Source: Mesorhizobium sp.
GTDB lineage: Bacteria > Pseudomonadota > Alphaproteobacteria > Rhizobiales > Rhizobiaceae
Length of the DNA: 64,000 nt
Assembly: GCF_005063415.1 (NCBI RefSeq)
Contig: NZ_SUEG01000004.1
Coordinates: forward strand, 1-64,000
Direction: 5' to 3'
The notes under the pieces are model-generated. The model saw nothing but the letters and a program-made list of their open reading frames with translations. It did not search any database and was not told the DNA's origin. Positions 1 to 64,000 of this stretch are shown here, one piece after another. Position numbers and translations under genes: made by a program. Every line of letters starts with the position of its first letter. Within the stretch, counting starts at the first letter, position 1.

Positions 1-585
1 TCATCTCGCTTTCAGGCAGGAATGCGATACATGCCGGCGGCAAGGAAGCGCGGCGCCGAAGCCACTTTCGATATCTCCGCCGACCTGACCGAACTCGGCC
101 AGACCGGCACGACCGTCGTCTGCGCCGGGGTTAAGTCGATCCTCGATATTGCGAAGACGCTGGAATATCTGGAAACTCAGCGCGTGCCGGTGATCGCCTA
201 TGGGAGCGATGATTTTCCGGCTTTCTACACCCGCTCCAGCGGGCTCAAGGCCGATCATCGCCTCGACACGCCCGACGAGATCGCGCGAGCCATGCTGCTG
301 CATGACGAGATGGAATCCGGCACCGGCATTCTCGTCGCCAACCCTATCCCCGAAGCGGACGCGCTCGATCCTGCGTTCATCGACGGCACGATCGCAGCGG
401 CCGTGGCTGAGGCCGAGAAGCGCGGCATCGGGCGCAAGGAACTAACGCCGTTTCTGCTCGCCCGCATCAATGAGCTTTCGCAAGGCCGCAGCCTGAAGGC
501 CAACATCGCGCTGGTCCGCAACAACGCCGCGCTCGCCGCCCGCATTGCGGTGGCGCATGCTGAATTGAAGAGCGCGACCAGATAG
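1..585 (+). CDS. psuG: Pseudouridine-5'-phosphate glycosidase, 3' part (5' end outside window)
   Basis: The enzyme family cleaves pseudouridine 5'-phosphate reversibly to uracil and ribose 5-phosphate in the cytoplasm. About 194 codons are visible of a family that is usually near 300 residues, so the N-terminal third lies before base 1. The frame is open to base 1. Recognisable blocks are FDISADLTELG, VVCAGVKSILDIAKTLEYLE, VIAYGSDDFPAFYTRSSG and GILVANPIPEADALD, all characteristic of PsuG/IndA. An oddity is that the glycine-rich TGGIGGVHRG signature expected just before FDISADL is not present. The residues there read RYMPAARKRGAE, about four residues shorter than expected, so either the first ~60 bases carry errors or the gene is damaged. 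It converges on the FAD oxidase with a 35-bp gap. Confidence 0.85.
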   Translation, partial: SSRFQAGMRYMPAARKRGAEATFDISADLTELGQTGTTVVCAGVKSILDIAKTLEYLETQRVPVIAYGSDDFPAFYTRSSGLKADHRLDTPDEIARAMLLHDEMESGTGILVANPIPEADALDPAFIDGTIAAAVAEAEKRGIGRKELTPFLLARINELSQGRSLKANIALVRNNAALAARIAVAHAELKSATR

Positions 586-620
586 AGGCAGCACCCCGCC
601 AGCGCTACCGGCCTTCGATT

Positions 621-2021
621 TCAGCCCGGCGCGAGGTCGAAGATGCGCCCGGCATTGAGGATGTTGTTCGGGTCGAAAGCTGCTTTCAAGCGGCGCATAG
701 CCGCGATCTCTGCATCGCTGCGCACCAGATGCAGCCATTCCTTCTTGTCGAGGCCGATGCCATGTTCGGCCGAAACGCCACCGCCAGCGCCGGCGACACC
801 GCGGTAGACGCCGCTGTATGCGGCCGCCGGATCCACGGTGCGGACCTGATAATGCAGATTGCCGTCGCCGAGATGGCCGAAGACGTAGATGTCTGCGCCC
901 CAGTCGATGGCCTTGATGGCGGCTTCTGTTTCGCGCAGGAAAGTCGCCATTTTCGCCAGCGGGATGCTGACATCGACGCCAATCAGGCCTGCCGTCGAAA
1001 ACAGGAAACGGTTGGCCTCTTCTCGCACCGCCCAGAGCGCCCGGAATTCGCGCGGCGATTGCGAGACGACCACATCGTCGATCACGCCATCTTCAACCGC
1101 CTGCATCAGCACCGCGGCAAAACGTTCGCCGTCGCGGTCGGGCTCGCTGCCCTGTATCTCGGCAAGCACATAGACGGGCGAGCCGGCGGGCAGCGGCGCC
1201 GGCGCCTCCATTCCGGCGATCATGGCGTCATAGAGCGGTGCGAAATTCACCTCATAGGCCGACAGCAAGGGCCCGAGCTTCCGCCTGAGCAGCGCAAGCA
1301 ACGTGATCGCTGCGTCCAGCGAAGCAAGCGCGCAGAAGGCATTGATCTCGGTGGCTGGCTTCGGATGCAGCCGCAGGCATGCGCGCGTGACCACGCCGAG
1401 CGTGCCCTCGCTGCCGATGAACAATTGGCTGAGGTCGTAGCCGGAGTTGTCCTTCGCCAAACCCTTGAGCGAGGTCAGGATACTGCCGTCGGCAAGCACC
1501 GCTTCCAGGCCAAGCACCTGCGCGCGGTACATGCCGTAGCGCAGCACGCGCATGCCGCCGGCATTGGTGGCGACATTGCCGCCGACCGTGGCCGTGCCGC
1601 GCGCTCCGATGTCGACGCCGAACAGCAAGCCGGCCTCATCGGCGGCGTCCTGCACCGTTTGCAGCGGCGCGCCGGCCTCGGCGATGATGGTCGCCGCCTC
1701 GCGGTCGGGAGCCTCGATCGCCGTCATGCGCTCCAGCGACAGCACCGCTTCGCCGGCCTGAATGCGCGCAGCACCCGCGAGTCCGGTCCGGCCGCCTTGG
1801 ATGACAAGCCTTTGCCCCACCTCGTTGCACAGGCGCAATATGTCCGACACCTCGCCGGCAGTGCGCGGTCGCAGCACGACCTCTGGCCGCGCACCGGTCT
1901 TGCCGTCGGGGTCTTCCCTGTAACGCGGCCCGGCCTCATCGGCCGAGACGATCGCCGACCGATCCAGCCGACCCTCAAGTCGCGACAGAAGCTCGGCGGT
2001 CAGCGGGGACAGAGCGCTCAC
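621..2021 (-). CDS. FAD-binding oxidoreductase, glycolate oxidase / D-2-hydroxyacid dehydrogenase family
   Basis: A flavoprotein of the vanillyl-alcohol-oxidase superfamily that would oxidise a D-2-hydroxyacid such as D-lactate, glycolate or D-2-hydroxyglutarate to the 2-oxoacid. The FAD-binding half shows VIQGGRTGLAGAA and TVGGNVATNAGGMRVLRYG. The C-terminal FAD-oxidase half shows FGHLGDGNLHYQV and SAEHGIGLDKKEWL, in the order normal for the family. I place the start at a GTG at 2021, giving about 466 residues beginning near VSALSPLTAELLSRLEG. The frame stays open to an ATG at 2117, but that extension does not look like family sequence, and neither start has a good ribosome-binding site. It lies downstream of the MoxR-vWA operon on the same strand after a gap of about 190 bp. 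The exact substrate cannot be read from the sequence. Confidence 0.85.
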   Translation of the reverse strand: MSALSPLTAELLSRLEGRLDRSAIVSADEAGPRYREDPDGKTGARPEVVLRPRTAGEVSDILRLCNEVGQRLVIQGGRTGLAGAARIQAGEAVLSLERMTAIEAPDREAATIIAEAGAPLQTVQDAADEAGLLFGVDIGARGTATVGGNVATNAGGMRVLRYGMYRAQVLGLEAVLADGSILTSLKGLAKDNSGYDLSQLFIGSEGTLGVVTRACLRLHPKPATEINAFCALASLDAAITLLALLRRKLGPLLSAYEVNFAPLYDAMIAGMEAPAPLPAGSPVYVLAEIQGSEPDRDGERFAAVLMQAVEDGVIDDVVVSQSPREFRALWAVREEANRFLFSTAGLIGVDVSIPLAKMATFLRETEAAIKAIDWGADIYVFGHLGDGNLHYQVRTVDPAAAYSGVYRGVAGAGGGVSAEHGIGLDKKEWLHLVRSDAEIAAMRRLKAAFDPNNILNAGRIFDLAPG

Positions 2022-2210
2022 GGATGCGATTGGCGCGCATACAGTGATGCGACGCGAGCGGTGATAGGTGAGGATTGTGAGCGCGTCCGGAGATGATTTT
2101 CGCTGCAAATAAAGCATGCGGAAAACCCGCCAAAACCGCAGCCGGTTGCTATTGTCATGCGCCGCTCCTGTAATACGCCGACGATAGGCACGGGCTGCTG
2201 TTTGTCAAAC

Positions 2211-3461
2211 CTATATGGCAGTTGGTGACGGGCTCAACGCCTGCGTTTCGGCGCGGACCACCTTGATGTCGGCGCCTGCCGCCCATGCTCCGATATCGTC
2301 GCGGCGTAAGGCCGCAGCCATCATGTCCGGAAACAGATCCGGCGTGCAGGCGAAGACGGGAATACCAAGGGCTGCTACCGAGCCTGCCATTGTGGGATCG
2401 TAGCCGGGCCGGCCCTGATCGGTCAGCGCCAGAAGCACGACAACATTTACGCCGGATCGAACCAGCGCTGCCAGTCGCCGCAGCAGGTCCTGGCCATTGC
2501 CGCCTTCATAGAGATCGGTGATCAGCACCAGATGCGACTTGGTGGGCCGTTCGATACGGTCGGCGCAATAGGCGACCGCCTGATTGATGTCCGTGCCGCC
2601 GCCAAGCTGCACGCCGAACAGCACCTCGACCGGATCGCTGAGCTCTTCGGTCAGGTCGACAACCGCCGTATCGAAGCAGACAAGCTTGGTGCGCACAACC
2701 GGCAGCGAGGCCATCACCGCCGCGAAAATCGAGGCGTAGACAACCGAGCTTGCCATCGAGCCGGACTGGTCGACACAGAGAACGACTTCATCCAGATCGA
2801 CAAGCCGGCGCTGCTTGCGCATGAAGCCGACCAGTTTCTCCGGCACGATGGTCTTATGCTCGGGTTGATAGTGGCGAAGGTTCGCCGAAATAGTGCGCTG
2901 CCAGTCGATATCGCGTGCACGCGGGCGGTTGGTTCGTCTCGATCGATCGAGCGCGCCGCGTATCGCCTCGGCGGTCTTCTGCTCCAGCTTCTGCATCAGC
3001 TTGCCGACGATATCGGCAATGATCGTCCGGGCAATGTCCTTGGTCTTGGCCGGCATGACCGAGCGCAGCGAAATCAGGTCGGCGACGAGATTGACGTCCG
3101 CCTCGATCGCCTTGAGGAATTCCGGTTCCATCAGCATCTGCTTCAGGTCCAGCCGTTCGAAGGCGTCCTTCTGGACGATCTGGACGACCTGCGCCGGAAA
3201 GAAGGAGCGGATGTCGCCCATCCATTGCGCGACGCGCGGCGCCGACCGGCCAAGGCCGCCGCGCCGCTTGCGCGGGTCGGCAGAAGCGGCGCTAACGCCG
3301 TCGCCGTAGAGAGCGTCGAGTGCCGCCGAAAGCCGTTTGTCGTCGCTGGAAAGTGCCCCAGACGTTTCGTCATCGGCGCCGATCGCCAGTCGCCAGCGGC
3401 GCTCCCTTCCGCCATCGGCAGTGAGCGGGCCGGGTTCGTTCATTTCGGCCTCGTCATCCAT
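2211..3461 (-). CDS. vWA-domain protein, last gene of MoxR-vWA operon
   Basis: A cytoplasmic von Willebrand factor A protein of about 416 residues. The C-terminal half is the vWA domain with an intact metal-ion-dependent adhesion site, DQSGSM at about residues 231-236 (DxSxS), a downstream GGGTDIN threonine loop and LVLITDLYEGG. The N-terminal half is helical and charged, resembling CoxE-like vWA proteins. In characterised pairs such as CbbQ/CbbO or cobaltochelatase subunits, a vWA protein works with a MoxR-type ATPase to remodel or insert metal into a target. Here the ATPase is encoded two genes upstream. The ATG at 3461 overlaps the preceding DUF5682 stop codon by 8 bp and has GGAG upstream. 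ATG 3443 is an alternative. The client protein is unknown. Confidence 0.88.
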   Translation of the reverse strand: MDDEAEMNEPGPLTADGGRERRWRLAIGADDETSGALSSDDKRLSAALDALYGDGVSAASADPRKRRGGLGRSAPRVAQWMGDIRSFFPAQVVQIVQKDAFERLDLKQMLMEPEFLKAIEADVNLVADLISLRSVMPAKTKDIARTIIADIVGKLMQKLEQKTAEAIRGALDRSRRTNRPRARDIDWQRTISANLRHYQPEHKTIVPEKLVGFMRKQRRLVDLDEVVLCVDQSGSMASSVVYASIFAAVMASLPVVRTKLVCFDTAVVDLTEELSDPVEVLFGVQLGGGTDINQAVAYCADRIERPTKSHLVLITDLYEGGNGQDLLRRLAALVRSGVNVVVLLALTDQGRPGYDPTMAGSVAALGIPVFACTPDLFPDMMAAALRRDDIGAWAAGADIKVVRAETQALSPSPTAI

Positions 3462-5712
3462 TGCCGGTTTCTCCGTTGAGCAATGATCCAAGCAGCCCCA
3501 GGTGCCGGCGCCATGCCTCGCCGCCATCCGGCGTCGGCGTCAGGCCAGCCGGCAAGCGCGCGGCGCGGCCGAGGACCGCTTCGATCAGCCGGCGGCGTTC
3601 CATGCTGTCCAGATTGGAAAAGACGCGGCGCAGCAACGGCAGGTGCGCGATGAAAGCATCTTCGTCCAGGGATCTGAGCCACCCATCGACCGCACCGCGC
3701 AGACCCTCGTCATAAATCAGCCGTTGACCGGCTGTGCTGAAGAAGCCTTCGAAGAACCCGGCCGCTTCAGTGACAGGCGTCCCCGGTGACAGGCGTCGCC
3801 CGAGCAGCCCGGCAGCGGCTTCGGCGGACAGGCGACCGGCTTCATACAGCAGGTGTGCGGCGCACCCGGCCAGCAGCGCCGTCGACCGTGACGCCTCCAG
3901 CACGGCCGCCAGCCCGTTGCGCCACCCATCCAGCACGTCTTGGCCGGGTTCGACCAGCCTGATCGCCTCATTGGCCTTGCGCATCGCACCAACCAGTGTC
4001 GCGGCGGCCTGCTCGTCCAGATCGCGCGCAGCATAGGGAAGCGCGATCGCACCTTCGACGATCAGCCGCTCCATGAGGCCGGACAGCCGGTCCGTCTGCG
4101 TCTTGCGGGCCTCGCCGTAGCGGATGATTTCGGCGAGCGGCGGCACCGACGCCAGGATCTCCAGGCATTCACTGTTGCGCGCCGCGCGAGCCTCCAACGC
4201 CGTGAGGCCGGCAGTAGATGCTTCCGACAAGTTTGCCGTGATGGCGCTCTGGACCAGTCCCGCAAGCGTATCGAGCGTCGCCGCAGCATTGATCATCTGG
4301 ATCAGGCGACCGTTGGCAGCCTTTTCGATGGTCGGACCGTAAATCAGGTTCTCGACCAGACGAACGGCATATTCCGCTTCCCACGCCAGGGTCCACCGCT
4401 CGCGGAAGGTGCCACGGCTGCGACCGGCATCGGTCAGTCTGCCCCAATGCACACCGAGCACGTTCAGCCGATGCAGCAATGTCGAGCGGAACAGCCCGCT
4501 TTCGCTTCGCAGGTCGACCGACAGTTCCCGTTCCAGCGCCTCAGGCTTCAGGCGCGCCGCCCTCTGGTTACGCTGGAGATCCTCGATCAGCGGCGCCAGC
4601 GGTGTGTCGGGCGGAATTTCCCCGACGTCCGAACCCAGAAGCAGCTCGGCCTCGACCAGCCCCCACAGCAACGCTTCGCCATTGAAGAGGGCGGCGATCG
4701 CGGCGTCGCGCAATTCCTCAAATCCGGGTTTCGGTCGTTCGCGAATCGCGGCAAGCGTCCGGGCGAGCCGCTCCGCTTCGATCAGCGAGGCGGTCGAGAT
4801 CAGGTGACCTTCCGCCCGCAGCACGGCGGCGATCGTCGCAAGCCACAGGGTCGCCGCATCGCGCCGGCCGCGCGTGCGCCAGAGATGCTTGCACCAGCCC
4901 GGTGCGACGACGCCCGCGCCATAGCCGTATTCCAGCGCCAGACGCGGTCCCGTCCATGGCGCCCATGTCATTGTGGTCTTGCGCCGCGCAATTCCCTTGA
5001 TCAGGACCTGATCGTTTTTTTGAGTGTGGGTGGTCTGCAGCGCCGGCACATGCCATGCCCCGCAGACGACGGCGATCGGCCCGTCGAACTCCTTGCGCGC
5101 CGCGGCGATTTCGAGCCGCATATGCGCTTCGCGTTTTGCTTCGAGCTGCGCGATCGGACCCTCGCCATCCCGCAGTGTCGTCATCGCATCGGCGATGGCG
5201 GCAAATATGGGGCCGGGTTCCGGGTTCTGTTCAATGATGTCCGACCACCAGCTTTCGCCGTCCTCATAACCGGCGGCGTGCGCCAGCATGGCTATCGGAT
5301 CACGCGGTAGCGGAGCCGCGTCACCATTCTCGGGGGCTTGGATAGCTTCGGTCGCATCGGCGTCCTCCGCGCCACCGATCGCAGCAGTGGTGAATCGTGC
5401 CGATGACGGCAGGTCGATAAACTGCAACGTCGCCTTATTGCCCACAGCCCACAGCACCGCCTGGTATTCGGGCGAGAACTCGGCGAAAGGCCAGAAGCTT
5501 GTCGAAGCCGGATCCTCTTCCGGATAGCAAAGGAGCGCCACCGGCGGCTGCATTTCGGGGCGGGCCAGCATGGGCAGAAGCTCAGAGGCGTCGATCGGCC
5601 CCTCGATCAGCACGGCGACCGGGTTCAAATCCTGCAGTGCCTGCACCAGGCTGTCGGCGGAACCCGGCCCGTGATGGCGTATCCCGAAATAGGCAATGTC
5701 GCCGTGGCCCAT
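3454..5712 (-). CDS. DUF5682 family protein (MoxR-vWA operon)
   Basis: A 752-residue soluble protein with no signal peptide or membrane segment. The N-terminus YFGIRHHGPGSADSL (His13/His14), followed by VAVLIEGPIDA (Glu37) and later VVCGAWHVPAL (about 215-224), matches the DUF5682 family. The spacing of a His motif, a Glu-Gly motif and a second His motif resembles the TraB/ChaN/erythromycin-esterase-like fold, which suggests a hydrolase or metal/haem-handling active site. That relation is my inference, not established. The remaining ~500 residues are mostly helical and unassigned. It starts 4 nt after the MoxR stop and overlaps the vWA start by 8 bp, so it is probably made stoichiometrically with both. 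It is the largest and least understood member of the operon. Confidence 0.85.
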   Translation of the reverse strand: MGHGDIAYFGIRHHGPGSADSLVQALQDLNPVAVLIEGPIDASELLPMLARPEMQPPVALLCYPEEDPASTSFWPFAEFSPEYQAVLWAVGNKATLQFIDLPSSARFTTAAIGGAEDADATEAIQAPENGDAAPLPRDPIAMLAHAAGYEDGESWWSDIIEQNPEPGPIFAAIADAMTTLRDGEGPIAQLEAKREAHMRLEIAAARKEFDGPIAVVCGAWHVPALQTTHTQKNDQVLIKGIARRKTTMTWAPWTGPRLALEYGYGAGVVAPGWCKHLWRTRGRRDAATLWLATIAAVLRAEGHLISTASLIEAERLARTLAAIRERPKPGFEELRDAAIAALFNGEALLWGLVEAELLLGSDVGEIPPDTPLAPLIEDLQRNQRAARLKPEALERELSVDLRSESGLFRSTLLHRLNVLGVHWGRLTDAGRSRGTFRERWTLAWEAEYAVRLVENLIYGPTIEKAANGRLIQMINAAATLDTLAGLVQSAITANLSEASTAGLTALEARAARNSECLEILASVPPLAEIIRYGEARKTQTDRLSGLMERLIVEGAIALPYAARDLDEQAAATLVGAMRKANEAIRLVEPGQDVLDGWRNGLAAVLEASRSTALLAGCAAHLLYEAGRLSAEAAAGLLGRRLSPGTPVTEAAGFFEGFFSTAGQRLIYDEGLRGAVDGWLRSLDEDAFIAHLPLLRRVFSNLDSMERRRLIEAVLGRAARLPAGLTPTPDGGEAWRRHLGLLGSLLNGETGNG

Positions 5713-5716
5713 GGCG

Positions 5717-6820
5717 TCAGATCGCTGCGTTCAGCGCCGCGTAATAGCCGGCATAGTCGGGCCGCTTCTTGAGCACCGTTTCCAGATATTCCTCCAGCAC
5801 CACCTTGTCCTGCACCGGATCCTTCACGATCGCGCCGACAAGGCTGGCGGCGAGACCTTCGGCGCCGAGCTTGCCACTGTCGAACCACGCCGCCTGGCTG
5901 AGCCCGCCAACCATCGTGGCGATCGCTTCTGCAGTCGACAGCGAGCCGGAAGGCGTCTTCAGCGTCACCTTGGCGTCGGCAGTCGCGCCGGAGCGCAATT
6001 CGCGGAAGATGGTCAGCACACGGGCGATCTCCTCGCCGACGTTTTTCGGCACCGGCAGGTCGAGTCCGCCAGCCATCTCGTCGACCCGTTTGGAGACGAT
6101 CGCCACCTCTTCGGCCATGTCTTCCGGCAATGGCAACACCACGACATTGAAGCGACGCTTGAGCGCCGAGGAGAGCTCGTTGACACCTTTGTCGCGGTTG
6201 TTTGCCGTGGCGATAATGTTGAAGCCGCGCTGGGCGTAGATCGAGGTGTTCAATTCCGGGATCGGCATCATCTTTTCGGAAAGCACGGTGATCAGCGTGT
6301 CCTGCACGTCCGAGCCCATGCGGGTCAGTTCCTCCAGCCGGCAGAGCTTGCCGTTCTGCATGGCTCGGTAGAGCGGCGTCGGCACCAACGCTTCCTGGCT
6401 CGGGCCCTTTGCCAGTAGCTGCGCATAGTTCCAGCCATAGCGGATCTGGTTCTCGTCGGTGCCGGCCGTGCACTGCACGATCAGCGTCGAGTCGCCCATG
6501 ATGGCGGCGGCAAGATGTTCCGACACCCAGGACTTGGCGGTTCCGGGAACGCCGAGCAGCAAGAGTGCTCGGTCGGTGGCGAGCGTCGCTACCGCGGTTT
6601 CCATCAACCGGCGGCGACCGACATATTTTGGCGTTACCAAGGTGCCGTCACCGGCCTTCCCGCCTAGCAGATAGGTCAGCACAGCCTGTGGCGAGAGGCT
6701 CCAGCCGGCAGGCCTCTGCCGGTCGTCATCGCGCGCCAGCGCCTGCAATTCAGAAGCGTAGGCCTGCTCGACCGGGAGGCGGATGGCTGCGTTCATTTTG
6801 CTGTTCTCCGGATTGGTCAT
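5717..6820 (-). CDS. MoxR-type AAA+ ATPase
   Basis: A cytoplasmic AAA+ ATPase of about 367 residues from the MoxR branch. Walker A is GVPGTAKS at about 90-97. The Walker B region reads LCRLEELTRM at about 159-168, with Glu where most MoxR proteins have Asp-Glu. Sensor 1 is IIATANNRDKG, and the arginine-finger region is ALKRRF. Family members form hexamers that act on or with vWA-domain partners as chaperones. The ATG at 6820 overlaps the previous stop as ATGA. A second ATG at 6796 (MNAAIRLP) has a better ribosome-binding site (GGAGA) and may be the true start. It sits in the middle of the five-gene operon, between DUF5691 and DUF5682. Confidence 0.92.
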   Translation of the reverse strand: MTNPENSKMNAAIRLPVEQAYASELQALARDDDRQRPAGWSLSPQAVLTYLLGGKAGDGTLVTPKYVGRRRLMETAVATLATDRALLLLGVPGTAKSWVSEHLAAAIMGDSTLIVQCTAGTDENQIRYGWNYAQLLAKGPSQEALVPTPLYRAMQNGKLCRLEELTRMGSDVQDTLITVLSEKMMPIPELNTSIYAQRGFNIIATANNRDKGVNELSSALKRRFNVVVLPLPEDMAEEVAIVSKRVDEMAGGLDLPVPKNVGEEIARVLTIFRELRSGATADAKVTLKTPSGSLSTAEAIATMVGGLSQAAWFDSGKLGAEGLAASLVGAIVKDPVQDKVVLEEYLETVLKKRPDYAGYYAALNAAI

Positions 6821-8250
6821 GTGTTGGTTCCAGGCCCCGCCAGTGATGCGTTGAGACGTAGAAGCCCGAGTGAAGGAGCCGCGGGCGGCACGCCCGCCTC
6901 GACCATGTCGTCGATCAATTTCGCTGCCGTGGTCGCGGTGGCAAGGAAGCCGATCGTCTCCAGTACATCGTCGAGACCCCGCCGCGCGGCGTCGTCTTTT
7001 CCGCCGGCGGCGGAACGCAGTGCGGCGAGCGCCTGTCCATTCGTCAGGTCGTCCCATTCCAGCCAGTCGGCATCAATGCCTTCCGCCAGGTTGATCATGC
7101 CAAGATAAGTCGTCTCCTTGAGGATCAGCCTGATGAGGACACGCTTTCTGCGGCTGTCCAGGCGCGGCATGAGGTGAAGCACGAACAGCGCCGGTTTGCC
7201 GCCTTCGGCGACAAGCGTATCCGCCATCTGCGCAAGGGCGGCTTCGCTCCCTGAGGCGGCGACCATTCGTGCGATCAGGATGTCGGCTTTATTGTCGGCG
7301 CCGAATTGCCAGCCTGCTATGAATTCGGCTTCCGTAGTGTTGAACCGTTCGATAAGGTCGACGAGGTTGCATATCTCGAACAGTTCGGCGCGGCGCTGCT
7401 CCTGCGCTTGGGATTTTAGTTTTGCCGGAGTGTAGATCGTCCGGCGGCGGATGAAGCCCGATCTGCCTTCAGTGATAAAGGCGGCGAGCTCGGCTACGGG
7501 ATCGTCCGGTCCACCGTCGCTCGGGCGAACGTGCTCTCCTAATCTTGCCAGCAGCCGGCCAGCTAGTTCGCGCACCTTGCCGGACCTGTCGGCGGAAAGG
7601 CTTTTCAGGAAAGGCGCGTCCTCGGCACTCAGGCCGAAGCGCATAAGCTCGACCAGCGCAAGCCTGACTTCCGCCGGTTCGCCCGACGCCTTGGCTTCGA
7701 TCAACATTCGAGCCGATGTCGGGTCGGTACGGCGCATATCGGCAAGGGCCAAGCGTCGCGCGGCGGGATAGAACTCATCCCAGTTTTCCGCCGTCAGTTT
7801 CTCTCGTGGGGCATGTCTTTCCCCGTCCACGCTTGCTTGCCAGTCTACCCATGGCGCGTAGACGTCAGGACAGGTCTGATCCGAGGGCATCCAGTCCATG
7901 GGATGGAGCACAAAGCCGCGGCTGGCGACGAGCGCCGCCACGCGTGTCTTTCGCCTCGCGTCGGCGACGTGCTTCAGAGCGGCTCTCAACAACGGGCGAA
8001 ATCGTGCCGGCAGAATGGGCAGGACAAGTCTGGGCAGCGGCGGACGACGCTTGAGTGTCGTCGGCGCGGCCGGCCGCAGCGCGACGTCGAGCGCTTGTGC
8101 TGCGATTGCCAGGAGCCGGCGCTCCTGTTCGTCGGGACTTGCACCGCCGGCGATTGCCTTCCATCCGGCCGGAGCCAGATCGAACGTAGCACCGCCGGTG
8201 ATCCAGCAATCGCGCATTGCCGCCAGGCCTGTTTGCTCGCTTTCGTTCAC
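6817..8250 (-). CDS. DUF5691 family protein (MoxR-vWA operon)
   Basis: A 477-residue soluble protein that I recognise as DUF5691-like mainly from its place between SWIM and MoxR genes. It begins with GTG at 8250, whose GTGA overlaps the SWIM stop, and ends overlapping the MoxR start (ATGA). The middle and C-terminal parts are strongly helical with recurring Leu/Ala-rich segments (for example VRLALVELMRFGLSAEDAPFLK and VRELAGRLLARLGE, quoted in part), reminiscent of HEAT-type helical repeats. The N-terminal portion has a proline- and arginine-rich stretch around residues 60-85. No catalytic motif is visible. A scaffold or substrate-recruiting role for the ATPase is plausible, but is inference only. 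Confidence 0.75.
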   Translation of the reverse strand: MNESEQTGLAAMRDCWITGGATFDLAPAGWKAIAGGASPDEQERRLLAIAAQALDVALRPAAPTTLKRRPPLPRLVLPILPARFRPLLRAALKHVADARRKTRVAALVASRGFVLHPMDWMPSDQTCPDVYAPWVDWQASVDGERHAPREKLTAENWDEFYPAARRLALADMRRTDPTSARMLIEAKASGEPAEVRLALVELMRFGLSAEDAPFLKSLSADRSGKVRELAGRLLARLGEHVRPSDGGPDDPVAELAAFITEGRSGFIRRRTIYTPAKLKSQAQEQRRAELFEICNLVDLIERFNTTEAEFIAGWQFGADNKADILIARMVAASGSEAALAQMADTLVAEGGKPALFVLHLMPRLDSRRKRVLIRLILKETTYLGMINLAEGIDADWLEWDDLTNGQALAALRSAAGGKDDAARRGLDDVLETIGFLATATTAAKLIDDMVEAGVPPAAPSLGLLRLNASLAGPGTNT

Positions 8251-9647
8251 GCCAGATCAAGCCTCCCAAACTCGCTTTGCGCCGCCAGAAGCTCAAGCCG
8301 GGCGCCGTTCCAGAGCGCTGCCGTGGCCGCAAGGTCGAGGCCGAGCAAGGTTTGATCTACCGCGCCGGCGATCGGCAAGGCGATCCCCTGCGGTTCATCC
8401 TCCGCCTGCCACCATGCCGTGCCCCGATCGTCGAGCAGGATAGCGCCGGGCGGCAGCATGAGGGGACAATCGGCGATCCAGGGCGCGGCGTCCTGATGGG
8501 AAGCATGCGTGGCGAGCGGATCCTTCGCGGTGCCAAAAGCAAAATCGGGCCACGCGCCGGGCGCAACTTCCCCAGTGCGCTCCGCCACCAGGGCGCGGAG
8601 CGGCATGCGTGATGGATAAAACACCAGTCGGGCATTGAAACGGTCGCCTGGTGCAAAAGCGTTGGACCGGCGCCCGGCCGAAGCCGGGAAAAAGTCGAGC
8701 AGCAAGGCAAATTGCGGGGTGGCGCTCTTCAAATCGAGCAGCCAGGTCGAATGGCTGACCAGACCATCGCGGCGGCTCTCGATCTTCTCGCCGAGAACTT
8801 CCCACAGGCTTTCAACCTGTCTTGCATCCGGACTGCTGAGAACCTGTTCGCGGGGTTCAGACGTTGAAACGAGGCGCTTCAGCTCGGGGTCGTCGGGCGC
8901 CGCCCGCCACGCCTTGGCCAGCAGCACGAGCTTGCCGAGCTCGCGGATTGCCGCATCAGACCGTTCCTCGCTGCGCAGCCCCATCAGCCGCGACGGAATC
9001 TCGTCGATACGGCCGGCGAGCGCGGCTGCCTTCATATCGACCAGCCGCGCAGCAATCCGCCGGCAACGGTCGCTGCTGGCGTCGACAAACCCGGACAGAC
9101 CGAGCCGTAACTGGTCGGCAATCCACTGGTCAAGCTCATCGAGCCCAGCCGACACTGCTTCTCGTGTGCTTTCCGCCCGCTTGCGCTGCGCCGCCTCGCG
9201 ACGCTCCTCCGCCGCGATGTCTTCAACGGCGGTGCTCTCGTCGGCTTGTGCGGCTTCGCCAATGCGCTTGGCTTCCGCGCCGGGTACCGGTTGCGCCGGC
9301 TGAGGCGTTGTCTTCCTGCGTCGGCCAAGCCAGTCATTCACCCATTCCGGCGTGGTATTGGCAGCGGCAAAACTGGCTGGCGCGGTGGCAGCAATCCACA
9401 TCAGGGCCAGCGTGTGCTTGCATGGGAATTTGCGCGAGGGACAGGTGCATTTGTAGCCGTGATCGCCCGTGTCGACCACCACTCGATAAGGATTGGAGCC
9501 GGAGCCCTGGCATTCGCCCCAGATGAGCGCCTGCTGCTCATGCTTTTCGAGCCGCGGCCAGTTCGTTCGTTTGGTGAGCTTGGAGGCGGCGCTCAGCGAC
9601 GCCTGATCGGGAGCAAGCGCCTCAATGGTTTTCAGATCGAATTCCAA
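8247..9647 (-). CDS. SWIM zinc-finger protein, first gene of MoxR-vWA operon
   Basis: A protein of about 466 residues carrying a SWIM zinc finger close to the N-terminus: Cys67-x-Cys69-x6-Cys76-x-His78 within YKCTCPSRKFPCKHTLALMW. SWIM fingers bind DNA or mediate protein contacts. The following region is rich in Ala, Arg and Glu and probably partly coiled coil (AEERREAAQRKRAESTREA). I place the start at TTG 9647, which has GGGGAGA nine bases upstream and begins LEFDLKTIEALAPDQ. An ATG at 9761 in frame adds 38 residues that look non-coding. It is the promoter-proximal gene, so its regulation sets that of the whole SWIM-DUF5691-MoxR-DUF5682-vWA operon. Its role in the complex is unknown. Confidence 0.87.
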   Translation of the reverse strand: MEFDLKTIEALAPDQASLSAASKLTKRTNWPRLEKHEQQALIWGECQGSGSNPYRVVVDTGDHGYKCTCPSRKFPCKHTLALMWIAATAPASFAAANTTPEWVNDWLGRRRKTTPQPAQPVPGAEAKRIGEAAQADESTAVEDIAAEERREAAQRKRAESTREAVSAGLDELDQWIADQLRLGLSGFVDASSDRCRRIAARLVDMKAAALAGRIDEIPSRLMGLRSEERSDAAIRELGKLVLLAKAWRAAPDDPELKRLVSTSEPREQVLSSPDARQVESLWEVLGEKIESRRDGLVSHSTWLLDLKSATPQFALLLDFFPASAGRRSNAFAPGDRFNARLVFYPSRMPLRALVAERTGEVAPGAWPDFAFGTAKDPLATHASHQDAAPWIADCPLMLPPGAILLDDRGTAWWQAEDEPQGIALPIAGAVDQTLLGLDLAATAALWNGARLELLAAQSEFGRLDLA

Positions 9648-9699
9648 GCCGCGTTTCTCCCCGCCCCGACGCAGTATAGATAGCGGTTTGTGAAGAATT

Positions 9700-9705
9700 A
9701 TTATA
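9700..9705 (-). promoter_or_regulatory. Possible -10 element of the SWIM/MoxR-vWA operon
   Basis: Read on the minus strand this is a perfect TATAAT, lying about 53 nt upstream of the TTG start at 9647 in an AT-rich patch. No convincing -35 hexamer is seen at the usual spacing, so this is a weak call based on one hexamer. Confidence 0.3.
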
Positions 9706-9839
9706 GCTCTGGCATGGTGAAGATCGGCATGCCTTCGCCCTGTTTTGACGGGCCAGGACATGCCTCAGACGCAAATGGTGTCGACTGTTATTCGGCAGAC
9801 AGAACGGGCTTTGATAGCCGGCGGCCTAGGCGGAAGCGT

Positions 9840-11120
9840 TCAGGCTCTGCCCTTCAGGAACTCGATCACCATCGCCGCGGTCCAGGTGAAGCGGCTGCCG
9901 CCGAGCGGTTCGCCGGTGAGCGGGTCGTAATATTCGGCGAAGCCGCTCTCGGCGATCAGCTCGAGACTGGATTGCGTGATCCGTTGTGCGATTTGGCTGT
10001 GGCCGGCAGCGGCTAGGCCGTCGGCGATCAGGTAATTGACCACCAGCCAGACCGGGCCGCGCCAATAGCGCTTGGCATCGAAGCGGGGATCATCGAGCTC
10101 ATGCGAGGGGACGATGTAACGCGCTTTGCCAGCGATGCGCTCGATCGTTGCAGCGATCGCCGCTGCCCGGTTTTCCGGAATGGCCGAAAACACCGGCAGA
10201 ATGCCGCCGACCGATGCGCTGTCAACGTGCTTTCCGGCCACTCGGTCGAAACAAATGTACTGGCCATGTGTGTCGCTCCACAGCCGTTCCATCGTCGAAA
10301 GCCCCTTTTCGGCACGGGCGCGGTTGGCTTCTGCGATTTCGGTTTCGCCAAGTGCCTCGGCGAGATCGGCAAGATCGGCGGCGGAACGGATCAGGATGGA
10401 GTTGAAGCCGGGATCGACGACCTGGAATGGCGAGGCGTCGTGCAGCTGGGCGTTGTCCCAGCCAAGCCCGCGGAAATGCTGCAGCAGCCAGATATAGCGG
10501 TCATACTGTGCCTCGGTTGGACGATGCGCCGGATCAGCGTGCTGGATGTCGCGGCGGGTGTAGGGCTCGACGCCTTCGGTCGGCACGCGCTCGAACGCCT
10601 CGTCCCAGTCGATCGAGTTGTCGCGGCCGGACTCCCATGGGTGGATTATGGCGACCAGCCCTTCGCCGTTCGGGTCGCGATTTTCGTAGAACCAGCGGTG
10701 CCAGGTATCGATTTTTGGCAAGAGCGCGCGGGCGCGCGCGGCCGCCAGTTTCTTGTCCTTGGCCCGGTCGAACAGACGGCGCACGGCAAAGCCGGCGACC
10801 GCCGGCTGGGTGATGCCGGAGGTGGCAGTCGGGCGGTTGGTTCGCCAGACCTCCGGCCCGGGGAAATAGCTGTCGTTCCAGACATGGAAGACGATGTGCG
10901 GCACCATGCCGTCTGGCCACTGGTGGGCGAACAGCGTGTCGATCTCGGTCCAGGCCCGAGCCTCATCGTAGTGGGCAAGACCGAGCGCGGTCAGGCAGGA
11001 ATCCCAGTTCCACTGGAACGGGTAGAGGCCCTTGGTCGGTATGGTGTAGGTGCCTTGGTCGTTTTCCCTGAGTACCTCTACGGCGCGGGCGATGGTTTCG
11101 TCGACAGCAAGAGATATCAT
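9840..11120 (-). CDS. GH63-like glycoside hydrolase (mannosyl/glucosylglycerate hydrolase type)
   Basis: A cytoplasmic (alpha/alpha)6-barrel glycosidase of 426 residues. Family-type motifs are LYPFQWNWDSCLTALGLAH near residue 35 and AIIHPWESGRDNSIDWDEAF near 170. The HPWESGxDNS segment is typical of the GH63 mannosylglycerate/glucosylglycerate hydrolases, which are also 420-450 residues. YWRGPVWLVVNYL near the C-terminus is the usual late barrel motif. No signal peptide is present, so the substrate must be imported first. It is the last gene of the LacI-SBP-permease-permease-ATPase operon, 33 bp after the ATPase, which fits hydrolysis of the transported glycoside inside the cell. The substrate could be glycosylglycerate or another small alpha-glycoside, and I cannot distinguish these. 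Confidence 0.82.
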   Translation of the reverse strand: MISLAVDETIARAVEVLRENDQGTYTIPTKGLYPFQWNWDSCLTALGLAHYDEARAWTEIDTLFAHQWPDGMVPHIVFHVWNDSYFPGPEVWRTNRPTATSGITQPAVAGFAVRRLFDRAKDKKLAAARARALLPKIDTWHRWFYENRDPNGEGLVAIIHPWESGRDNSIDWDEAFERVPTEGVEPYTRRDIQHADPAHRPTEAQYDRYIWLLQHFRGLGWDNAQLHDASPFQVVDPGFNSILIRSAADLADLAEALGETEIAEANRARAEKGLSTMERLWSDTHGQYICFDRVAGKHVDSASVGGILPVFSAIPENRAAAIAATIERIAGKARYIVPSHELDDPRFDAKRYWRGPVWLVVNYLIADGLAAAGHSQIAQRITQSSLELIAESGFAEYYDPLTGEPLGGSRFTWTAAMVIEFLKGRA

Positions 11121-11153
11121 CGGGGCGTTCGTACTTTCAGGATCGAAGGGGGA

Positions 11154-12194
11154 TCAAAGGGCGTTGGTGGTTTCGGGATCGAACCAGCGGATGCGGTCGG
11201 GTTTGGGCAAGAGCCGCAGGTGATCGCCGACAGCGACCGTGACATTCGATTCAAGGATGGCCCGGAACAGGCCGCCCTCGACATCGCAGGTGACCAGCGT
11301 GTGCGGTCCGAGCGGCTCGACAACGCGCACGGTGGCGTGCAGCCCCTCGGTGCCGGCGTCGACATCCTCGGGGCGAATGGCGAATTCTATCGTCTGCTTG
11401 TCCGATTTGGGGCCGGGCAGCGTCAGCCCGGCGACGGTCCAGCTACCGTCTGCCGCCTTCGCGGCCGGGATGAAATTCATCGGCGGGTTGCCGATGAACG
11501 AGCCGACGAAGCGTGCGGCCGGATTGCGATAGACCTCTACCGGCGAGGCGGCCTGGACGATATGGCCCTGATGCATGACGGCGATGCGGTCGGCGAGGCT
11601 CATCGCCTCGACCTGATCGTGAGTGACATAGATGGTGGTGGTCTTGGACGCGGCGAGCACGCCCTTGAGCTCGGCGCGCATTTCGAGCCGCAGCAGCGCA
11701 TCGAGGTTCGACAGCGGCTCGTCCATCAGGATCACGTCCGGCTCCATCGCAAGTGCCCGAGCGACTGCCACGCGCTGGCGCTGGCCGCCGGAAAGCTGGC
11801 CCGAATAGCGCTTCAAAAGCTGCTCGATGTGCATGAGCTCCGCGGTGCGGTTGACGCGCCCCTCGACCTCCTGCTGCGGCAGCTTCTTCATGCGCAGGCC
11901 GAAGGCGATGTTCTCGAACACGGTCAGGTGCGGAAACACGGCGTAATTCTGGAACACCATGGCGATACCGCGTTCGCGCGGCGGCAGATGGTCGACGCGA
12001 CGGCCGCCGATCCAGACCTCGCCCTGGCTTGGCGTTTCCAGCCCGGCGACGATCCTCAGCAGCGTCGTCTTGCCGCAACCCGAGGCGCCAAGCAGCACCA
12101 TGAATTCCTGGTCGGCGATGGTCAGGTCGATCGAATGCAGTGCGGTGAAGCTGCCGAAGCGCTTTGCCACCTGTTTGATGGCGATCTCAGCCAT
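11154..12194 (-). CDS. CUT1 sugar ABC transporter ATP-binding protein (MalK/UgpC-like)
   Basis: Energises import of a sugar or glycoside. 346 residues. Walker A is GASGCGKTT, Q-loop VFQNYAVFP, signature LSGGQRQR, Walker B VILMDEP, D-loop SNLDA and switch His VTHDQVEAM. The C-terminal ~110 residues form the OB-type regulatory domain (FAIRPEDVDA). All catalytic residues are intact, so a homodimer with two working sites is expected. This contrasts with the paired ATPases of the polyol operon at 21-23 kb. Placed 21 bp after the second permease and upstream of the glycosidase. Confidence 0.93.
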   Translation of the reverse strand: MAEIAIKQVAKRFGSFTALHSIDLTIADQEFMVLLGASGCGKTTLLRIVAGLETPSQGEVWIGGRRVDHLPPRERGIAMVFQNYAVFPHLTVFENIAFGLRMKKLPQQEVEGRVNRTAELMHIEQLLKRYSGQLSGGQRQRVAVARALAMEPDVILMDEPLSNLDALLRLEMRAELKGVLAASKTTTIYVTHDQVEAMSLADRIAVMHQGHIVQAASPVEVYRNPAARFVGSFIGNPPMNFIPAAKAADGSWTVAGLTLPGPKSDKQTIEFAIRPEDVDAGTEGLHATVRVVEPLGPHTLVTCDVEGGLFRAILESNVTVAVGDHLRLLPKPDRIRWFDPETTNAL

Positions 12195-12215
12195 CGGCGT
12201 TCTCTTTTGTGCGCG

Positions 12216-13058
12216 TCATCGGTTGGCGATCCCCCACATGGCGAACAGATATTTGCGAACGGCGAAGATGAAGATCAGCGCCGGGATGACCAGTGCCGCG
12301 CCACCGGCGAATTTGAGGTAGAGCGGCGATTCGCCGAGGCTCTGCAGCAGGAAGGCGGTCAGCGTCCGGTTCTCGATGGTGAGCACGGCGGCGGCAAACA
12401 CCTCGTTCCAGGAGATGGTGAAGGCAAATACCGCCGATGCCGCGATACCCGGCAGCGCCAGCGGTAGAATGATTTTTCGGAATGCCTGCAATCTCGTGCA
12501 GCCGAGCGTCCAGGCCGCTTCCTCCAGCTCGACGGGAATTCCGGAGAAGAGCGAGAAGGTGATCAGCACCGCAAACGGCAACGCCAGTGTGGTGTGGACC
12601 AGCGCCAGCCCGATCGCGGTGTCGTCGAGGCCGGTGCGGATGAACATCACCGCCAGCGGCAGTGCCAGCAGCGGCAGCGGGAAGGCGCGGGTCATCAGCA
12701 CGAGGAAACGGAACGTTTCCTTGCCCGGGAATTCGAAGCGCGACAGCGCGTAGCCCGCGGGTGCGCCGAAGCCGATCGAGAGGAGCATCGTCAATGTGGC
12801 GACGAGGACGGAGTTCCACAGCGCCCTGGCGACGCCGGCGAAATTGATGAAGAAAGAAAGGCTGCCGAAATCGAATGACGGGAAGAAGCGCTTGGGAAAG
12901 GCGGTCACCTCTTCCGGCGACGACAGCGCGTTGACGATCAACAGATAGATCGGCAGCAGCACCCAGACGCAAAGCAGGATCACGGTGGCGACCAGCAACC
13001 AGTTGCCGGCTTTGCGGGCCTCAGGCGCGGCGATCGACAGCTCCGCGACCGTGCTCAT
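12216..13058 (-). CDS. Sugar ABC transporter permease (MalG-like)
   Basis: Inner-membrane permease of about 280 residues with six predicted membrane helices. The EAA cytoplasmic loop that docks the ATPase is seen as VELEEAAWTLGCTRLQAFRKI. The ATG at 13058 overlaps the stop codon of the first permease as ATGA, indicating translational coupling. Partners are the MalF-like permease upstream and the ATPase downstream. Confidence 0.92.
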   Translation of the reverse strand: MSTVAELSIAAPEARKAGNWLLVATVILLCVWVLLPIYLLIVNALSSPEEVTAFPKRFFPSFDFGSLSFFINFAGVARALWNSVLVATLTMLLSIGFGAPAGYALSRFEFPGKETFRFLVLMTRAFPLPLLALPLAVMFIRTGLDDTAIGLALVHTTLALPFAVLITFSLFSGIPVELEEAAWTLGCTRLQAFRKIILPLALPGIAASAVFAFTISWNEVFAAAVLTIENRTLTAFLLQSLGESPLYLKFAGGAALVIPALIFIFAVRKYLFAMWGIANR

Positions 13059-13900
13059 ATCCGCGCCTCCTTCGGTACACGCAGCACCCGCAGGAAGAAC
13101 AGCGTGAAGCCGATCGAGATGGCGAGGATGAACAGCGCCATGGCGGCGGCGACATTGCGGTCCTGCAGCGTGAACTGCCAATTGTAGGTCTCGCCCATCA
13201 GCACCGGCAGATTGGTTCCGCCGAGTGCTGCAACCACGGCAAAGACCTCAAAGGCAAGGATGACGCGCAGGATGATCGCCGTCTGCAGGCTTGGGCGCAG
13301 CAGAGGCAGCGTGATCTTGATGAAGCGCTTCCACGGGCTGGCGCCGAAGACCTCCGCCGCCTCGTAGTATTCCCGGGGAATGAGCCCCATGCCGGCGACC
13401 AGAATGACCATCATGATGGCGGTCGCACGCCAGATCTCGGCCAGCGCCACGGCAATGAAGATCGTCAGCTTGCTCTGGTAGCCGAGGAACATGACCGGCC
13501 TGTCGATGACGCCGAGATTGGAGAGCAAGGTGTTGAGGAAGCCGGACTGGTCGAAGATGGCGAGCCAGATCAGCCCGGCGGCGAGATCGGAGATGCCGAG
13601 CGGAATAGCAAAGATGTAAAGCGCGGCGCTGCGCCCGGTTTCAAGCCGCGACACCATCGTTGCCATCAGCAACGCCATGACCAGCTGGATGGGCACGACT
13701 ACGGCGCTGAGAAGCAGCGTGTTGCGAACGGTGACCGGAAACTTCCAGCTGCCCGCCATGGTGCGGAAATTGTCGAGCGTAAAGCCGCCGTCGCGGGTGA
13801 ACGCCTCGAAGGCGACCAGCGCGAACGGAAAGAGGAAAAAGACACAGAGGAACAGCGTCGCCGGCGTCAGCAGCAGATAGGGCAGGGCCTTGCCGTGCAT
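13055..13900 (-). CDS. Sugar ABC transporter permease (MalF-like)
   Basis: Inner-membrane permease of 281 residues starting MHGKALPYLLLTPATLFLC, with about six membrane helices. The EAA-type loop reads YYEAAEVFGASPWKRFIKITLPLL. It follows the binding-protein gene after a 76-bp gap that holds a stable hairpin, and its stop overlaps the MalG-like permease start. It lacks the large extra periplasmic loop of enteric MalF, as is usual for rhizobial CUT1 permeases. Confidence 0.92.
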   Translation of the reverse strand: MHGKALPYLLLTPATLFLCVFFLFPFALVAFEAFTRDGGFTLDNFRTMAGSWKFPVTVRNTLLLSAVVVPIQLVMALLMATMVSRLETGRSAALYIFAIPLGISDLAAGLIWLAIFDQSGFLNTLLSNLGVIDRPVMFLGYQSKLTIFIAVALAEIWRATAIMMVILVAGMGLIPREYYEAAEVFGASPWKRFIKITLPLLRPSLQTAIILRVILAFEVFAVVAALGGTNLPVLMGETYNWQFTLQDRNVAAAMALFILAISIGFTLFFLRVLRVPKEARI

Positions 13901-13933
13901 GGAGCGCTCTCTATTCGAAGCTTCAAAAGGGGT

Positions 13934-13965
13934 GGGCGCCCGGCGCGCTGGAAATCCGGACGCCC
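13934..13965 (-). other. Intercistronic stem-loop after the binding-protein gene
   Basis: The arms GGGCGCCCGG (13934-13943) and CCGGACGCCC (13956-13965) pair with a single mismatch around a 12-nt loop, 12 bases past the binding-protein stop codon. There is no U-tract. Hairpins here commonly protect the upstream mRNA from 3' decay and reduce read-through, giving more binding protein than permease. Confidence 0.6.
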
Positions 13966-13976
13966 GGGCAGGATTC

Positions 13977-15245
13977 TTAATCGACCGGGCAGGCGCCTTG
14001 CGAGGGTTTGTCGGGCGCCCAGCACGGCGCTTTCGCCTGGTCGGTGATCGCCTTCAGCGCCGTTGCTTGTTCGTCGAGCACGCCGTGCACATCCTCGCCG
14101 CCGAGCACGATGCGCTCGAAGCTGTCGGTGTAGATCTGATTGAACTTGCCGCCGAGGCCGCCAAGTCCCATTGGCAGCAGCGCCGGCAGCGCATCCGGGG
14201 CACCGGTCATGGTGGCGATCACCGGGCTGAAGGCCTTTACCGAGGCCGGCATGTCGTCGGGCAGCTTAACGTCGACGATGGGGAAGAAGTTTGTCGCCTT
14301 CAGCGTCGCGATCTGGGTTTCCGGTTTCAGCATATAGGCGACCAGCGCCTTGGCCTTGTCCATGTCAGGCGAGGTCTTCGGGATAGCGACACCGGCCACC
14401 ACCGGCATGTAGCCGCGGCCTGCCGGTCCGGCCGGCGCCGGGAAGGCGACGAAGTCATCGGGTTTCTGGTTGAAGGCGTCGGCGAGGCGCGCCACGTGAT
14501 CGAATGCCACCCAGACTTCGCCGGTTAGCAGCGGCTCCTGCATGAAGGCGTAGTTGGTCGAATTCGGGTTGGTGTATTGCCACAATTCCTTGAACTTGTT
14601 CCACGCCGTCTCGGCCTCGGCCGAGCGGAACTTCGTCACCATCGAGCCGGTATACGATGGAAGGAGAAAACCCTCGAAGAAACGGTGCTTCAGCCCTTTC
14701 GGGCCGGCCGGAAAACCGAATTTGGGCGAACCGGTCTTTTCAGCGATGTTTTTCGCCCACTCGATCAGTTGGTCATAATTGATGGTGTTGAGATCGGTCC
14801 CGGCCGGCAGATATTGCAGCGCCTGCTTGTTGGCCGCCATCAGAAAGTTGGCCTGCATCCATGGCAGGTACTTCTGCTCGCCGGTGCCGAGCATGCCGAG
14901 CTTCTTGTAGGTCTCGTTGACCTTGACGCCACCGAGATCGACGCCAGAGAGATCGACAAGGTTCGCGCCGACGGTGGAGAAGTCTCCGTGCAGGCCGCCG
15001 AGCACGCCTATGGTGCCGGAGCCGGCTTGCAGTTCGGCCTGAAGGCGGGTGAGCCAGGGCCCGTCCTCGGCGACCTGATAGTCGACCTGGCCGTCAAACC
15101 CCTTCAGCACCTCACCGCGCATTTTTTGCGTCTCTTCCACAGGTCGCGCCTGTGTCGACCAGAACAACACCTGCTGGGCTTGCGCTGCACCGGCAGCGAG
15201 CGACAGCACCAGCACGGCGCCTGCCAATCTCCTCAACGCATTCAT
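13977..15245 (-). CDS. ABC transporter periplasmic sugar-binding protein
   Basis: A 422-residue extracellular solute-binding protein of the family-1 (CUT1) type. A Sec signal peptide is clear: positively charged MNALRRL, a hydrophobic core, and probable cleavage after AAQA near residue 23. The mature protein includes family blocks such as GAVIGTLGGLHGD-like loops and FPAPAGPAGRGYMPVVAGVAI. It is the second gene of the LacI operon, 36 bp after the regulator, and determines import specificity for the GH63-like enzyme's substrate. The ligand is not known. Confidence 0.9.
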   Translation of the reverse strand: MNALRRLAGAVLVLSLAAGAAQAQQVLFWSTQARPVEETQKMRGEVLKGFDGQVDYQVAEDGPWLTRLQAELQAGSGTIGVLGGLHGDFSTVGANLVDLSGVDLGGVKVNETYKKLGMLGTGEQKYLPWMQANFLMAANKQALQYLPAGTDLNTINYDQLIEWAKNIAEKTGSPKFGFPAGPKGLKHRFFEGFLLPSYTGSMVTKFRSAEAETAWNKFKELWQYTNPNSTNYAFMQEPLLTGEVWVAFDHVARLADAFNQKPDDFVAFPAPAGPAGRGYMPVVAGVAIPKTSPDMDKAKALVAYMLKPETQIATLKATNFFPIVDVKLPDDMPASVKAFSPVIATMTGAPDALPALLPMGLGGLGGKFNQIYTDSFERIVLGGEDVHGVLDEQATALKAITDQAKAPCWAPDKPSQGACPVD

Positions 15246-15281
15246 CGTCGTGTTCCTCCCTGGTTGTGCGCCGCTAAGGCG

Positions 15282-16325
15282 TCAGTTCCGTCCTATGGGT
15301 GCCGGGCCATGGCTTGCCCGCGACACGAGTGTCGGCCGGACCAGTCGCGTCAGCGGCGCGTCCGGCCTGTTGCCGATGACAGTCAACAGCATTTCGCCGA
15401 TCTCGCGCGCGCACTGGCGGATCGAAGCGTCGAAAGTGGTCAACCCCGGCGGTGCGTAGGCTGAGGCGGCGATGTTGTCGAAGCCGATCACCGAAAGGTC
15501 GCGAGGAATGGCAAGGCCGGCGCGGGCAGCCTCTTCCATCACCGTCAGCGCCAGCTCGTCGAACAGCGCGACAATGGCCGTCGGCCGCTCGGTGGCGTGC
15601 AGCAGCCGGTTGATTGCCTGGATGCGGGCACCGCGATCGAACCGCGGCGCCGTCGCCACATCGAGCCTGACCGACGGATCGCCTCGGCGGGCGATCGCGG
15701 CAGCGAGCCCATCCTGCCTGAGATGGCGAAACGTCATCGGCTCGGAAATCGTCACCAGGCCGAAATGGCGGTGTCCGAGATCGTAGAGCATGTCGAAGGC
15801 CTCGCCGAATGCGTGCGCGCCATCAGTATCGAGCCAATGGTAGGCAAAGTCGCCGTCGAGCAGCCGGCCATGCGCGACGAACGGAAAATTGCGTTGACGC
15901 AGATAGGCAAGGCGCTCGTCGACCTCGGCGATGCGGGTGACGACGACCCCATCGGCGCGTCAGGATTCGACGACATGGCGAAGCACGGAAAGTTCCGACT
16001 GGCCCTGCGCCGCTGCGGCCAGGATCAGGTCGGACCCGTGCGAAACCAGCCCTTCGCCGAGCCCGGTGACGAATTCGCCGAGGAAGGAATCGACCAGATT
16101 GGGGCCGCGGATCGGCAGCACCATGCCGACAAAACCGCTGCGGCCGGAGACCAGCGTGCGGGCTGCCGTGTTCGGCACATAGCCGGCCTGGCGCGCGGCC
16201 TCGGTGACACGTTGGCGCGTTTTCAAGGCGATCTGCTCGTGGCCGGCAAGCGCGCGCGAAACGGTGGTGATCGACAGGTCGAGCTGGGCAGCAAGTTCCT
16301 TGAGGGTCGTAACGCGGGCCGGCAT
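15282..16325 (-). pseudogene. LacI-family repressor interrupted by an in-frame TGA
   Basis: Reads as one LacI-family regulator of 347 codons from ATG 16325, with an N-terminal helix-turn-helix (TLKELAAQLDLSITTVSRAL) and a periplasmic-binding-protein-like effector domain (GFVGMVLPIRGPNLVDSF; VIGFDNIAASAYAPPGLTT). A TGA at 15962-15960 interrupts the frame after LRHVVES at about residue 121, and coding resumes immediately in the same frame with RADGVVVTRIAEVDERLAYL. The family usually has Gly at this point, so a single GGA-to-TGA change explains it. The product would be the DNA-binding domain plus a fragment. It is the first gene of the sugar operon and would normally repress it. A sequencing error or a real nonsense mutation are both possible. 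Confidence 0.8.
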
Positions 16326-16347
16326 CGTTCCTCCCGAACGAAGTTTG

Positions 16348-16386
16348 AAACGTTTGTAATCAGTCCAGGTCAAATTGCAAACGTTT
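16348..16386. promoter_or_regulatory. Pair of LacI-type operators
   Basis: Two copies of the perfect palindrome AAACGTTT, at 16348-16355 and 16379-16386, are centred 31 bp apart (about three helical turns). The flanks extend them partly (TGAAACGTTTGTA and GCAAACGTTTTA). A central CG within AAACGTTT is the classic LacI/GalR-family operator core. They lie 23-61 bp upstream of the lacI-like start, so they would control the lacI-ABC-glycosidase operon. Confidence 0.65.
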
Positions 16387-16539
16387 TAAATGCGCGCAAG
16401 CCGTATTTGATTCTTGCCCGTTGATCCGCTTGGCCCTTGTTCGACCAAGACCGGGTTCTGCCAGCAAGCTCCCGGATGGAGATTTAAACGCAGCGGTTGC
16501 TTGACTCGGGCGGCGCCTTGTGAAAAATTTTGCAGCAAC

Positions 16540-16553
16540 TGATAAAAATATCA
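16540..16553. promoter_or_regulatory. Small palindrome before the SorC regulator
   Basis: TGATA-AAAA-TATCA, 10 bp before the ATG at 16564, within an AT-rich patch. It may be an autoregulatory operator or simply AT-rich leader. No second copy was noticed nearby. Confidence 0.25.
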
Positions 16554-16563
16554 AAGGGCAGAA

Positions 16564-17538
16564 ATGGTTGGTTTTGGCAACGGCCTGCTGCGCGACGATG
16601 AGACAGGCATGGCAGCCCGTGCCGCCTGGCTTCACTATGCCGGCGGCCTGACCCAGTCGGAGGTCGCCAAACGGCTCGGCCTGACCAGCCTCAAGGCGCA
16701 TCGCCTGATCACCAAGGCCAATCAGGAAGGCTTGGTCAAAGTCTACATCGACGGCGAAGTCTCCGAATGCGTGGAGCTCGAGGACGAATTGTCCGGCCGG
16801 TATGGCCTCGACTATTGCGAGGTGGTTCCGGACTTCGATGCCGAAGACCTGCCGCTCAAGGCGCTCGGCATCGCCGGCGCGCAGTTTCTCAAACGCGAGA
16901 TCGAACGCGGCGAAGAGGCGCTGATCGGCGTCGGCCACGGCCGCACACTCGCCGCCTGCGTGGAATATCTGCCGCGCATATCGGCCGGCAGAATCCGTTT
17001 CGTCTCGCTGCTTGGCGGCCTGACGCGCAAGTTCTCGGCCAATCCACATGACGTCATCCACCGCGTCGCCGAACGGACCGGTGCGGAAGCCTATGTGATG
17101 CCCGTACCGATGTTCGCCAACACGGTCGAGGATCGAACCGTATTGCTCGGGCAGAAAGGCGTCAGCGATGTCTTCGACCTCGCCAAGTCCGCCGACTTGC
17201 TAATCGCCGGCATCGGCACCGCCGAACGTGAGGCCTCGCTTGTCGCTACCGGTATGATCGAGAAGGGCGAGATGGAGGAGATCCGCCGCAACGGCGGCGT
17301 CGGCGAACTGCTCGGGCATTTCTTCGACGGCGCCGGAAAGGCCGTTGCGACGACACTTTCCGACCGTGCGTTGGCGCTGGCGCGCGAAGACATCAGCAAC
17401 CGCAGGATTGTCGCCGTCGCCGGCGGCAAGGTGAAGGTTCGCGCCATCAAGTCAGTGCTGGAGGGCCGGTATCTCAAAGGCTTGATAACCGACGAGCGGA
17501 CGGCGCGATCGCTCGTGGAGCAGACGCCGGTCGGGTAG
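16564..17538 (+). CDS. eryD: SorC/DeoR-type regulator, EryD-like, first gene of polyol operon
   Basis: A 324-residue transcriptional regulator with an N-terminal helix-turn-helix (LTQSEVAKRLGLTSLKAHRLI) and the SorC sugar-phosphate-binding domain (GVGHGRTLAACVEYLP; VSLLGGLTRK; DLLIAGIGTAEREASL). In Brucella and rhizobia EryD is a SorC-family repressor of erythritol genes that responds to an erythritol-derived ligand. Length and position beside eryABC-like genes fit that assignment, though specificity is inferred. The start ATG has AAAGGG upstream. It is followed after 44 bp by the transporter genes on the same strand, so it is likely autoregulated with the whole operon. Confidence 0.82.
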   Translation: MVGFGNGLLRDDETGMAARAAWLHYAGGLTQSEVAKRLGLTSLKAHRLITKANQEGLVKVYIDGEVSECVELEDELSGRYGLDYCEVVPDFDAEDLPLKALGIAGAQFLKREIERGEEALIGVGHGRTLAACVEYLPRISAGRIRFVSLLGGLTRKFSANPHDVIHRVAERTGAEAYVMPVPMFANTVEDRTVLLGQKGVSDVFDLAKSADLLIAGIGTAEREASLVATGMIEKGEMEEIRRNGGVGELLGHFFDGAGKAVATTLSDRALALAREDISNRRIVAVAGGKVKVRAIKSVLEGRYLKGLITDERTARSLVEQTPVG

Positions 17539-17582
17539 CCGGCAACCATTTCGTTGAAACTACCCTGTGGAGGAGAAGAGAA

Positions 17583-19028
17583 ATGCATGAGAGAGAGAAA
17601 GACCTCATCGACGCATTCCTGCGTGGACAAGTCGACCGCCGTGGGCTGATCAAGGGCCTCGGTGCAATGGGCCTTGCCGCCAGCACCGCCGGTACACTGC
17701 TCAATTTCGGGCAGACCCGCGCCCTGGCGGCTGATTTCGACTGGCAGGCGCATAAGGGCAAGACCATCAAGCTGTTGCTCAACAAGCATCCTTATGCCGA
17801 TGCGATGATTGCCAACCTCGACAATTTCAAGAAGCTGACCGGCATGGAAGTCGTCTATGACGTGTTCCCCGAAGACGTCTATTTCGACAAGGTTACCGCC
17901 GCGCTGTCGGCCAGCTCGCCCGAATACGATGCCTTCATGACCGGCGCCTACATGACCTGGACCTACGGCCCGGCCGGCTGGATCACCGACCTCAACGAAT
18001 GGATCAAGGATCCGGCCAAGACCAACCCGAAATATGCCTGGGACGACTTCCTGCCAGGCGTCAAGAATTCCTGCGCCTGGAACGGCAAGCCGGGCGGCGC
18101 GCTCGGTTCGGAAGACGCCAAGCAATGGTGCATTCCGTGGGGCTTCGAACAGAACAACATCACTTACAACAAGGGCATGTTCGACAAGGTCGGCGTCAGC
18201 GTTCCCGGCAATATGGATGAGATGGTCGCTACGGCGGCGAAACTTACCAAGGATGTCGGCGGTGGCGTCTACGGCATCGGCGTGCGCGGCTCGCGTTCCT
18301 GGGCAACGATCCACCCGGGCTTCCTGTCGGCCTACGCCAATTTCGACCAGAAGGACCTGAACGTCTCGGCTGACGGCAAGCTGTCGGCCGCGATGAGCAC
18401 CGCCGAATCCAAGGCTTTCCACAAGCAGTGGGTCCAGATGATCCAGGAGAGCGGCCCGAAAGACTGGTCGACCTACACCTGGTACCAAGTCGGCACCGAT
18501 CTCGGTGCAGGTGCCTCGGCGATGATTTACGACGCCGACATCCTTGGTTACTTCATGAATGGCGGCGACAACAAGATGGCCGGCAAGCTCGCCTTTTCGG
18601 CATTCAAGGCCAATCCTGCCGCCAAGGCGCCGACGCCTAACATCTGGATCTGGTCGCTGTCGATGTCCAATTTCTCCAAGGACAAGGACGCCACCTGGTA
18701 CTTCATGCAGTGGGCATCCGGGCCAGAGCATGCATTGTTCGGTGCGACCAAGATGGACTTCGTCAATCCGGTCCGTCAGTCGGTCTGGAACGACCAGATG
18801 TTCCGCGACAAGCTGAACAAGAGCTATCCGGGTTATGTCGAGATGTTCGACGTCTCGGCGCCAGGCGCCAGCATCAAGTTCACTCCGCAGCCGCTGTTCT
18901 TCGATCTCACCACCGAATGGGCGGCGACGCTGCAGAAGATGGTGGCCAAGGAAGTGCCGGTCGACGAGGGCCTCGACAAGCTGGCCGAGAGCATCAACAG
19001 CCAGCTCAAGGAAGCCGGGCTCGGCTAA
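17583..19028 (+). CDS. Polyol ABC transporter substrate-binding protein, Tat-type signal
   Basis: A 481-residue extracellular solute-binding protein. The N-terminus has a twin-arginine-like signal, VDRRGLIKGLGAMGLAAST, preceding a cleavage region near ALAAD at about residue 50, so export may be by Tat after folding. The mature part matches the large rhizobial polyol and glycerol binding proteins (DAFMTGAYMTWTYGPAGW; WCIPWGFEQNNITYNKGMF). It follows the EryD-like gene and precedes two permeases and two ATPases, a five-component layout like rhizobial Mpt (polyol) or GlpSTPQV (glycerol) systems. The ligand is probably erythritol or a related polyol, judged from context. Confidence 0.88.
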   Translation: MHEREKDLIDAFLRGQVDRRGLIKGLGAMGLAASTAGTLLNFGQTRALAADFDWQAHKGKTIKLLLNKHPYADAMIANLDNFKKLTGMEVVYDVFPEDVYFDKVTAALSASSPEYDAFMTGAYMTWTYGPAGWITDLNEWIKDPAKTNPKYAWDDFLPGVKNSCAWNGKPGGALGSEDAKQWCIPWGFEQNNITYNKGMFDKVGVSVPGNMDEMVATAAKLTKDVGGGVYGIGVRGSRSWATIHPGFLSAYANFDQKDLNVSADGKLSAAMSTAESKAFHKQWVQMIQESGPKDWSTYTWYQVGTDLGAGASAMIYDADILGYFMNGGDNKMAGKLAFSAFKANPAAKAPTPNIWIWSLSMSNFSKDKDATWYFMQWASGPEHALFGATKMDFVNPVRQSVWNDQMFRDKLNKSYPGYVEMFDVSAPGASIKFTPQPLFFDLTTEWAATLQKMVAKEVPVDEGLDKLAESINSQLKEAGLG

Positions 19029-19037
19029 GCCGCGGCC

Positions 19038-19065
19038 AAGGCTGACCCGTCCGCGGGCCAGCCTT
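19038..19065 (+). other. Intercistronic stem-loop after the polyol-binding-protein gene
   Basis: Arms AAGGCTGACCCG (19038-19049) and CGGGCCAGCCTT (19054-19065) pair with one mismatch and a TCCG tetraloop, 9 nt after the stop codon and without a U-tract. This is probably a processing or decay barrier that sets a high ratio of binding protein to permease. Confidence 0.6.
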
Positions 19066-19165
19066 TGAGATGTGATACGTTTGCGACGCGGTCCCGAAAG
19101 GTGCCGCCTGCTCGCCCGACCGGCCGCCTTGCTCCCTTGGGCGGCCGGGACGGCGAAGCAACAGG

Positions 19166-20104
19166 ATGACGGAGCAGCAGATGACTGCGGCAACAATACA
19201 AAGAAACAGGCCGTCGGGCTTCAGGATCAGCAAGCGGGTGCTGCCCTACCTCCTCAGCCTGCCGGCCCTGCTGGTCTGCATCGGCATCCTGATCCCGTTC
19301 TTCACATCGGTGGTCTATTCATTCCAGCGTTACCGGTTAAGCCAGCCCTGGGCGCGGCAGTTCAACTGGGGCGACAACTATATCTCCTTCTTCACCGACC
19401 CGAAGTTCTGGAACACGCTGGAGATATCGCTGCTCTACGCCGGCATCACCGTTGTGCTCGAACTGCTTCTCGGTCTCGGCATCGCCATGCTGCTGCAGAA
19501 GCGCTCGACGCTGAACAACTTCATCTCGATCATGCTGCTGATGCCGCTGATGACGGCACCGGCGCTCGCCGCGCTGATGTGGAAGCTGATGACCAATCCC
19601 GGCTTCGGTGTGCTCAGCTACCTCGCCAGCCTGATCGGGCTGCAGGACTTCCGCTGGGCCTCGTCGCCGTCGACGGCACTGCTCACCGTCGTTCTCGTCG
19701 ACATCTGGGTCTACACGCCCTTCATCATGATCCTGCTGCTTGCCGGCCTGCGCAGCCTGCCGACGCAGCCATTCGAGGCGGCAGCACTCGATGGCGTGCC
19801 ACGCAGCTTCGTCTTCTTCCGCATCACCCTGCCGATGCTGACCCCCTACATCCTGACGGCGACGCTGTTCCGCCTGCTCGATTCCATCCAGCAGTTCGAC
19901 ATCATTTACGCCATGACGCAGGGCGGTCCGGGCGATACGCTGACCGTGTTCCAGGTCGAGGCCTATCTCAACTTCTTCCAGTCGACCAATGTCGGCCGCT
20001 CGGCGGCGCTGATGATCATCCTGTGGGCGATCACCTATTTCCTCTCGAACATTTTCATCAAGAACTGGCTGCGGCTGCGCGAACGCGCCCGCGGCCAGGC
20101 ATAG
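19166..20104 (+). CDS. Polyol ABC transporter permease 1
   Basis: Inner-membrane permease of 312 residues with six predicted helices and an EAA loop reading PFEAAALDGVPRSFVFFRITLP. The start is at ATG 19166. ATG 19181 (MTAATIQRNRP), with GGAG six bases upstream, is an equally good alternative. It is followed nine bases later by the second permease. Both belong to the importer feeding the EryA-like kinase. Confidence 0.92.
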   Translation: MTEQQMTAATIQRNRPSGFRISKRVLPYLLSLPALLVCIGILIPFFTSVVYSFQRYRLSQPWARQFNWGDNYISFFTDPKFWNTLEISLLYAGITVVLELLLGLGIAMLLQKRSTLNNFISIMLLMPLMTAPALAALMWKLMTNPGFGVLSYLASLIGLQDFRWASSPSTALLTVVLVDIWVYTPFIMILLLAGLRSLPTQPFEAAALDGVPRSFVFFRITLPMLTPYILTATLFRLLDSIQQFDIIYAMTQGGPGDTLTVFQVEAYLNFFQSTNVGRSAALMIILWAITYFLSNIFIKNWLRLRERARGQA

Positions 20105-20113
20105 GAGGCTGGC

Positions 20114-20971
20114 GTGGAACACACCTCGCTTCTCGAACGCATCCTGCGCGGCATTGCCCTGGCGCTGGTTGTGATCTTCTTCATGTTCCCGATCGTCTGG
20201 ATCCTGATGATGTCGTTCCAGACTAACGAGACAATCCTGCGGATTCCGCCGCAGCTTGTCTTCGAGCCGACGCTCGCCAACTACACTGCCTTGATCACCG
20301 GCAAGCTGATGACGGCAGCCGGCACGCTCGACATCGCCTTCATGCGCAATCTTTGGAATTCCGTCTTCCTGTCGGTCACCTCGGTTGCCGTCGCGTTGCT
20401 GCTCGGCGTTCCGGCGGCCTATGCCTTTGCGCGGCACAAATTCCGCGGCTCGGAGGACATTGCCTTCACGCTGCTGTCGTTCCGGTTTGCGCCGGCGCTG
20501 CTGGTGCTCCTGCCGCTCACCCTCTATTTCCAGAAGCTCGGGCTGGCCAATACCTATATCGGGCTGATTTGGGTCTACCAGCTGATCTGCCTGCCGTTGA
20601 TCCTGTGGATCGTGCGCGGTTATTTCGAGGACATTCCCGCCGACATCGAATACGCCTACCGCATCGCCGGACATTCCTGGTTTGCCACCTTCCGCAAGAT
20701 CGCGCTGCCGCTCGCCGGCCCAGGCATTGCCGCTGCCGGCCTGCTCGCCTTCATCTTTGCCTGGAACAATTTCGTTTTTGCGCTGGTGCTCGCCTCGGCC
20801 GACAAGCAGCCGGTGACGGTCGGCGCGCTCGCCTTCATCACGTCTTCGGGCATCCAGTATGGCCAGATCTCGGCGGCGATCGTGCTGTCGATCACGCCGA
20901 CGCTGGCGCTCGCGCTCTATGCGCAACGCTATCTCGTCGAAGGTCTGTCGCTTGGCGCGGTGAAAGGATAG
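20114..20971 (+). CDS. Polyol ABC transporter permease 2
   Basis: Inner-membrane permease of 285 residues beginning with GTG at 20114, preceded by a strong AGGAGG at 20103-20108. Six predicted helices, with the EAA loop seen around DIEYAYRIAGHSWFATFRKI. Its stop is 4 nt before the first ATPase start. Confidence 0.92.
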   Translation: MEHTSLLERILRGIALALVVIFFMFPIVWILMMSFQTNETILRIPPQLVFEPTLANYTALITGKLMTAAGTLDIAFMRNLWNSVFLSVTSVAVALLLGVPAAYAFARHKFRGSEDIAFTLLSFRFAPALLVLLPLTLYFQKLGLANTYIGLIWVYQLICLPLILWIVRGYFEDIPADIEYAYRIAGHSWFATFRKIALPLAGPGIAAAGLLAFIFAWNNFVFALVLASADKQPVTVGALAFITSSGIQYGQISAAIVLSITPTLALALYAQRYLVEGLSLGAVKG

Positions 20972-20975
20972 TCCG

Positions 20976-22094
20976 ATGGCAAGCCTCGAACTGCGAAACA
21001 TCGTCAAGCGCTATAAAAGCCAGACAGTTCTCGACGATCTGTCGCTGACCGTCGCCGACGGCGAAACGCTGGTCCTGTTCGGGCCGTCCGGCGCCGGCAA
21101 GACGGTGCTATTGCGGCTGGTCGCCGGCGTCATCGACCCCGACGAGGGAAAGATCCTCATCGGCGGCGAGGACATGACCGATCTCGACGCCGAGTTCCGC
21201 GGCGTCGGCATGGCATTCCAGAACTTCGCGCTGTTCCCGCATATGACGGCGTTCGATAACATTGCGACGCCGCTGCAGGCGAAGCACTCATCGCAAGGCA
21301 CGATAACGACCGGCGTCGAGAGCGTCGCCAAGCTGCTGAAAATCGGCCATGTGCTCAGCCACAAGCCGCGGGCGCTGTCCAACGGCCAGAAGCAACGCAC
21401 CGCGCTTGCCCGCGCGCTGGTCGGCTCGCCGCCGGTTCTGCTGCTCGACGATCCCTTGCGCAACGTCGATGCCAAATTGCGCTTTGAAATGCGGCTGGAA
21501 TTGCCAAGACTGCTGGCGGATCGTGGCGCGACCGTCATCTACGTCACCCAGGACTACAAGGAGGCGATGGCGCTCGGCGACCGCATCGCGGTGATGTCGC
21601 AGGGCGTCGTCAAACAGCTCGGCACGCCCGAACAGATCTACCGCGAGCCAGCCAATGTCGAGATTGCCCGGCTGTTCGGCGACCCGACCATCAACCTTCT
21701 GGACGTCAAGCCGTCGCGGGACGCCAAGGGCATCTATGTCGGCTTGTCCAACGTCCAGGTCCATTTGGCCGGCGCTCATGAGGCGGCGGTCGGCCGCGAC
21801 TGCGTGATCGGTTTGCGGCCGGAGGCGCTGGCCTTTGTCGATGAAGGCACGCCCGGCGCCATTCCGGTGACGGTCGAGGCTGAGACGCCGCTCAACGAGA
21901 AGATCGTCACGCTGGTGCGAACCGTGCGCGGCCGTGAAATCCTGGTCTCGCGTCCGTCCGGGACGCCGGGCCAATCCGAAGGCCGGGCGCATATCGCAGT
22001 CGATAGCAAAAGCGCCGTGCTGTTCGATCGGGCAAGCGGCGAGCGTATCGGCTCGAAGAATGTCGTCAATTTGCGCAGTGGAGAAGCGGCATGA
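20976..22094 (+). CDS. Polyol ABC transporter ATPase A, degenerate catalytic residues
   Basis: A 372-residue ATP-binding subunit with Walker A GPSGAGKT (36-43), Q-loop Gln82 (MAFQNFALFP) and C-terminal regulatory domain. Two catalytic positions are changed. The Walker B end is LLLDDP, with Asp159 in place of the catalytic Glu. The switch histidine is Gln192 (YVTQDYKEAM). The signature is LSNGQ rather than LSGGQ, and the D-loop reads RNVD. It is therefore unlikely to hydrolyse ATP well on its own and probably pairs with ATPase B, whose gene overlaps its stop as ATGA. Paired ATPases occur in rhizobial glycerol and polyol importers. Confidence 0.9.
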   Translation: MASLELRNIVKRYKSQTVLDDLSLTVADGETLVLFGPSGAGKTVLLRLVAGVIDPDEGKILIGGEDMTDLDAEFRGVGMAFQNFALFPHMTAFDNIATPLQAKHSSQGTITTGVESVAKLLKIGHVLSHKPRALSNGQKQRTALARALVGSPPVLLLDDPLRNVDAKLRFEMRLELPRLLADRGATVIYVTQDYKEAMALGDRIAVMSQGVVKQLGTPEQIYREPANVEIARLFGDPTINLLDVKPSRDAKGIYVGLSNVQVHLAGAHEAAVGRDCVIGLRPEALAFVDEGTPGAIPVTVEAETPLNEKIVTLVRTVRGREILVSRPSGTPGQSEGRAHIAVDSKSAVLFDRASGERIGSKNVVNLRSGEAA

Positions 22095-23215
22095 GCCCGA
22101 CCGCAATCACCATTTCGGGCGTCGACAAGTTCTACGGTCCGATCGACCGCGGCGTACACGCCGTCAAGAACCTGACGATGGAAATCGCCAAGGGCGAGAT
22201 CGTGGCGCTGCTCGGCTCGTCCGGCTGCGGCAAGACCTCGACATTGCGCATGATCGCAGGCTTCGAAGAGGTCTCGCGCGGCACCATCGCGGTTGCCGGC
22301 CGCAAAGTGCACACGTTGCCGCCGGTCAGGCGCAACGTCGCAATGGCCTTCGAGGGCTATTCGCTCTACCCGCCGCTGACCGTGCGTGAGAACATCGTTT
22401 TCGCCCTCAAGGCCGCCAGGCTGGCGAAGAGTGCGGTCGATGCAAAGGTTGCCAATATCGCCAAGCTTCTCGAGATCGAGGACATTCTCGAGCGCTATCC
22501 GAGCTCGATCTCCGGCGGCCAGCAGCAGCGCGCCAGCCTCGGCCGGGCGCTGATCCGCGAGGCCGACCTGCATCTGCTGGACGAGCCGATGGGCCAACTC
22601 GAGCCGCAGCTTCGCGCCGTGCTGCGCGGCCGCATCAAGCATTTCATCAAGGAGCGCGGCCTGACCGCGATCCTGGTCACGCACGACCAGACCGAGGCCA
22701 ATGCGCTGGCCGATCGCATCGCTGTCATGGAGGGCGGCGTGCTGCAGCAGTTCGACACGCCTGACAGGCTCAAGGAGCGGCCGGCAAACCTGTTCACCGG
22801 TACCTTCGTCGGCGAGCCGCCGATGAATGTCTTCGAGGCCTATGTCGGCACGGCTGCCGGCAAGATCAGTCTCAAGCTGCCCGACGGGCTTTCGCTCGAC
22901 TACGACAAGGATGCGTTCAGCGGCCCGGTTCGCGACGAATTGCTCAACCGGCAGCGCGTTGTCATCGGCGTCAGGCCCTATGCCGTTCGCCGCTCGAAGG
23001 ACGGTGTGCCGGCGACGGTTTCGGCCAATCAATGGCTCGGCGACCAGACCCACATCGCCGCCGATTTCGCCGGCGGTTCGCTGGTCCTGGTCGAGCATGA
23101 CCGAACCCGCTTGGAGCTTGGCGCGCCGATCAAGATCAGCATCGATCCGAAAAACCTTCACGTCTTCGATCAGGCGAGCGGCAATGCCATTTCGCACGGC
23201 ACGGAGCTTGCCTGA
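22091..23215 (+). CDS. Polyol ABC transporter ATPase B
   Basis: A 374-residue ATP-binding subunit. Walker A is GSSGCGKT (42-49), signature ISGGQ (140-144), Walker B LHLLDEP with the catalytic Glu165, and the switch His198 is present (VTHDQTEAN). The Q-loop glutamine is replaced by Glu88 (MAFEGYSLYP), and the D-loop reads GQLE. Hydrolytic residues are otherwise intact, so it probably supplies the active half of a heterodimer with ATPase A. It overlaps ATPase A at its start and the kinase at its stop (TGATG). Confidence 0.9.
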   Translation: MSPTAITISGVDKFYGPIDRGVHAVKNLTMEIAKGEIVALLGSSGCGKTSTLRMIAGFEEVSRGTIAVAGRKVHTLPPVRRNVAMAFEGYSLYPPLTVRENIVFALKAARLAKSAVDAKVANIAKLLEIEDILERYPSSISGGQQQRASLGRALIREADLHLLDEPMGQLEPQLRAVLRGRIKHFIKERGLTAILVTHDQTEANALADRIAVMEGGVLQQFDTPDRLKERPANLFTGTFVGEPPMNVFEAYVGTAAGKISLKLPDGLSLDYDKDAFSGPVRDELLNRQRVVIGVRPYAVRRSKDGVPATVSANQWLGDQTHIAADFAGGSLVLVEHDRTRLELGAPIKISIDPKNLHVFDQASGNAISHGTELA

Positions 23216-24777
23216 TGCGGGATGTGCTGATCGGCATCGACGCCGGCACGTCTGTAATCAAATCCGTCGCCTTCGACACGGCGGGCAGGCAGATCGCGTC
23301 CGCCGCGCTGCCCAATAAATACGAGACACTGCCGGGCGGCGGCGCCGAGCAGGACCTGGCCCGCACCTGGGCCGATACCGCGACGACCTTGCGCGAGCTT
23401 GCCGACAAGGTACCGGACCTAGCCACCCGGACCATTGCCGTCGCCGTGACCGGGCAGGGCGACGGCACCTGGCTGATCGACAAGCATGGCGAGCCGGTAG
23501 GCAAGGGCTGGCTGTGGCTCGACGCGCGCGCTGCCGCGGTCGTCGAGGAGATCCGCGCGCGGCCAGAGGACCGGCTGCGCTTCGAAAAGACCGGCAGCGG
23601 GCTCGCTGCCTGCCAGCAGGGATCGCAGTTCGTCTTCATGAAGCGCCACATGCCCGCGATGCTTGCCAATGCAGCGACGGCCTTCCACTGCAAGGACTGG
23701 CTCTATTTCAAGTTGACCGGCCACCGCGCCACCGACCCGTCCGAGGGCACCTTCACCTTCGGCGACTTCCGCACGCGCGGCTATTGCGATGATGTGCTCG
23801 AGGTACTCGGCGTCACCGATCTCCGGCATCTACTGCCGCCCATCGTCGATGGCACCAGGCAAAGCACCGCACTGTCGGCGGCAGCAGCCGATGCAACCGG
23901 CCTGCTCGCCGGCACACCGGTCGTTCTGGCCTATGTCGATGTCGCCTGCACGGCGCTCGGCGCCGGCCTGTTCGATCGCGAGCGCAAGCCGGGATGCTCG
24001 ATCATCGGCTCCACCGGAATGCATATGCGGCTTGCCGAAACGCCGGACGAGGTTCTGCTCAACGAGGCTGCAACCGGCTACACGATGACGATGCCGGCAC
24101 CGGGCGTCTTTGCGCAGATGCAGTCGAACATGGCGGCAACGCTCAATATTGACTGGGTCCTTGGCCTCGCCTCCGGCATTCTCGCCTCGCAAGGTATCAC
24201 GCGGACCAATGGCGAGATGATCGCGCTGGTCGACCAGTGGATATCGTCGTCCGAGCCAGGCTCGCTGCTCTACCAGCCCTATGTCTCGGAGGCCGGCGAG
24301 CGCGGGCCGTTCGTCGATGCCAATGCCAGGGCCGGCTTCGTTGGCATTTCGTCCAGGCACGGCTATGCCGACATGGTCCGCGCGGTGTTCGAGGGGCTGG
24401 CTTTCGCGGCACGCGATTGCTACGCCGCCATGGGGCCGCTGCCCAAGGAAATCCGCCTGACCGGCGGAGCGGCCAGGAGCCCGGCTCTGCGCAAGATCCT
24501 GGGTGCTGCGGTCGGCGCGGATATTCGCACCAGCGAGCGCGAGGAGGCCGGTGCTGCGGGCGCTGCAATGATTGCTGCGGTCTGCGTCGGCCAGTACGCA
24601 TCGATGGACGATTGCGTCAGTGAATGGGTCACACCTTTGCTCCGTGCGGCCGAGCCCAGCGACCGGAAACTTGCCGCCGCCTATGAGGCGATGGCTCCGT
24701 CCTACGCATTGGCGCATGAGGCGCTGCGGCCGGTCTGGCGTTCGATGGCCGCGTCCAGGCAAACTGACGTGAATTGA
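23215..24777 (+). CDS. eryA: FGGY-family carbohydrate kinase, erythritol kinase-like
   Basis: A cytoplasmic sugar kinase of 520 residues, the length of erythritol kinases. The N-terminal phosphate-binding loop is GIDAGTSVIKSVAFD, the central block is SIIGSTGMHMRL, and the C-terminal ATP-site motif is RLTGGAARSPALRKI. In the erythritol pathway EryA phosphorylates erythritol with ATP to erythritol phosphate, which EryB then oxidises. The assignment rests on the neighbours (SorC regulator, GlpD-like and EryC-like genes), since FGGY kinases are hard to tell apart by sequence alone. It starts on the last base of the ATPase B stop codon. Confidence 0.82.
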   Translation: MRDVLIGIDAGTSVIKSVAFDTAGRQIASAALPNKYETLPGGGAEQDLARTWADTATTLRELADKVPDLATRTIAVAVTGQGDGTWLIDKHGEPVGKGWLWLDARAAAVVEEIRARPEDRLRFEKTGSGLAACQQGSQFVFMKRHMPAMLANAATAFHCKDWLYFKLTGHRATDPSEGTFTFGDFRTRGYCDDVLEVLGVTDLRHLLPPIVDGTRQSTALSAAAADATGLLAGTPVVLAYVDVACTALGAGLFDRERKPGCSIIGSTGMHMRLAETPDEVLLNEAATGYTMTMPAPGVFAQMQSNMAATLNIDWVLGLASGILASQGITRTNGEMIALVDQWISSSEPGSLLYQPYVSEAGERGPFVDANARAGFVGISSRHGYADMVRAVFEGLAFAARDCYAAMGPLPKEIRLTGGAARSPALRKILGAAVGADIRTSEREEAGAAGAAMIAAVCVGQYASMDDCVSEWVTPLLRAAEPSDRKLAAAYEAMAPSYALAHEALRPVWRSMAASRQTDVN

Positions 24778-24784
24778 GAAGAGC

Positions 24785-25825
24785 ATGCCCAAAAAAATTG
24801 CGATCATCGGTGACCGCTTCATGCTTCCGGAAGTGTTTCGCGAGAAAATCGAAGCGGCCTGCGGCGACAACCTCGACATCCGCACCGTTGAGACCGCTTG
24901 GCCCGACGAGCCGATGGAATTCGGCAATGCTGCGCTCGGCCTCGACAAGGTCAAGGAGTATTTCGGTGATCCGGACGAGGTGGTCGATTTCATTGGCGAC
25001 GCCGAAATCTTCGTCACCCAGCTTGCACCGCTCTCCGAAAGCATGATGCAGCGCCTGCCGACGCTCAAGCTGGTTGCGGTATCGCGCGGTGGGCCGATCA
25101 ACATCGACATGGCGGCCGCCAAGGCCCATGGCATCACGGTGGTCAATGTGCCCGGTCGCAATGCCAGCGCCGTGGCCGAGTTCACCATCGGCGCCATTCT
25201 CGCCGAGACGCGGCTGATCCGCGTCGGCCACGAAGCCTTGCGCAAGGGCGAGTGGCGCGGCGATCTCTACCGCGCCGACCGCACCGGCCGCGAGCTCAAC
25301 GAAATGACCGTCGGCGTCATCGGCTACGGCAATATCGGCACCAGGCTGGTTCGGCTGCTGCGCGCGTTCGGCTGCCGCATCCTGGTTTGCGATCCCTATG
25401 TGCAATTGAGCGCCGAGGACCGCAATGCCGGCGTCGAGCTGGTTGCGCTGGACGATCTGCTGTCGCGCTCCGATGTGGTCACGCTGCACTCCCGGGTCAC
25501 CGAAGAGACGCGCGGTCTGATCGGCAAGGACGCCATCGCCCGGATGAAGCCGGGCGTGATCTTCGTCAATACCGCGCGCGGACCGCTGGTCGACTACGAT
25601 GCGCTCTACGAGGCGCTCGTCTCGGGACACATCGGCAGTGCTATGCTGGAGACGTTCGCCGTCGAGCCGGTACCTGCCGACTGGCCCTTGCTGCAGTTGC
25701 CGAACGTGACGCTGACGCCGCATATCGCCGGCGCGTCGGTACGCACCGTGACCTACGCCGCCGAGCAGGCGGCCGAGGAAGTGCGCCGCTTCATCGCCGG
25801 TCTGCCTCCGGCCAATCCATGCTGA
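24785..25825 (+). CDS. D-isomer-specific 2-hydroxyacid dehydrogenase
   Basis: A 346-residue NAD(P)-dependent dehydrogenase of the phosphoglycerate/2-hydroxyacid family. The Rossmann motif is GVIGYGNIGTRL, the substrate Arg lies in LVAVSRGGP, a later Arg in VNTARGPLVDYD, the acidic partner in LETFAVEPVP, and the catalytic His in LTPHIAGAS. It sits 8 bp after eryA and 20 bp before eryB in the polyol operon, where characterised erythritol loci (eryA-eryB-eryC) do not, to my knowledge, need such an enzyme. It could handle a C4 hydroxyacid such as a tetronate or a side product, but the substrate is unknown. Confidence 0.85.
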   Translation: MPKKIAIIGDRFMLPEVFREKIEAACGDNLDIRTVETAWPDEPMEFGNAALGLDKVKEYFGDPDEVVDFIGDAEIFVTQLAPLSESMMQRLPTLKLVAVSRGGPINIDMAAAKAHGITVVNVPGRNASAVAEFTIGAILAETRLIRVGHEALRKGEWRGDLYRADRTGRELNEMTVGVIGYGNIGTRLVRLLRAFGCRILVCDPYVQLSAEDRNAGVELVALDDLLSRSDVVTLHSRVTEETRGLIGKDAIARMKPGVIFVNTARGPLVDYDALYEALVSGHIGSAMLETFAVEPVPADWPLLQLPNVTLTPHIAGASVRTVTYAAEQAAEEVRRFIAGLPPANPC

Positions 25826-25844
25826 CGACAGGGCATAGAGCGAG

Positions 25845-27362
25845 ATGAGCGGTGAAACCGAAATCATCGACCTCTTCGTCATCGGCGGCGGCGTCAATGG
25901 CGCCGGCCTCGCGCGCGATGCGGCGGGCCGGGGGCTGTCGGTCATCCTCTGCGAAAAAGACGATCTCGCCGAGGGCACCAGTTCGCGATCGGGAAAGCTC
26001 GTTCATGGCGGTTTGCGCTATCTCGAATATTACGAGTTTCGCCTGGTGCGCGAGGCGCTGATCGAGCGCGAGGTGCTGCTCGAATCCGCGCCGCACATCA
26101 TCTGGCCGATGCGCTTCGTGCTGCCGCACAGCCCCGATGACCGGCCGGCCTGGCTGGTCCGGCTCGGCCTGTTCCTCTACGACCATCTTGGCGGTCGCAA
26201 GCGGCTGCCGTCTACACGTACGCTCGACCTGCGCACCGCGCCAGAAGGCGCGCCGATCAAGGACGCCTTCAAGCGCGGCTTCGAATATTCCGACTGCTGG
26301 GTCGACGACGCCCGCCTGGTCGTCATCAACGCGCTCGACGCCGCCGAGCGCGGTGCCAGGATATTCACCCGCACCGCCTGCATGGCCGCCCGTCGCGAAA
26401 ACGGCCTGTGGTCGGTGGAGATGCGCGACGGTCGAACCGGCGTCAGGACCACAGTCCGGGCACGGGCGCTGATCAATGCCGCCGGTCCCTGGGTCAATGA
26501 CGTCATCAACCGCGTGGCTGGCCAGAACTCCAAGCGGAACGTGCGCCTGGTCAAGGGCAGCCACGTCGTCGTGCCAAAATTCTGGGAAGGGCGACAGGCC
26601 TATCTCGTCCAAAACAGCGACAAGCGCGTGATCTTCATCAATCCCTATCAAAACGATCTCGCGCTGATCGGTACCACCGATATTCCCTATGACGGGCGGC
26701 CGGAGGACGTGACTGCGGATGCCGGCGAGATCGATTATCTGATCAAGGTGGTCAACCGCTACTTCAAGCGCCAGCTTGCGCGCAGCGACGTCGTTCATTC
26801 GTTTTCCGGCGTCAGGCCGCTCTATGACGACAATGCCGACAATCCGAGCGCGGTGACCCGCGATTATATTTTCGAACTCGACGCTTCGGCAGGGCAGGCG
26901 CCGCTGCTTTCCGTCTTCGGCGGCAAGATCACCACCTTCCGTAAATTGGCCGAGCACGCGCTGGACCGCATCGCCCCGTTCTTTCCGAAGATGGGCAAGC
27001 CGTGGACCTCGAAAGGGCATCTGCCGGGCGGCGATATCGCCAATGCCGATTTCGAGCAGTTCCTCGGTGACCTCGGCCACGAATATCCCTGGATGCCGGC
27101 ATCGCTGGCTAAGCATTACGGCCGACTCTACGGCACAAGGACGCGTGATCTGGTCGGCGCGGCCGGATCGCTCGCCGAACTGGGCCGGCGCTTCGGCAAG
27201 GATTTTTTCGAGCGCGAAGCCAACTACCTGCTTGAGCACGAATGGGCCGAGACCGCGGCCGATATCTTGGAACGACGCACCAAGCACGGCCTGCATCTGT
27301 CCGGCGCGGAAAGAGAAGCCTTCGAGGACTGGTGTTCGAGCCGGATGGCGAAGGCCGGCTGA
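25845..27362 (+). CDS. eryB: FAD-dependent polyol-phosphate dehydrogenase, EryB/GlpD-like
   Basis: A 505-residue flavoprotein of the GlpD family. The FAD-binding Rossmann motif is VIGGGVNGAGLARDAAGRG near residue 12, and GKLVHGGLRYLEYYEF is the usual glycerol-phosphate dehydrogenase block. Further motifs are INAAGPWVNDV and SVFGGKITTFRKLAEHAL. In Brucella EryB oxidises L-erythritol 4-phosphate to a 3-keto tetrulose phosphate and passes electrons to the respiratory chain at the membrane. A general glycerol-3-phosphate dehydrogenase is the alternative, but the operon context favours EryB. The stop TGA overlaps the next ATG (TGATG). Confidence 0.84.
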   Translation: MSGETEIIDLFVIGGGVNGAGLARDAAGRGLSVILCEKDDLAEGTSSRSGKLVHGGLRYLEYYEFRLVREALIEREVLLESAPHIIWPMRFVLPHSPDDRPAWLVRLGLFLYDHLGGRKRLPSTRTLDLRTAPEGAPIKDAFKRGFEYSDCWVDDARLVVINALDAAERGARIFTRTACMAARRENGLWSVEMRDGRTGVRTTVRARALINAAGPWVNDVINRVAGQNSKRNVRLVKGSHVVVPKFWEGRQAYLVQNSDKRVIFINPYQNDLALIGTTDIPYDGRPEDVTADAGEIDYLIKVVNRYFKRQLARSDVVHSFSGVRPLYDDNADNPSAVTRDYIFELDASAGQAPLLSVFGGKITTFRKLAEHALDRIAPFFPKMGKPWTSKGHLPGGDIANADFEQFLGDLGHEYPWMPASLAKHYGRLYGTRTRDLVGAAGSLAELGRRFGKDFFEREANYLLEHEWAETAADILERRTKHGLHLSGAEREAFEDWCSSRMAKAG

Positions 27363-28300
27363 TGGCCTTTACGCTGTCCCTCAATACCAATCCGCTGGTC
27401 AACCGTTTTGCCGAGCCGGACGACCTGATCGATACGATCGCCTACGACATCGGCATCCGCGACGTGCAGCTCACGCATGAATTCGTCAATCCCGGCTGGC
27501 CGGCGGCGACGATCGCCAAATTCATCCGCCTGTTCCGCTCCGCTCTCACCCGCACCGGCGTGCGCGTGACCTCTGCGATGACCGGCCCTTACGGCCGGCT
27601 CAATCATTTCGGCCATCCCGATGCCGAGGTGCGCCGCTACTACGTCGACTGGTTCAAGACCTTTGCCGAAATTTCGGCCGAGCTCGGCGCTGCGGGCATG
27701 GGCACGCAATTCGCGATCTTCACCCATCGTGACTACGACGATCCTGAGCGTCGCGCGCGGCTTTTCGAGATCGCGCTGGAATGCTGGCGCGAGGTCGCCG
27801 AGCATGCCAAAGCAGCCGGCTTGACCTACCTGTTCTGGGAGCCGATGTCGGTCGGCCGCGAGTTCGGCCATACGATCGAAAGCTGCCGGACGCTGCAGAG
27901 CGAAATCAATGCGGCCGGCATGGCGATCCCGCTCAAGATGATGGTCGACATCGACCATGGCGACGTCACTTCGAGCAATCCGGACGACATCGACCCTTAT
28001 GCCTGGGCCGAAGCTTTTCCACAGGAATCGCCGATCATCCACGTCAAGCAATCGTCGATGAACAAGGGTGGCCATTGGCCGTTCATTGCCGCCCACAACA
28101 AGGACGGCCGCATCACGCCGGAAAAGCTGCTGGAGACGATTCGCCGGGGCGGCGGCATCGACAACGAGATCTGCCTCGAATTGTCGTTCCGCGAACGCGA
28201 GCCGGTCGACCATCAGGTCGTCGCCATGATCCGCGAGTCGGTCGACTACTGGGCGCCCTTCATCGAGACCGGCAGGGCCGATCTGTTGCCGCGAGCATGA
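27362..28300 (+). CDS. eryC: Xylose-isomerase-like TIM-barrel enzyme, EryC-like tetrulose-phosphate isomerase/racemase
   Basis: A 312-residue TIM-barrel protein of the sugar-phosphate isomerase/epimerase family. It carries plausible metal ligands in YLFWEPMSVGREFG (Glu), MVDIDHGDVTS (Asp and His) and ICLELSFRERE (Glu). EryC from Brucella is similar in size and interconverts tetrulose 4-phosphate isomers after EryB. It is the last gene of the ten-gene plus-strand operon and is followed at once by a perfect 12-bp hairpin terminator. Confidence 0.8.
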   Translation: MAFTLSLNTNPLVNRFAEPDDLIDTIAYDIGIRDVQLTHEFVNPGWPAATIAKFIRLFRSALTRTGVRVTSAMTGPYGRLNHFGHPDAEVRRYYVDWFKTFAEISAELGAAGMGTQFAIFTHRDYDDPERRARLFEIALECWREVAEHAKAAGLTYLFWEPMSVGREFGHTIESCRTLQSEINAAGMAIPLKMMVDIDHGDVTSSNPDDIDPYAWAEAFPQESPIIHVKQSSMNKGGHWPFIAAHNKDGRITPEKLLETIRRGGGIDNEICLELSFREREPVDHQVVAMIRESVDYWAPFIETGRADLLPRA

Positions 28301-28305
28301 TCGGA

Positions 28306-28334
28306 TGAGCAGGAGCCGACGCGGCTCCTGCTCA
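28306..28334. terminator. Bidirectional terminator between eryC and the class II aldolase gene
   Basis: A perfect inverted repeat: TGAGCAGGAGCC (28306-28317), loop GACGC, GGCTCCTGCTCA (28323-28334). It lies between convergent genes, 6 bp after the eryC stop and 14 bp before the aldolase stop. There is no long U-run, but stem stability and position support termination in both directions. Confidence 0.75.
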
Positions 28335-28347
28335 GAACCGGAATATG

Positions 28348-29412
28348 TCAGCCAAATTTCGGGTCGAGGCTTCCGGACTTGTAGCGCTTGGCCATTTCCG
28401 ACAGCGGCAGCGGCTTGATCTTCGGTGCGTTGCCGGCGGTGCCGAATTGCTCGAAGCGCTCCTTGCACAGCTTCCGCATGGCGGCCATTGCCGGCGTCAG
28501 ATATTTGCGCGGATCGAATTCGCTCGGGTTCTCGGTCAGCACCTTGCGGATCGCGCCGGTCAGCGCCATGCGGTTGTCGGTATCGATATTGATCTTGCGC
28601 ACGCCATGCTTGATGCCGCGCTGGATCTCCTCGACCGGCACGCCCCATGTCGGCTTCATCTGGCCGCCATATTTGTTGATGATCTCCTGCAACTCCTCCG
28701 GCACCGAGGACGAGCCGTGCATGACGAGATGCATGTTCGGCAAGCGGCGGTGGATTTCCTCGATGACGTTCATGGCCAGCACGGCGCCGTCCGGCTTGCG
28801 GCTGAACTTGTAGGCGCCGTGGCTGGTGCCCATGGCGACTGCCAGCGCATCGACACGGGTGCCGCGCACGAACTGTTCGGCCTGTACCGGATCGGTCAGC
28901 AACTGGTCGTGGCTGATGACGCCCTCGACGCCATGGCCGTCTTCCTGCTCGCCGCCGCCCATCTCAAGCGATCCAAGAACGCCGATCTCGCCTTCCACCG
29001 ACACGCCGCCCCAATGCGCCATGTCGACGACGCGGCGGGTGATGCCGGAATTATAGGCGTAGTCGGCGGGCGTCTTGCCGTCCTCCTTTAGCGATCCGTC
29101 CATCATCACCGAAGTGAAGCCGTGTTGGATCGCGGTGACGCAAGTGGCTTCGTTGTTGCCATGGTCGAGATGCATGCAGACCGGGATATCGGGATGGATT
29201 TCGACCAGCGCATCGATCAGTTTGGCAAGCACGACGTCGTTGGCGTAGGCCCGCGCGCCGCGGCTCGCCTGCAGGATGACCGGCGATTTGGTCTCCTCGG
29301 CCGCCTCCATGATAGCGAGGCCCTGTTCCATATTGTTCATGTTGAAGGCAGGCACGCCATAGCCGTATTCGGCGGCATGATCGAGCAATTGTCTCAGTGT
29401 GATGCGAGCCAC
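28348..29412 (-). CDS. fba: Class II fructose-bisphosphate aldolase
   Basis: A zinc-dependent aldolase of 354 residues that reversibly joins DHAP to an aldehyde, classically glyceraldehyde 3-phosphate. Family motifs are [21 protein letters not shown] with the zinc-binding His, [19 protein letters not shown], and the DHAP-binding [10 protein letters not shown] and [11 protein letters not shown]. The GTG start at 29412 has GGGAG upstream. It faces the DeoR gene across a 262-bp divergent region and ends at the terminator shared with eryC. Class II aldolases can also use erythrose 4-phosphate with DHAP to give sedoheptulose 1,7-bisphosphate. That would drain the erythritol pathway product, and is an inference from position. 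Confidence 0.9.
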
Positions 29413-29569
29413 TCAGTAGTCTCCCGTATCCGGTTTCGAGCCAGTGTTTGCGGGCTGTTCGGTTGTCGTCGAGCCCCTGATGCTTCTGGCCGGATTTCCG
29501 TGGCACCGCAACCGCTGGGCGCTCGGCCGGCAGCAATTCTTGTTACAGCACGCGACCAGAAGCGTCATG

Positions 29570-29637
29570 ATATCTCATAGAGATATAACATTATCACAAA
29601 AAATTTGGTGGCTGTGCGACGTTTCCTGTTATATCTC
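29570..29637. promoter_or_regulatory. Candidate DeoR-type operators in the fba/deoR divergent region
   Basis: A perfect 7-3-7 palindrome, ATATCTC-ATA-GAGATAT, occupies 29570-29586, and a further half-site GTTATATCTC lies at 29628-29637. The latter is the exact reverse complement of GAGATATAAC at 29580-29589. The repeats fall between divergent promoters and 38-105 bp before the DeoR gene, consistent with binding by that regulator. No binding data are available. Confidence 0.55.
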
Positions 29638-29674
29638 GGAATGTGCGTTCGGGTTGCACGAGGAAGCCGCGGAA

Positions 29675-30439
29675 ATGAAGAGTGACGGCCGCCGGCAAGG
29701 CATCATGGATTTTCTGATGGACACCGGCACCGCCAGTGTCGACGATCTTGCCTCGCGCTTCGGCGTCTCCAAGATGACTGTCCACCGTGATCTCGACGAG
29801 CTCGAGGAAAGCGGTTTTCTGCGCAAGGTGCGCGGCGGCGCCTCGATCCAGCCGAGCAGCCTTTTCGAGAGCGATTTCCGTTACCGCCAGCGGCTGGCCG
29901 GCGATGAAAAGCAGCGCATCGCCGCCGCCGCCGTGACGATGATCGAACCGGGCCAGACGGTGATTATCGACGACGGCTCAACCGCAGGCGGCGTTGCTCG
30001 GCACCTTGCCGATCTGCGTCCGCTGACGGTGATCTCGAACAACCTGGCTGTCATCCAGGATTTGGCGGGCGTTGCCGGAATCAACCTGATTGCGCTCGGC
30101 GGCCAATACAGCAAGAAGTTTCACGGCTTCTTCGGCCTGCTCGCCGAGGACACGTTGAAATCATTGCGGGCCGATGTCGCTTTCCTGTCATCATCGGCCA
30201 TACATGGTGCCTCTGCCTTCCATCAGGATCAGGAAGTGGTCCAGACCAAACGGCTGATGATGGCCGCAGCCGCGCGCAAATATCTGCTGGTCGATCATGG
30301 GAAATTCGGCCGCACCGCCTTGCATTTCCTGACCGATCTCAAGGCTTTCGATACCGTCTTCACCGGCCGCGAGCCGCAGCCGCAGATGCGCGCGGCGCTG
30401 GATGGCGCTGGCGTTTCGCTGACAGTGATCGCAGAGTAG
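29675..30439 (+). CDS. eryR: DeoR-family regulator, EryR-like
   Basis: A 254-residue DeoR-family regulator. The N-terminal winged helix reads GIMDFLMDTGTASVDDLASR followed by VSKMTVHRDLDELEESGFL, and the sugar-phosphate sensing domain has IDDGSTAGGVARHL and ISNNLAVIQDL. The ATG 29675 is preferred because it opens directly on the HTH. Upstream extensions in frame have no family similarity. It is 10 bp before the tpiA-like gene and therefore in an operon with tpiA and rpiB, as in rhizobial erythritol loci where the DeoR gene is called eryR. It probably controls this operon and the divergent aldolase. Confidence 0.82.
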   Translation: MKSDGRRQGIMDFLMDTGTASVDDLASRFGVSKMTVHRDLDELEESGFLRKVRGGASIQPSSLFESDFRYRQRLAGDEKQRIAAAAVTMIEPGQTVIIDDGSTAGGVARHLADLRPLTVISNNLAVIQDLAGVAGINLIALGGQYSKKFHGFFGLLAEDTLKSLRADVAFLSSSAIHGASAFHQDQEVVQTKRLMMAAAARKYLLVDHGKFGRTALHFLTDLKAFDTVFTGREPQPQMRAALDGAGVSLTVIAE

Positions 30440-30449
30440 GAGAGCACGC

Positions 30450-31208
30450 ATGGTTTACTGGGTCGGCACCAGCTGGAAAATGAACAAGACGCTCGCCGAG
30501 GCGATGGCTTTCGCCGATGCATTGGCCGAGTTCGTCCCCGGTTTCGACGAGCGCATCCAGCCTTTCGTCATCCCGCCCTTCACGGCGATCCGCGAGGTCA
30601 AGAAGGCGCTGTCGCCGACGCGCATCAAGGTCGGCGCGCAGAACATGCATTGGGCCGACGCCGGCGCCTGGACCGGCGAGATCTCGCCGGTAATGCTGAA
30701 AGACTGCGAACTTGATATGGTAGAGTTGGGCCACAGCGAACGGCGCGAGCATTTCGGCGAGACCGACAAGGCTGTCGGGCTGAAGACTGCGGCGGCGGTG
30801 AAGCACGGTCTCGTGCCACTCATCTGCGTCGGCGAGACCTTGGCTCAACGCGACAGCGGCCAGGCTGATGCGGCGTTGGCCTTGCAGGTGCACGGCGCGC
30901 TGCAGTTTCTCGAAGGCGCCGCCAAGGCGGCGACGATCCTGTTTGCCTATGAGCCGGTCTGGGCGATCGGCGACAAAGGCGTGCCGGCCAGTTCGGACTA
31001 TGCCGGCAGACAGCAGGCGCTGATCAAGAAAATCGCCAGCGAACTGCTGCCGGCAGTGCCGCCGGTGCTTTATGGCGGCAGCGTCAATCCGCAAAATGCC
31101 GCCGAACTGATCGGACAGTCTCATATCGACGGCTTGTTCATCGGCCGTTCCGCCTGGCAGGCGGAAGGCTATATGGACATCCTCAAACGCGCCTCGGCGG
31201 CGATCTGA
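30450..31208 (+). CDS. tpiA: Triose-phosphate-isomerase family enzyme (TpiA2/EryH-like)
   Basis: A 252-residue TIM-barrel isomerase. The catalytic lysine is in GTSWKMNKT near residue 10, the catalytic histidine in [11 protein letters not shown], and the catalytic glutamate in [11 protein letters not shown]. The phosphate-gripping loop is [12 protein letters not shown]. Standard TPI begins G-N-W-K-M-N, and the T-S insertion is a feature I associate with the TpiA2/EryH group. In Brucella EryH is a TPI paralogue that isomerises tetrulose phosphates. It could instead be, or also serve as, an ordinary triose-phosphate isomerase. Confidence 0.88.
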
Positions 31209-31234
31209 AGCATCGAACAGGAAGGAAACCGAAC

Positions 31235-31678
31235 ATGAAAATAGCCATTGGAGCCGACAGCGCCGGCAAGCCGCTGCTCGACGTCATTGCCGCTCACCTC
31301 GCCACCAAGCCCGGCCTCATGGTCAGCGATCTCAGCCAGGCGGGCTACTATGCCGACCTGTCGCAGAAGCTCGCCCAGACCATCCTGGACGGCGAGAACG
31401 ACCGCGGCATCCTGTTTTGCGGCACCGGCATCGGCGTATCCATATCCGCCAACAAGGTGCCCGGCATTCGCGCTGCACTCACCCACGACACCTATTCGGC
31501 CGAGCGCGCTGCAAAATCCAACAACGCCCAGATCATCACCATGGGCGCCCGCGTCATCGGCCCGGAATTGGCCAAGTCGATCGTCGACGCCTGGCTCGCA
31601 TCGGAATTCGATGAGAAGGGACCATCGGCCGGCAATGTCCAGGCCATCGACAGGCTCGACGCGGCGAAGCGGGGTTAG
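31235..31678 (+). CDS. rpiB: RpiB-family isomerase (EryI-like)
   Basis: A 147-residue RpiB/LacA-type isomerase. Motifs are [39 protein letters not shown] with the catalytic Cys, and [14 protein letters not shown]. In erythritol loci the RpiB paralogue converts D-erythrulose 4-phosphate to D-erythrose 4-phosphate, which enters the pentose phosphate pathway. It follows tpiA by 26 bp and its stop overlaps that of the convergent dhaL gene by four bases. Confidence 0.88.
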
Positions 31679-32313
31679 ACCAGACCGTTCCGCATCGCCC
31701 TGATGATCGTCACGGCCGATGCGGCGCCGGGGTCCATATGCCCGAGCGAGCGCTCGCCGAGCCGCGATGAGCGGCCCTTGGCGGCGATCATGTCCTTGGT
31801 CGCCTCGGCTCCCCGTTCCGCCGCCGCAAGTGCAGCCTCCAGGCTCTCGGACAGGCCCTTGCCGGCTTCCTGCGCGACACCCGCTGCTTGGGCCGCCGGC
31901 AGCCAGGCGTCGACCATGGTCTTTTCGCCGAGCTCGGCCTTGCCGCGATCCTGGATGCCTTGCGCCATCGCCCGGAGCATGGCGATGATGTCAGTGTCCT
32001 CCAGAATTGCCTTGCCTTTGACGGCGGCGGCAGCGCGCATGAAGGCGGTCGCATAGAGCGGGCCTGACGAGGCGCCGACGGCGTTGAGGAACGACTTTGC
32101 TGCGGTGTTGAGCAGCGCCGTCGGCTCGGTCGCCGCGAGGTCGAGTTGCGCCAGTGCATCGCGCGCAGCAGTGAAGCCTAGTGCCATGGCGATGCCATGG
32201 TCGGCGTCGCCGATGACGCCGTCGAGCCGGCAGAGCCGGTCCTTGTCGGCGTCGATCGCCGCCGCGATCGCATCGAACATTCTTTTCAAGCCGACTGAGT
32301 CGATCGAGGTCAT
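31675..32313 (-). CDS. dhaL: Dihydroxyacetone-kinase subunit L (ADP/ATP-binding)
   Basis: A 212-residue DhaL-type nucleotide-binding subunit. The metal/nucleotide loop is [17 protein letters not shown], with the Asp residues that hold Mg-ADP, followed by [14 protein letters not shown] and [12 protein letters not shown]. It is 9 bp after dhaK. No DhaM phosphotransferase gene is visible, so this pair may use ATP directly or rely on a PTS protein encoded elsewhere. Placed against rpiB and tpiA, the natural substrate may be a C4 ketose such as erythrulose rather than dihydroxyacetone; that is inference. Confidence 0.88.
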
Positions 32314-32322
32314 GATGCCCTC

Positions 32323-33330
32323 TCAGCCGGCACGGAACATGGCGCAGTCGCAAGGATGGTCGAACATCGCCTGCAACTCGCCGTCGAGATGCATCAGCGT
32401 CACCGAGGCGCCGGCCATTTCGAGCGAGGTGCAGTAATTGCCGACCCAGGTCGCGTGGACGGAAACGCCGATGTCGTCGAGCCTCTGCTTGACCCGCCGG
32501 TTTATGATGTAGAGTTCCATCAGCGGCGTTGAGCCGAGCGAATTGACCAGCACCGCGACCTTGTCACCGCGTGCCGGCGTCATCTCGTCGAGGATCTTGT
32601 CCAGCATCTCGTCGGTGATCTCGTCGGCGGTTTTCAATTTTCCGCGCGCGATGCCTGGTTCGCCATGGATGCCCATGCCGATCTCCATCTCGTCCGGTCC
32701 GATCTCGAAATTGGGCCGGCGGGTCTGCGGTAGCGAACAGGGCGACAGCGCCACGCCCATGGTGAAGGTCTGATCGTTGGCCTTCCTGGCGATACGCTCG
32801 CATTCATCGAATGACAGCATCTGGTCGCAGGCGGCACCGGCGGCCTTGAAGATGAAGAAGTTGCCGGCGACGCCACGTCGCTTCTGCCTCTGGTCGCGTG
32901 GTGCCGAGGCGACATCGTCGATGGTCAGCACGGTGCGCACCTCGATGTCGTCCATTGCCGCCATTTCGGCGGCCATGTCGAAGTTCATCACGTCGCCGGC
33001 ATAGTTGCCATACATGAACAGTACGCCGGCGCCGCCGCTGGCCGCCTTGGCGCATTCAAGGATCGGGTCCGGCGGCGGCGAGGCGAAGACATTGCCGATG
33101 GCCGCGGCGTCGGCCAGTCCCTTGCCGACGAAGCCGAGGAAGGTCGGCTCGTGGCCCGAGCCGCCGCCGATGACGAGGCCGACCTTGCCTTGGCGCGGTC
33201 CGTCGCGGGCGATGATGGAGCGCGGACTTCCCTCCGCGCTTTTAAGATGGCGGGGATGCGCGGCCAGGATGCCTTCCAGCATCTCGTCGACCGTGCGGTT
33301 GCCGTCATTGATGATCTTCTTGGTCTGCAC
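32323..33330 (-). CDS. dhaK: Dihydroxyacetone-kinase subunit K (ketose-binding)
   Basis: The ketose-binding subunit, about 335 residues, holding substrate as a covalent hemiaminal on a histidine (His222 here, in GMGIHGEPGIARG). Other family motifs are LVIGGGSGHEPTFLGFVGKG, MYGNYAGDVMNFDMA and VLVNSLGSTPLMELYI. I favour GTG 33330 because AGGGAGG lies six bases upstream. An ATG at 33336 directly abuts that ribosome-binding site and would add two residues. It follows ribH by about 70 bp on the same strand, so the FMN riboswitch could also influence dhaKL unless a terminator intervenes. Confidence 0.9.
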   Translation of the reverse strand: MQTKKIINDGNRTVDEMLEGILAAHPRHLKSAEGSPRSIIARDGPRQGKVGLVIGGGSGHEPTFLGFVGKGLADAAAIGNVFASPPPDPILECAKAASGGAGVLFMYGNYAGDVMNFDMAAEMAAMDDIEVRTVLTIDDVASAPRDQRQKRRGVAGNFFIFKAAGAACDQMLSFDECERIARKANDQTFTMGVALSPCSLPQTRRPNFEIGPDEMEIGMGIHGEPGIARGKLKTADEITDEMLDKILDEMTPARGDKVAVLVNSLGSTPLMELYIINRRVKQRLDDIGVSVHATWVGNYCTSLEMAGASVTLMHLDGELQAMFDHPCDCAMFRAG

Positions 33331-33399
33331 CGGCATCCTCCCTAGTTTTCGTGAGATACTACAGCGCCTTACCGGGATTTCCACCCGGCGACGGAGATT

Positions 33400-34092
<693 letters not shown>

Positions 34093-34223
34093 ATTGACGG
34101 CGTTTGTATGGAAGGGCCGGAAAGCGCTGTCAACCACCGGCGTCGTCGTCGATGGCGCAGAAATAGCCATCCGTTCCGACTTAGTACCCTTGAGGGCGAG
34201 GGAGGCGCTGATAAATTGCAGCA

Positions 34224-36512
34224 TCAAATGGCGATCATGGGCAAGGCCGGCAGCACCTTGTCCAAGGTGATGGGAAATTCACGCACCCGCGCGCCGGTCG
34301 CGTTGTAAACGGCGTTGGCGACAGCAGCCCCCGCACCGCACACGCCGAGTTCGCCGAGGCCCTTCGCGCCAAGCGGATTGGCCTTGTCGTCGTCTTCCTC
34401 GAGGAAGACGACCTCCATCGCGGGGACGTCGCCGTTGACCGGCACATGATACTCGGCAAGATCGTGATTGACGAAGTGGCCGTAGCGCGGGTCGAGCACC
34501 GTCTGCTCCATCAGCGCTGCACCGATCCCCCAGGTCATGCCGCCGATGATTTGCGAGCGCGCGGTCTTGGCGTTGAGGATACGCCCCGCGCCGATCACTG
34601 CCAGCATCCGGCGCATGCGGATTTCACCGGTATCGCAATCGACAGCGACCTCGGCGAAATGCGCGCCATAGGAATGCTGCGAATAAGCCTTGTAAGACTG
34701 GGTGGTGGCGCCCGCGGCTACGGAGCCTTCGGCCTCGAACCCGTCGGGAGAGACCCTCCCTATGAGATCGGCCAGGCTCGCCGATCGCTGGCCGATCCTG
34801 ACCTCGCTATCGGCAAAGCTTGCCTCGGTGGCGTTCGCGCCGCGCAACGGCGAGGCCTCGCTCGACTGCGCCGCCTCCAGGATCTGTTTCTTGAGGACGT
34901 TGCACGCATTATACAAGGCCGAACCCGCGCTTGCTGCGCCCCAGGACCCGCCGGAGCCAGCGGTACGCGGGAAGCGGTTGTCGCCGAGCTCCACCTTGAC
35001 GGACGAGATCGGCAGGCCGAGGCTCTCGGCGGCAATCTGGGTCAGGATCGTATAGGTGCCGGTCCCAATATCGGTCATGTCGAGCCGCGCTGTAACCCGA
35101 GCGTCCCGGTCGATCCCAACTCGCGCCATCGCCGCGCCGATGTAGTTCGGACGGATCGCTGCCGCCATGCCGTGGCCGATAAGCTTGCGGCCGTCCCGGG
35201 TTCGGCCCGGTGTCGGGTTTCTCCGCTCCCAGCCGAAACGGCGGGCGCCTTCCACCATGCAGGCGACGAGATTACGGGTGGAGAACGGCACGCCGCGCTC
35301 GGGATCCTGTGCCGGTTCGTTGCGGATCCTGAGTTCGATCGGGTCCAGACCGACCTGCTCGGCGAGCTCATCCATGGCGCATTCGAAAGCCAGCATGCCG
35401 GGCGCTTCGCCGGGCGAGCGCATCCATTCGCCGCGGTTGATGTCCAGCGGAACCAGGCGATGGCGAGTGAGACGGTTCGGCGCCGCATAGAGCGAGCGCG
35501 CAAAAACTGCCGTTTGTTCGCAGTACTCCTCGAAGCTGGACGTTGCGGACCAGACATCGTGCGCGATCCCGGTGAGCCGCCCGTCGGTGTCCGCGCCGAG
35601 ACGTACCTGTTGGACCATCTCTGCGCGATGACCGGCATTGGCGAACATCTGTTGTCGCGTCAGCGCGATCTTCACGGGGCGCTGCAGCACCTGCGCTGCA
35701 AGTGCGGCCAGGATCGTGTCGGCATGGGCAATCAGCTTGGAGCCGAAGCCTCCGCCGATGAAGGGGCTGACGATGCGCACTCGCTCGGGCGAGATGCGAA
35801 GCGTGCTGGCGACCCCCGCCCGGAAGTTCGCGAGGGTTTGCGCCGATGTACGGATCGTCAGCTCGTTAGCTGACCAGGCAGCAAGCGTCGCATGCGGCTC
35901 CATCGGATTGTGATGTTCGAAGGGGGTCCCGTAAGTGGCATCGATCTTGATCGGCGCCGTCGCAAAGGCGCGCTCGAAGTCGCCGACCACGCTGTCGGTC
36001 TCGAAGCCGGCATTGGTCCGCTTTGGCGCGTAGGCGTCGGCGATATGTCCCGGTAGATCGTAGAGGCCCGGCTCCTCGTCGTAGCGTACTCTGATGAGGC
36101 CCGCAGCAGCGCGTGCCGCCTCGAACGTCTCCGCAACGACCAGCGCGACCGGCTCGTCGTAATACCGCACCCGATCGCTGTTGAGCGCGGGCCGGGCGCG
36201 CGTGAAGACCTCCGGCACCGTCGGCGTGACCGTTGGGCCAAAATTCGGCTGGGCCGGCGCATTGCGGTGCGTCATGACGAGCAGCACTGCCGGCGCCCGT
36301 TCGGCTTCGGCCGTGTCGATCTCGGCGATGCGGCCCTTGGCGACGGCGGCGCCGAGAACATAGCCATAGACTGTACCATCCAGCTCATTCTCGTAAGCGT
36401 AGGTGGCATTGCCCGTCACTTTGAGCGGACCGTCGATGCGGTCGATCGGCCTCCCGATGATGCCATTGCGTGTTTCGGGAGGACGGTTCCCGGAGGTCGT
36501 CGTCTCTGTCAT
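34224..36512 (-). CDS. paoC: Periplasmic aldehyde oxidoreductase, molybdenum cofactor subunit
   Basis: A 762-residue xanthine-oxidase-family molybdopterin subunit, the size of PaoC. It oxidises aldehydes to carboxylic acids at the molybdenum centre. Visible features are FIGGGFGSKL, the cofactor contact AGSGGSWGAASAG, and the base Glu721 in GAKGLGELGVCG. It is the third gene of the paoABC operon, 9 bp after paoB. As in E. coli, it has no signal of its own and would be co-exported with the Tat-bearing PaoA subunit. The natural substrate in this organism is unknown. E. coli PaoABC prefers aromatic aldehydes. Confidence 0.9.
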   Translation of the reverse strand: MTETTTSGNRPPETRNGIIGRPIDRIDGPLKVTGNATYAYENELDGTVYGYVLGAAVAKGRIAEIDTAEAERAPAVLLVMTHRNAPAQPNFGPTVTPTVPEVFTRARPALNSDRVRYYDEPVALVVAETFEAARAAAGLIRVRYDEEPGLYDLPGHIADAYAPKRTNAGFETDSVVGDFERAFATAPIKIDATYGTPFEHHNPMEPHATLAAWSANELTIRTSAQTLANFRAGVASTLRISPERVRIVSPFIGGGFGSKLIAHADTILAALAAQVLQRPVKIALTRQQMFANAGHRAEMVQQVRLGADTDGRLTGIAHDVWSATSSFEEYCEQTAVFARSLYAAPNRLTRHRLVPLDINRGEWMRSPGEAPGMLAFECAMDELAEQVGLDPIELRIRNEPAQDPERGVPFSTRNLVACMVEGARRFGWERRNPTPGRTRDGRKLIGHGMAAAIRPNYIGAAMARVGIDRDARVTARLDMTDIGTGTYTILTQIAAESLGLPISSVKVELGDNRFPRTAGSGGSWGAASAGSALYNACNVLKKQILEAAQSSEASPLRGANATEASFADSEVRIGQRSASLADLIGRVSPDGFEAEGSVAAGATTQSYKAYSQHSYGAHFAEVAVDCDTGEIRMRRMLAVIGAGRILNAKTARSQIIGGMTWGIGAALMEQTVLDPRYGHFVNHDLAEYHVPVNGDVPAMEVVFLEEDDDKANPLGAKGLGELGVCGAGAAVANAVYNATGARVREFPITLDKVLPALPMIAI

Positions 36513-36521
36513 TGCATCACC

Positions 36522-37508
36522 TCATGCACGTTCGATGGCAGCAGCGAGCGTGTGCCGCATCGTCCGTTTCGCTAGCGGGATCTTGAATTCATTGGCGCCA
36601 TGCCCGACGGCTCCGGCGAGCGCGGCTTCGGCCGCGTCGGTAAAGGCACCGTCGGACGCCGACGCTCCTGCGAGCGTGCGCTCCGCCTCGGTCGCGCGCC
36701 AGGGCTTCGCTGCCACGCCGCCCATGGCGATCCGAGCACTTCGGATACGATCGCCGCCTTTCTCGACGATTGCTGCCACCGACACCAGCGCGAAGGCGTA
36801 GGAAGCACGGTCGCGCACCTTGCGGTAAAGCTGCCGGCCGGGTGGCGGCGGCGGCAGGGCAACCGCGACGACCATTTCGCCGTGGCCGAGCACGGTCTCC
36901 ACATGGGGCATCGTCTCGGGCAATCGATGGAAATCGCCGATCGGGATCGTGCGGGTCTCGCCGCCGGGCGAGACGGTCTCGATCCTGGCGTCGAGCCCGG
37001 ACATGGCGACCGCCATGTCGGAGGGATGGACCGCGATGCATGCTTCGCTCGCGCCGAGTACGGCGTGCATGCGGTTGAAGCCCTGAAGCGCCGCGCAGCC
37101 TGAACCCGGCTGGCGCTTGTTGCAAGGCATGTTGCGGTCGTAGAAGTAGGGGCAGCGCGTGCGCTGCAGGAGATTGCCGCTGGTCGAGGCCTTGTTGCGT
37201 ATCTGGCCGGACGCTCCCGCCAGCAGCGCTTGCGTGAGCATAGGGTAGCGCGACCTCACCCGCGGGTCGGCGGCGAGATCGCTATTGCGGACCTGGGCGC
37301 CGACCCGAAGCCCGCCTTCCGCTGTCTCCTCGATCCGACCCAGCGGCAGCCGGCTGATGTCGACGAGATGTGCTGGGCGCTCGATCTCGAGCTTCATCAG
37401 GTCGAGCAGGTTGGTGCCGCCGCTGATGAACTTGGCGTCCGACCGGGCCGCGACCGCGGCGGCCGCCTGCTCTGCACTCGTTGCACGTTCATAAGTGAAG
37501 GACTGCAT
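36522..37508 (-). CDS. paoB: Periplasmic aldehyde oxidoreductase, FAD and [4Fe-4S] subunit
   Basis: A 328-residue FAD-binding subunit passing electrons between the iron-sulphur centres and FAD. The FAD motifs are [13 protein letters not shown] and [19 protein letters not shown]. The unusual [4Fe-4S] cysteine set of PaoB is conserved: Cys119, Cys129, Cys138 ([20 protein letters not shown] region) and a later Cys near residue 157 (ASEACIAVH). That cluster separates PaoB from ordinary xanthine dehydrogenase FAD subunits. It lies 3 bp after paoA. Confidence 0.92.
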
Positions 37509-37511
37509 TGC

Positions 37512-38171
37512 TCATGCCTCCTCTGCCGCGTCGCGGATTGCAGCGACAATGTTCGGATAGGCGGCACAACGGCAGATGTTGCCGCTCATCCGCTCGCGGA
37601 TCTCGGCATCGCTGAGAGCGACGGAAGCCGCTGCCACGTCGGCGCTCGCATGGCTTGGCCAGCCGGCCCGCGCCTCGCCCAGCATGCCAACCGCCGAGCA
37701 GATCTGGCCTGGCGTGCAGTAGCCGCACTGGAAACCATCGCGGGCGATGAAGGCGGCCTGGACCGGATGCAGCCGGTCGCCTACGGCAAGGCCCTCGACC
37801 GTGGTGATCTCGTCGCCTTCATGCATTGCGGCAAGCGTCAGGCAGGAATTGATCCGGCGTCCATCGACAAGCACCGTGCATGCGCCGCACTGGCCGTGGT
37901 CGCAGCCCTTCTTCGAGCCGGTGAGGCCAAGATGGTTGCGCAGGGCGTCGAGCAGTGTCGTCCGCGGGTCGAGCTCGATGGCAAGATCCTTCGCGTTGAT
38001 CCGCAACGACATCGTCATCGTCGGTACCGGCGAGGACGATGCAGCCGCCGTGACCGTCTCGGCCGGCTCCGCGTCAACCGGTATTCCGGTAGCCAGGAGC
38101 ACCCCGGTCGCAACACCGCCCTCCAACACCATCCGACGCGTCGGCCCGCTCCTGTTGTCCGTTTTGGCCAT
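37512..38171 (-). CDS. paoA: Periplasmic aldehyde oxidoreductase, [2Fe-2S] subunit with Tat signal
   Basis: About 219 residues. The N-terminus has a twin-arginine signal ([20 protein letters not shown]), then a plant-type ferredoxin domain and a second helical iron-sulphur domain: CDHGQCGAC...C binds the first cluster, and FQCGYC...ICRC the second. The start at ATG 38171 has GGGAG seven bases upstream. An in-frame ATG at 38192 has its own GGGAG only three bases away, because a 17-bp segment carrying the ribosome-binding site is duplicated in tandem here. It is first in the paoABC operon, downstream of the AraC gene. Confidence 0.9.
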
Positions 38172-38172
38172 G

Positions 38173-38206
38173 CATGATCTCCCAGTCGCCATGATCTCCC
38201 AGTCGC
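38173..38206. repeat. Tandem 17-bp duplication containing the paoA ribosome-binding site
   Basis: Two exact adjacent copies of CATGATCTCCCAGTCGC (38173-38189 and 38190-38206; the plus strand is given). On the coding strand each copy carries a GGGAG and an ATG. The offset of 17 puts the two copied ATGs in different frames. Confidence 0.85.
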
Positions 38207-38318
38207 AATGAAGCGCAGACGGCAACTTGACCCGAGCGAACCCTCGGGTTCTGTCACCCAACGACACTGGAGGTGGGAGTGCGGGCGGCGGCTTTCTTTC
38301 AAGAAACCGGCGGCACTA

Positions 38319-39203
38319 TCAGGATTCTGGAGAAGAATTCACCCGATAGGCACGAGGCGTCATGCCCCTTAGACGTCGGAAGGTCGTGGTGAAGTGGCTC
38401 TGGCTTGAAAAGCCGAGCCGAAAGGCAATGACACCGATCGACAAACCCGTTTCGCGTAGCAGCGCCTCCGCTCGCCGCACCCTTTCCTCGATCACATAGG
38501 CATAGGGTGCAAGGCCGGTCGTCGCCTTGAAGCGACGCGCAAAACTGTCGACGGCCATGCCCGCGACAGCTGCCAGCTCGCTTAGCGAAATGTCGGAATT
38601 CATCCGTGCATCGATGTAATCCCGAACGCGACCAAGTGCCCGACGGCTGAGACAGCCGTGACGTACAGACCGCTGTTGCTCCCGGCTCAGGTTGGCCACG
38701 CGGAGACTGACGAGGGCGACCAGATGCTCGACATAGGCAGTGTCCGGCTTGTGGCCGAGTGCCATCTCGTCACGAAGCGAACTCAGCAGCGTGGCGACGA
38801 CCGCGTCCTTCTTGTTCACCAGGATCGGCAGGTTCCTCAGGCGTTCGCATCCGGGAAGCCCGATATTGGGATCGATCCACAGGGCTGAATAGGAGAGGTT
38901 TACATCGCGATAGAAGCCCTGTCGCTCCGCGCCTGCCGGGACGAAGGTGAGGGCTCCGGGACGATCCATTCCGTCGTAGAGAGATCTTGCCTCGTGCCGG
39001 ATGGATGTATGGGACGTGCCGCCTTCTTCGGTCAGCACGATCAGATGATGAGGGGCTGTCCAGCGGAGCTCCGCCTCCCGGCACGCCCATCGCCGGTTGT
39101 CGAAGACGATCGAGGAGCTGACCCATGACGCGGTTTGCAGGGGCTCCGACTTCTCGTCCTGGCTCCGAACCCGTCCGTCACCAAGCAACGGTCTGAATGA
39201 CAT
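38319..39203 (-). CDS. AraC-family transcriptional regulator
   Basis: A 294-residue regulator with an N-terminal cupin-like sensor region and a C-terminal double helix-turn-helix: DISLSELAAVAGMAVDSFAR then GLSIGVIAFRLGFSSQSHFT, ending RRLRGMTPRAYR. The ATG 39203 has GGGA upstream. An in-frame ATG at 39242 would add 13 residues. It lies about 150 bp upstream of paoA on the same strand, so it is the likely activator of paoABC, perhaps in response to an aldehyde. Confidence 0.88.
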   Translation of the reverse strand: MSFRPLLGDGRVRSQDEKSEPLQTASWVSSSIVFDNRRWACREAELRWTAPHHLIVLTEEGGTSHTSIRHEARSLYDGMDRPGALTFVPAGAERQGFYRDVNLSYSALWIDPNIGLPGCERLRNLPILVNKKDAVVATLLSSLRDEMALGHKPDTAYVEHLVALVSLRVANLSREQQRSVRHGCLSRRALGRVRDYIDARMNSDISLSELAAVAGMAVDSFARRFKATTGLAPYAYVIEERVRRAEALLRETGLSIGVIAFRLGFSSQSHFTTTFRRLRGMTPRAYRVNSSPES

Positions 39204-39381
39204 CGCGGTATCCCGCTGGTTCACTCGCCGGGCCGTGGTCAACCCCGGCTTCGAGCGTTGGGCGCCCCGCCGCTACGCATACGGCCGTCCATGTGGGACA
39301 GGCAACGGGCGTTTCTAACCGTGCCGTGTTCAAGAAATCGTGAGATCAGGCAAATGCAGCGCGTCCTCCCGGCAAAGCGGA

Positions 39382-40476
39382 TCATCCGCGCTCGGGAAAC
39401 ATCGCCCTCAGGCCTTCGCGCGAGGCCGTAGCGACACCGCGTTCGGTGATCAAGCCGGTGACCAGCCGCGCCGGCGTCACGTCGAAGGCCGGATTGGCCG
39501 CCGGCGTGGCTTCCGGCGATACGCGGACCTGGGCGATCTCGCCGGAAGCGGTCTTGCCCCAGACCAGCGAGACCTCGTCGGGCGAGCGCTGTTCGATCGG
39601 GATTTCGGCCAGCCCGTCGCCCACGGTCCAGTCGATCGTCGGCGACGGCAGCGCGACATAGAACGGCACGTCGTTGTCGTCGGCGGCGAGCGCCTTGAGA
39701 TAGGTACCGATCTTGTTGCACACATCGCCGTCGGCGGTGGTCCTGTCGGTGCCGACGACGACCATGTCGATCTGGCCGCGCTGCATCAGATGGCCGCCGG
39801 CATTGTCGACGATCAGCGTATGCGGCACGCCGTGGCCGGCCATCTCCCACGCGGTCAATTGGGCACCCTGGTTGCGGGGTCGCGTTTCGTCGACATAGAC
39901 ATGGACTGGAATGCCGGCTTCCGTCGCCAGATAGATCGGCGCGGTGGCGGTGCCGTAGTCGACGGTGGCCAGCCAGCCGGCGTTGCAGTGAGTCAGGATA
40001 TTGACTGGTTCGCCCGGCTGCTTGCGCGCCGCGATCGCCTTGATGATTTCGAGCCCATGGGCGCCGATGGCGCGGTTGAGGCCGACATCCTCGTCGGCGA
40101 TCTCGCCGGCACGCCGATAGGCAGCCGCGGCACGCTCTGCCAGGGGAAGCGTCAGCAGGAAGCGCTGCATTTCGTTCAGCGCCCAGCGCAGATTGATCGC
40201 CGTCGGGCGCGTTTCGTGCAAGGTTGCCCAGACGGCGTCGAGCGCCGCATCCGACGGATCGTCGGCCATCTGCATGGCGACGCCATAGGCCGCGGTGACG
40301 CCGATCAGTGGCGCCCCGCGCACCCACATGTCGCGGATTGCCGTGGCGATGCCGGCGACGGTATCGATCTTTTCGATGCGGAAATCATGCGGCAGCCAAC
40401 GCTGGTCGATGATCTCCACCGAACGCCCGTCGTCACTCGGCCAGATGGTGCGGTAGTGGCGGTCGCCGACGTTCAA
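39382..40476 (-). CDS. mtnA: S-methyl-5-thioribose-1-phosphate isomerase
   Basis: Converts 5-methylthioribose 1-phosphate to 5-methylthioribulose 1-phosphate. 364 residues. The active-site cysteine is in [18 protein letters not shown] and the active-site aspartate in [37 protein letters not shown] is the usual N-terminal block. It starts with TTG at 40476, overlapping the mtnK stop as TTGA, so translation is probably coupled. No mtnB, mtnC or mtnD of the standard methionine salvage route is in the window. Related isomerases also act on 5-deoxyribose 1-phosphate. Confidence 0.92.
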
Positions 40477-41744
40477 GTCTTGCTCTCCCGTTCGATCAGC
40501 GCGGCCAACTGGTTGACCTCGTCGATGCTGTGGATCTGGCGCCGGTTGACGGCGAGGTGACGGCCGAATTTCAGCGCCTTTGCTTCACATCTGGCGCGCA
40601 GATCCGGATCGGCAATGGTCTCGAAATCAGCATTATGGGCAAGGCCGAGAATGCGCCGGTGAACCTCGACGCCGGCAAAGCCGAGCAGATCGGTCCAGAT
40701 CGACTGCAGCATGTGGTCTAGCGCCTGCTCGGCGCCAAGCCTGTCGTCCTGATCTTCGAACAGGCTCTTCTGGTAGAGCATGCCGGTACGCTCGGTCCGC
40801 CACAGATGCGAGAACTCGGCGCGAAACACCGACCATGTCTCGACCGTAACGCCGAGCAGATAGTCGCGCATGGCGTCGCGGCTTCCGCCCTGTTCATGGC
40901 CGCGCTGCGAGAAGAACGCCATCCAGAAATTGGCGAGCAGCATGCCGACGTCGAAGGCGATCGGCCCGTAGAAGGCGAATTCGGGGTCGATCATCCGCGT
41001 TTCGGTGTCGGTGATCATGATCGAGCCGGAATGCAGGTCGCCATGCAGCAGCGTCTCGGCATTGGCGGCGAAGATGTGCTTCATACGCTGCGCCTCGACC
41101 TTGAGGTCGCGGTCGGCGCGCAGCTCGGCGACGATGTCATCGAGCTGTGGGCTGGTGTGCCGGTTCATCTTGGCATCGAAATACGGATCCGAGAAAACCA
41201 GGTTCTCGGTGATGTCGCAGAGTTCGACATTGTCGGCGAACAGCGCCAGATCGGCCTTGCGGTCCTTGGTCGCCATGCTGAGGTCGGAGCCGCGAAACAA
41301 CGTGCGGGCCATGAACAAGCCGATGTCTCTCGCGATGTTGGGCAGTTGCCGGCCCTCGATCAGCGCCCGCCGCAAGATAATATGCGGCGACAGATACTCC
41401 ATGATGATCAGCGCCTGGCCTTCATCGAAGTGGTAGATCTCAGGCACCGAACCCGGCGCCCGTGCCTGTTGCCGCGTCAGCGCATGATATTCGAAGAAGG
41501 AACGCTTCAACGGCAGCGGCCAGCTGTCGCCGACCAGCCGGACGTAGGGCAGGGCCTGCTTGACCACGGCCGCACCCTCAGCACCCTCGACAATGAACAC
41601 AAGGTTTAGATTGCCGTCGCCGACTTCGCGAACCTTCCACTGGCTCGTATTCTTGCCGATCTGCGAACACAGGGGCCCGTTGGCACCGAGACGGCCCGCC
41701 AGCGTCTCGACCGACAGTGCTTCGAACGGCGATTTCCCAGTCAT
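40473..41744 (-). CDS. mtnK: S-methyl-5-thioribose kinase
   Basis: A kinase of the aminoglycoside-phosphotransferase fold, about 423 residues, which phosphorylates 5-methylthioribose at C1 using ATP. The catalytic loop is [13 protein letters not shown], the metal-binding aspartate lies in [17 protein letters not shown], and [10 protein letters not shown] is part of the glycine-rich loop. The ATG 41744 has GGGAGG upstream. It is divergent from a CUT2 ABC transporter across a 135-bp region holding a perfect palindrome. MtnK normally takes free methylthioribose, so the transporter next door may supply it. Confidence 0.92.
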
Positions 41745-41814
41745 CCTCACCTCCCGCTCATGTGCTCCGATGATAGCGGAGCCAACGCGGTCGGGCCAAG
41801 CTAGGAAGCCTTCT

Positions 41815-41843
41815 GGCAATTGTCAATCGTGTTGACAATTGCC
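41815..41843. promoter_or_regulatory. Perfect 29-bp palindromic operator between mtnK and the ABC transporter
   Basis: GGCAATTGTCAA (41815-41826), spacer TCGTG, TTGACAATTGCC (41832-41843): a perfect 12-5-12 inverted repeat placed between the divergent starts at 41744 and 41880. The form suggests a dimeric regulator acting on both transcripts. The SorC-family gene at 47779-48744 is the nearest regulator candidate. Confidence 0.75.
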
Positions 41844-41879
41844 GATAGAGCCCATAGCGTCACGGTCAGGGAGGAACGA

Positions 41880-43391
41880 ATGGGCAATGATGCCGTGTTC
41901 CGCGTCGACGGCCTGAGGAAATCCTTTGGCCATATCGAGGTGCTTGGCGGCGTCTCGCTCGAATTGCATGCCGGCGAAGTGACCGTGCTGATGGGCGCCA
42001 ACGGTGCCGGCAAATCCACCCTCGTCAAGATCATCAGTGGCGTCTACGACCATGGCGGCGGCTCGATGTCGCTTGCCGGTCATGACTTCGACCCGAAAAC
42101 GCCGGCGGAGGCGATCCGCGCCGGTGTCGTTACCGTCCACCAGAACATCAATGACGGTGTCGTCGCAGACCTTGACGTCGCCACCAATCTTACCCTCGAC
42201 AGGTTGAGCGGCAGCGGCGTGCCGACCCTGTTCAATCCAGGCCGGGTGCGTCGCGAGGCAAAGGCGGTGGCCGACCGCATGGGACTGGCCATCGACCTCA
42301 AGGCCCGGATCAGCGATCTCTCTCTGGCCGACCGCCAGATGGTGGCGATCGCCCGCGCCATGGCACACCGGCCGAAAGTTCTGATCCTCGACGAGCCCAC
42401 CTCCTCGCTGTCCAGTGCCGAGGCCGACCGGCTGTTCGCATTGCTCGACCGGCTCCGCCAGCAAGGCGTGGCCATTCTCTACATTTCGCACCGTATGTCT
42501 GACATCAGGCGGCTTGCTGATCGCATCATTTCGATGCGCGATGGGGTTATCTCAGGCATCTTCGACAAGAAGCCGCTGGATTACGAAGGTGCGGTCAACG
42601 CCATGCTCGGCCGCAAGATCCAGCTCGAGCGGATCGTCGCCAGGAATTCGGCCAAAGCAATTTTTGCCACGGACGGGTTGCGGATTGCAGAAGGCGCCCG
42701 GCCGATTTCGCTGACGCTCGGCGACGGCGAGGTCGTTGCCATCACCGGCCTTGTCGGCGTCGGCAAGACCGCGCTCGCCGAGACGCTGTTCGGCCTGCGC
42801 CAACCGTTGGCTGGCACCATGATGCTGAACGGGAAACCCTATGCGCCGGAGTCGACCGGCGAAGCGGTCGCCGCCGGTGTGTTTCTCGTCGCCAAGGACC
42901 GCGGCGAAAACGGCATCGTCGGCGACTTCAACATCCAGGAGAATATCAGCCTGCCGTTCCACAGGCGCATGTCGCGTCTCGGCGTCCTCAAGCGCCGCAT
43001 CGAACGCGCCGTTGCCCGCCAGCAGATCCAGGAACTGGGCATCGTCTGCCGCTCGGAAAAGGACGAGATGTCCGCCCTTTCCGGCGGCAATCAGCAGAAG
43101 GTGATGGTCGCCCGCTGGATGTCGCAGGGCGCAAGGCTTTTCATCCTCGACGAGCCGTTCCAGGGCGTCGACATTTCGGCCAGGCGCGACATCGCCGCCA
43201 AGCTGCGGGCCAGCGCCAGCGGCCGCGCGACGCTGCTGTTCGTCACCGAACTCGATGAAGCCCTGGAGACGGCCGACCGCATTCTGGTGATGTCGGAGCA
43301 GACGATCGTCGGCGAGCACCGCAACACCGATATCGATCTCGAGCGTCTGCTGGCCGAAGTGGCGGGCGGGCCGTTGCACAGCGCAGCCTGA
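41880..43391 (+). CDS. CUT2 sugar ABC transporter, double ATP-binding subunit
   Basis: A 503-residue ribose-type ATPase with two nucleotide-binding domains. The first has GANGAGKSTLVKI and Walker B VLILDEPTSS; its signature region reads ISDLSLADRQMV. The second has the degenerate Walker A typical of this family (GLVGVGKTALAE), signature LSGGNQQKV and FILDEPFQGVD. ATG 41880 has AGGGAGG upstream; an earlier in-frame ATG would put the operator palindrome inside the gene. It is first in a plus-strand operon with one permease and one binding protein, divergent from mtnKA. Confidence 0.92.
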   Translation: MGNDAVFRVDGLRKSFGHIEVLGGVSLELHAGEVTVLMGANGAGKSTLVKIISGVYDHGGGSMSLAGHDFDPKTPAEAIRAGVVTVHQNINDGVVADLDVATNLTLDRLSGSGVPTLFNPGRVRREAKAVADRMGLAIDLKARISDLSLADRQMVAIARAMAHRPKVLILDEPTSSLSSAEADRLFALLDRLRQQGVAILYISHRMSDIRRLADRIISMRDGVISGIFDKKPLDYEGAVNAMLGRKIQLERIVARNSAKAIFATDGLRIAEGARPISLTLGDGEVVAITGLVGVGKTALAETLFGLRQPLAGTMMLNGKPYAPESTGEAVAAGVFLVAKDRGENGIVGDFNIQENISLPFHRRMSRLGVLKRRIERAVARQQIQELGIVCRSEKDEMSALSGGNQQKVMVARWMSQGARLFILDEPFQGVDISARRDIAAKLRASASGRATLLFVTELDEALETADRILVMSEQTIVGEHRNTDIDLERLLAEVAGGPLHSAA

Positions 43392-43474
43392 GGGCGGGAA
43401 GACGATGAGAATTGGAATGGAGAGGGCATGAGTTCAGGTTGGGTGAAGACGTTGCCAGCATGCGGGAGCGCTGA

Positions 43475-44470
43475 ATGATCCTGCGCGACAATGCCATCCG
43501 CTATGGCTTCATCGTCCTGTTGTTCGGGTTGATCGCCTATTTCGCCATCGCCGCCGACGGCTTCGTCTCACCGCAAAGTGCTGTCTTCATCTTCCAGTCG
43601 GTCGCCATCACCGGCGTTCTGGCCCTCGGCGTCACCGCCACTCTGGTCGTCGGCGGCTTCGACCTGTCGATCGGCTCTGTCGCCACCAGCGCCATGATGG
43701 CGGCTGCCTATGTTATGGTGGTGCTGGAGCAGAACGCCGTCGTGGCGGTCGTCGTCTGTCTTGTGATCGGCGCCGTGGTCGGCCTGATCAATGGCTGGCT
43801 GATCGTCTATATGCGGGTGCCGGACCTTTTGGCGACGCTCGGCATGATGTTCCTGCTTGTCGGTCTGCAGCGCATACCGACCGAGGGCCGTTCGATCGCC
43901 ACCGGCATGACCATGCCGGACGGCTCGGTTGCCAACGGCAGTTTTGGCGCCGCCTTTCTGGCGCTTGGCCGCCATCGCTTCGACTTCTTCATCCCGAACC
44001 TCATTCCGGTGTCGGTCGTCGTCCTGCTCGTGCTGGCGGTGCTGATCTGGTTCTTTCTCGAATACACCCGTTTCGGGCGCATGATGTATGCGGTCGGCAG
44101 CAACGAACGCGCTGCCGAACTCGCCGGCGCGCCTGTCAAGGCATACAAAATCTGGGCCTATGTGATTTCGGGAGTTTTTGCCTCGATCGGCGGCATTTTG
44201 CTCGCTGCCCGCCTTGGACGCGGCGACATCGCCTCGGGTAATAATCTGTTGCTCGACGCGGTGGCTGCGGCACTCATCGGTTACGCGGTTCTCGGCGCCG
44301 CCAAGCCGAACGCCTTCGGCACGGCTGTCGGCGCGGTGTTTGTCGGCGTGCTGCTGCAGGGCCTGACGATGATGAACGCGCCTTACTACACGCAGGATTT
44401 CGTCAAGGGCGTGGTTCTCGTGGTCGCCCTTGTCTTCACCTTCGCCCTGTCCGGCAGGGGCAGGAGATAG
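43475..44470 (+). CDS. CUT2 sugar ABC transporter permease (RbsC-like)
   Basis: A 331-residue inner-membrane permease with about ten hydrophobic segments and the family blocks VVGGFDLSIGSVATSAMM and YAVGSNERAAELAGAPVKAYK. ATG 43475 has GGGAG upstream. It lies 83 bp after the ATPase and 44 bp before the binding protein. A single permease gene implies a homodimeric channel. Confidence 0.92.
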   Translation: MILRDNAIRYGFIVLLFGLIAYFAIAADGFVSPQSAVFIFQSVAITGVLALGVTATLVVGGFDLSIGSVATSAMMAAAYVMVVLEQNAVVAVVVCLVIGAVVGLINGWLIVYMRVPDLLATLGMMFLLVGLQRIPTEGRSIATGMTMPDGSVANGSFGAAFLALGRHRFDFFIPNLIPVSVVVLLVLAVLIWFFLEYTRFGRMMYAVGSNERAAELAGAPVKAYKIWAYVISGVFASIGGILLAARLGRGDIASGNNLLLDAVAAALIGYAVLGAAKPNAFGTAVGAVFVGVLLQGLTMMNAPYYTQDFVKGVVLVVALVFTFALSGRGRR

Positions 44471-44514
44471 GTTTGACCGGTTACATTTTGGGTTCAACAA
44501 GTGGAGGAAGCGAC

Positions 44515-45570
44515 GTGAACATCACAAGAAGACTTTTGGGGAAGGCAGCGCTCGGGCTTGCCGGCGCAACATTGCTGATGCAGTTGCCGGCAATGGCGCA
44601 GGACAGGCCGGCGCCGTTCGACAAGCCGGGCGCCGTCAAGATAGCGCTGGTCCGCTATCTCTCGACCGGCGACTTCTTCCAGGCGTATCTGTCCGGTGTC
44701 GAGGCGCAGGCCAAGGCGCTCGGCGTCGACTTGCGCGTGCTGGACAGCCGCCAGGACGCGGCGCTTCAGGCGGACATGGTCGACCAGGCCATCGCGCTCG
44801 GCGTCCAGGGCATCATCATCCAGCACGGCTTGACGGAATCGATGAAGGACGCCGCCCAGCGCGCGGTCGACGCCGGCATCAAGGTCGTCGCCTTCGACGT
44901 CAATGTCGAAAACCCCAAGATCCCGCAGATCGAGCAATCCGACCGCGACCTCGCGCGCCTGGCGCTCGAACAGGCCGTCAAGGACAATGGCGAGAGCTGG
45001 AAGGCCGGCTATGTCTATGTCGCCGGCATCGCGCCGCTCGACCGCCGCAACGAGACCTGGGTCGAATTCAAGAAGAAATATCCGGGCATCAACGAAGCCG
45101 CCATGTTCGGCACGCTCGACAATCCGATCGCCAATTCGGTCGCCAACCAGGCTCGCTCGGTGTTGTCGGCTCATCCCGACATCAAGGTGATGTTCGCGCC
45201 CTATGACGAATTCGCCAAGGGCGTGAAGATCGCCGTCGACGAGGCCGGGCTGAACAAGGACATCAAGATCTATTCGGCCGACATCTCGACCTCGGACATC
45301 GCCGCGATGCGCGAGCCGGACAGCGCCTGGGCGGCAACCGCCGCCACCAACCCGGCCGTCGTCGGTCAGGTATCCGTGCGTGCGCTGGCGCAGCTTCTGG
45401 CCGGCGAAGATCCCGGCCACAACGTCATCGTGCCGCCGACGCTGATCACTCAGAAGGATCTGATCGACAAGGACATCAAGAACATGGAGGACCTCTCGGC
45501 CAAGCTGCCGCAATTCGCCCATGCCGATGTCGCGATGCCGGCCTGGATGCCGAACCCGAACGCGAAGTAG
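44515..45570 (+). CDS. CUT2 ABC transporter periplasmic binding protein
   Basis: A 351-residue periplasmic binding protein of the RbsB type, beginning with GTG 44515 preceded by GGAGGAAG. The signal reads NITRRLLGKAALGLAGATLL, with a twin arginine that may direct Tat export, and is cleaved near PAMAQ. Mature motifs include GVEAQAKALGVDLRVLDSRQ and VKVVAFDVNVENPKIP-like sheets. The ligand is unknown; proximity to mtnKA suggests a 5-modified ribose or the corresponding nucleoside. Confidence 0.9.
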   Translation: MNITRRLLGKAALGLAGATLLMQLPAMAQDRPAPFDKPGAVKIALVRYLSTGDFFQAYLSGVEAQAKALGVDLRVLDSRQDAALQADMVDQAIALGVQGIIIQHGLTESMKDAAQRAVDAGIKVVAFDVNVENPKIPQIEQSDRDLARLALEQAVKDNGESWKAGYVYVAGIAPLDRRNETWVEFKKKYPGINEAAMFGTLDNPIANSVANQARSVLSAHPDIKVMFAPYDEFAKGVKIAVDEAGLNKDIKIYSADISTSDIAAMREPDSAWAATAATNPAVVGQVSVRALAQLLAGEDPGHNVIVPPTLITQKDLIDKDIKNMEDLSAKLPQFAHADVAMPAWMPNPNAK

Positions 45571-45590
45571 TCTTTCGCTATCGGCAAAGG

Positions 45591-45618
45591 AAAAGAGCGG
45601 CTCGCGGGCCGCTCTTTT
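45591..45618. terminator. Bidirectional rho-independent terminator
   Basis: AAAAGAGCGGC (45591-45601), loop TCGCGG, GCCGCTCTTTT (45608-45618), a perfect 11-bp stem with T-runs on both strands. It sits 20 bp after the binding-protein stop and 20 bp before the convergent aldolase/dehydrogenase stop. Confidence 0.93.
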
Positions 45619-45638
45619 TGTTGGTCCGGTGTTTAGAT

Positions 45639-47693
45639 CTACCTCAACGCCGCCGCGATGTTGCCGCCGTCGACCGTCGTCACATCGGCTGTGGTCCGCT
45701 CGGCCAGCGCGTGATGCAGGAAGGCCTGAGCGACGTCTTCGGCCGTCACTTCCTGCCCGAGCAGGTTGCCGGACATGTACTCCTTCTCCGACACGCCGCG
45801 CGCGCCCGAGCGGCTGGCGATCATGGCGTCGGTCAAAAGCCCAGAACGGATGCGATCGGCGTTGACGGCATTGGAGCGGATGCCATTCGCGCCGTAGTCG
45901 AGCGCATATTGCCTGGACAAAAACAGCGTTGCCGCCTTGGGAATGCCATAAGCGCCGAACTTCGGCCCCGGATTGACCGCCTGCTTGGAGGTGTTGAACA
46001 ACAGCACGCCGCCGGTGCCCTGCTCCAGCATAATGCGCACGGCATTCTGCGCCGCCGACTGGTGGGCGAAGAAATTGAGTTCGAAGCTTTTGCGCAAGGT
46101 GACGTCGTCGAGCTCGCCGATCCGGCCCTCCCAGGCAGCACCGGCATTGGAGACGAGAATGTCGAGGCCGCCGTAGACGGCGACCGCCTTGTCGAACGCA
46201 GCGCGCATCTGCGCCGGATCGGTGATGTCGGCACCAATGCCGATCGAACCGTTGCCGGCGTTTTTTGCCGCCTCGGCAGCCCTAGCCGCATCGAGATCGA
46301 CGACGACGGCATGGGCACCGTTGTCGGCGAACAGCTTTGCCGTGGCAGCACCGATCGCGCCGGCGCCGCCGGTGACCAGCACCACCTGGCCGGTCAGCGG
46401 CTTCGGCTTGTTGGCGGCGAGCTTGGCCTGTTCCAGCGACCAGTATTCGAGCGGGAACAGGTCGGCTTTGGAGAGCGGGCGGAAATCGCCGACGGTTTCG
46501 GCGCCGCGTACCGCCTCGATCCACATTTCGCCGACGTCGGAGGCGATCTTCGCGTCCTTCAGCGTGCGGCCGTGGCCGAACATGCCGAGGCCCGGCACCA
46601 GCGTCAGCCGCGGCATCGGGTCGAGCATGGTGCGCTTCACGTCGTCGAGCGCATCGTTGATTTCGAAATAGGCGCGATAGTCCTTGGCGAACGCCTCGAC
46701 ATGCTGGCGGATGACGGATTTGTAGTCGCCGAGCTTGTCAGCGTCGGGCGCCGGCAGTGCCATCGGTCCGGTCTTGATGCGGATCGACAGGTCGGGTGTG
46801 GAGACGCCGCGCCCGGCATAGTCGGCAATTTTTGCCGAATTGATGAAGTCGACGATCGCATCCGAGGTGCGGAAATCGCTGATCATGCGGTCGAAGCGGC
46901 CTTCGCCGCGCGCCACCGCCACCGCGCCGCGCAGCATCGGCGCAATCTCCGCGGGCTTCGTCAGCCTGGCCGGCAGGGCCACCTTTTCGGTGCGCGGCTT
47001 GCCTTGGCTGGCGATGAAATCCTCGGCGACGTTCACGTAATGGATCATCCGGTCGTAGGCCTGCTTGGCATCGTCGCCGAAGGTGAAAATGCCATGCTTG
47101 TCGAGGATCAGGCCTTCGACCGTCGGATCGGCGTCGAAAACATCGGCGGCCGCCTTCGCCAAATCGAACCCCGGCATGATGTAAGGCACAAAGCCCATCT
47201 TTTCGCCGAACACCCTCCGGCTCAGCGCCTCGCTGTCCTCCTGGTCGACGAAGGCGAGGATTGCGGTCGAATGCGTGTGGTCGACGAATTTGTGCGGCAG
47301 GAAGGCGTGCAGCAGCGTCTCGACCGACGGATTGGGCGAGGACGGATCGATGAGGTTCGCCCGCTGCAGCGCGACCATGTCCTCGTCGGAGAGCTTCTTC
47401 AGCGGCCGCGCCTTCAACAGCGCGCCGAGCTTGACCGCCGGCAGGCCTTGCGGCTCGATGACGCCCATGTCCCAGCCGCTGCCCTTGACGCAGAGCACGT
47501 CCCATTCGTCGCCGACGAGATCGGTGGCCCTGGTCTTGCACGAGGTGTTGCCGCCGCCATGCAGGACGAGCCGCGGCTCGCCGCCCAGAAGCCTGGTCGT
47601 GTAGACGCGCAGCGCCAGATCGCGGGCCACACCCTTCTTTGCATAGTCGGCGACCAGCTTCTCCGCGTTGCCGTCATTCCACAGGTTCTTCAT
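45639..47693 (-). CDS. Bifunctional class II aldolase / short-chain dehydrogenase (RhaD-like fusion)
   Basis: A 684-residue fusion. The N-terminal ~400 residues are a class II aldolase/adducin domain with zinc ligands in FVDHTHSTAILAF and LDKHGIFTFG. The C-terminal ~260 residues are a short-chain dehydrogenase with VTGGAGAIGAATA and the catalytic YGIPK. Rhizobial proteins of this build cleave L-rhamnulose 1-phosphate to DHAP and lactaldehyde, then oxidise or reduce the aldehyde. No rhamnose isomerase or kinase is nearby, whereas mtnK and mtnA are, so 5-methylthioribulose 1-phosphate or 5-deoxyribulose 1-phosphate is a reasonable alternative substrate. It is 85 bp downstream of a SorC regulator on the same strand. 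Confidence 0.9.
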   Translation of the reverse strand: MKNLWNDGNAEKLVADYAKKGVARDLALRVYTTRLLGGEPRLVLHGGGNTSCKTRATDLVGDEWDVLCVKGSGWDMGVIEPQGLPAVKLGALLKARPLKKLSDEDMVALQRANLIDPSSPNPSVETLLHAFLPHKFVDHTHSTAILAFVDQEDSEALSRRVFGEKMGFVPYIMPGFDLAKAAADVFDADPTVEGLILDKHGIFTFGDDAKQAYDRMIHYVNVAEDFIASQGKPRTEKVALPARLTKPAEIAPMLRGAVAVARGEGRFDRMISDFRTSDAIVDFINSAKIADYAGRGVSTPDLSIRIKTGPMALPAPDADKLGDYKSVIRQHVEAFAKDYRAYFEINDALDDVKRTMLDPMPRLTLVPGLGMFGHGRTLKDAKIASDVGEMWIEAVRGAETVGDFRPLSKADLFPLEYWSLEQAKLAANKPKPLTGQVVLVTGGAGAIGAATAKLFADNGAHAVVVDLDAARAAEAAKNAGNGSIGIGADITDPAQMRAAFDKAVAVYGGLDILVSNAGAAWEGRIGELDDVTLRKSFELNFFAHQSAAQNAVRIMLEQGTGGVLLFNTSKQAVNPGPKFGAYGIPKAATLFLSRQYALDYGANGIRSNAVNADRIRSGLLTDAMIASRSGARGVSEKEYMSGNLLGQEVTAEDVAQAFLHHALAERTTADVTTVDGGNIAAALR

Positions 47694-47778
47694 GTCAGCT
47701 TCGTCCGATTTCTCTTTTGTTGTGAACAGGAATTCCGCGACGCCTTGATGACAATACGTCGGCGGCTGAAACTAGGTA

Positions 47779-48744
47779 TCAGGCGACCTTTTCTGCTGCT
47801 GCTCCGGCATGGTCGAGCAGCCGTCGCGCCATGCGCGCGCCGACGACGAGATGGGTGCAGAGCCCGCCGGCGATCGCCGCGACGAGCGGTTCGAACTTGC
47901 TGTCCTCCTGCACCACCACAAGGCGCTTTTCGATGCTGCGCAACGATGACAGCTCTGCCGAAATCAGCCGGCGGTTGTAGCTGCAGTCGAGCGCCTGGCC
48001 TTGGGCGTCGATGATCTGCCCGGCAATGACGCCGGCCGCACCCGCTTTGCGCAATGCAGCCATTTCGCTCTCGGTCAGCGCGCCGCATTTGACCAAATGG
48101 CTGTCGATATCCACCGAGCCAACCGAGTATAGCGCCAGGTCGCAGTCACCGATACCCGACAATTGCTCGCGGATCACCGGCTCGGCGCGCAGGCCGCGAG
48201 CCAGTTCTTCCGTCGTCAGCACCAGCGGCGCGTAAAAATTCAGCCCCTTGGCATTGAGCCGGCGCGCGATCTCCATGGTGCATTGGTCCGGCCGGTACGA
48301 ATAGGGGGCGCCCAGATTGCCGCAGAGCTGCACCACCGTGACGTCCTGCAGATCGGCATAGGACATGATGTCCGCGATCGTGTAGATCGTTCGTCCCCAG
48401 GCGACGCCGATGCGGTCGCCCTTCCTGACCAGTTCGAGAAAGACGCTTGCCGCCAGCACCGCGAGGTCGGTCGAAGGGTCGGCGACATAGCCGTTTTCCG
48501 GCGCGATCCAGACGGCGTCGAGTTGCAGCGCGTCTTCCAGCTTGCGTGCCAGCACGTCGTCGGTGAAAAGCTGGGTCGAGGTCGAGATGTTGACGATGCC
48601 GGTCTCGCGCGCCTTGCGCAGATACATGGCCACCGAGGCACGGGAAATCTTGAGCTGGCTGGCCACTTGGTCCTGGCGTAGGCCGTGTGCATAGTAAAGC
48701 CATGCGGCCTTGTGGATAAGCTGTTCTGCCGGTCGGATCGCCAT
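47779..48744 (-). CDS. SorC-family transcriptional regulator
   Basis: A 321-residue sugar-sensing regulator with an N-terminal HTH (LRQDQVASQLKISRASVAMYL) and SorC effector domain (RIGVAWGRTIYTIADIMSY; DLALYSVGSVDIDSHLV). It precedes the aldolase/dehydrogenase gene and probably regulates it. It may also act on the mtnK/ABC palindrome, although no copy of that palindrome is visible upstream of this gene. It is distinct from the EryD-like regulator at 16.5 kb. Confidence 0.9.
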   Translation of the reverse strand: MAIRPAEQLIHKAAWLYYAHGLRQDQVASQLKISRASVAMYLRKARETGIVNISTSTQLFTDDVLARKLEDALQLDAVWIAPENGYVADPSTDLAVLAASVFLELVRKGDRIGVAWGRTIYTIADIMSYADLQDVTVVQLCGNLGAPYSYRPDQCTMEIARRLNAKGLNFYAPLVLTTEELARGLRAEPVIREQLSGIGDCDLALYSVGSVDIDSHLVKCGALTESEMAALRKAGAAGVIAGQIIDAQGQALDCSYNRRLISAELSSLRSIEKRLVVVQEDSKFEPLVAAIAGGLCTHLVVGARMARRLLDHAGAAAEKVA

Positions 48745-48891
48745 GCCATCTCCTCGCTGACATTATTCACGGCTCTCGACAAAAGTCAAATTGAGAGAGG
48801 AGGCATGATATGGCATGGGAGCATTGCCGATGTCAGTAATTGCACATTTATTGTTATTGCGGTACCATTCGATCAGACAGGAGATCCGAGA

Positions 48892-49137
48892 ATGAACGTA
48901 TCATTGGGAGAGCGATGGGAAACCTTCGTGTCCAATATCGTCAAACGCGGCCGCTACGGCTCTGCCAGCGAAGTCGTGCGTGAGGGCCTGCGCCTGGTCG
49001 AAGAGCGCGAGGAAAAGTTGAAGGCGCTGCGTGCCATGGTGGACAAGTCGTTCGCCGAGGGCGGCGAGGCCACCGAGCAGGATATTGACGCGGCCTTGGA
49101 AGCCAAGGCCAAGCAGCTCGCAAGAAAAGGCTCTTAG
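48892..49137 (+). CDS. parD: ParD-type antitoxin
   Basis: An 81-residue ribbon-helix-helix antitoxin. The start MNVSLGERWETFVSNIVKRG and YGSASEVVREGLRLVEERE are typical of ParD, and the C-terminal half is a charged helix that would wrap the toxin. ATG 48892 has CAGGAGA upstream. The frame is open further upstream but without similarity. It is intact, unlike its partner parE, which begins 2 bp later. Confidence 0.9.
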   Translation: MNVSLGERWETFVSNIVKRGRYGSASEVVREGLRLVEEREEKLKALRAMVDKSFAEGGEATEQDIDAALEAKAKQLARKGS

Positions 49138-49139
49138 GG

Positions 49140-49452
49140 GTGCCGCGGCTGCGCATGCTGCCGTCGGTACAGACAGAGTTGGTCAATATCCTTGAATACA
49201 TCACCGGCCAAAGCGGCAGCCTGTTGATCGGCCGGCGCTTTGTGGATGCGTTGCGCCAGAAATGCCGCGATCTGGCGAGCTTGCCTGCGACGATCGGTCG
49301 TGCTCGTCCCGAACTCCGGCCTGACGTCCGAAGTTCGCTTTCAGGGGGTACGTGATTTTCTTCCGTTACTATGGCGATTTCTTCGAGTGGCGAACATTGT
49401 GGTAGGACATCGGGACATCGATGTTTTGTGGCCAGAGGGTGAAGGCGAGTAG
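49140..49452 (+). pseudogene. parE: ParE-type toxin gene with two frameshifts
   Basis: From a GTG at 49140 the product reads LRMLPSVQTELVNILEYI and IGRARPELRPDVRS, clearly ParE, then runs into a premature TGA. Family-like sequence resumes in another frame (FAFRGYVIFFRYYGDFFE) after about 49333, and then in a third frame (VANIVVGHRDIDVLWPEGEGE) after about 49387, ending at a stop at 49452. Each shift equals loss of one base. The reconstructed protein would be about 104 residues, normal for ParE. As written the toxin lacks its C-terminal part and should be inactive. Confidence 0.82.
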
Positions 49453-49631
49453 GGGCGCCCAGGTGGATAGGCGAAGCCGCATACCGTTGAGGTGGCTTCG
49501 ATGAGATATTCACCAACGGCGGGCACTTGCATCGCGAAAAGACGGTCGCAACAGACCGGCGATGCACAAATCCGACACCGTGTTCAAAGCCTGGTGGTAA
49601 GAAGGCCTAATAACACATTGCGGAGGACGGG
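49453..49631. other. Intergenic region, parE remnant to acyl-CoA synthetase
   Basis: 179 bp. I see no coding frame, palindrome or terminator of note. GCGGAGGA just before 49632 is the ribosome-binding site of the next gene. Confidence 0.5.
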
Positions 49632-51272
49632 ATGGGCAATCCTTACGAACAGGACCTCGACAGGAACCCGGCCAACCACCAGCCGCTGACGCCGCTGACC
49701 TATTTCGAGCGGGCGGCAAAAACCTTTCCCGACCAGACCGCCATCATCCATGGCCGCCAGCGCACGACCTATCGCGATTTCTGGAAGCGCTCGCTGAGGC
49801 TTGCCTCGGCGCTGGCGAAGCGCGGTATCGGCAAGGGCGACACCGTCACCGTTATGCTGTCCAACACACCGCCGATGCTGGAAGCGCATTTCGCGGTGCC
49901 GATGACCAGGGCGGTGCTGCATTCGCTCAACACCCGCCTCGATGCCGCCGTCATTGCCTTCCAGCTCGATCACGCCGAAAGCAAGGTGCTGATCGTCGAC
50001 CGCGAATTCGCCGGCGTGGTTCGGCAAGCGCTGGCGCTGGCCAAGGTCAAGCCGCTGCTGATCGATTACGACGATCCCGACTATGCCGCCGATGCGCCCT
50101 ATCCCAAGGGGGAACGGATCGGCACGCTGGACTATGAGGCGTTTGTCGCCGACGGCGACGAGGATTTCGCCTGGTCGATGCCGGACGATGAATGGGATGC
50201 TATCTCGCTCAACTACACCTCCGGCACCACAGGCAATCCGAAGGGCGTCGTCTGTCACCATCGCGGTGCGGCACTCATGGCCTATGCCAACACCATCCAT
50301 GCCGGAATGGGCAAGCACCCGGTTTATCTGTGGACGTTGCCGATGTTCCACTGCAACGGCTGGTGCTTTCCCTGGACGCTTGCCGTGCAGGCCGGCACGC
50401 ATGTCTGCCTGCGCTGGGTGCGGCCGAAGCCGATCTACGACGCCATAGCCGATCACGGCGTCACCCATCTGTGCGGTGCACCGATCGTCATGTCGGTGCT
50501 GATCAACGCCAGGGACGAGGACAAGCGGCAGTTCCCGCAGACCGTCAGCTTCAACACCGCCGCAGCGCCGCCGCCTGAGGCGGTGCTGTCGGGCATGGCC
50601 GATGCGGGCTTTGCCGTCACGCATCTCTACGGCCTGACCGAAACCTATGGCCCGGCCGTCGTCAACGAATGGCATGGCGAGTGGGACCGGCTAGAGAAGG
50701 GGGCGAGGGCGGCGAAGAAGGCCAGGCAAGGCGTGCGCTATGCCGCGCTCGAAGGCCTGACGGTGATGGACCCGCAGACGATGCAAGAGACGCCGGCCGA
50801 CGGCGAGACCATCGGCGAGGTTATGTTCCGCGGCAACATCGTCATGAAAGGCTATCTCAAGAACCGCGAGGCGAGCGACGAGGCCTTTGCCGGCGGCTGG
50901 TTCCATTCGGGCGACCTCGGCGTCATGCATCCGGACGGCTACATCCAGCTCAAGGACCGTTCCAAGGACATCATCATCTCCGGCGGCGAGAACATCTCCT
51001 CGATCGAGGTCGAGGAGGCGCTCTACAAGCATCCCGCGGTCGCTTCCTGCGGCGTTGTCGCCAGATCCGACGACAAATGGGGCGAGGTGCCGGTCGCCTA
51101 TGTCGAACTGAAGCCGGGCAAGGCGGCGACCGAGGCCGAAATCATCGAGCACTGCCGCGCGCTGCTCGCCCGCTTCAAGGTGCCGAAAGCGGTGATCTTC
51201 GCGGAAATCCCGAAGACTTCGACGGGCAAGATCCAGAAGTTCCGGCTGCGGGAGATGGCAAAGCAGCCTTAG
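49632..51272 (+). CDS. Acyl-CoA synthetase (AMP-forming)
   Basis: A 546-residue ANL-superfamily ligase that activates a carboxylic acid with ATP to an acyl-adenylate and then to acyl-CoA. The P-loop-like motif is YTSGTTGNPKGVV, the adenylate site is LYGLTETYGPA, the hinge is GWFHSGDLGVMHPDGYIQLKDR, and the C-terminal catalytic lysine lies in PKTSTGKIQKFRLR. It resembles the medium-chain or methylthio-acid ligases of alphaproteobacteria, but the acid cannot be specified. Start ATG 49632 is preceded by GCGGAGGA. It is a single gene, not obviously linked to its neighbours. Confidence 0.92.
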   Translation: MGNPYEQDLDRNPANHQPLTPLTYFERAAKTFPDQTAIIHGRQRTTYRDFWKRSLRLASALAKRGIGKGDTVTVMLSNTPPMLEAHFAVPMTRAVLHSLNTRLDAAVIAFQLDHAESKVLIVDREFAGVVRQALALAKVKPLLIDYDDPDYAADAPYPKGERIGTLDYEAFVADGDEDFAWSMPDDEWDAISLNYTSGTTGNPKGVVCHHRGAALMAYANTIHAGMGKHPVYLWTLPMFHCNGWCFPWTLAVQAGTHVCLRWVRPKPIYDAIADHGVTHLCGAPIVMSVLINARDEDKRQFPQTVSFNTAAAPPPEAVLSGMADAGFAVTHLYGLTETYGPAVVNEWHGEWDRLEKGARAAKKARQGVRYAALEGLTVMDPQTMQETPADGETIGEVMFRGNIVMKGYLKNREASDEAFAGGWFHSGDLGVMHPDGYIQLKDRSKDIIISGGENISSIEVEEALYKHPAVASCGVVARSDDKWGEVPVAYVELKPGKAATEAEIIEHCRALLARFKVPKAVIFAEIPKTSTGKIQKFRLREMAKQP

Positions 51273-51470
51273 CGCCTGATCCGAAAACGGAACCGATTTC
51301 GGAAAGCATCTTTTCAAAATCCTTTGCGTCAAAAACACGGGGCGGCGTTGCAGGCGCGCCGGGCGAAAACCATATGCGTTTCATGGGCCAACTCCGTCCA
51401 GAGATGTCACCATCTGTCATCAGCGGCACCGGCTGGCCACAATTGCGCCTTGACAGGTGATGGTTTTCAA
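51273..51470. other. Intergenic region with degenerate rhizobial-type repeat
   Basis: Contains CCGAAA (51281-51286) and TTTCGG (51297-51302) as a weak hairpin, followed by sequence that resembles common Mesorhizobium intergenic repeats (GATCCGAAAACGGAACCGAT). No coding potential is seen. The hairpin may terminate the synthetase gene but lacks a U-run. Confidence 0.4.
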
Positions 51471-51508
51471 TTTACGAGTGACGAAATTCTAAATTCGTCA
51501 TTCGTAAA
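51471..51508. promoter_or_regulatory. 38-bp palindromic operator of the TetR/RND operon
   Basis: TTTACGAGTGACGAAATT (51471-51488), centre CT, AAATTCGTCATTCGTAAA (51491-51508); nearly perfect inverted repeat ending 14 bp before the TetR start codon. This is the expected position of a TetR autoregulatory operator. Confidence 0.8.
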
Positions 51509-51522
51509 TTTTGGCCAACGAG

Positions 51523-52131
51523 ATGCTTGAAACCCTAGACACCACCGCCGATTCTGCCCGCCAGGAAAATGTCACGCGCATCCTGGATTGCGCGGAGCGA
51601 TTGTTCCGCCACTACGGCTATGGCAAGACCAACGTCGCCGACATAGCGCGCGAACTCGGCATGTCGACCGCCAACATCTATCGCTTCTTCGCCTCCAAGG
51701 TGGAAATCCACCAGGCGGTTTGCGGCCGTATGCTCGAGACCTGCTACCGGTTGACCTACGAAGCCTGCCATGGCCCCGGCACGGCCAGCGAAAAGCTCCG
51801 CCGCTATGTGCATACGCACTATCAGTGGACGCTCGAGACCATGATCGACCAGGAGAAGGTGCACGAGATGGTCATCGTCGCCATCGAGCGCGACTGGCAC
51901 GTCATCGAAAAGCACATCGACAGCATCCATGAACTGGTCGCGGAAGTGATCCGCGAGGGCATAGCCACCGGCGAGTTCGTCGATCAGGATCCGGTGATCG
52001 CGTCCCGGTGTTTCGGCGCCGCCATTATCAGCCTGTGTCATCCGCAGATGATGGCCCAGTGCCTCGCCAAGAAGAACCGGGCGACGCCGGACGAGCTGAC
52101 CGAGTTTGCCATCAGAGCCTTGAAGAAATGA
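51523..52131 (+). CDS. TetR-family regulator of an RND efflux operon
   Basis: A 202-residue TetR protein. The N-terminal HTH reads RILDCAERLFRHYGYGKTNV followed by DIARELGMSTANIYRFFASK, and the C-terminal ligand domain is helical. ATG 51523 is chosen over a TTG at 51511. The adaptor gene follows after 62 bp on the same strand, so this regulator most likely represses itself and the pump through the palindrome immediately upstream, with induction by a pump substrate. Confidence 0.9.
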   Translation: MLETLDTTADSARQENVTRILDCAERLFRHYGYGKTNVADIARELGMSTANIYRFFASKVEIHQAVCGRMLETCYRLTYEACHGPGTASEKLRRYVHTHYQWTLETMIDQEKVHEMVIVAIERDWHVIEKHIDSIHELVAEVIREGIATGEFVDQDPVIASRCFGAAIISLCHPQMMAQCLAKKNRATPDELTEFAIRALKK

Positions 52132-52193
52132 CCGTTGCCGCCCGTCGGGCGGCGATACCGGCAATTCATCCCCACAGTTCGGGAGTACGAAAA

Positions 52194-53342
52194 GTGTCTT
52201 TGTCCAAGTCCATCACCTACAGGCAACCGGCCGCCGGCCTGGTGCTGATTGTCGTTGCCGCTCTCGGCCTCGCCGGCTGCTCGCAGGAGAAAGCCGAGGT
52301 CACCGAGATCATCCGCCCGGTCAAGGTGGTCGAGATCGCCAAGGCGAGCGATACCCGTCAGCTTTCCTATTCCGGATCGGTGCGTGCCCGCACCGAGATG
52401 AATCTCGGCTTTCGCATCAACGGCAAGATCACCGAGCGCCTTGTCGACATCGGTGACCGCGTCAAGCCCGGCGACGTTCTCGCCCGCATCGATCCCACCG
52501 ACTACGAGCTTTCGGTGAGAAGCGCTCAGGCCAGCCTCGATGCTGCCGACCGTCAGGTCGAGACAGTCGAGCTTACGCACAAGCGCGTCGAACAGCTCTA
52601 CGCAAAAAATTTCGCGCCGAAGTCGCAGCTCGAGCAGGCGACGCTCGCTTGTAATCAAGCGGTCGCCACGCGCGACTCCGCCCGCTCGCAGCTTGCCCAG
52701 GCCCAGAACCAGGTCCGCTATACCGATCTCAAGGCGGACAAGAACGGCATCGTCACTGCCGTTGCCGCCGATGTCGGCCAGGTGGTCGGCTCCGGCACGC
52801 CGGTGGTGACCGTTGCCATCGACGGCGAGAAGGAAGTCCTGATCGCTGTTCCGGAAACCGATATCGCTGAATTCAAGCCGGGCAAGACCGTCAAGGCCGG
52901 CTTCTGGTCCGACGAGGCGCTGACGCTCGACGGCAAGGTCCGCGAAGTCGCCGGCAGCGCCGATCCGCAGTCGCGCACCTTTGCAGTTCGCGTCAGCCTG
53001 CCCAATGATGCGCGCGTGCTGCTTGGCATGACCGCCTCCATCGAAGCCGCGGCGGGCAACCGGCAGCAGCTGGTGTCGATCCCGCTGGCCGCGTTGGCGC
53101 AAAAGGACAGCCAATCGATCGTCTGGACGGTGGACCGCAATGGCGGGACCGTCCATGCGCATCCGGTCAAGGTCGCCGCCTTCACCCCCGACGGCGTCAG
53201 TGTCGCCGACGGGCTTAAGCCGGGCGACGTGGTCGTCGCCGCCGGCACGCAGTTCATGACCGAGAATCTGAAAGTCAAGCTGACCGGTGATGCAGCGCAA
53301 CAGTCGGCATCGGCCGATGACGCTGCCAGCCGTTTGCGCTGA
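52194..53342 (+). CDS. RND efflux periplasmic adaptor (membrane fusion) lipoprotein
   Basis: About 382 residues. The GTG start at 52194 has GGGAG eight bases upstream. The signal ends in a lipobox, GLAGCSQ, so the mature protein is probably anchored to the inner membrane through lipidated Cys. Domains in order are a beta-barrel/lipoyl half (MNLGFRINGKITERLVDIGD), an alpha-helical hairpin (ASLDAADRQVETVELTHKRV), the second lipoyl half (GIVTAVAADVGQVVGSG), and a C-terminal barrel. It links the RND pump to an outer-membrane channel, which is not encoded here. Confidence 0.93.
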   Translation: MSLSKSITYRQPAAGLVLIVVAALGLAGCSQEKAEVTEIIRPVKVVEIAKASDTRQLSYSGSVRARTEMNLGFRINGKITERLVDIGDRVKPGDVLARIDPTDYELSVRSAQASLDAADRQVETVELTHKRVEQLYAKNFAPKSQLEQATLACNQAVATRDSARSQLAQAQNQVRYTDLKADKNGIVTAVAADVGQVVGSGTPVVTVAIDGEKEVLIAVPETDIAEFKPGKTVKAGFWSDEALTLDGKVREVAGSADPQSRTFAVRVSLPNDARVLLGMTASIEAAAGNRQQLVSIPLAALAQKDSQSIVWTVDRNGGTVHAHPVKVAAFTPDGVSVADGLKPGDVVVAAGTQFMTENLKVKLTGDAAQQSASADDAASRLR

Positions 53343-53548
53343 CGGCCAGGCAGTTCACGGTTTCCGGGCGGCAGGCGCCCGATTGTCGAGATCTCAGGTC
53401 GATGTAACCCCCACGTCGATGCTCGCGTCCCACCGCGATGTAGATCTCTCAACTCGGTAAGGCCTCGCCGTCCGGAAGCCCACATCGGAAGTTCCGTGGG
53501 CATGCCAAGCGCGTGCTCTGTTGATCAAATTGAAATGGACTGACGCCG
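53343..53548. other. Gap between RND adaptor and pump genes
   Basis: 206 bp without a convincing gene, unusually long inside an adaptor-pump operon. It holds one short stem, CGGGCG (53365-53370)/CGCCCG (53376-53381), which could attenuate or stabilise the transcript. Confidence 0.5.
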
Positions 53549-56500
53549 ATGACCATCGACACCAATGAAAAGCGGTCTTTCAATCTTTCGCGCTGGGCAA
53601 TCGGCCATCCGAGCATTGCCCGCTTCCTGTTCGGTCTGATCATCGTCGCCGGTGCGCTCGGCCTGATGCGCATGGGCCAGAAGGAAGACCCCGATTTCAC
53701 CTTCCGCGTCATGGTCGTCCAGGCGATCTGGCCAGGCTCCTCGATCAAGGAGATGGAGGACCAGGTCGTCAACAAGATCGAGCGCAAGCTGCAGGAAACG
53801 CCGCATCTCGATTTCGTCCGCTCCTACACCCGCGCCGGCAGCGCCATCATCACATTGCAGGTCAAGGGCGACACCAATCCCGCGCAGGTCGCGGATGCGT
53901 TCTATCAGGTGCGCAAGAAGGTTGGCGATATCGCCAATGAACTGCCGCAGGGCTTGCTCGGGCCCTATTTCAACGACGAATTCGGCGACACATTCATTAC
54001 CCTGCATTCGATCAGCGGCGACGGCTACAGCTATCCCGAGCTGAAGAAATTCGCCATCCAGGCACGCGACATGCTGCTGACGACGCCCGGCGTCGAGAAA
54101 GCCGTGATCATCGGCGACCAGCCGGAAAAGCTCTATATCGACGTTTCATCCAAGGTGCTTGCCGAACGCGGCCTGACGTTGACCGACCTGCAGAATGCGA
54201 TCAGGGGCCAAAACAATGTCGACCCGGCGGGCTCGGTCGACACCGGCCAGCGTTCCGTGCGCATCTCGGTCGAAGGCGACGTCACCAGGGCGGCCGACAT
54301 CCGCGAGCTTCGCCTGCGCGCCGGCAACCAGGTGACGCGCCTCGGCGACATCGCCACGGTGACCTCCGGCCTCGAGGATCCCTATCAGCGCAAATACCGT
54401 TTCAACGGTCACGACAGCGTCCAGCTTGGCGTCGTCATGGCAAAGGGCTTCAACGTCACCGACGTCGGCAAGGACGTCGAAGCGACCTACAAGCGCTTCG
54501 AGGAGGCGCTGCCCTATGGCGTCTCGGTCAACCAGATTTCCGATCAGCCGGGCGTCGTCAAGGATGCGGTGGCCGAGTTCATGGAAGCGCTCGGTGAAGC
54601 GCTGCTGATCGTGCTTGTCGTCTCGTTCCTGTCGATCGGCTGGCGTTCGGGCCTGGTGATCGCCATCGTCATTCCGCTGGTCCTGGCAGCCACCTTCGCC
54701 ATCATGTACGAACTCGGCATCGATCTGCAGCGCATCTCGCTCGGCGCGCTGATCATCGCGCTTGGGCTCTTGGTCGATGACGCGATGATCGTCGTCGAAA
54801 TGATGGAGCGAAAGCTCGAGGAAGGCTTGGTCAAGGTCGAGGCGGCGAGCTTCGCCTATTCCTCGACCGCTTTCCCGATGCTGACCGGCACGCTGATCAC
54901 CACAGCCGGCTTCATCCCCGTCGGTTTCGCAGCCTCGACGGCCGGCGAATATGTGCGCACCCTTTTTTACGTCGTCGGCATCGCGCTGGTCGTGTCCTGG
55001 TTCGCTGCGGTCTATTTCACGCCATGGCTCGGCCACATGATCCTGAAGCAGCGCAAGCACGCCGGCAGCCATCACGATGTCTTCGACACGGGTTTTTACC
55101 GCCGTCTTCGCTCGACCGTGTCATGGGCGGTGCGCCATCGCATCATCGTGCTGGTGATGACACTGATGACCTTTGCAACAAGCCTGTGGGCGTTCCAGTT
55201 CATCCCGCAGAATTTCTTCCCGCAATCGTCGCGCCCGGAAATCCTTGTCGACCTCTGGCTCCCGGAAGGCACCAGCATCAAGGAAGTCGAGACCCAGGCC
55301 AAGGCGCTCGAAGCCAGGATGATGGACGACAAGGACAAGCGCTTCATCGCCACCTATATCGGCGAAGGCGCGCCGCGCTTCTTCCTGCCGCTCGACCAGC
55401 AGCTTCGCAACCCGAACTTCGCCCAGCTTCTGGTCATGGCCAATGACGAACCGGCCCGCGAGCGGCTGATCGTCAAGCTGCGCACCATCCTGGCCGAGGA
55501 TTTCCCATCGATCCGCGCCAAGGTCGATCGCCTGTTCCTCGGTCCGCCGACCGGCTGGCCGGTACAGATGCGCGTCATGGGTCCGGATCGCCAGGAAGTG
55601 CGCCGCATCGCCGACGAGGTGAAGGCGAAGTTCCAGGCAAATCCGCTGCTCGGCGCCATCCACGACGACTGGCTGGAGCCGGTGCCGGCGATGAAGCTGG
55701 TGATCGACCAGGATCGCGCCCGTGCGCTCGGCGTCACCTCGCAGCGCATCCGCCAGATGCTGCAGGCGACCATGTCGGGAGCGCCGCTCGATGACTTCCG
55801 CGACGGCGAGGAGACGGTTTCGATCGTCGCCCGTGAGCCGGAGGCAAGCCGTCACCTGCTGTCGGCGGTCGACTCCGTCTACATCCCGACCGATTTCGGT
55901 GGCTCCGTGCCGCTGTCGCAGGTCGCCAAGATCGTCCCGGTGCTGGAGCAAGGGGTTGAATGGCGGCGCGACCGCTTGCCGACCATCAGCGTACGCGCCA
56001 CGCTCCCGGATGGCGTGCAGTCGAACGATGTCGCCATGAAGATGTACAGCGACATGCAGAGCCTGCGCGACGGTCTCGCACCCGGCTACAAGATCGAGAT
56101 CCAGGGCGGCGCCGAGGATGCGGCCGAAAGCCAGGCCTCGATTGCGGCGAAAGCGCCGATCATGCTGGCCGTCATCGTCGTGCTGCTGATGATCCAGCTG
56201 CAGCATTTCGGCAAGGCCATGCTGGTGCTGGCGACCGGTCCGCTTGGCATCATCGGCGCGGCGGCGGCACTCTTGATCAGCGGCGCCCCGTTCGGCTTCG
56301 TTGCCATCCTCGGTGTCATCGCCCTGCTCGGCATCATCATGCGCAACTCGATCATCCTGGTCGATCAGATCGATCAGGACATCGCCGCCGGCGTGGAGCG
56401 CTCCGAGGCCATCATCGGCTCGGCGGTCCGCCGGTTCCGGCCGATCGTGCTGACGGCGTTGACCGCGGTGCTGGCGCTGATCCCGATCTCGCGCGGCGTC

Positions 56501-56689
56501 TTCTGGGGGCCGCTCGCCTACGCCATGATGGGCGGCATTCTCGTCGCCACGGTGCTGACCATCCTTGTCCTGCCGGCAGCCTACGCGCTGTTCTTCGGCA
56601 GGGAGCCCAAGAAGGCCGAGGCAACGGAAGAGGCGGCCAAGGTGGCAGAAGAAAGCGAAAGGCCGCAACTGGCCCTGGCGGCCGAATAG
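53549..56689 (+). CDS. RND-family efflux pump, inner-membrane subunit
   Basis: A 1046-residue proton-driven exporter with the usual twelve membrane helices in two halves, each with a large periplasmic loop. Helix 4 contains ALGLLVDDAMIVVEMMERKL, with the proton-relay Asp pair. Other landmarks are QNFFPQSSRPEILVDLWLPE starting the second half and ALLGIIMRNSIILVDQID. It resembles the multidrug or solvent-extruding AcrB/MexF-like branch without clear substrate. The ribosome-binding site before ATG 53549 is weak. It is the last gene of the TetR operon. Confidence 0.94.
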   Translation: MTIDTNEKRSFNLSRWAIGHPSIARFLFGLIIVAGALGLMRMGQKEDPDFTFRVMVVQAIWPGSSIKEMEDQVVNKIERKLQETPHLDFVRSYTRAGSAIITLQVKGDTNPAQVADAFYQVRKKVGDIANELPQGLLGPYFNDEFGDTFITLHSISGDGYSYPELKKFAIQARDMLLTTPGVEKAVIIGDQPEKLYIDVSSKVLAERGLTLTDLQNAIRGQNNVDPAGSVDTGQRSVRISVEGDVTRAADIRELRLRAGNQVTRLGDIATVTSGLEDPYQRKYRFNGHDSVQLGVVMAKGFNVTDVGKDVEATYKRFEEALPYGVSVNQISDQPGVVKDAVAEFMEALGEALLIVLVVSFLSIGWRSGLVIAIVIPLVLAATFAIMYELGIDLQRISLGALIIALGLLVDDAMIVVEMMERKLEEGLVKVEAASFAYSSTAFPMLTGTLITTAGFIPVGFAASTAGEYVRTLFYVVGIALVVSWFAAVYFTPWLGHMILKQRKHAGSHHDVFDTGFYRRLRSTVSWAVRHRIIVLVMTLMTFATSLWAFQFIPQNFFPQSSRPEILVDLWLPEGTSIKEVETQAKALEARMMDDKDKRFIATYIGEGAPRFFLPLDQQLRNPNFAQLLVMANDEPARERLIVKLRTILAEDFPSIRAKVDRLFLGPPTGWPVQMRVMGPDRQEVRRIADEVKAKFQANPLLGAIHDDWLEPVPAMKLVIDQDRARALGVTSQRIRQMLQATMSGAPLDDFRDGEETVSIVAREPEASRHLLSAVDSVYIPTDFGGSVPLSQVAKIVPVLEQGVEWRRDRLPTISVRATLPDGVQSNDVAMKMYSDMQSLRDGLAPGYKIEIQGGAEDAAESQASIAAKAPIMLAVIVVLLMIQLQHFGKAMLVLATGPLGIIGAAAALLISGAPFGFVAILGVIALLGIIMRNSIILVDQIDQDIAAGVERSEAIIGSAVRRFRPIVLTALTAVLALIPISRGVFWGPLAYAMMGGILVATVLTILVLPAAYALFFGREPKKAEATEEAAKVAEESERPQLALAAE

Positions 56690-56707
56690 AGCTGTTGGCA
56701 AATGTGA

Positions 56708-56750
56708 CCTCCGGCGGTTTAATCCGCCCACCAGGCGTAGGCGCCGGAGG
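56708..56750 (+). promoter_or_regulatory. Hairpin that could sequester the aldehyde dehydrogenase ribosome-binding site
   Basis: CCTCCGGCG (56708-56716) pairs perfectly with CGCCGGAGG (56742-56750), and an inner GGCGG...CCGCC stem lies between. The 3' arm contains the GGAGG of the ribosome-binding site for the ATG at 56760. The leader is only 70 nt after the pump gene's stop. Translational control is a hypothesis. Confidence 0.45.
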
Positions 56751-56759
56751 AGGACCGTT

Positions 56760-58253
56760 ATGACCATGGCTCAGACAAAGGCGGCGTTGCGGCTGCCGAT
56801 CGACGGGCGCTATCGCCAGATGTTCATCGGCGGTGGCTGGGTCGATGCCCGCTCCGGCCGGACCATGGAGAGCCGCAATCCCGCCACCGGCGCGGTCATC
56901 GCCACAGTACCGCGCGGCGACCGCCAGGACATCGACTTGGCGGTGACTGCTGCGCGCAAGGCGTTCGAAGGCCCGTGGAGCCGGTTCAAGCCTTATGAGC
57001 GGCAGGTATTGCTGCTGAAGATCGCCGATCTCTTCGAAACGAACTGGGAAGAGATCAGCCGCTCCGACACCACCGACATGGGCATGCCGATCGTGCGCAC
57101 CCGCGCCAACCGCAACCGCGTCATCGGCATGCTGCGTTACTATGCCGGCATGGCGACGGCGCTGCACGGCGAGACCATCGAAAACTCGCTGCCCGGCGAA
57201 ATCGTCTCCTTCACCCGCAAGGAGCCGGTCGGTGTCGTCGGCGCCATCATCCCGTGGAACGCACCGACGGCAGCGTCGATCTGGAAGATCGGCCCGGCGC
57301 TGGCGACCGGCTGCACCATCGTGCTGAAACCATCGGAAGAGGCGCCGCTGACGCCGTTGTTGATCGCCGACATCATGAACGAAGCCGGCGTCCCGCAAGG
57401 CGTCGTCAACATCGTCACCGGCACCGGCACCGAGGCGGGCGCGGCACTCGCCGAGCACATGGGTGTCGACAAGATCGTCTTCACCGGCTCGACGGCGACC
57501 GGCCAGTCGATCGTGCGGGCCTCGGCCGGCAACCTCAAGCGCGTCTCCCTGGAACTCGGCGGCAAATCGCCGGTCATCGTCTGCGCCGATGCCGATCTCG
57601 ACAAAGCGGTGCCGGTGGCGGCAATGTCGGTCTTCGCCAATTCCGGCCAGATCTGCATTGCCGGCTCGCGCCTGTTTGTCGAACGCGCCGTCCATGACGA
57701 GTTCATCGAGCGGATGGCGGCATATGCCAAGGGTCTCAGGGTCGGCGACGGCATCGACCCGGCGACCGAGATCGGTCCGCTCGTCTCCGAAAAGCAGTTG
57801 CAACGGGTCACCGGTTACCTCGAGGCCGGCACTGCGGAAGGGGCGAAACTCGTCACCGGAGGCACCCGGCTTGTGGAAGGCGTGCTTGCCGCCGGCAATT
57901 TCGTCGCGCCGACCGTCTTTGCCGGTGTCTCGGACGAGATGAAGATCGCCCGCGAGGAGATCTTCGGGCCGGTGATTTCGGCATTGCCGTTCGATACGCT
58001 GGACGAGGCGGTCGAGCGGGCCAACAACACGCCTTACGGCCTGGCTGCAGGGGTCTTCACCCAAAATCTCGCCACCGCCCACCGGCTGTCGCGAAAGATC
58101 CGCGCCGGCTCGGTCTGGGTCAACACCTATCACGCGATCGATCCGGCCGTGCCCTTCGGCGGCTACAAGATGAGCGGCTACGGCCGCGAGGGCGGCGCCG
58201 AACACCTCGACGAATATCTCAACACCAAGGGCGTGTTCATCAAGATCGATTGA
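56760..58253 (+). CDS. NAD(P)-dependent aldehyde dehydrogenase
   Basis: A 497-residue ALDH. Motifs are IIPWNAPTAASIWKIGPAL, the coenzyme loop FTGSTATGQSI, the general base Glu in LELGGKSPVIV, the catalytic Cys in FANSGQICIAGSRLF, and EEIFGPVISALPF. It oxidises an aldehyde to the acid in the cytoplasm. The start ATG 56760 has GGAGGAGGA upstream. It is downstream of the RND pump on the same strand and precedes, in the opposite direction, an amino-acid permease, so it may serve either detoxification or amine catabolism. Confidence 0.93.
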   Translation: MTMAQTKAALRLPIDGRYRQMFIGGGWVDARSGRTMESRNPATGAVIATVPRGDRQDIDLAVTAARKAFEGPWSRFKPYERQVLLLKIADLFETNWEEISRSDTTDMGMPIVRTRANRNRVIGMLRYYAGMATALHGETIENSLPGEIVSFTRKEPVGVVGAIIPWNAPTAASIWKIGPALATGCTIVLKPSEEAPLTPLLIADIMNEAGVPQGVVNIVTGTGTEAGAALAEHMGVDKIVFTGSTATGQSIVRASAGNLKRVSLELGGKSPVIVCADADLDKAVPVAAMSVFANSGQICIAGSRLFVERAVHDEFIERMAAYAKGLRVGDGIDPATEIGPLVSEKQLQRVTGYLEAGTAEGAKLVTGGTRLVEGVLAAGNFVAPTVFAGVSDEMKIAREEIFGPVISALPFDTLDEAVERANNTPYGLAAGVFTQNLATAHRLSRKIRAGSVWVNTYHAIDPAVPFGGYKMSGYGREGGAEHLDEYLNTKGVFIKID

Positions 58254-58261
58254 GCCAGCTA

Positions 58262-58310
58262 ATGCATGTCACGCAAAAGTGTGCAGCGGTTTTGCGATAA
58301 CGACATGCAT
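58262..58310. repeat. Nested palindromic intergenic repeat
   Basis: Outer arms ATGCATGTC (58262-58270) and GACATGCAT (58302-58310) enclose inner arms CGCAAAA (58272-58278) and TTTTGCG (58290-58296). It looks like one of the short palindromic repeats scattered between Mesorhizobium genes. No second copy is in the window. Confidence 0.65.
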
Positions 58311-58327
58311 AAAAACAAGAATCTAAG

Positions 58328-58361
58328 GCGCGTCGCATGAGGCCGATCGAACGCGACGCGC
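58328..58361. repeat. GC-rich inverted repeat next to the nested palindrome
   Basis: GCGCGTCGC (58328-58336) and GCGACGCGC (58353-58361) are perfect 9-bp arms with a 16-nt spacer, 17 bp after the previous palindrome. It may be a second module of the same mosaic element. Confidence 0.55.
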
Positions 58362-58374
58362 TTTAGGCCCAGAA

Positions 58375-58400
58375 ACGAAAAACCCGCCTCAGCGGCGGGT
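58375..58400 (-). terminator. Rho-independent terminator downstream of the amino-acid permease
   Basis: On the minus strand, ACCCGCC-GCTGA-GGCGGGT followed by TTTTTCG. The stem lies at 58382-58400 and the T-run at 58375-58381. It is about 110 bp past the permease stop codon. Confidence 0.75.
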
Positions 58401-58510
58401 CTCGGGGCGAATCAGCACCATAGCCAAATTACTAGCATAGCTGCCGGCACAAAGCAAGAACAAAATGCAGGGACCGGGCGCATCGCGCGCCCGATCCCTC
58501 AAGGCAAGCC

Positions 58511-60220
58511 TCAGATGACGAACAGCCAGTTGGCGAGGAGCATCACCGCGACGCCAGCGACCAGCGTCAGGTAGGGCAGCATGCCCGCCTTGCGTACCGC
58601 AAGGTCGGACGAGTTCATGCCGAGATCGGCCAGCATGTGGTCGGGGAACTTGCCCTTGTCCTGGATGTAGTGGCGGAAGCAGAACACCGGGATGATCAAG
58701 GCGGCCGTGATCAGCCCGGCCCACAATGCCATTGGATTCCAGACCTTGGCTCCGGCGCCCATGAAGACCGCGTTGACATAGGCAAAGATCGCGCCGATGC
58801 CGAGCAGCCAGCTCGGCGCCTTCCATGGCCGCGCGATATGGCCATTGTCGATGCGATGGATCCAGCCGGCATTGAGGTTGAGGAAGTTGAAGATGATGTA
58901 GCCGCAATTCGACACGGCGAGGATGAAGAAGAAGCTCGTCGCGTCGGCCGAAGCGATGGCCAGCACAATCAGGTTGAAGATCAGGTCGGTCCACATCGCC
59001 CGCGTCGGCGCACCGTGCTCGTTGACGTGGCTGAGATAGCGCGGCAGCCAGCCGTCGACCGAACCCTGGTAGAGCGTGCGCGAAGAGCCGGCCATCGCCG
59101 TCATGATGCAGAGCACCAGCGCCAGTATCATCAGCATGACCAGCAGGCTGTGGATCAGCTGTCCGCCGCCGACCATGCCGGCCAGCGCATCGGCAACGCC
59201 GGAGCCGTCGACGATCGGCGTCGCCAGCATGCCGTTCAAGCCGAGCACGCCCTGGAAGGTGAACGGCACCAGGATGAACAGCAGCATGCACAACAGGCCT
59301 GAGTAGAAGATCGCCTTGAAGGTATCGGTGCCAGGGTTCTTGAATTCGGAGGTGTAGCAGACGGCAGTCTCGAAACCGTAGGTCGACCATGCCGCGATGA
59401 ACATGCCGCCGAGCACCAGCGTCCAGCCGGCGATGTTCCACGCACCGGGCTCCGGCGCATAGGCTGCCGCCAGCGGCACCAGCGGGGAGAAATTCGCCCA
59501 GTTGATCTGGCCGGTGACGATCGGCACCACGCCGACGATCAGCATCGGGATGATGACCAGCAGGCCGATATATTTCTGCACATTGGCGGTGCCCAGGATG
59601 CCGCGATGCTGGATCGAGAAGATAATCAGCATCAGCACCGCGCCGATGAAGAAGGTGGCGTTGAAGGTGAAGGATACCGGGCCCAGCGTGTGCCCATAGA
59701 GCGTCCAGTTGCGGATCGCCGGCGTCGCTGCCGCGGTGACCGCGGTGATGGCGTCGGCGGCGCTGGTTCCGGCATGGGCCGCGATATAGGCGGCGACTTC
59801 CGGCGAAGTGTCGGTGAACAGCGGCACCGGCGCCAACGCGTTGAGAATATAGGCGGCGGCGATCGAGCAGCCGAGCGACAGCACCGGCGACCAGGCGAAC
59901 CAGTTGCACCATACCGAAAGCGGCGCGATGAATTTCGAATAGCGCAGCCACGCGGTGGCGCCATAGATCGAGGCGCCGCCGGATTTATTCGGGAACAGCC
60001 CGGCGATTTCCGCATAGGTGAAGGACTGCAGGAAGCCCATGACCATGGATACGGTCCAGATCAGGAAGGCCAGCGTTCCGGTTGTGCCGGCGATGCCGCC
60101 GATCGAAAACAGGACAAGGGCCGGAACGCCGCTTGCGACCCAGAAGGCGCCGCGCCAATCGATGTTCCGGTGCAGCTGCCCTTCGGCAGGCGACACCAGG
60201 GTGGTGACTATCGTGCTCAT
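58511..60220 (-). CDS. APC-family amino-acid/amine permease
   Basis: A 569-residue transporter with about 12-13 membrane helices and no signal peptide. The N-terminal VLFSIGGIAGTTGTLAFLIW, FTYAEIAGLFPNKSGGASIY and WTLVLGGMFIAAWSTYGFET are typical of the amino acid-polyamine-organocation family. ATG 60220 is chosen over one at 60268. It precedes the DUF1989-GcvT fusion gene's terminus on the same strand, which in turn follows the sox genes, so it may import a methylated amino acid or amine used by that group. The substrate is not determinable here. Confidence 0.88.
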   Translation of the reverse strand: MSTIVTTLVSPAEGQLHRNIDWRGAFWVASGVPALVLFSIGGIAGTTGTLAFLIWTVSMVMGFLQSFTYAEIAGLFPNKSGGASIYGATAWLRYSKFIAPLSVWCNWFAWSPVLSLGCSIAAAYILNALAPVPLFTDTSPEVAAYIAAHAGTSAADAITAVTAAATPAIRNWTLYGHTLGPVSFTFNATFFIGAVLMLIIFSIQHRGILGTANVQKYIGLLVIIPMLIVGVVPIVTGQINWANFSPLVPLAAAYAPEPGAWNIAGWTLVLGGMFIAAWSTYGFETAVCYTSEFKNPGTDTFKAIFYSGLLCMLLFILVPFTFQGVLGLNGMLATPIVDGSGVADALAGMVGGGQLIHSLLVMLMILALVLCIMTAMAGSSRTLYQGSVDGWLPRYLSHVNEHGAPTRAMWTDLIFNLIVLAIASADATSFFFILAVSNCGYIIFNFLNLNAGWIHRIDNGHIARPWKAPSWLLGIGAIFAYVNAVFMGAGAKVWNPMALWAGLITAALIIPVFCFRHYIQDKGKFPDHMLADLGMNSSDLAVRKAGMLPYLTLVAGVAVMLLANWLFVI

Positions 60221-60466
60221 GTACGTGGATTCCCCATTTTTGATGTTCCCCATCGGCAACAGCCGCAATCTCGCGAGGCGTCATCGACGCTCACGTTGAA
60301 CGGCCCAGGCGTTTTCCGCTCAGTAGTATTTTATTCTTAGCAGTGAAGATTGACCCAACGCGCTTTCGCGTCAAGCGCTTTGTGACGCTGTGCACATTGC
60401 TGTGAAGGACAGGACAAGCAGCCGCATCGCCGAAAGGCCGGACTAAGCCTCCCGTGGGGCGATCGA
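60221..60466. other. Intergenic region upstream of the permease
   Basis: 246 bp between the DUF1989-GcvT stop and the permease start. It is AT-rich around 60325-60345, likely holding the permease promoter. I see no gene and no clear hairpin. Confidence 0.4.
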
Positions 60467-62836
60467 TCAGGAGCGCGGCCTGGTCTTTTGCGGATCGTAA
60501 TGGGCGAAGGCGACGACGCGCGCCGGCAGCCGCTTGCTGTGGCCGTCGAGCTTGCCGATCTCGACATCGGTGCCGATCGCCGAATGCGCGACGTCGAGCC
60601 TGGCCAGCGCGATGGTCTTGTTCAGCACCGGCGAGCGCATGCCGGAGGTGACGACGCCGATCTGGGCCCGGCCGACATGCACGCAATCGCCGTGGCCGAC
60701 CGCGACATTGGCGTCGATGTCGAGGCCGACCAGCTTCCTCTGCGGATTTTCCTTGCGCCGGATCAGCGCCTCGCGGCCGATGAAATCGTCGCTCTTGGTC
60801 TTCAGCGGCACGGTGAAGCCGATGCCGGCCTCGAACGGATCTGTCTGGTCGGAGAACTCGTAGCCGGCAAAGATCAGCCCGGCCTCGATGCGCACCATGT
60901 CGAGCGCCTGCAGCCCCATCGGCTTCAGGCCGTGCGGCTGGCCGGCCTGCCAGATCGCGTCGAACGCCTTTTCGGCGTCGCGCGGATGGCACCAGATCTC
61001 GTAGCCGAGCTCGCCGGTGTAGCCGGTGCGCGAAACGACGACCGGAATGCCGTTGCCGCCGCCGATGCGGGCGACCGCGAAACGGAACCATTCGAGCTCG
61101 TCGATCGACGGCTGCAGCGGCGAGGTCCAGATGATCTGTCGCAGGACGTCGCGGCTTTTCGGTCCCTGCACGGCGACATTGTGCATCTGGTCGGTCGACG
61201 AGCGCACCAGCACGGTGAGGCCGAGTTTTTGCGCCGTTTCCCGCAGCCATTCGCCGGATAGATCGTCGCCGCCAACCCAGCGGAAATTATCCTTGCCGAG
61301 CCTGAGCAGCGTGCCGTCGTCGATCATGCCGCCATGCTCGTAGCACATGGCCGAATAGACCACCTGGCCGACGCCGAGCTTCTTGATGTCGCGGGTCAGC
61401 GTGTATTGCAGCAGCGCCTCGGAGTCCGGCCCGGTGACCTCGAACTTGCGCAGCGGCGACAGGTCCATGATCACGGCGTCCTGCCGGCAGGCCCAGTATT
61501 CGTCGATCGGCCCTTGCCTGGCGAAGGAATTGGCCAGCCAATACCCCTTGTACTCGACGAAGTTGCGGGTGTGCTTGGCAAAGCTCGAATGAAAGGCGGT
61601 CTGGCGGGTCATTTTCGGTTCCGAATCGGGCGTCATGCGTCTGGCGATCGCTCGCGAGAATTTGTGCTGGCCGGAATATATTCGCACATGGATGTCGGTC
61701 AGGTTCCAGCCATTGGCCGGCGTCGTATCGTCGGGGCAGGCGGACGAGACGCAGACAATGTCGGTCAAGGCGCGCAGCAGCACATAGTCGCCCGGCCGCG
61801 ACCACGGCTCGTCGGAAACCACGACGCCATGCGCGTCAATTGCCGTGTTGAAGAAGAAGTTGATCGCCATCCAGCCGGCGCGGGGCGTCACACCCTTGTC
61901 GGCGAGCGCCCGGTTGAAATTCTCCGAGCAGTTGGGATGGCCGGGATAGCCGATGTCGTCGTAATATTTGGCCGCGCAGGCGAGCGCGAATGCATCGTGG
62001 CGGCCGCAAGTGTCCTGCACAACCTCGACCAGCGGCTCCATGTCCTGGTCATAATATTTCGAATGCAGGCCGGGCATCGGATAGCTCGAGCCCATCAGTG
62101 TGCGCGTCGTCGTCACGTCGAGCGGATGATCGCGCCCCTTGTCCAGCTTGCGCGCCGAAAAGCACTGGAAATCCGTGCATTGGCGCCCGTCGACATCGAT
62201 GATCTGCAGATAGTCGCCCGCTCTAACGAAATAGGCTTCCGCCGTCGCCGAATGGACGCGCAGGTCGAGCACGGGATCGGCCAGCGGGTCGGCAAGCCTG
62301 GATTTCGCCGCCGGGCGGATGGTGGCGCGCCGGACGATGACGCCGAGCGGTGTCGCCGTATCGTGGCCGTCGACCAGCATCGGCCCGCCGGGCGCCGCAA
62401 TCAGCATCGACCCGTCGCGGACGATGGTGAACCCCTGTTCGGTGCCGGCAGGGGTGGGGCCGCCGAAAACGCGAACCGCCTTGGCCTGGTCGAGCTGCAC
62501 CTGGCGGCGTTCGAGCCCGCCACGCAAGGAAGCGAGGCTGTCGTCGCCATCGGCCAGCAGCGCCTTGATGCCGGCGGCATTGCTGTTCGATTTCTCGCCG
62601 AAAATGCCGGAATCGGTCGCGCCGCTGCTATCCCATGCCAGCAGCTCGCAGGCCTGCCCGCCTTCGACATTGCGCACGCTGATCGTATCGCCGGCCTCGA
62701 CCTCGATCAGCACCGCGCCGTTGCCCTGGACGGTATAGCGCTCCATCCCGGCCGGCAGCGCGATCTGGCCTGGCCGCAGGATCAGGCTCGGCCGGGGCGG
62801 TCCGGCGGCGACGGCGGGGTAGGGCGACTGGCTCAT
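60467..62836 (-). CDS. DUF1989-aminomethyltransferase (GcvT) fusion protein
   Basis: About 789 residues. The N-terminal ~400 residues carry DUF1989-type sequence in what appear to be two units: an incomplete one (LILRPGQIALPAGMERYTVQ region) and a complete one ending VSSACPDDTTPANGWNLTDI. The C-terminal ~370 residues are a folate-binding GcvT domain: FEVTGPDSEALLQYTLTRDI, RTGYTGELGYEIWCHPRDAE and GLIFAGYEFSDQTDPFEAGI. GcvT domains move one-carbon units from amines to tetrahydrofolate. With sox genes upstream, a role in demethylating an N-methyl compound is likely. ATG 62836 (MSQSPYPAV) is preferred to ATG 62860. Confidence 0.88.
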   Translation of the reverse strand: MSQSPYPAVAAGPPRPSLILRPGQIALPAGMERYTVQGNGAVLIEVEAGDTISVRNVEGGQACELLAWDSSGATDSGIFGEKSNSNAAGIKALLADGDDSLASLRGGLERRQVQLDQAKAVRVFGGPTPAGTEQGFTIVRDGSMLIAAPGGPMLVDGHDTATPLGVIVRRATIRPAAKSRLADPLADPVLDLRVHSATAEAYFVRAGDYLQIIDVDGRQCTDFQCFSARKLDKGRDHPLDVTTTRTLMGSSYPMPGLHSKYYDQDMEPLVEVVQDTCGRHDAFALACAAKYYDDIGYPGHPNCSENFNRALADKGVTPRAGWMAINFFFNTAIDAHGVVVSDEPWSRPGDYVLLRALTDIVCVSSACPDDTTPANGWNLTDIHVRIYSGQHKFSRAIARRMTPDSEPKMTRQTAFHSSFAKHTRNFVEYKGYWLANSFARQGPIDEYWACRQDAVIMDLSPLRKFEVTGPDSEALLQYTLTRDIKKLGVGQVVYSAMCYEHGGMIDDGTLLRLGKDNFRWVGGDDLSGEWLRETAQKLGLTVLVRSSTDQMHNVAVQGPKSRDVLRQIIWTSPLQPSIDELEWFRFAVARIGGGNGIPVVVSRTGYTGELGYEIWCHPRDAEKAFDAIWQAGQPHGLKPMGLQALDMVRIEAGLIFAGYEFSDQTDPFEAGIGFTVPLKTKSDDFIGREALIRRKENPQRKLVGLDIDANVAVGHGDCVHVGRAQIGVVTSGMRSPVLNKTIALARLDVAHSAIGTDVEIGKLDGHSKRLPARVVAFAHYDPQKTRPRS

Positions 62837-62958
62837 CTCAACCTTGGTTTCGAGAAACAAGTTTGCCTGTGTGTGAAATTATTTTAGCGGGAAGAATAGG
62901 GCAGAAGAGCCGGAGTTGGCAAGTGAAGGTGGAGCAACTCGGCCTTATCCTTCCGATT

Positions 62959-63148
62959 GTCGGCGCTGCCCCTCATTGCCCTCCCGGGGCATTTCTCCCC
63001 GTATAGTGACGGGGAGAAAGATCCTGTCACCAACGATTTCGCCAATTATCGGCGTTGCAGGAAAGGCGCAGCCGTCGCGGCAGGCCCCCTTCTCCCCGTC
63101 ACGATACGGGGAGAAGATGCCGGCAGGCAGATGAGGGGCGGCGCCGAC
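62959..63148. repeat. RIME-like mosaic inverted-repeat element
   Basis: A 190-bp intergenic element bounded by GTCGGCGCTGCCCCTCAT (62959-62976) and ATGAGGGGCGGCGCCGAC (63131-63148), which are inverted copies. Inside are two further perfect hairpins, TTCTCCCCGT-ATAGTG-ACGGGGAGAA and CTTCTCCCCGT-CACGAT-ACGGGGAGAAG, again mirror images. This layout is typical of rhizobial intergenic mosaic elements. It fills nearly the whole 321-bp gap between the DUF1989-GcvT and soxG genes, and I see no gene there. Confidence 0.8.
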
Positions 63149-63157
63149 GCAGACAGT

Positions 63158-63787
63158 TTACCCCAATTCCTCGGAATGCCTGATATCGACGCCATACTCC
63201 GCGGCGGCATCGAGCATCGTATGCCACAGGCTTTCGGCAAAGGTTGCAAATACCAGAAGATTGAACACCGCCTGTCCATCCGGCCGGTCATTGCCGCGCC
63301 AGAGATTGACGCTGGTGTGATCGACCGAGGTCGCCGCGGCGGTGCCGGCCGGGAACGCCGCCGGGTGCAGGTCCAGCGACGACAGTTTGGCCAGAATCGC
63401 GCGCGCCTTTTCTCCCGAGACGCTGATCAGCGCGCGGGCATCCGACTGGTCGGACAGCGAGCCGGATTGCGCAAACGCCTGGCTCAGCGGTTCGATCGCG
63501 TGCTTGCCGCCGTTGCACAGGACCAGGAACTGATCCGGTCCCGACCAGATCAGCGTAGCGTCGGCAACTCGGACCGCCTTGGGCGTTCCCGGGGCGGCAA
63601 CGCCGAAGCGGGTTTCGGCAGCCTTCGCCAGTTCTGCTGCTTTGCCGCGCCGCGCCATCACCTGGATCAGGTCGAAATTGCGGATCTCGGTGAGCGATAC
63701 GCCGGCCGCCGTGCCGCGCGCGCCACAGGCGCCGACGACAAGGGCGTGCTCCAGCGGACTGCGGGCAATCCAGGAAAACTCAGCCAC
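63158..63787 (-). CDS. soxG: Sarcosine oxidase gamma subunit
   Basis: About 209 residues, starting FSWIARSPLEHALVVGA and including SLTEIRNFDLIQVMARRG, LIWSGPDQFLVLC and the terminal NLLVFATFAESLWHTMLDAA, which identify SoxG of heterotetrameric sarcosine oxidase. The complex oxidatively demethylates sarcosine to glycine, producing methylene-tetrahydrofolate and peroxide. I choose GTG 63787 with GGAGGA eight bases upstream, overlapping the soxA stop by 8 bp. ATGs at 63802 and 63838 are alternatives within the soxA end. Confidence 0.87.
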   Translation of the reverse strand: MAEFSWIARSPLEHALVVGACGARGTAAGVSLTEIRNFDLIQVMARRGKAAELAKAAETRFGVAAPGTPKAVRVADATLIWSGPDQFLVLCNGGKHAIEPLSQAFAQSGSLSDQSDARALISVSGEKARAILAKLSSLDLHPAAFPAGTAAATSVDHTSVNLWRGNDRPDGQAVFNLLVFATFAESLWHTMLDAAAEYGVDIRHSEELG

Positions 63788-64000
63788 GCTGGCGTCCTCC
63801 ATCCGGATCGTAGAAGACGGGACTGCATAGCTCGACATCGTAATCTTCGCCGCGCAGCGGATCATGGGCATGGACAATCTCGCCAATCCGCTCGCGGCCG
63901 CGCTCGACCAGGCCAAGCCCGATCCACTGGTCGAGCATGGGCGAAAAGCAGACCGAGGTGACGTAGCCCTGGTCGTTATCGGGACCGGGTGTCTTGTCCT
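63780..64000 (-). CDS. soxA: Sarcosine oxidase alpha subunit, C-terminal end (continues beyond window)
   Basis: The last 73 codons of a gene that begins past base 64000. The translation includes GYVTSVCFSPMLDQWIGLGL, VERGRERIGEIVHAHDPLRG and VELCSPVFYDPDGGRQRG before TGA at 63782-63780. The pattern of Gly-x-Val-Thr-Ser, Ile-Ala/Gly-Leu-Leu and Pro-Val-Phe-Tyr-Asp is that of the SoxA (GcvT-like) C-terminus. The stop overlaps the soxG start, as usual in soxBDAG operons. Confidence 0.85.
   Translation of the reverse strand, partial: DKTPGPDNDQGYVTSVCFSPMLDQWIGLGLVERGRERIGEIVHAHDPLRGEDYDVELCSPVFYDPDGGRQRG

Follow-up and report, generated by a model that had tools for sequence, protein, structure and literature searches.

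CbbQ/CbbO, NorQ/NorD and RavA/ViaA are pairs formed by an AAA+ ATPase of the MoxR type and a vWA protein with a MIDAS site. The locus described here, in a 64,000-nucleotide stretch of Mesorhizobium sp. DNA (the window), encodes such a pair, but differs from those systems in that three further proteins accompany the pair: a predicted hydrolase, a SWIM-OB protein and a probable HEAT-type protein. The same MoxR-vWA pair forms the core of the ternary conflict systems as set out in the main text of Kaur et al. 2020 (PMC7159879), whereas the five proteins of the window lack their third component, none of the known third components being matched above the Pfam cut-off. Neither "YehL" nor "SWIM" occurs in that main text (PMC7159879). 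Seven subfamilies of MoxR ATPases have been named, YehL among them (PMC3893208).

The five genes and the block that contains them are listed in Table 1. All five reading frames are intact, and adjacent genes are joined by a 4-nt GTGA overlap (SWIM/DUF5691), a 4-nt ATGA overlap (DUF5691/MoxR), a gap of 4 nt (MoxR/DUF5682) and an 8-bp overlap (DUF5682/vWA). The initial annotation had described five coupled minus-strand genes with one putative promoter. The ORF check, Pfam matches and recurring gene order bear out the former; the promoter was not recovered in a strict sigma-70 scan of positions 9600–9860, which found no site on the minus strand and a single site on the plus strand. The longest ORF for the SWIM gene begins at 9761, upstream of the TTG start. 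The sequence immediately 5' of this start appears, by eye, to be conserved among Mesorhizobium relatives.

Table 1. Genes of the operon and the block present or absent as a unit (window coordinates).
Feature	Coordinates	Strand	Details
SWIM gene	9647-8247	minus	TTG start, 466 aa, Pfam SWIM PF04434 E 2.1e-5
DUF5691 gene	8250-6817	minus	GTG start, 477 aa, Pfam PF18944 E 3.6e-21
MoxR gene	6820-5717	minus	ATG start, 367 aa, AAA_5 PF07728 E 1.5e-38
DUF5682 gene	5712-3454	minus	ATG start, 752 aa, PF18934 E 1.6e-208, 695 bits
vWA gene	3461-2211	minus	ATG start, 416 aa, VWA_CoxE PF05762 E 9.8e-56
Block present or absent as unit	2027-9839		flanks: FAD-linked oxidase gene, glycoside-hydrolase gene

The order SWIM-DUF5691-MoxR-DUF5682-vWA, on one strand, is found in 66 of 70 loci with enough flank, from nine phyla, a recurrence beyond chance; the other 10 of the 80 loci retrieved were left out of this count. 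These 80 are the best of at least 576 confirmed relatives, those most like the window, so the sample leans towards the window type. The count sets no limit on spacing (median gaps range from -9.5 to 10 nt, with single gaps of up to 4,315 bp). The five-gene order is also seen in a tenth phylum, Myxococcota, in a locus too short to be counted (L076), and on a Deinococcus plasmid. Within 299 Pseudomonadota genomes, DUF5691 scores above the cut-off in exactly six, the same six that carry a window-type DUF5682, with weak matches below the cut-off in two more. The operon is patchy within the genus, being present in one of nine genomes, the window's own included, and both an empty site and a deletion scar are seen. 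One same-genus genome (G317, L191) matches window positions 49–2026 and 9840–12814, and only 91 bp separate these matches.

Two of four cyanobacterial genomes with a displaced DUF5682 gene lack a SWIM match, and no vWA gene was found within the stretch examined in two branch-2 loci (L098, L100). The tree leaves out L039, L040, L057 and L092. Apparent MoxR-DUF5682 fusions in L010 and L012 were dropped because each long ORF runs in another frame than the MoxR ORF that it overlaps, the offset between their starts not being divisible by three. The proposal of one conserved multi-gene system, for which linkage across phyla had been suggested as a check, is upheld by the nine phyla: in the loci examined, the genes did not co-occur only in close relatives, nor were DUF5682 and SWIM genes usually found without the MoxR-vWA pair.

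The motifs of both motor proteins are kept, in agreement with their original identification. In MoxR, each of PGTAKS, R.EELTR, ATAN.rD and ALkRRF is retained by 85% or more of the 87 sequences, and by these conserved motifs the core features of the ATPase (Walker A/B, sensor, arginine finger) are present. In the vWA protein, the same level of 85% or more, here of 83 sequences, holds for each of DQSGSM, GGGTDI and D.yEG, giving a complete set of MIDAS motifs. Of the MoxR subfamilies, YehL and RavA were compared; the window protein shares 41% identity with E. coli YehL across 369 columns and 21% with RavA, across 180 columns only. Window-type loci also show the neighborhood feature of the YehL subfamily, DUF5682 and vWA genes beside MoxR. 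By sequence, the window MoxR would be an AAA+ ATPase of the YehL type.

The rearranged E. coli relative is yehL-yehM-yehP with yehQ, in which the MoxR-DUF5682-vWA order is the same as in the window. YehM, the DUF5682 protein, is 28% identical to its window counterpart, and YehP is 35% identical to the window vWA protein over 372 columns. In contrast to the window, the yeh locus has no DUF5691 gene, WGR and DUF4132 genes lie upstream, and the adjoining gene for a SWIM protein (yehQ) follows the vWA gene. YehQ was not established as a full-length homologue of the window SWIM protein (BLAST E 0.78, hhalign 8.4%). MoxR and DUF5682 remain together in the E. coli-type branch, with other partners. 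A match to yehM is present in 5,284 of 5,426 E. coli genomes. The set had been put forward as undescribed, which overlooked both the yehLMPQ relative and the naming of YehL as a MoxR subfamily. Since the gene order is kept across phyla and the E. coli relative is near-universal, the five-gene operon is a deeply conserved module.

The initial annotation had seen no obvious client enzyme in the operon. Our models and profiles point instead to DUF5682 itself, which resembles TraB/TIKI-type hydrolases in profiles and residues and, putatively, in fold. Residues of about 1–270 are predicted to be a hydrolase of the TraB/TIKI fold, most likely a peptidase, and the remainder a HEAT-like helical tail. 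In the AF2 model (mean pLDDT 89.9, pTM 0.88), the first 260 residues form alternating strands and helices, while over half of the whole is helical and HEAT-like. The best of 968 chains re-aligned by VIA is 8b6h_DQ, which matches residues 1–233 (Z 9.8, rmsd 4.7, 187 aligned). We presume this chain to be the TraB-family subunit named in a figure legend of the paper on entry 8b6h. A PDB search with the TraB profile gave 15 matches, with names mostly of designed helical proteins, so the chain is not tied to TraB by sequence. The PDB search with the DUF5682 N-domain returned no relative (two irrelevant matches, E above 1). Foldseek gave nothing below E 0.001 for the whole DUF5682 and SWIM models; Foldseek and VIA were both run on whole models, which leaves single domains under-tested.

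Two local hhalign runs align the motifs with those of TraB (TraB profile, 25 rows; alignment A6, 24 rows). The front of DUF5682 scores 81% over 53 columns, with G10, H13 and E37 falling on TraB G89, H92 and E118; six unrelated families gave 0.1–2.2%, the reversed control 1.4% and 20 column-shuffled decoys at most 0.3%. The rear half alone scores 55% over 37 columns and places R194, G218 and H221 on TraB R288, G311 and H314 (unrelated families at most 0.8%, reversed 2.3%, decoys at most 0.3%). A global-mode value of 89.9% was discarded because a column-shuffled decoy scored higher (99.6%), and the motif alignment therefore rests on the two local runs. ChaN and EreA were weak candidates for the closest relatives of DUF5682 (hhalign 8.3% and 0.3%). 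DUF5682 carries the TIKI/TraB residue set (GxxH, a Glu after strand 2, Arg and a second GxxH) in the same order as the TIKI/TraB/PrgY/GumN superfamily, along with a putative match to its fold in the model. It differs from that superfamily in its large HEAT-like extension, in being kept with MoxR-vWA, and in that Pfam scans give no above-threshold membership: single-sequence scans of 44 members found TraB in two, with a best E of 0.097. According to PMC6254334, the TIKI family includes an endopeptidase with a 2His/2Glu site, one superfamily member is without this motif and some members are inactive.

The candidate active-site residues are highly conserved. E37, D100, R194, E195, G218 and H221 are found in all 76 sequences of alignment A2, H13 in 75 (the remaining one is truncated) and G10 in 71 (four have Pro). 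Conservation of R12–H14 is partly built in, as loci were retrieved with a pattern covering these residues; RHH is also kept in all nine rows of alignment A1, which was found without that pattern. From alignment A2, 13 rows were omitted deliberately, most of them near-duplicates, as were L001, L014, L015, L039, L040, L057 and L092; the invariance counts therefore exclude L040 and L057. Alignment A5 comprises 44 of the 76 rows. As DUF5682 resembles these hydrolases and keeps H-E-R-GxxH, the operon encodes a candidate enzyme.

The SWIM protein consists of a zinc-finger module (about residues 1–96), a helical middle and a tandem OB-like half (about 271–461). C67, C69, P70, S71, R72, K73, P75, C76, K77 and H78 are invariant in 60 aligned sequences (the partial L060 and L076 excluded), and all 60 carry the CxCx(n)CxH signature at C67, C69, C76 and H78. 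In the AF2 model (mean pLDDT 90.6, pTM 0.73), residues 1–96 match ZSWIM8 (9rwz_N) with Z 10.5 and rmsd 2.3 over 93 aligned. The OB-like half gives lower values, residues 271–364 matching SSB/PriB with Z 5.4–6.5 and residues 267–461 matching 3rnu_A, 7ypo_A and 8x70_C with Z 5.4–5.7; all of these fall below the level of 7–8 that the tool gives as typical for models with no clear match. Of the 50 VIA matches listed, 47 fall on the C-terminal half, with titles mostly of SSB, PriB, RPA and the like. A ZSWIM8-like module combined with OB-like folds suggests that the SWIM protein probably binds nucleic acid or nucleoprotein. DUF5691 is a probable HEAT-type scaffold, HEAT_2 being found by Pfam in nine of 64 family members scanned, though not in the window's own. 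It is joined to the SWIM protein in one 949-aa ORF in an actinomycete (L085). A relationship of DUF5691 to DUF4132 was unsupported (hhalign 1.2%). The predictions new here are the likening of the DUF5682 N-terminal domain to TraB/TIKI hydrolases, the make-up of the SWIM protein, with tandem OB-like folds joined to a ZSWIM8-like module, and the SWIM-DUF5691 single reading frame.

The reading that we favor, and hold at about an even chance, is a dedicated YehL-type MoxR-vWA machine that carries its own enzyme, with the SWIM-OB and HEAT proteins recruiting the substrate. With the vWA protein as MIDAS adaptor providing the coupling, in the manner of CbbQ/CbbO or RavA/ViaA, the MoxR ring would spend ATP on remodeling or loading a substrate recruited by SWIM-OB and DUF5691. 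DUF5682 would then cut this substrate, or might itself be switched on by the motor.

Alternatively, MoxR-vWA could be a maturation chaperone that inserts metal into DUF5682 or activates it, as in CbbQO/NorQD, after which the enzyme acts alone; SWIM and DUF5691 would then serve as scaffold only. A role in maturing dedicated complexes is ascribed to MoxR proteins (PMC3893208), and DUF5682 is the sole predicted enzyme of the operon, with nearly invariant predicted active-site residues. However, this leaves unexplained both the retention of SWIM and DUF5691 with the pair and the fact that, in the E. coli-type branch, MoxR and DUF5682 stay together although their partners differ, and we regard it as unlikely. 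Less probable is a non-catalytic DUF5682, a cofactor-binding or structural subunit in a complex that would scaffold, or help to assemble, an unlinked cellular client. The inactive superfamily members (PMC6254334) and the HEAT-like character of more than half of the protein fit this idea, but a pure scaffold would have no need for E37, R194, G218 and H221, kept in every aligned sequence.

We consider it quite improbable that the operon is a MoxR-vWA ternary system for biological conflict or defense against phage. This idea draws on the MoxR-vWA pair itself, on the patchy occurrence with empty site and deletion scar noted above, and on a weak bpMoxR match (25.6 bits, short of the cut-off at 27). 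Against it, PADLOC (2023 library) matched none of the five proteins, the five-gene core scarcely varies, matches occur in 36 of 72,556 plasmids and one of 50,697 phage records, and the E. coli relative is near-universal. In a survey of 70 loci, left after near-identical ones had been removed from the 80, DUF4132 was the sole neighbor family to recur directly beside the core (six of 16 Bacteroidota loci); the survey is blind to a hypervariable effector, because such a gene forms no recurring family. Of the earlier reading overall, the conserved system and the MoxR/vWA motifs stand, whereas the missing client enzyme and the conflict system are not supported.

A lead only, but one that may tie the operon to DNA damage, comes from regulation. 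In E. coli, an SOS-type box with one mismatch precedes the start of yehF by 9 bp, and the gene is a row in a table of SOS genes (PMC11002266). The DUF4132 protein DRA0166 and the WGR protein DR2173 have DdrO motifs and are reported to show IrrE/DdrO-dependent induction by mitomycin (PMC8533742). In D. taeanensis, the SWIM gene is preceded, at a distance of 19 bp, by an RDRM-like site, for which the chance expectation is about 2e-4 per 150 bp. LexA control of the window-type operon was rejected: in 76 upstream regions, covering up to 300 bp before SWIM, there is no exact LexA-type box of the alpha, gamma, actinobacterial or cyanobacterial form. The two GTTCN7GTTC sites in the window, a chance-level count, lie away from the upstream region of the operon. 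Among six branch-2 first-gene upstream regions (L096, L097, L099, L101, L102, L015), a box was found only at E. coli yehF (L015).

In eukaryotes, SPRTN and p97/VCP act in the repair of DNA-protein crosslinks. One conceivable extension, which we regard as a long shot, is a bacterial machine, induced by damage, for stripping proteins off nucleic acid, an analogue of this repair assembled from unrelated parts. SWIM-OB would recognize single-stranded or protein-blocked DNA, and the protein causing the block would be unfolded by MoxR-vWA and cut by DUF5682 as a TIKI-type peptidase, while the WGR and DUF4132 proteins would be break sensors in the branch that carries them. The likeness would be one of shared logic only, an AAA+ motor, an ssDNA-binding module and a peptidase, and we know of no enzyme family common to SPRTN-p97 and the operon.

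If the TIKI assignment is true, a fixed unit in which a MoxR-vWA motor brings along a predicted hydrolase of its own would be, to our knowledge, an unusual case. Two families of the operon are still DUFs, and a relative sits in nearly every E. coli. With a candidate enzyme with named residues, a candidate nucleic-acid binder and a candidate trigger, what was a gene list becomes open to direct experiments in a laboratory strain.

The operon is real: the five coupled minus-strand genes, proposed in the initial annotation, were borne out in the window, with every reading frame intact. Their junctions consist of two 4-nt overlaps, one 4-nt gap and one 8-bp overlap. None of the five proteins matched an NCBIfam model at cut-off. 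The adjoining region (9840–15245) contains ABC-transporter genes and an MGH1-like glycoside hydrolase (assigned by eye, with the hydrolase alone scanned), and is like an ordinary sugar-uptake cluster.

Genes of the operon in the window (2211–9647)
Gene	Position	Strand	Frame
SWIM	9647–8247	minus	intact
DUF5691	8250–6817	minus	intact
MoxR	6820–5717	minus	intact
DUF5682	5712–3454	minus	intact
vWA	3461–2211	minus	intact

A scan with a DUF5682 alignment, using one genome per species, confirmed at least 576 relatives; the nearest among the matches listed are from Mesorhizobium. We analyzed the best 80 of these loci, 70 of which have enough flank. The order SWIM-DUF5691-MoxR-DUF5682-vWA is kept on a single strand in 66 of the 70, across nine phyla, a stronger conservation than the initial annotation, which had called for gene order to be scored, could know. 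Median intergenic gaps in these 66 loci range from −9.5 to 10 nt, with single gaps of up to 4,315 bp. The tree covers ten phyla by record title; the tenth is represented by a Myxococcota bin, in which the order is present at a locus too short for the count. One further phylum is added by a Deinococcus plasmid, in which the order is the same and MoxR and DUF5682 are separated by a small annotated ORF. The DUF5682 of a bin titled Bifidobacteriaceae groups beside Mesorhizobium in the tree, reflecting either a mis-binned contig or a transfer.

Four of the 70 loci depart from this order. In Phytohabitans maris (L085:6089–8938, one assembly), SWIM and DUF5691 form a single 949-aa reading frame. Barring an assembly error this is a natural fusion, and it suggests that the two proteins touch. 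In another locus (L094), SWIM and DUF5691 lie on the opposite strand. The remaining two are cyanobacterial loci (L057 and L075) with DUF5682 alone. No MoxR, vWA, SWIM or DUF5691 gene was seen in the stretch examined of either, and their genomes have no SWIM match; solo use of DUF5682 and incomplete bins are both possible. Four cyanobacterial genomes carry DUF5682 at a distance from some or all of the other genes; a SWIM match lies elsewhere in two of them, and the other two lack one.

The MoxR motifs are kept in at least 85% of 87 sequences and the vWA motifs in at least 85% of 83, and the lettered positions of C.CPSRK.PCKH are invariant in 60 SWIM sequences. HEAT_2 was detected in 9 of 64 DUF5691 members scanned. 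In the model of the SWIM protein (mean pLDDT 90.6, pTM 0.73), residues 1–96 resemble ZSWIM8 (9rwz_N; Z 10.5, rmsd 2.3, 93 aligned), and residues 271–461 are similar to single and tandem OB folds, but at Z 5.4–6.5 (best Foldseek E 4.5e-3). This second region accounts for 47 of the 50 listed structural matches, titled mostly SSB, PriB, RPA and alike, which we take to be OB-fold structures.

The AlphaFold2 model of DUF5682 (mean pLDDT 89.9, pTM 0.88) has alternating strands and helices in its first ∼260 residues, followed by a mostly helical, HEAT-like remainder. Foldseek found nothing at E<0.001, its list being filled by the helical part. After re-alignment, 8b6h_DQ ranks first among 968 chains, with Z 9.8 and an rmsd of 4.7 over 187 residues, within positions 1–233 of the model. 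The 8B6H complex includes a TraB-family subunit (PMC10060162, figure legend), which is probably chain DQ. In local profile comparisons against 25 TraB/GumN proteins, the front of the domain scored 81% (66.6% with the tool's own alignments), compared to 0.1–2.2% for SWIM, DUF5691, vWA, MoxR, YehQ-like and DUF4132 controls, 8.3% for ChaN, 0.3% for EreA and 1.4% for a reversed alignment; none of 20 column-shuffled decoys exceeded 0.3%. On its own, the rear half scored 55% at the corresponding site in TraB (six unrelated families ≤0.8%, ChaN 2.5%, reversed 2.3%, decoys ≤0.3%), which strengthens the assignment to the TIKI/TraB superfamily. The global mode was discarded because a column-shuffled decoy reached 99.6%.

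In these front and rear local matches, the near-invariant TraB positions G89, H92, E118, R288, G311 and H314 pair with G10, H13, E37, R194, G218 and H221 of DUF5682. Residues E37, D100, R194, E195, M198, G218, H221, G263, Y264 and G267 are unchanged in all 76 DUF5682 sequences, and H13 is lost only in a truncated one. The first-motif glycine, G10, is Gly in 71 and Pro in four of the 76, an exception that weakens the TIKI assignment. Conservation of R12–H14 and S80–E82 is partly built in by the retrieval patterns; RHH and SPE are also kept in an alignment of nine sequences found independently of these patterns. The TIKI family includes an endopeptidase among its enzymes, as well as inactive members (excerpt of PMC6254334).

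Among 299 Pseudomonadota genomes, DUF5682 is present in 12, DUF4132 in nine, and DUF5691 in six above cut-off (eight at E 0.001 or better). These six are exactly the genomes with window-type DUF5682, and DUF4132 is found in all seven with the E. coli type; one genome has both types, and two have DUF4132 without DUF5682. The E. coli-type order, DUF4132-MoxR-DUF5682-vWA-YehQ-like, occurs in five of the seven loci examined in that branch, some with weak YehQ scores; vWA was not seen within the stretch examined in two of the seven, one being cut by a contig end. DUF4132 also lies inside or adjoining the window-type operon in 6 of 16 Bacteroidota loci (by profile, and by Pfam on one). The E. coli K-12 cluster comprises yehF (WGR), the pseudogene yehH, yehI (DUF4132), yehK, yehL, yehM, yehP and yehQ; the start of yehI matches the yehF profile and has no match to Pfam WGR. 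The window's MoxR, DUF5682 and vWA share 41%, 28% and 35% identity with YehL, YehM and YehP, respectively; YehQ and the SWIM protein are not alignable by BLAST. Seven MoxR subfamilies have been named, YehL among them (PMC3893208). Papers listed from the open-access literature searched contain the name YehL at most three times each, and DUF5682 and DUF5691 have no mention in that literature, which mostly excludes subscription papers. A yehM match is present in 5,284 of 5,426 E. coli genomes, covering at least 80% of its length in 5,166. In one E. coli genome (NZ_CP137737.1), an IS5-family transposase gene splits yehM into two annotated pieces.

Within Mesorhizobium, DUF5682 was found in one of nine genomes sampled, the window's own. 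In one relative (L191:2964–3056) the operon is absent, and the flanking glycoside-hydrolase-side and FAD-oxidase-side matches are 91 bp apart, an empty site. In another (L192:1552–1869), a remnant vWA 3′ end abuts a remnant SWIM 5′ end, a junction that seems to be the scar of an internal deletion. The block has thus been gained or lost. Across the 70 of the 80 best loci compared for neighbours, DUF4132 is the one gene family that recurs directly next to the core; other neighbour clusters have scattered positions. PADLOC matched no model to any of the five proteins, and hits to the window's DUF5682 protein came from 36 of 72,556 plasmid records and from one of 50,697 phage records. The lack of recurring neighbours other than DUF4132, the prevalence of yehM and the few plasmid and phage matches make a role in defence less likely.

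A link of the operon family to DNA damage is a lead only. A one-mismatch CTGTN8ACAG site lies 9 bp before the yehF start, in a 20-kb stretch with eight such sites observed versus 5.9 expected. The transcript values of yehF reach 0.8–1.1 (presumably log2) in an SOS-gene table (PMC11002266), and molR is tabulated among the canonical SOS genes in PMC3978071. In D. radiodurans, DdrO motifs are present at the loci of DRA0166 (DUF4132) and DR2173 (WGR), whose induction by mitomycin is reported to depend on IrrE/DdrO (PMC8533742). On a D. taeanensis plasmid (L198:4750–4766), one RDRM-like palindrome precedes the SWIM start by 19 bp; it differs from the search palindrome at two positions, and from the consensus in PMC8533742 at three of 15. 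Finding such a match within 20 kb is not notable in itself (expectation 0.40 with three or fewer mismatches; present in 32 of 100 shuffles); its position stands out (∼2e-4 per 150 bp by simulation), and this is a single site chosen after the fact. Counting against the link, no LexA-type box was found in 76 window-type upstream regions, and DUF4132 has no match in the window's genome.

The initial annotation regarded the operon as a candidate for undescribed biology. Its novelty is lower, because E. coli holds a relative and the operon's type of MoxR already has a name. The new element is a concrete, testable reading, in which a MoxR-vWA motor would be kept together with a predicted TIKI-type hydrolase, DUF5682, and a SWIM-OB subunit.
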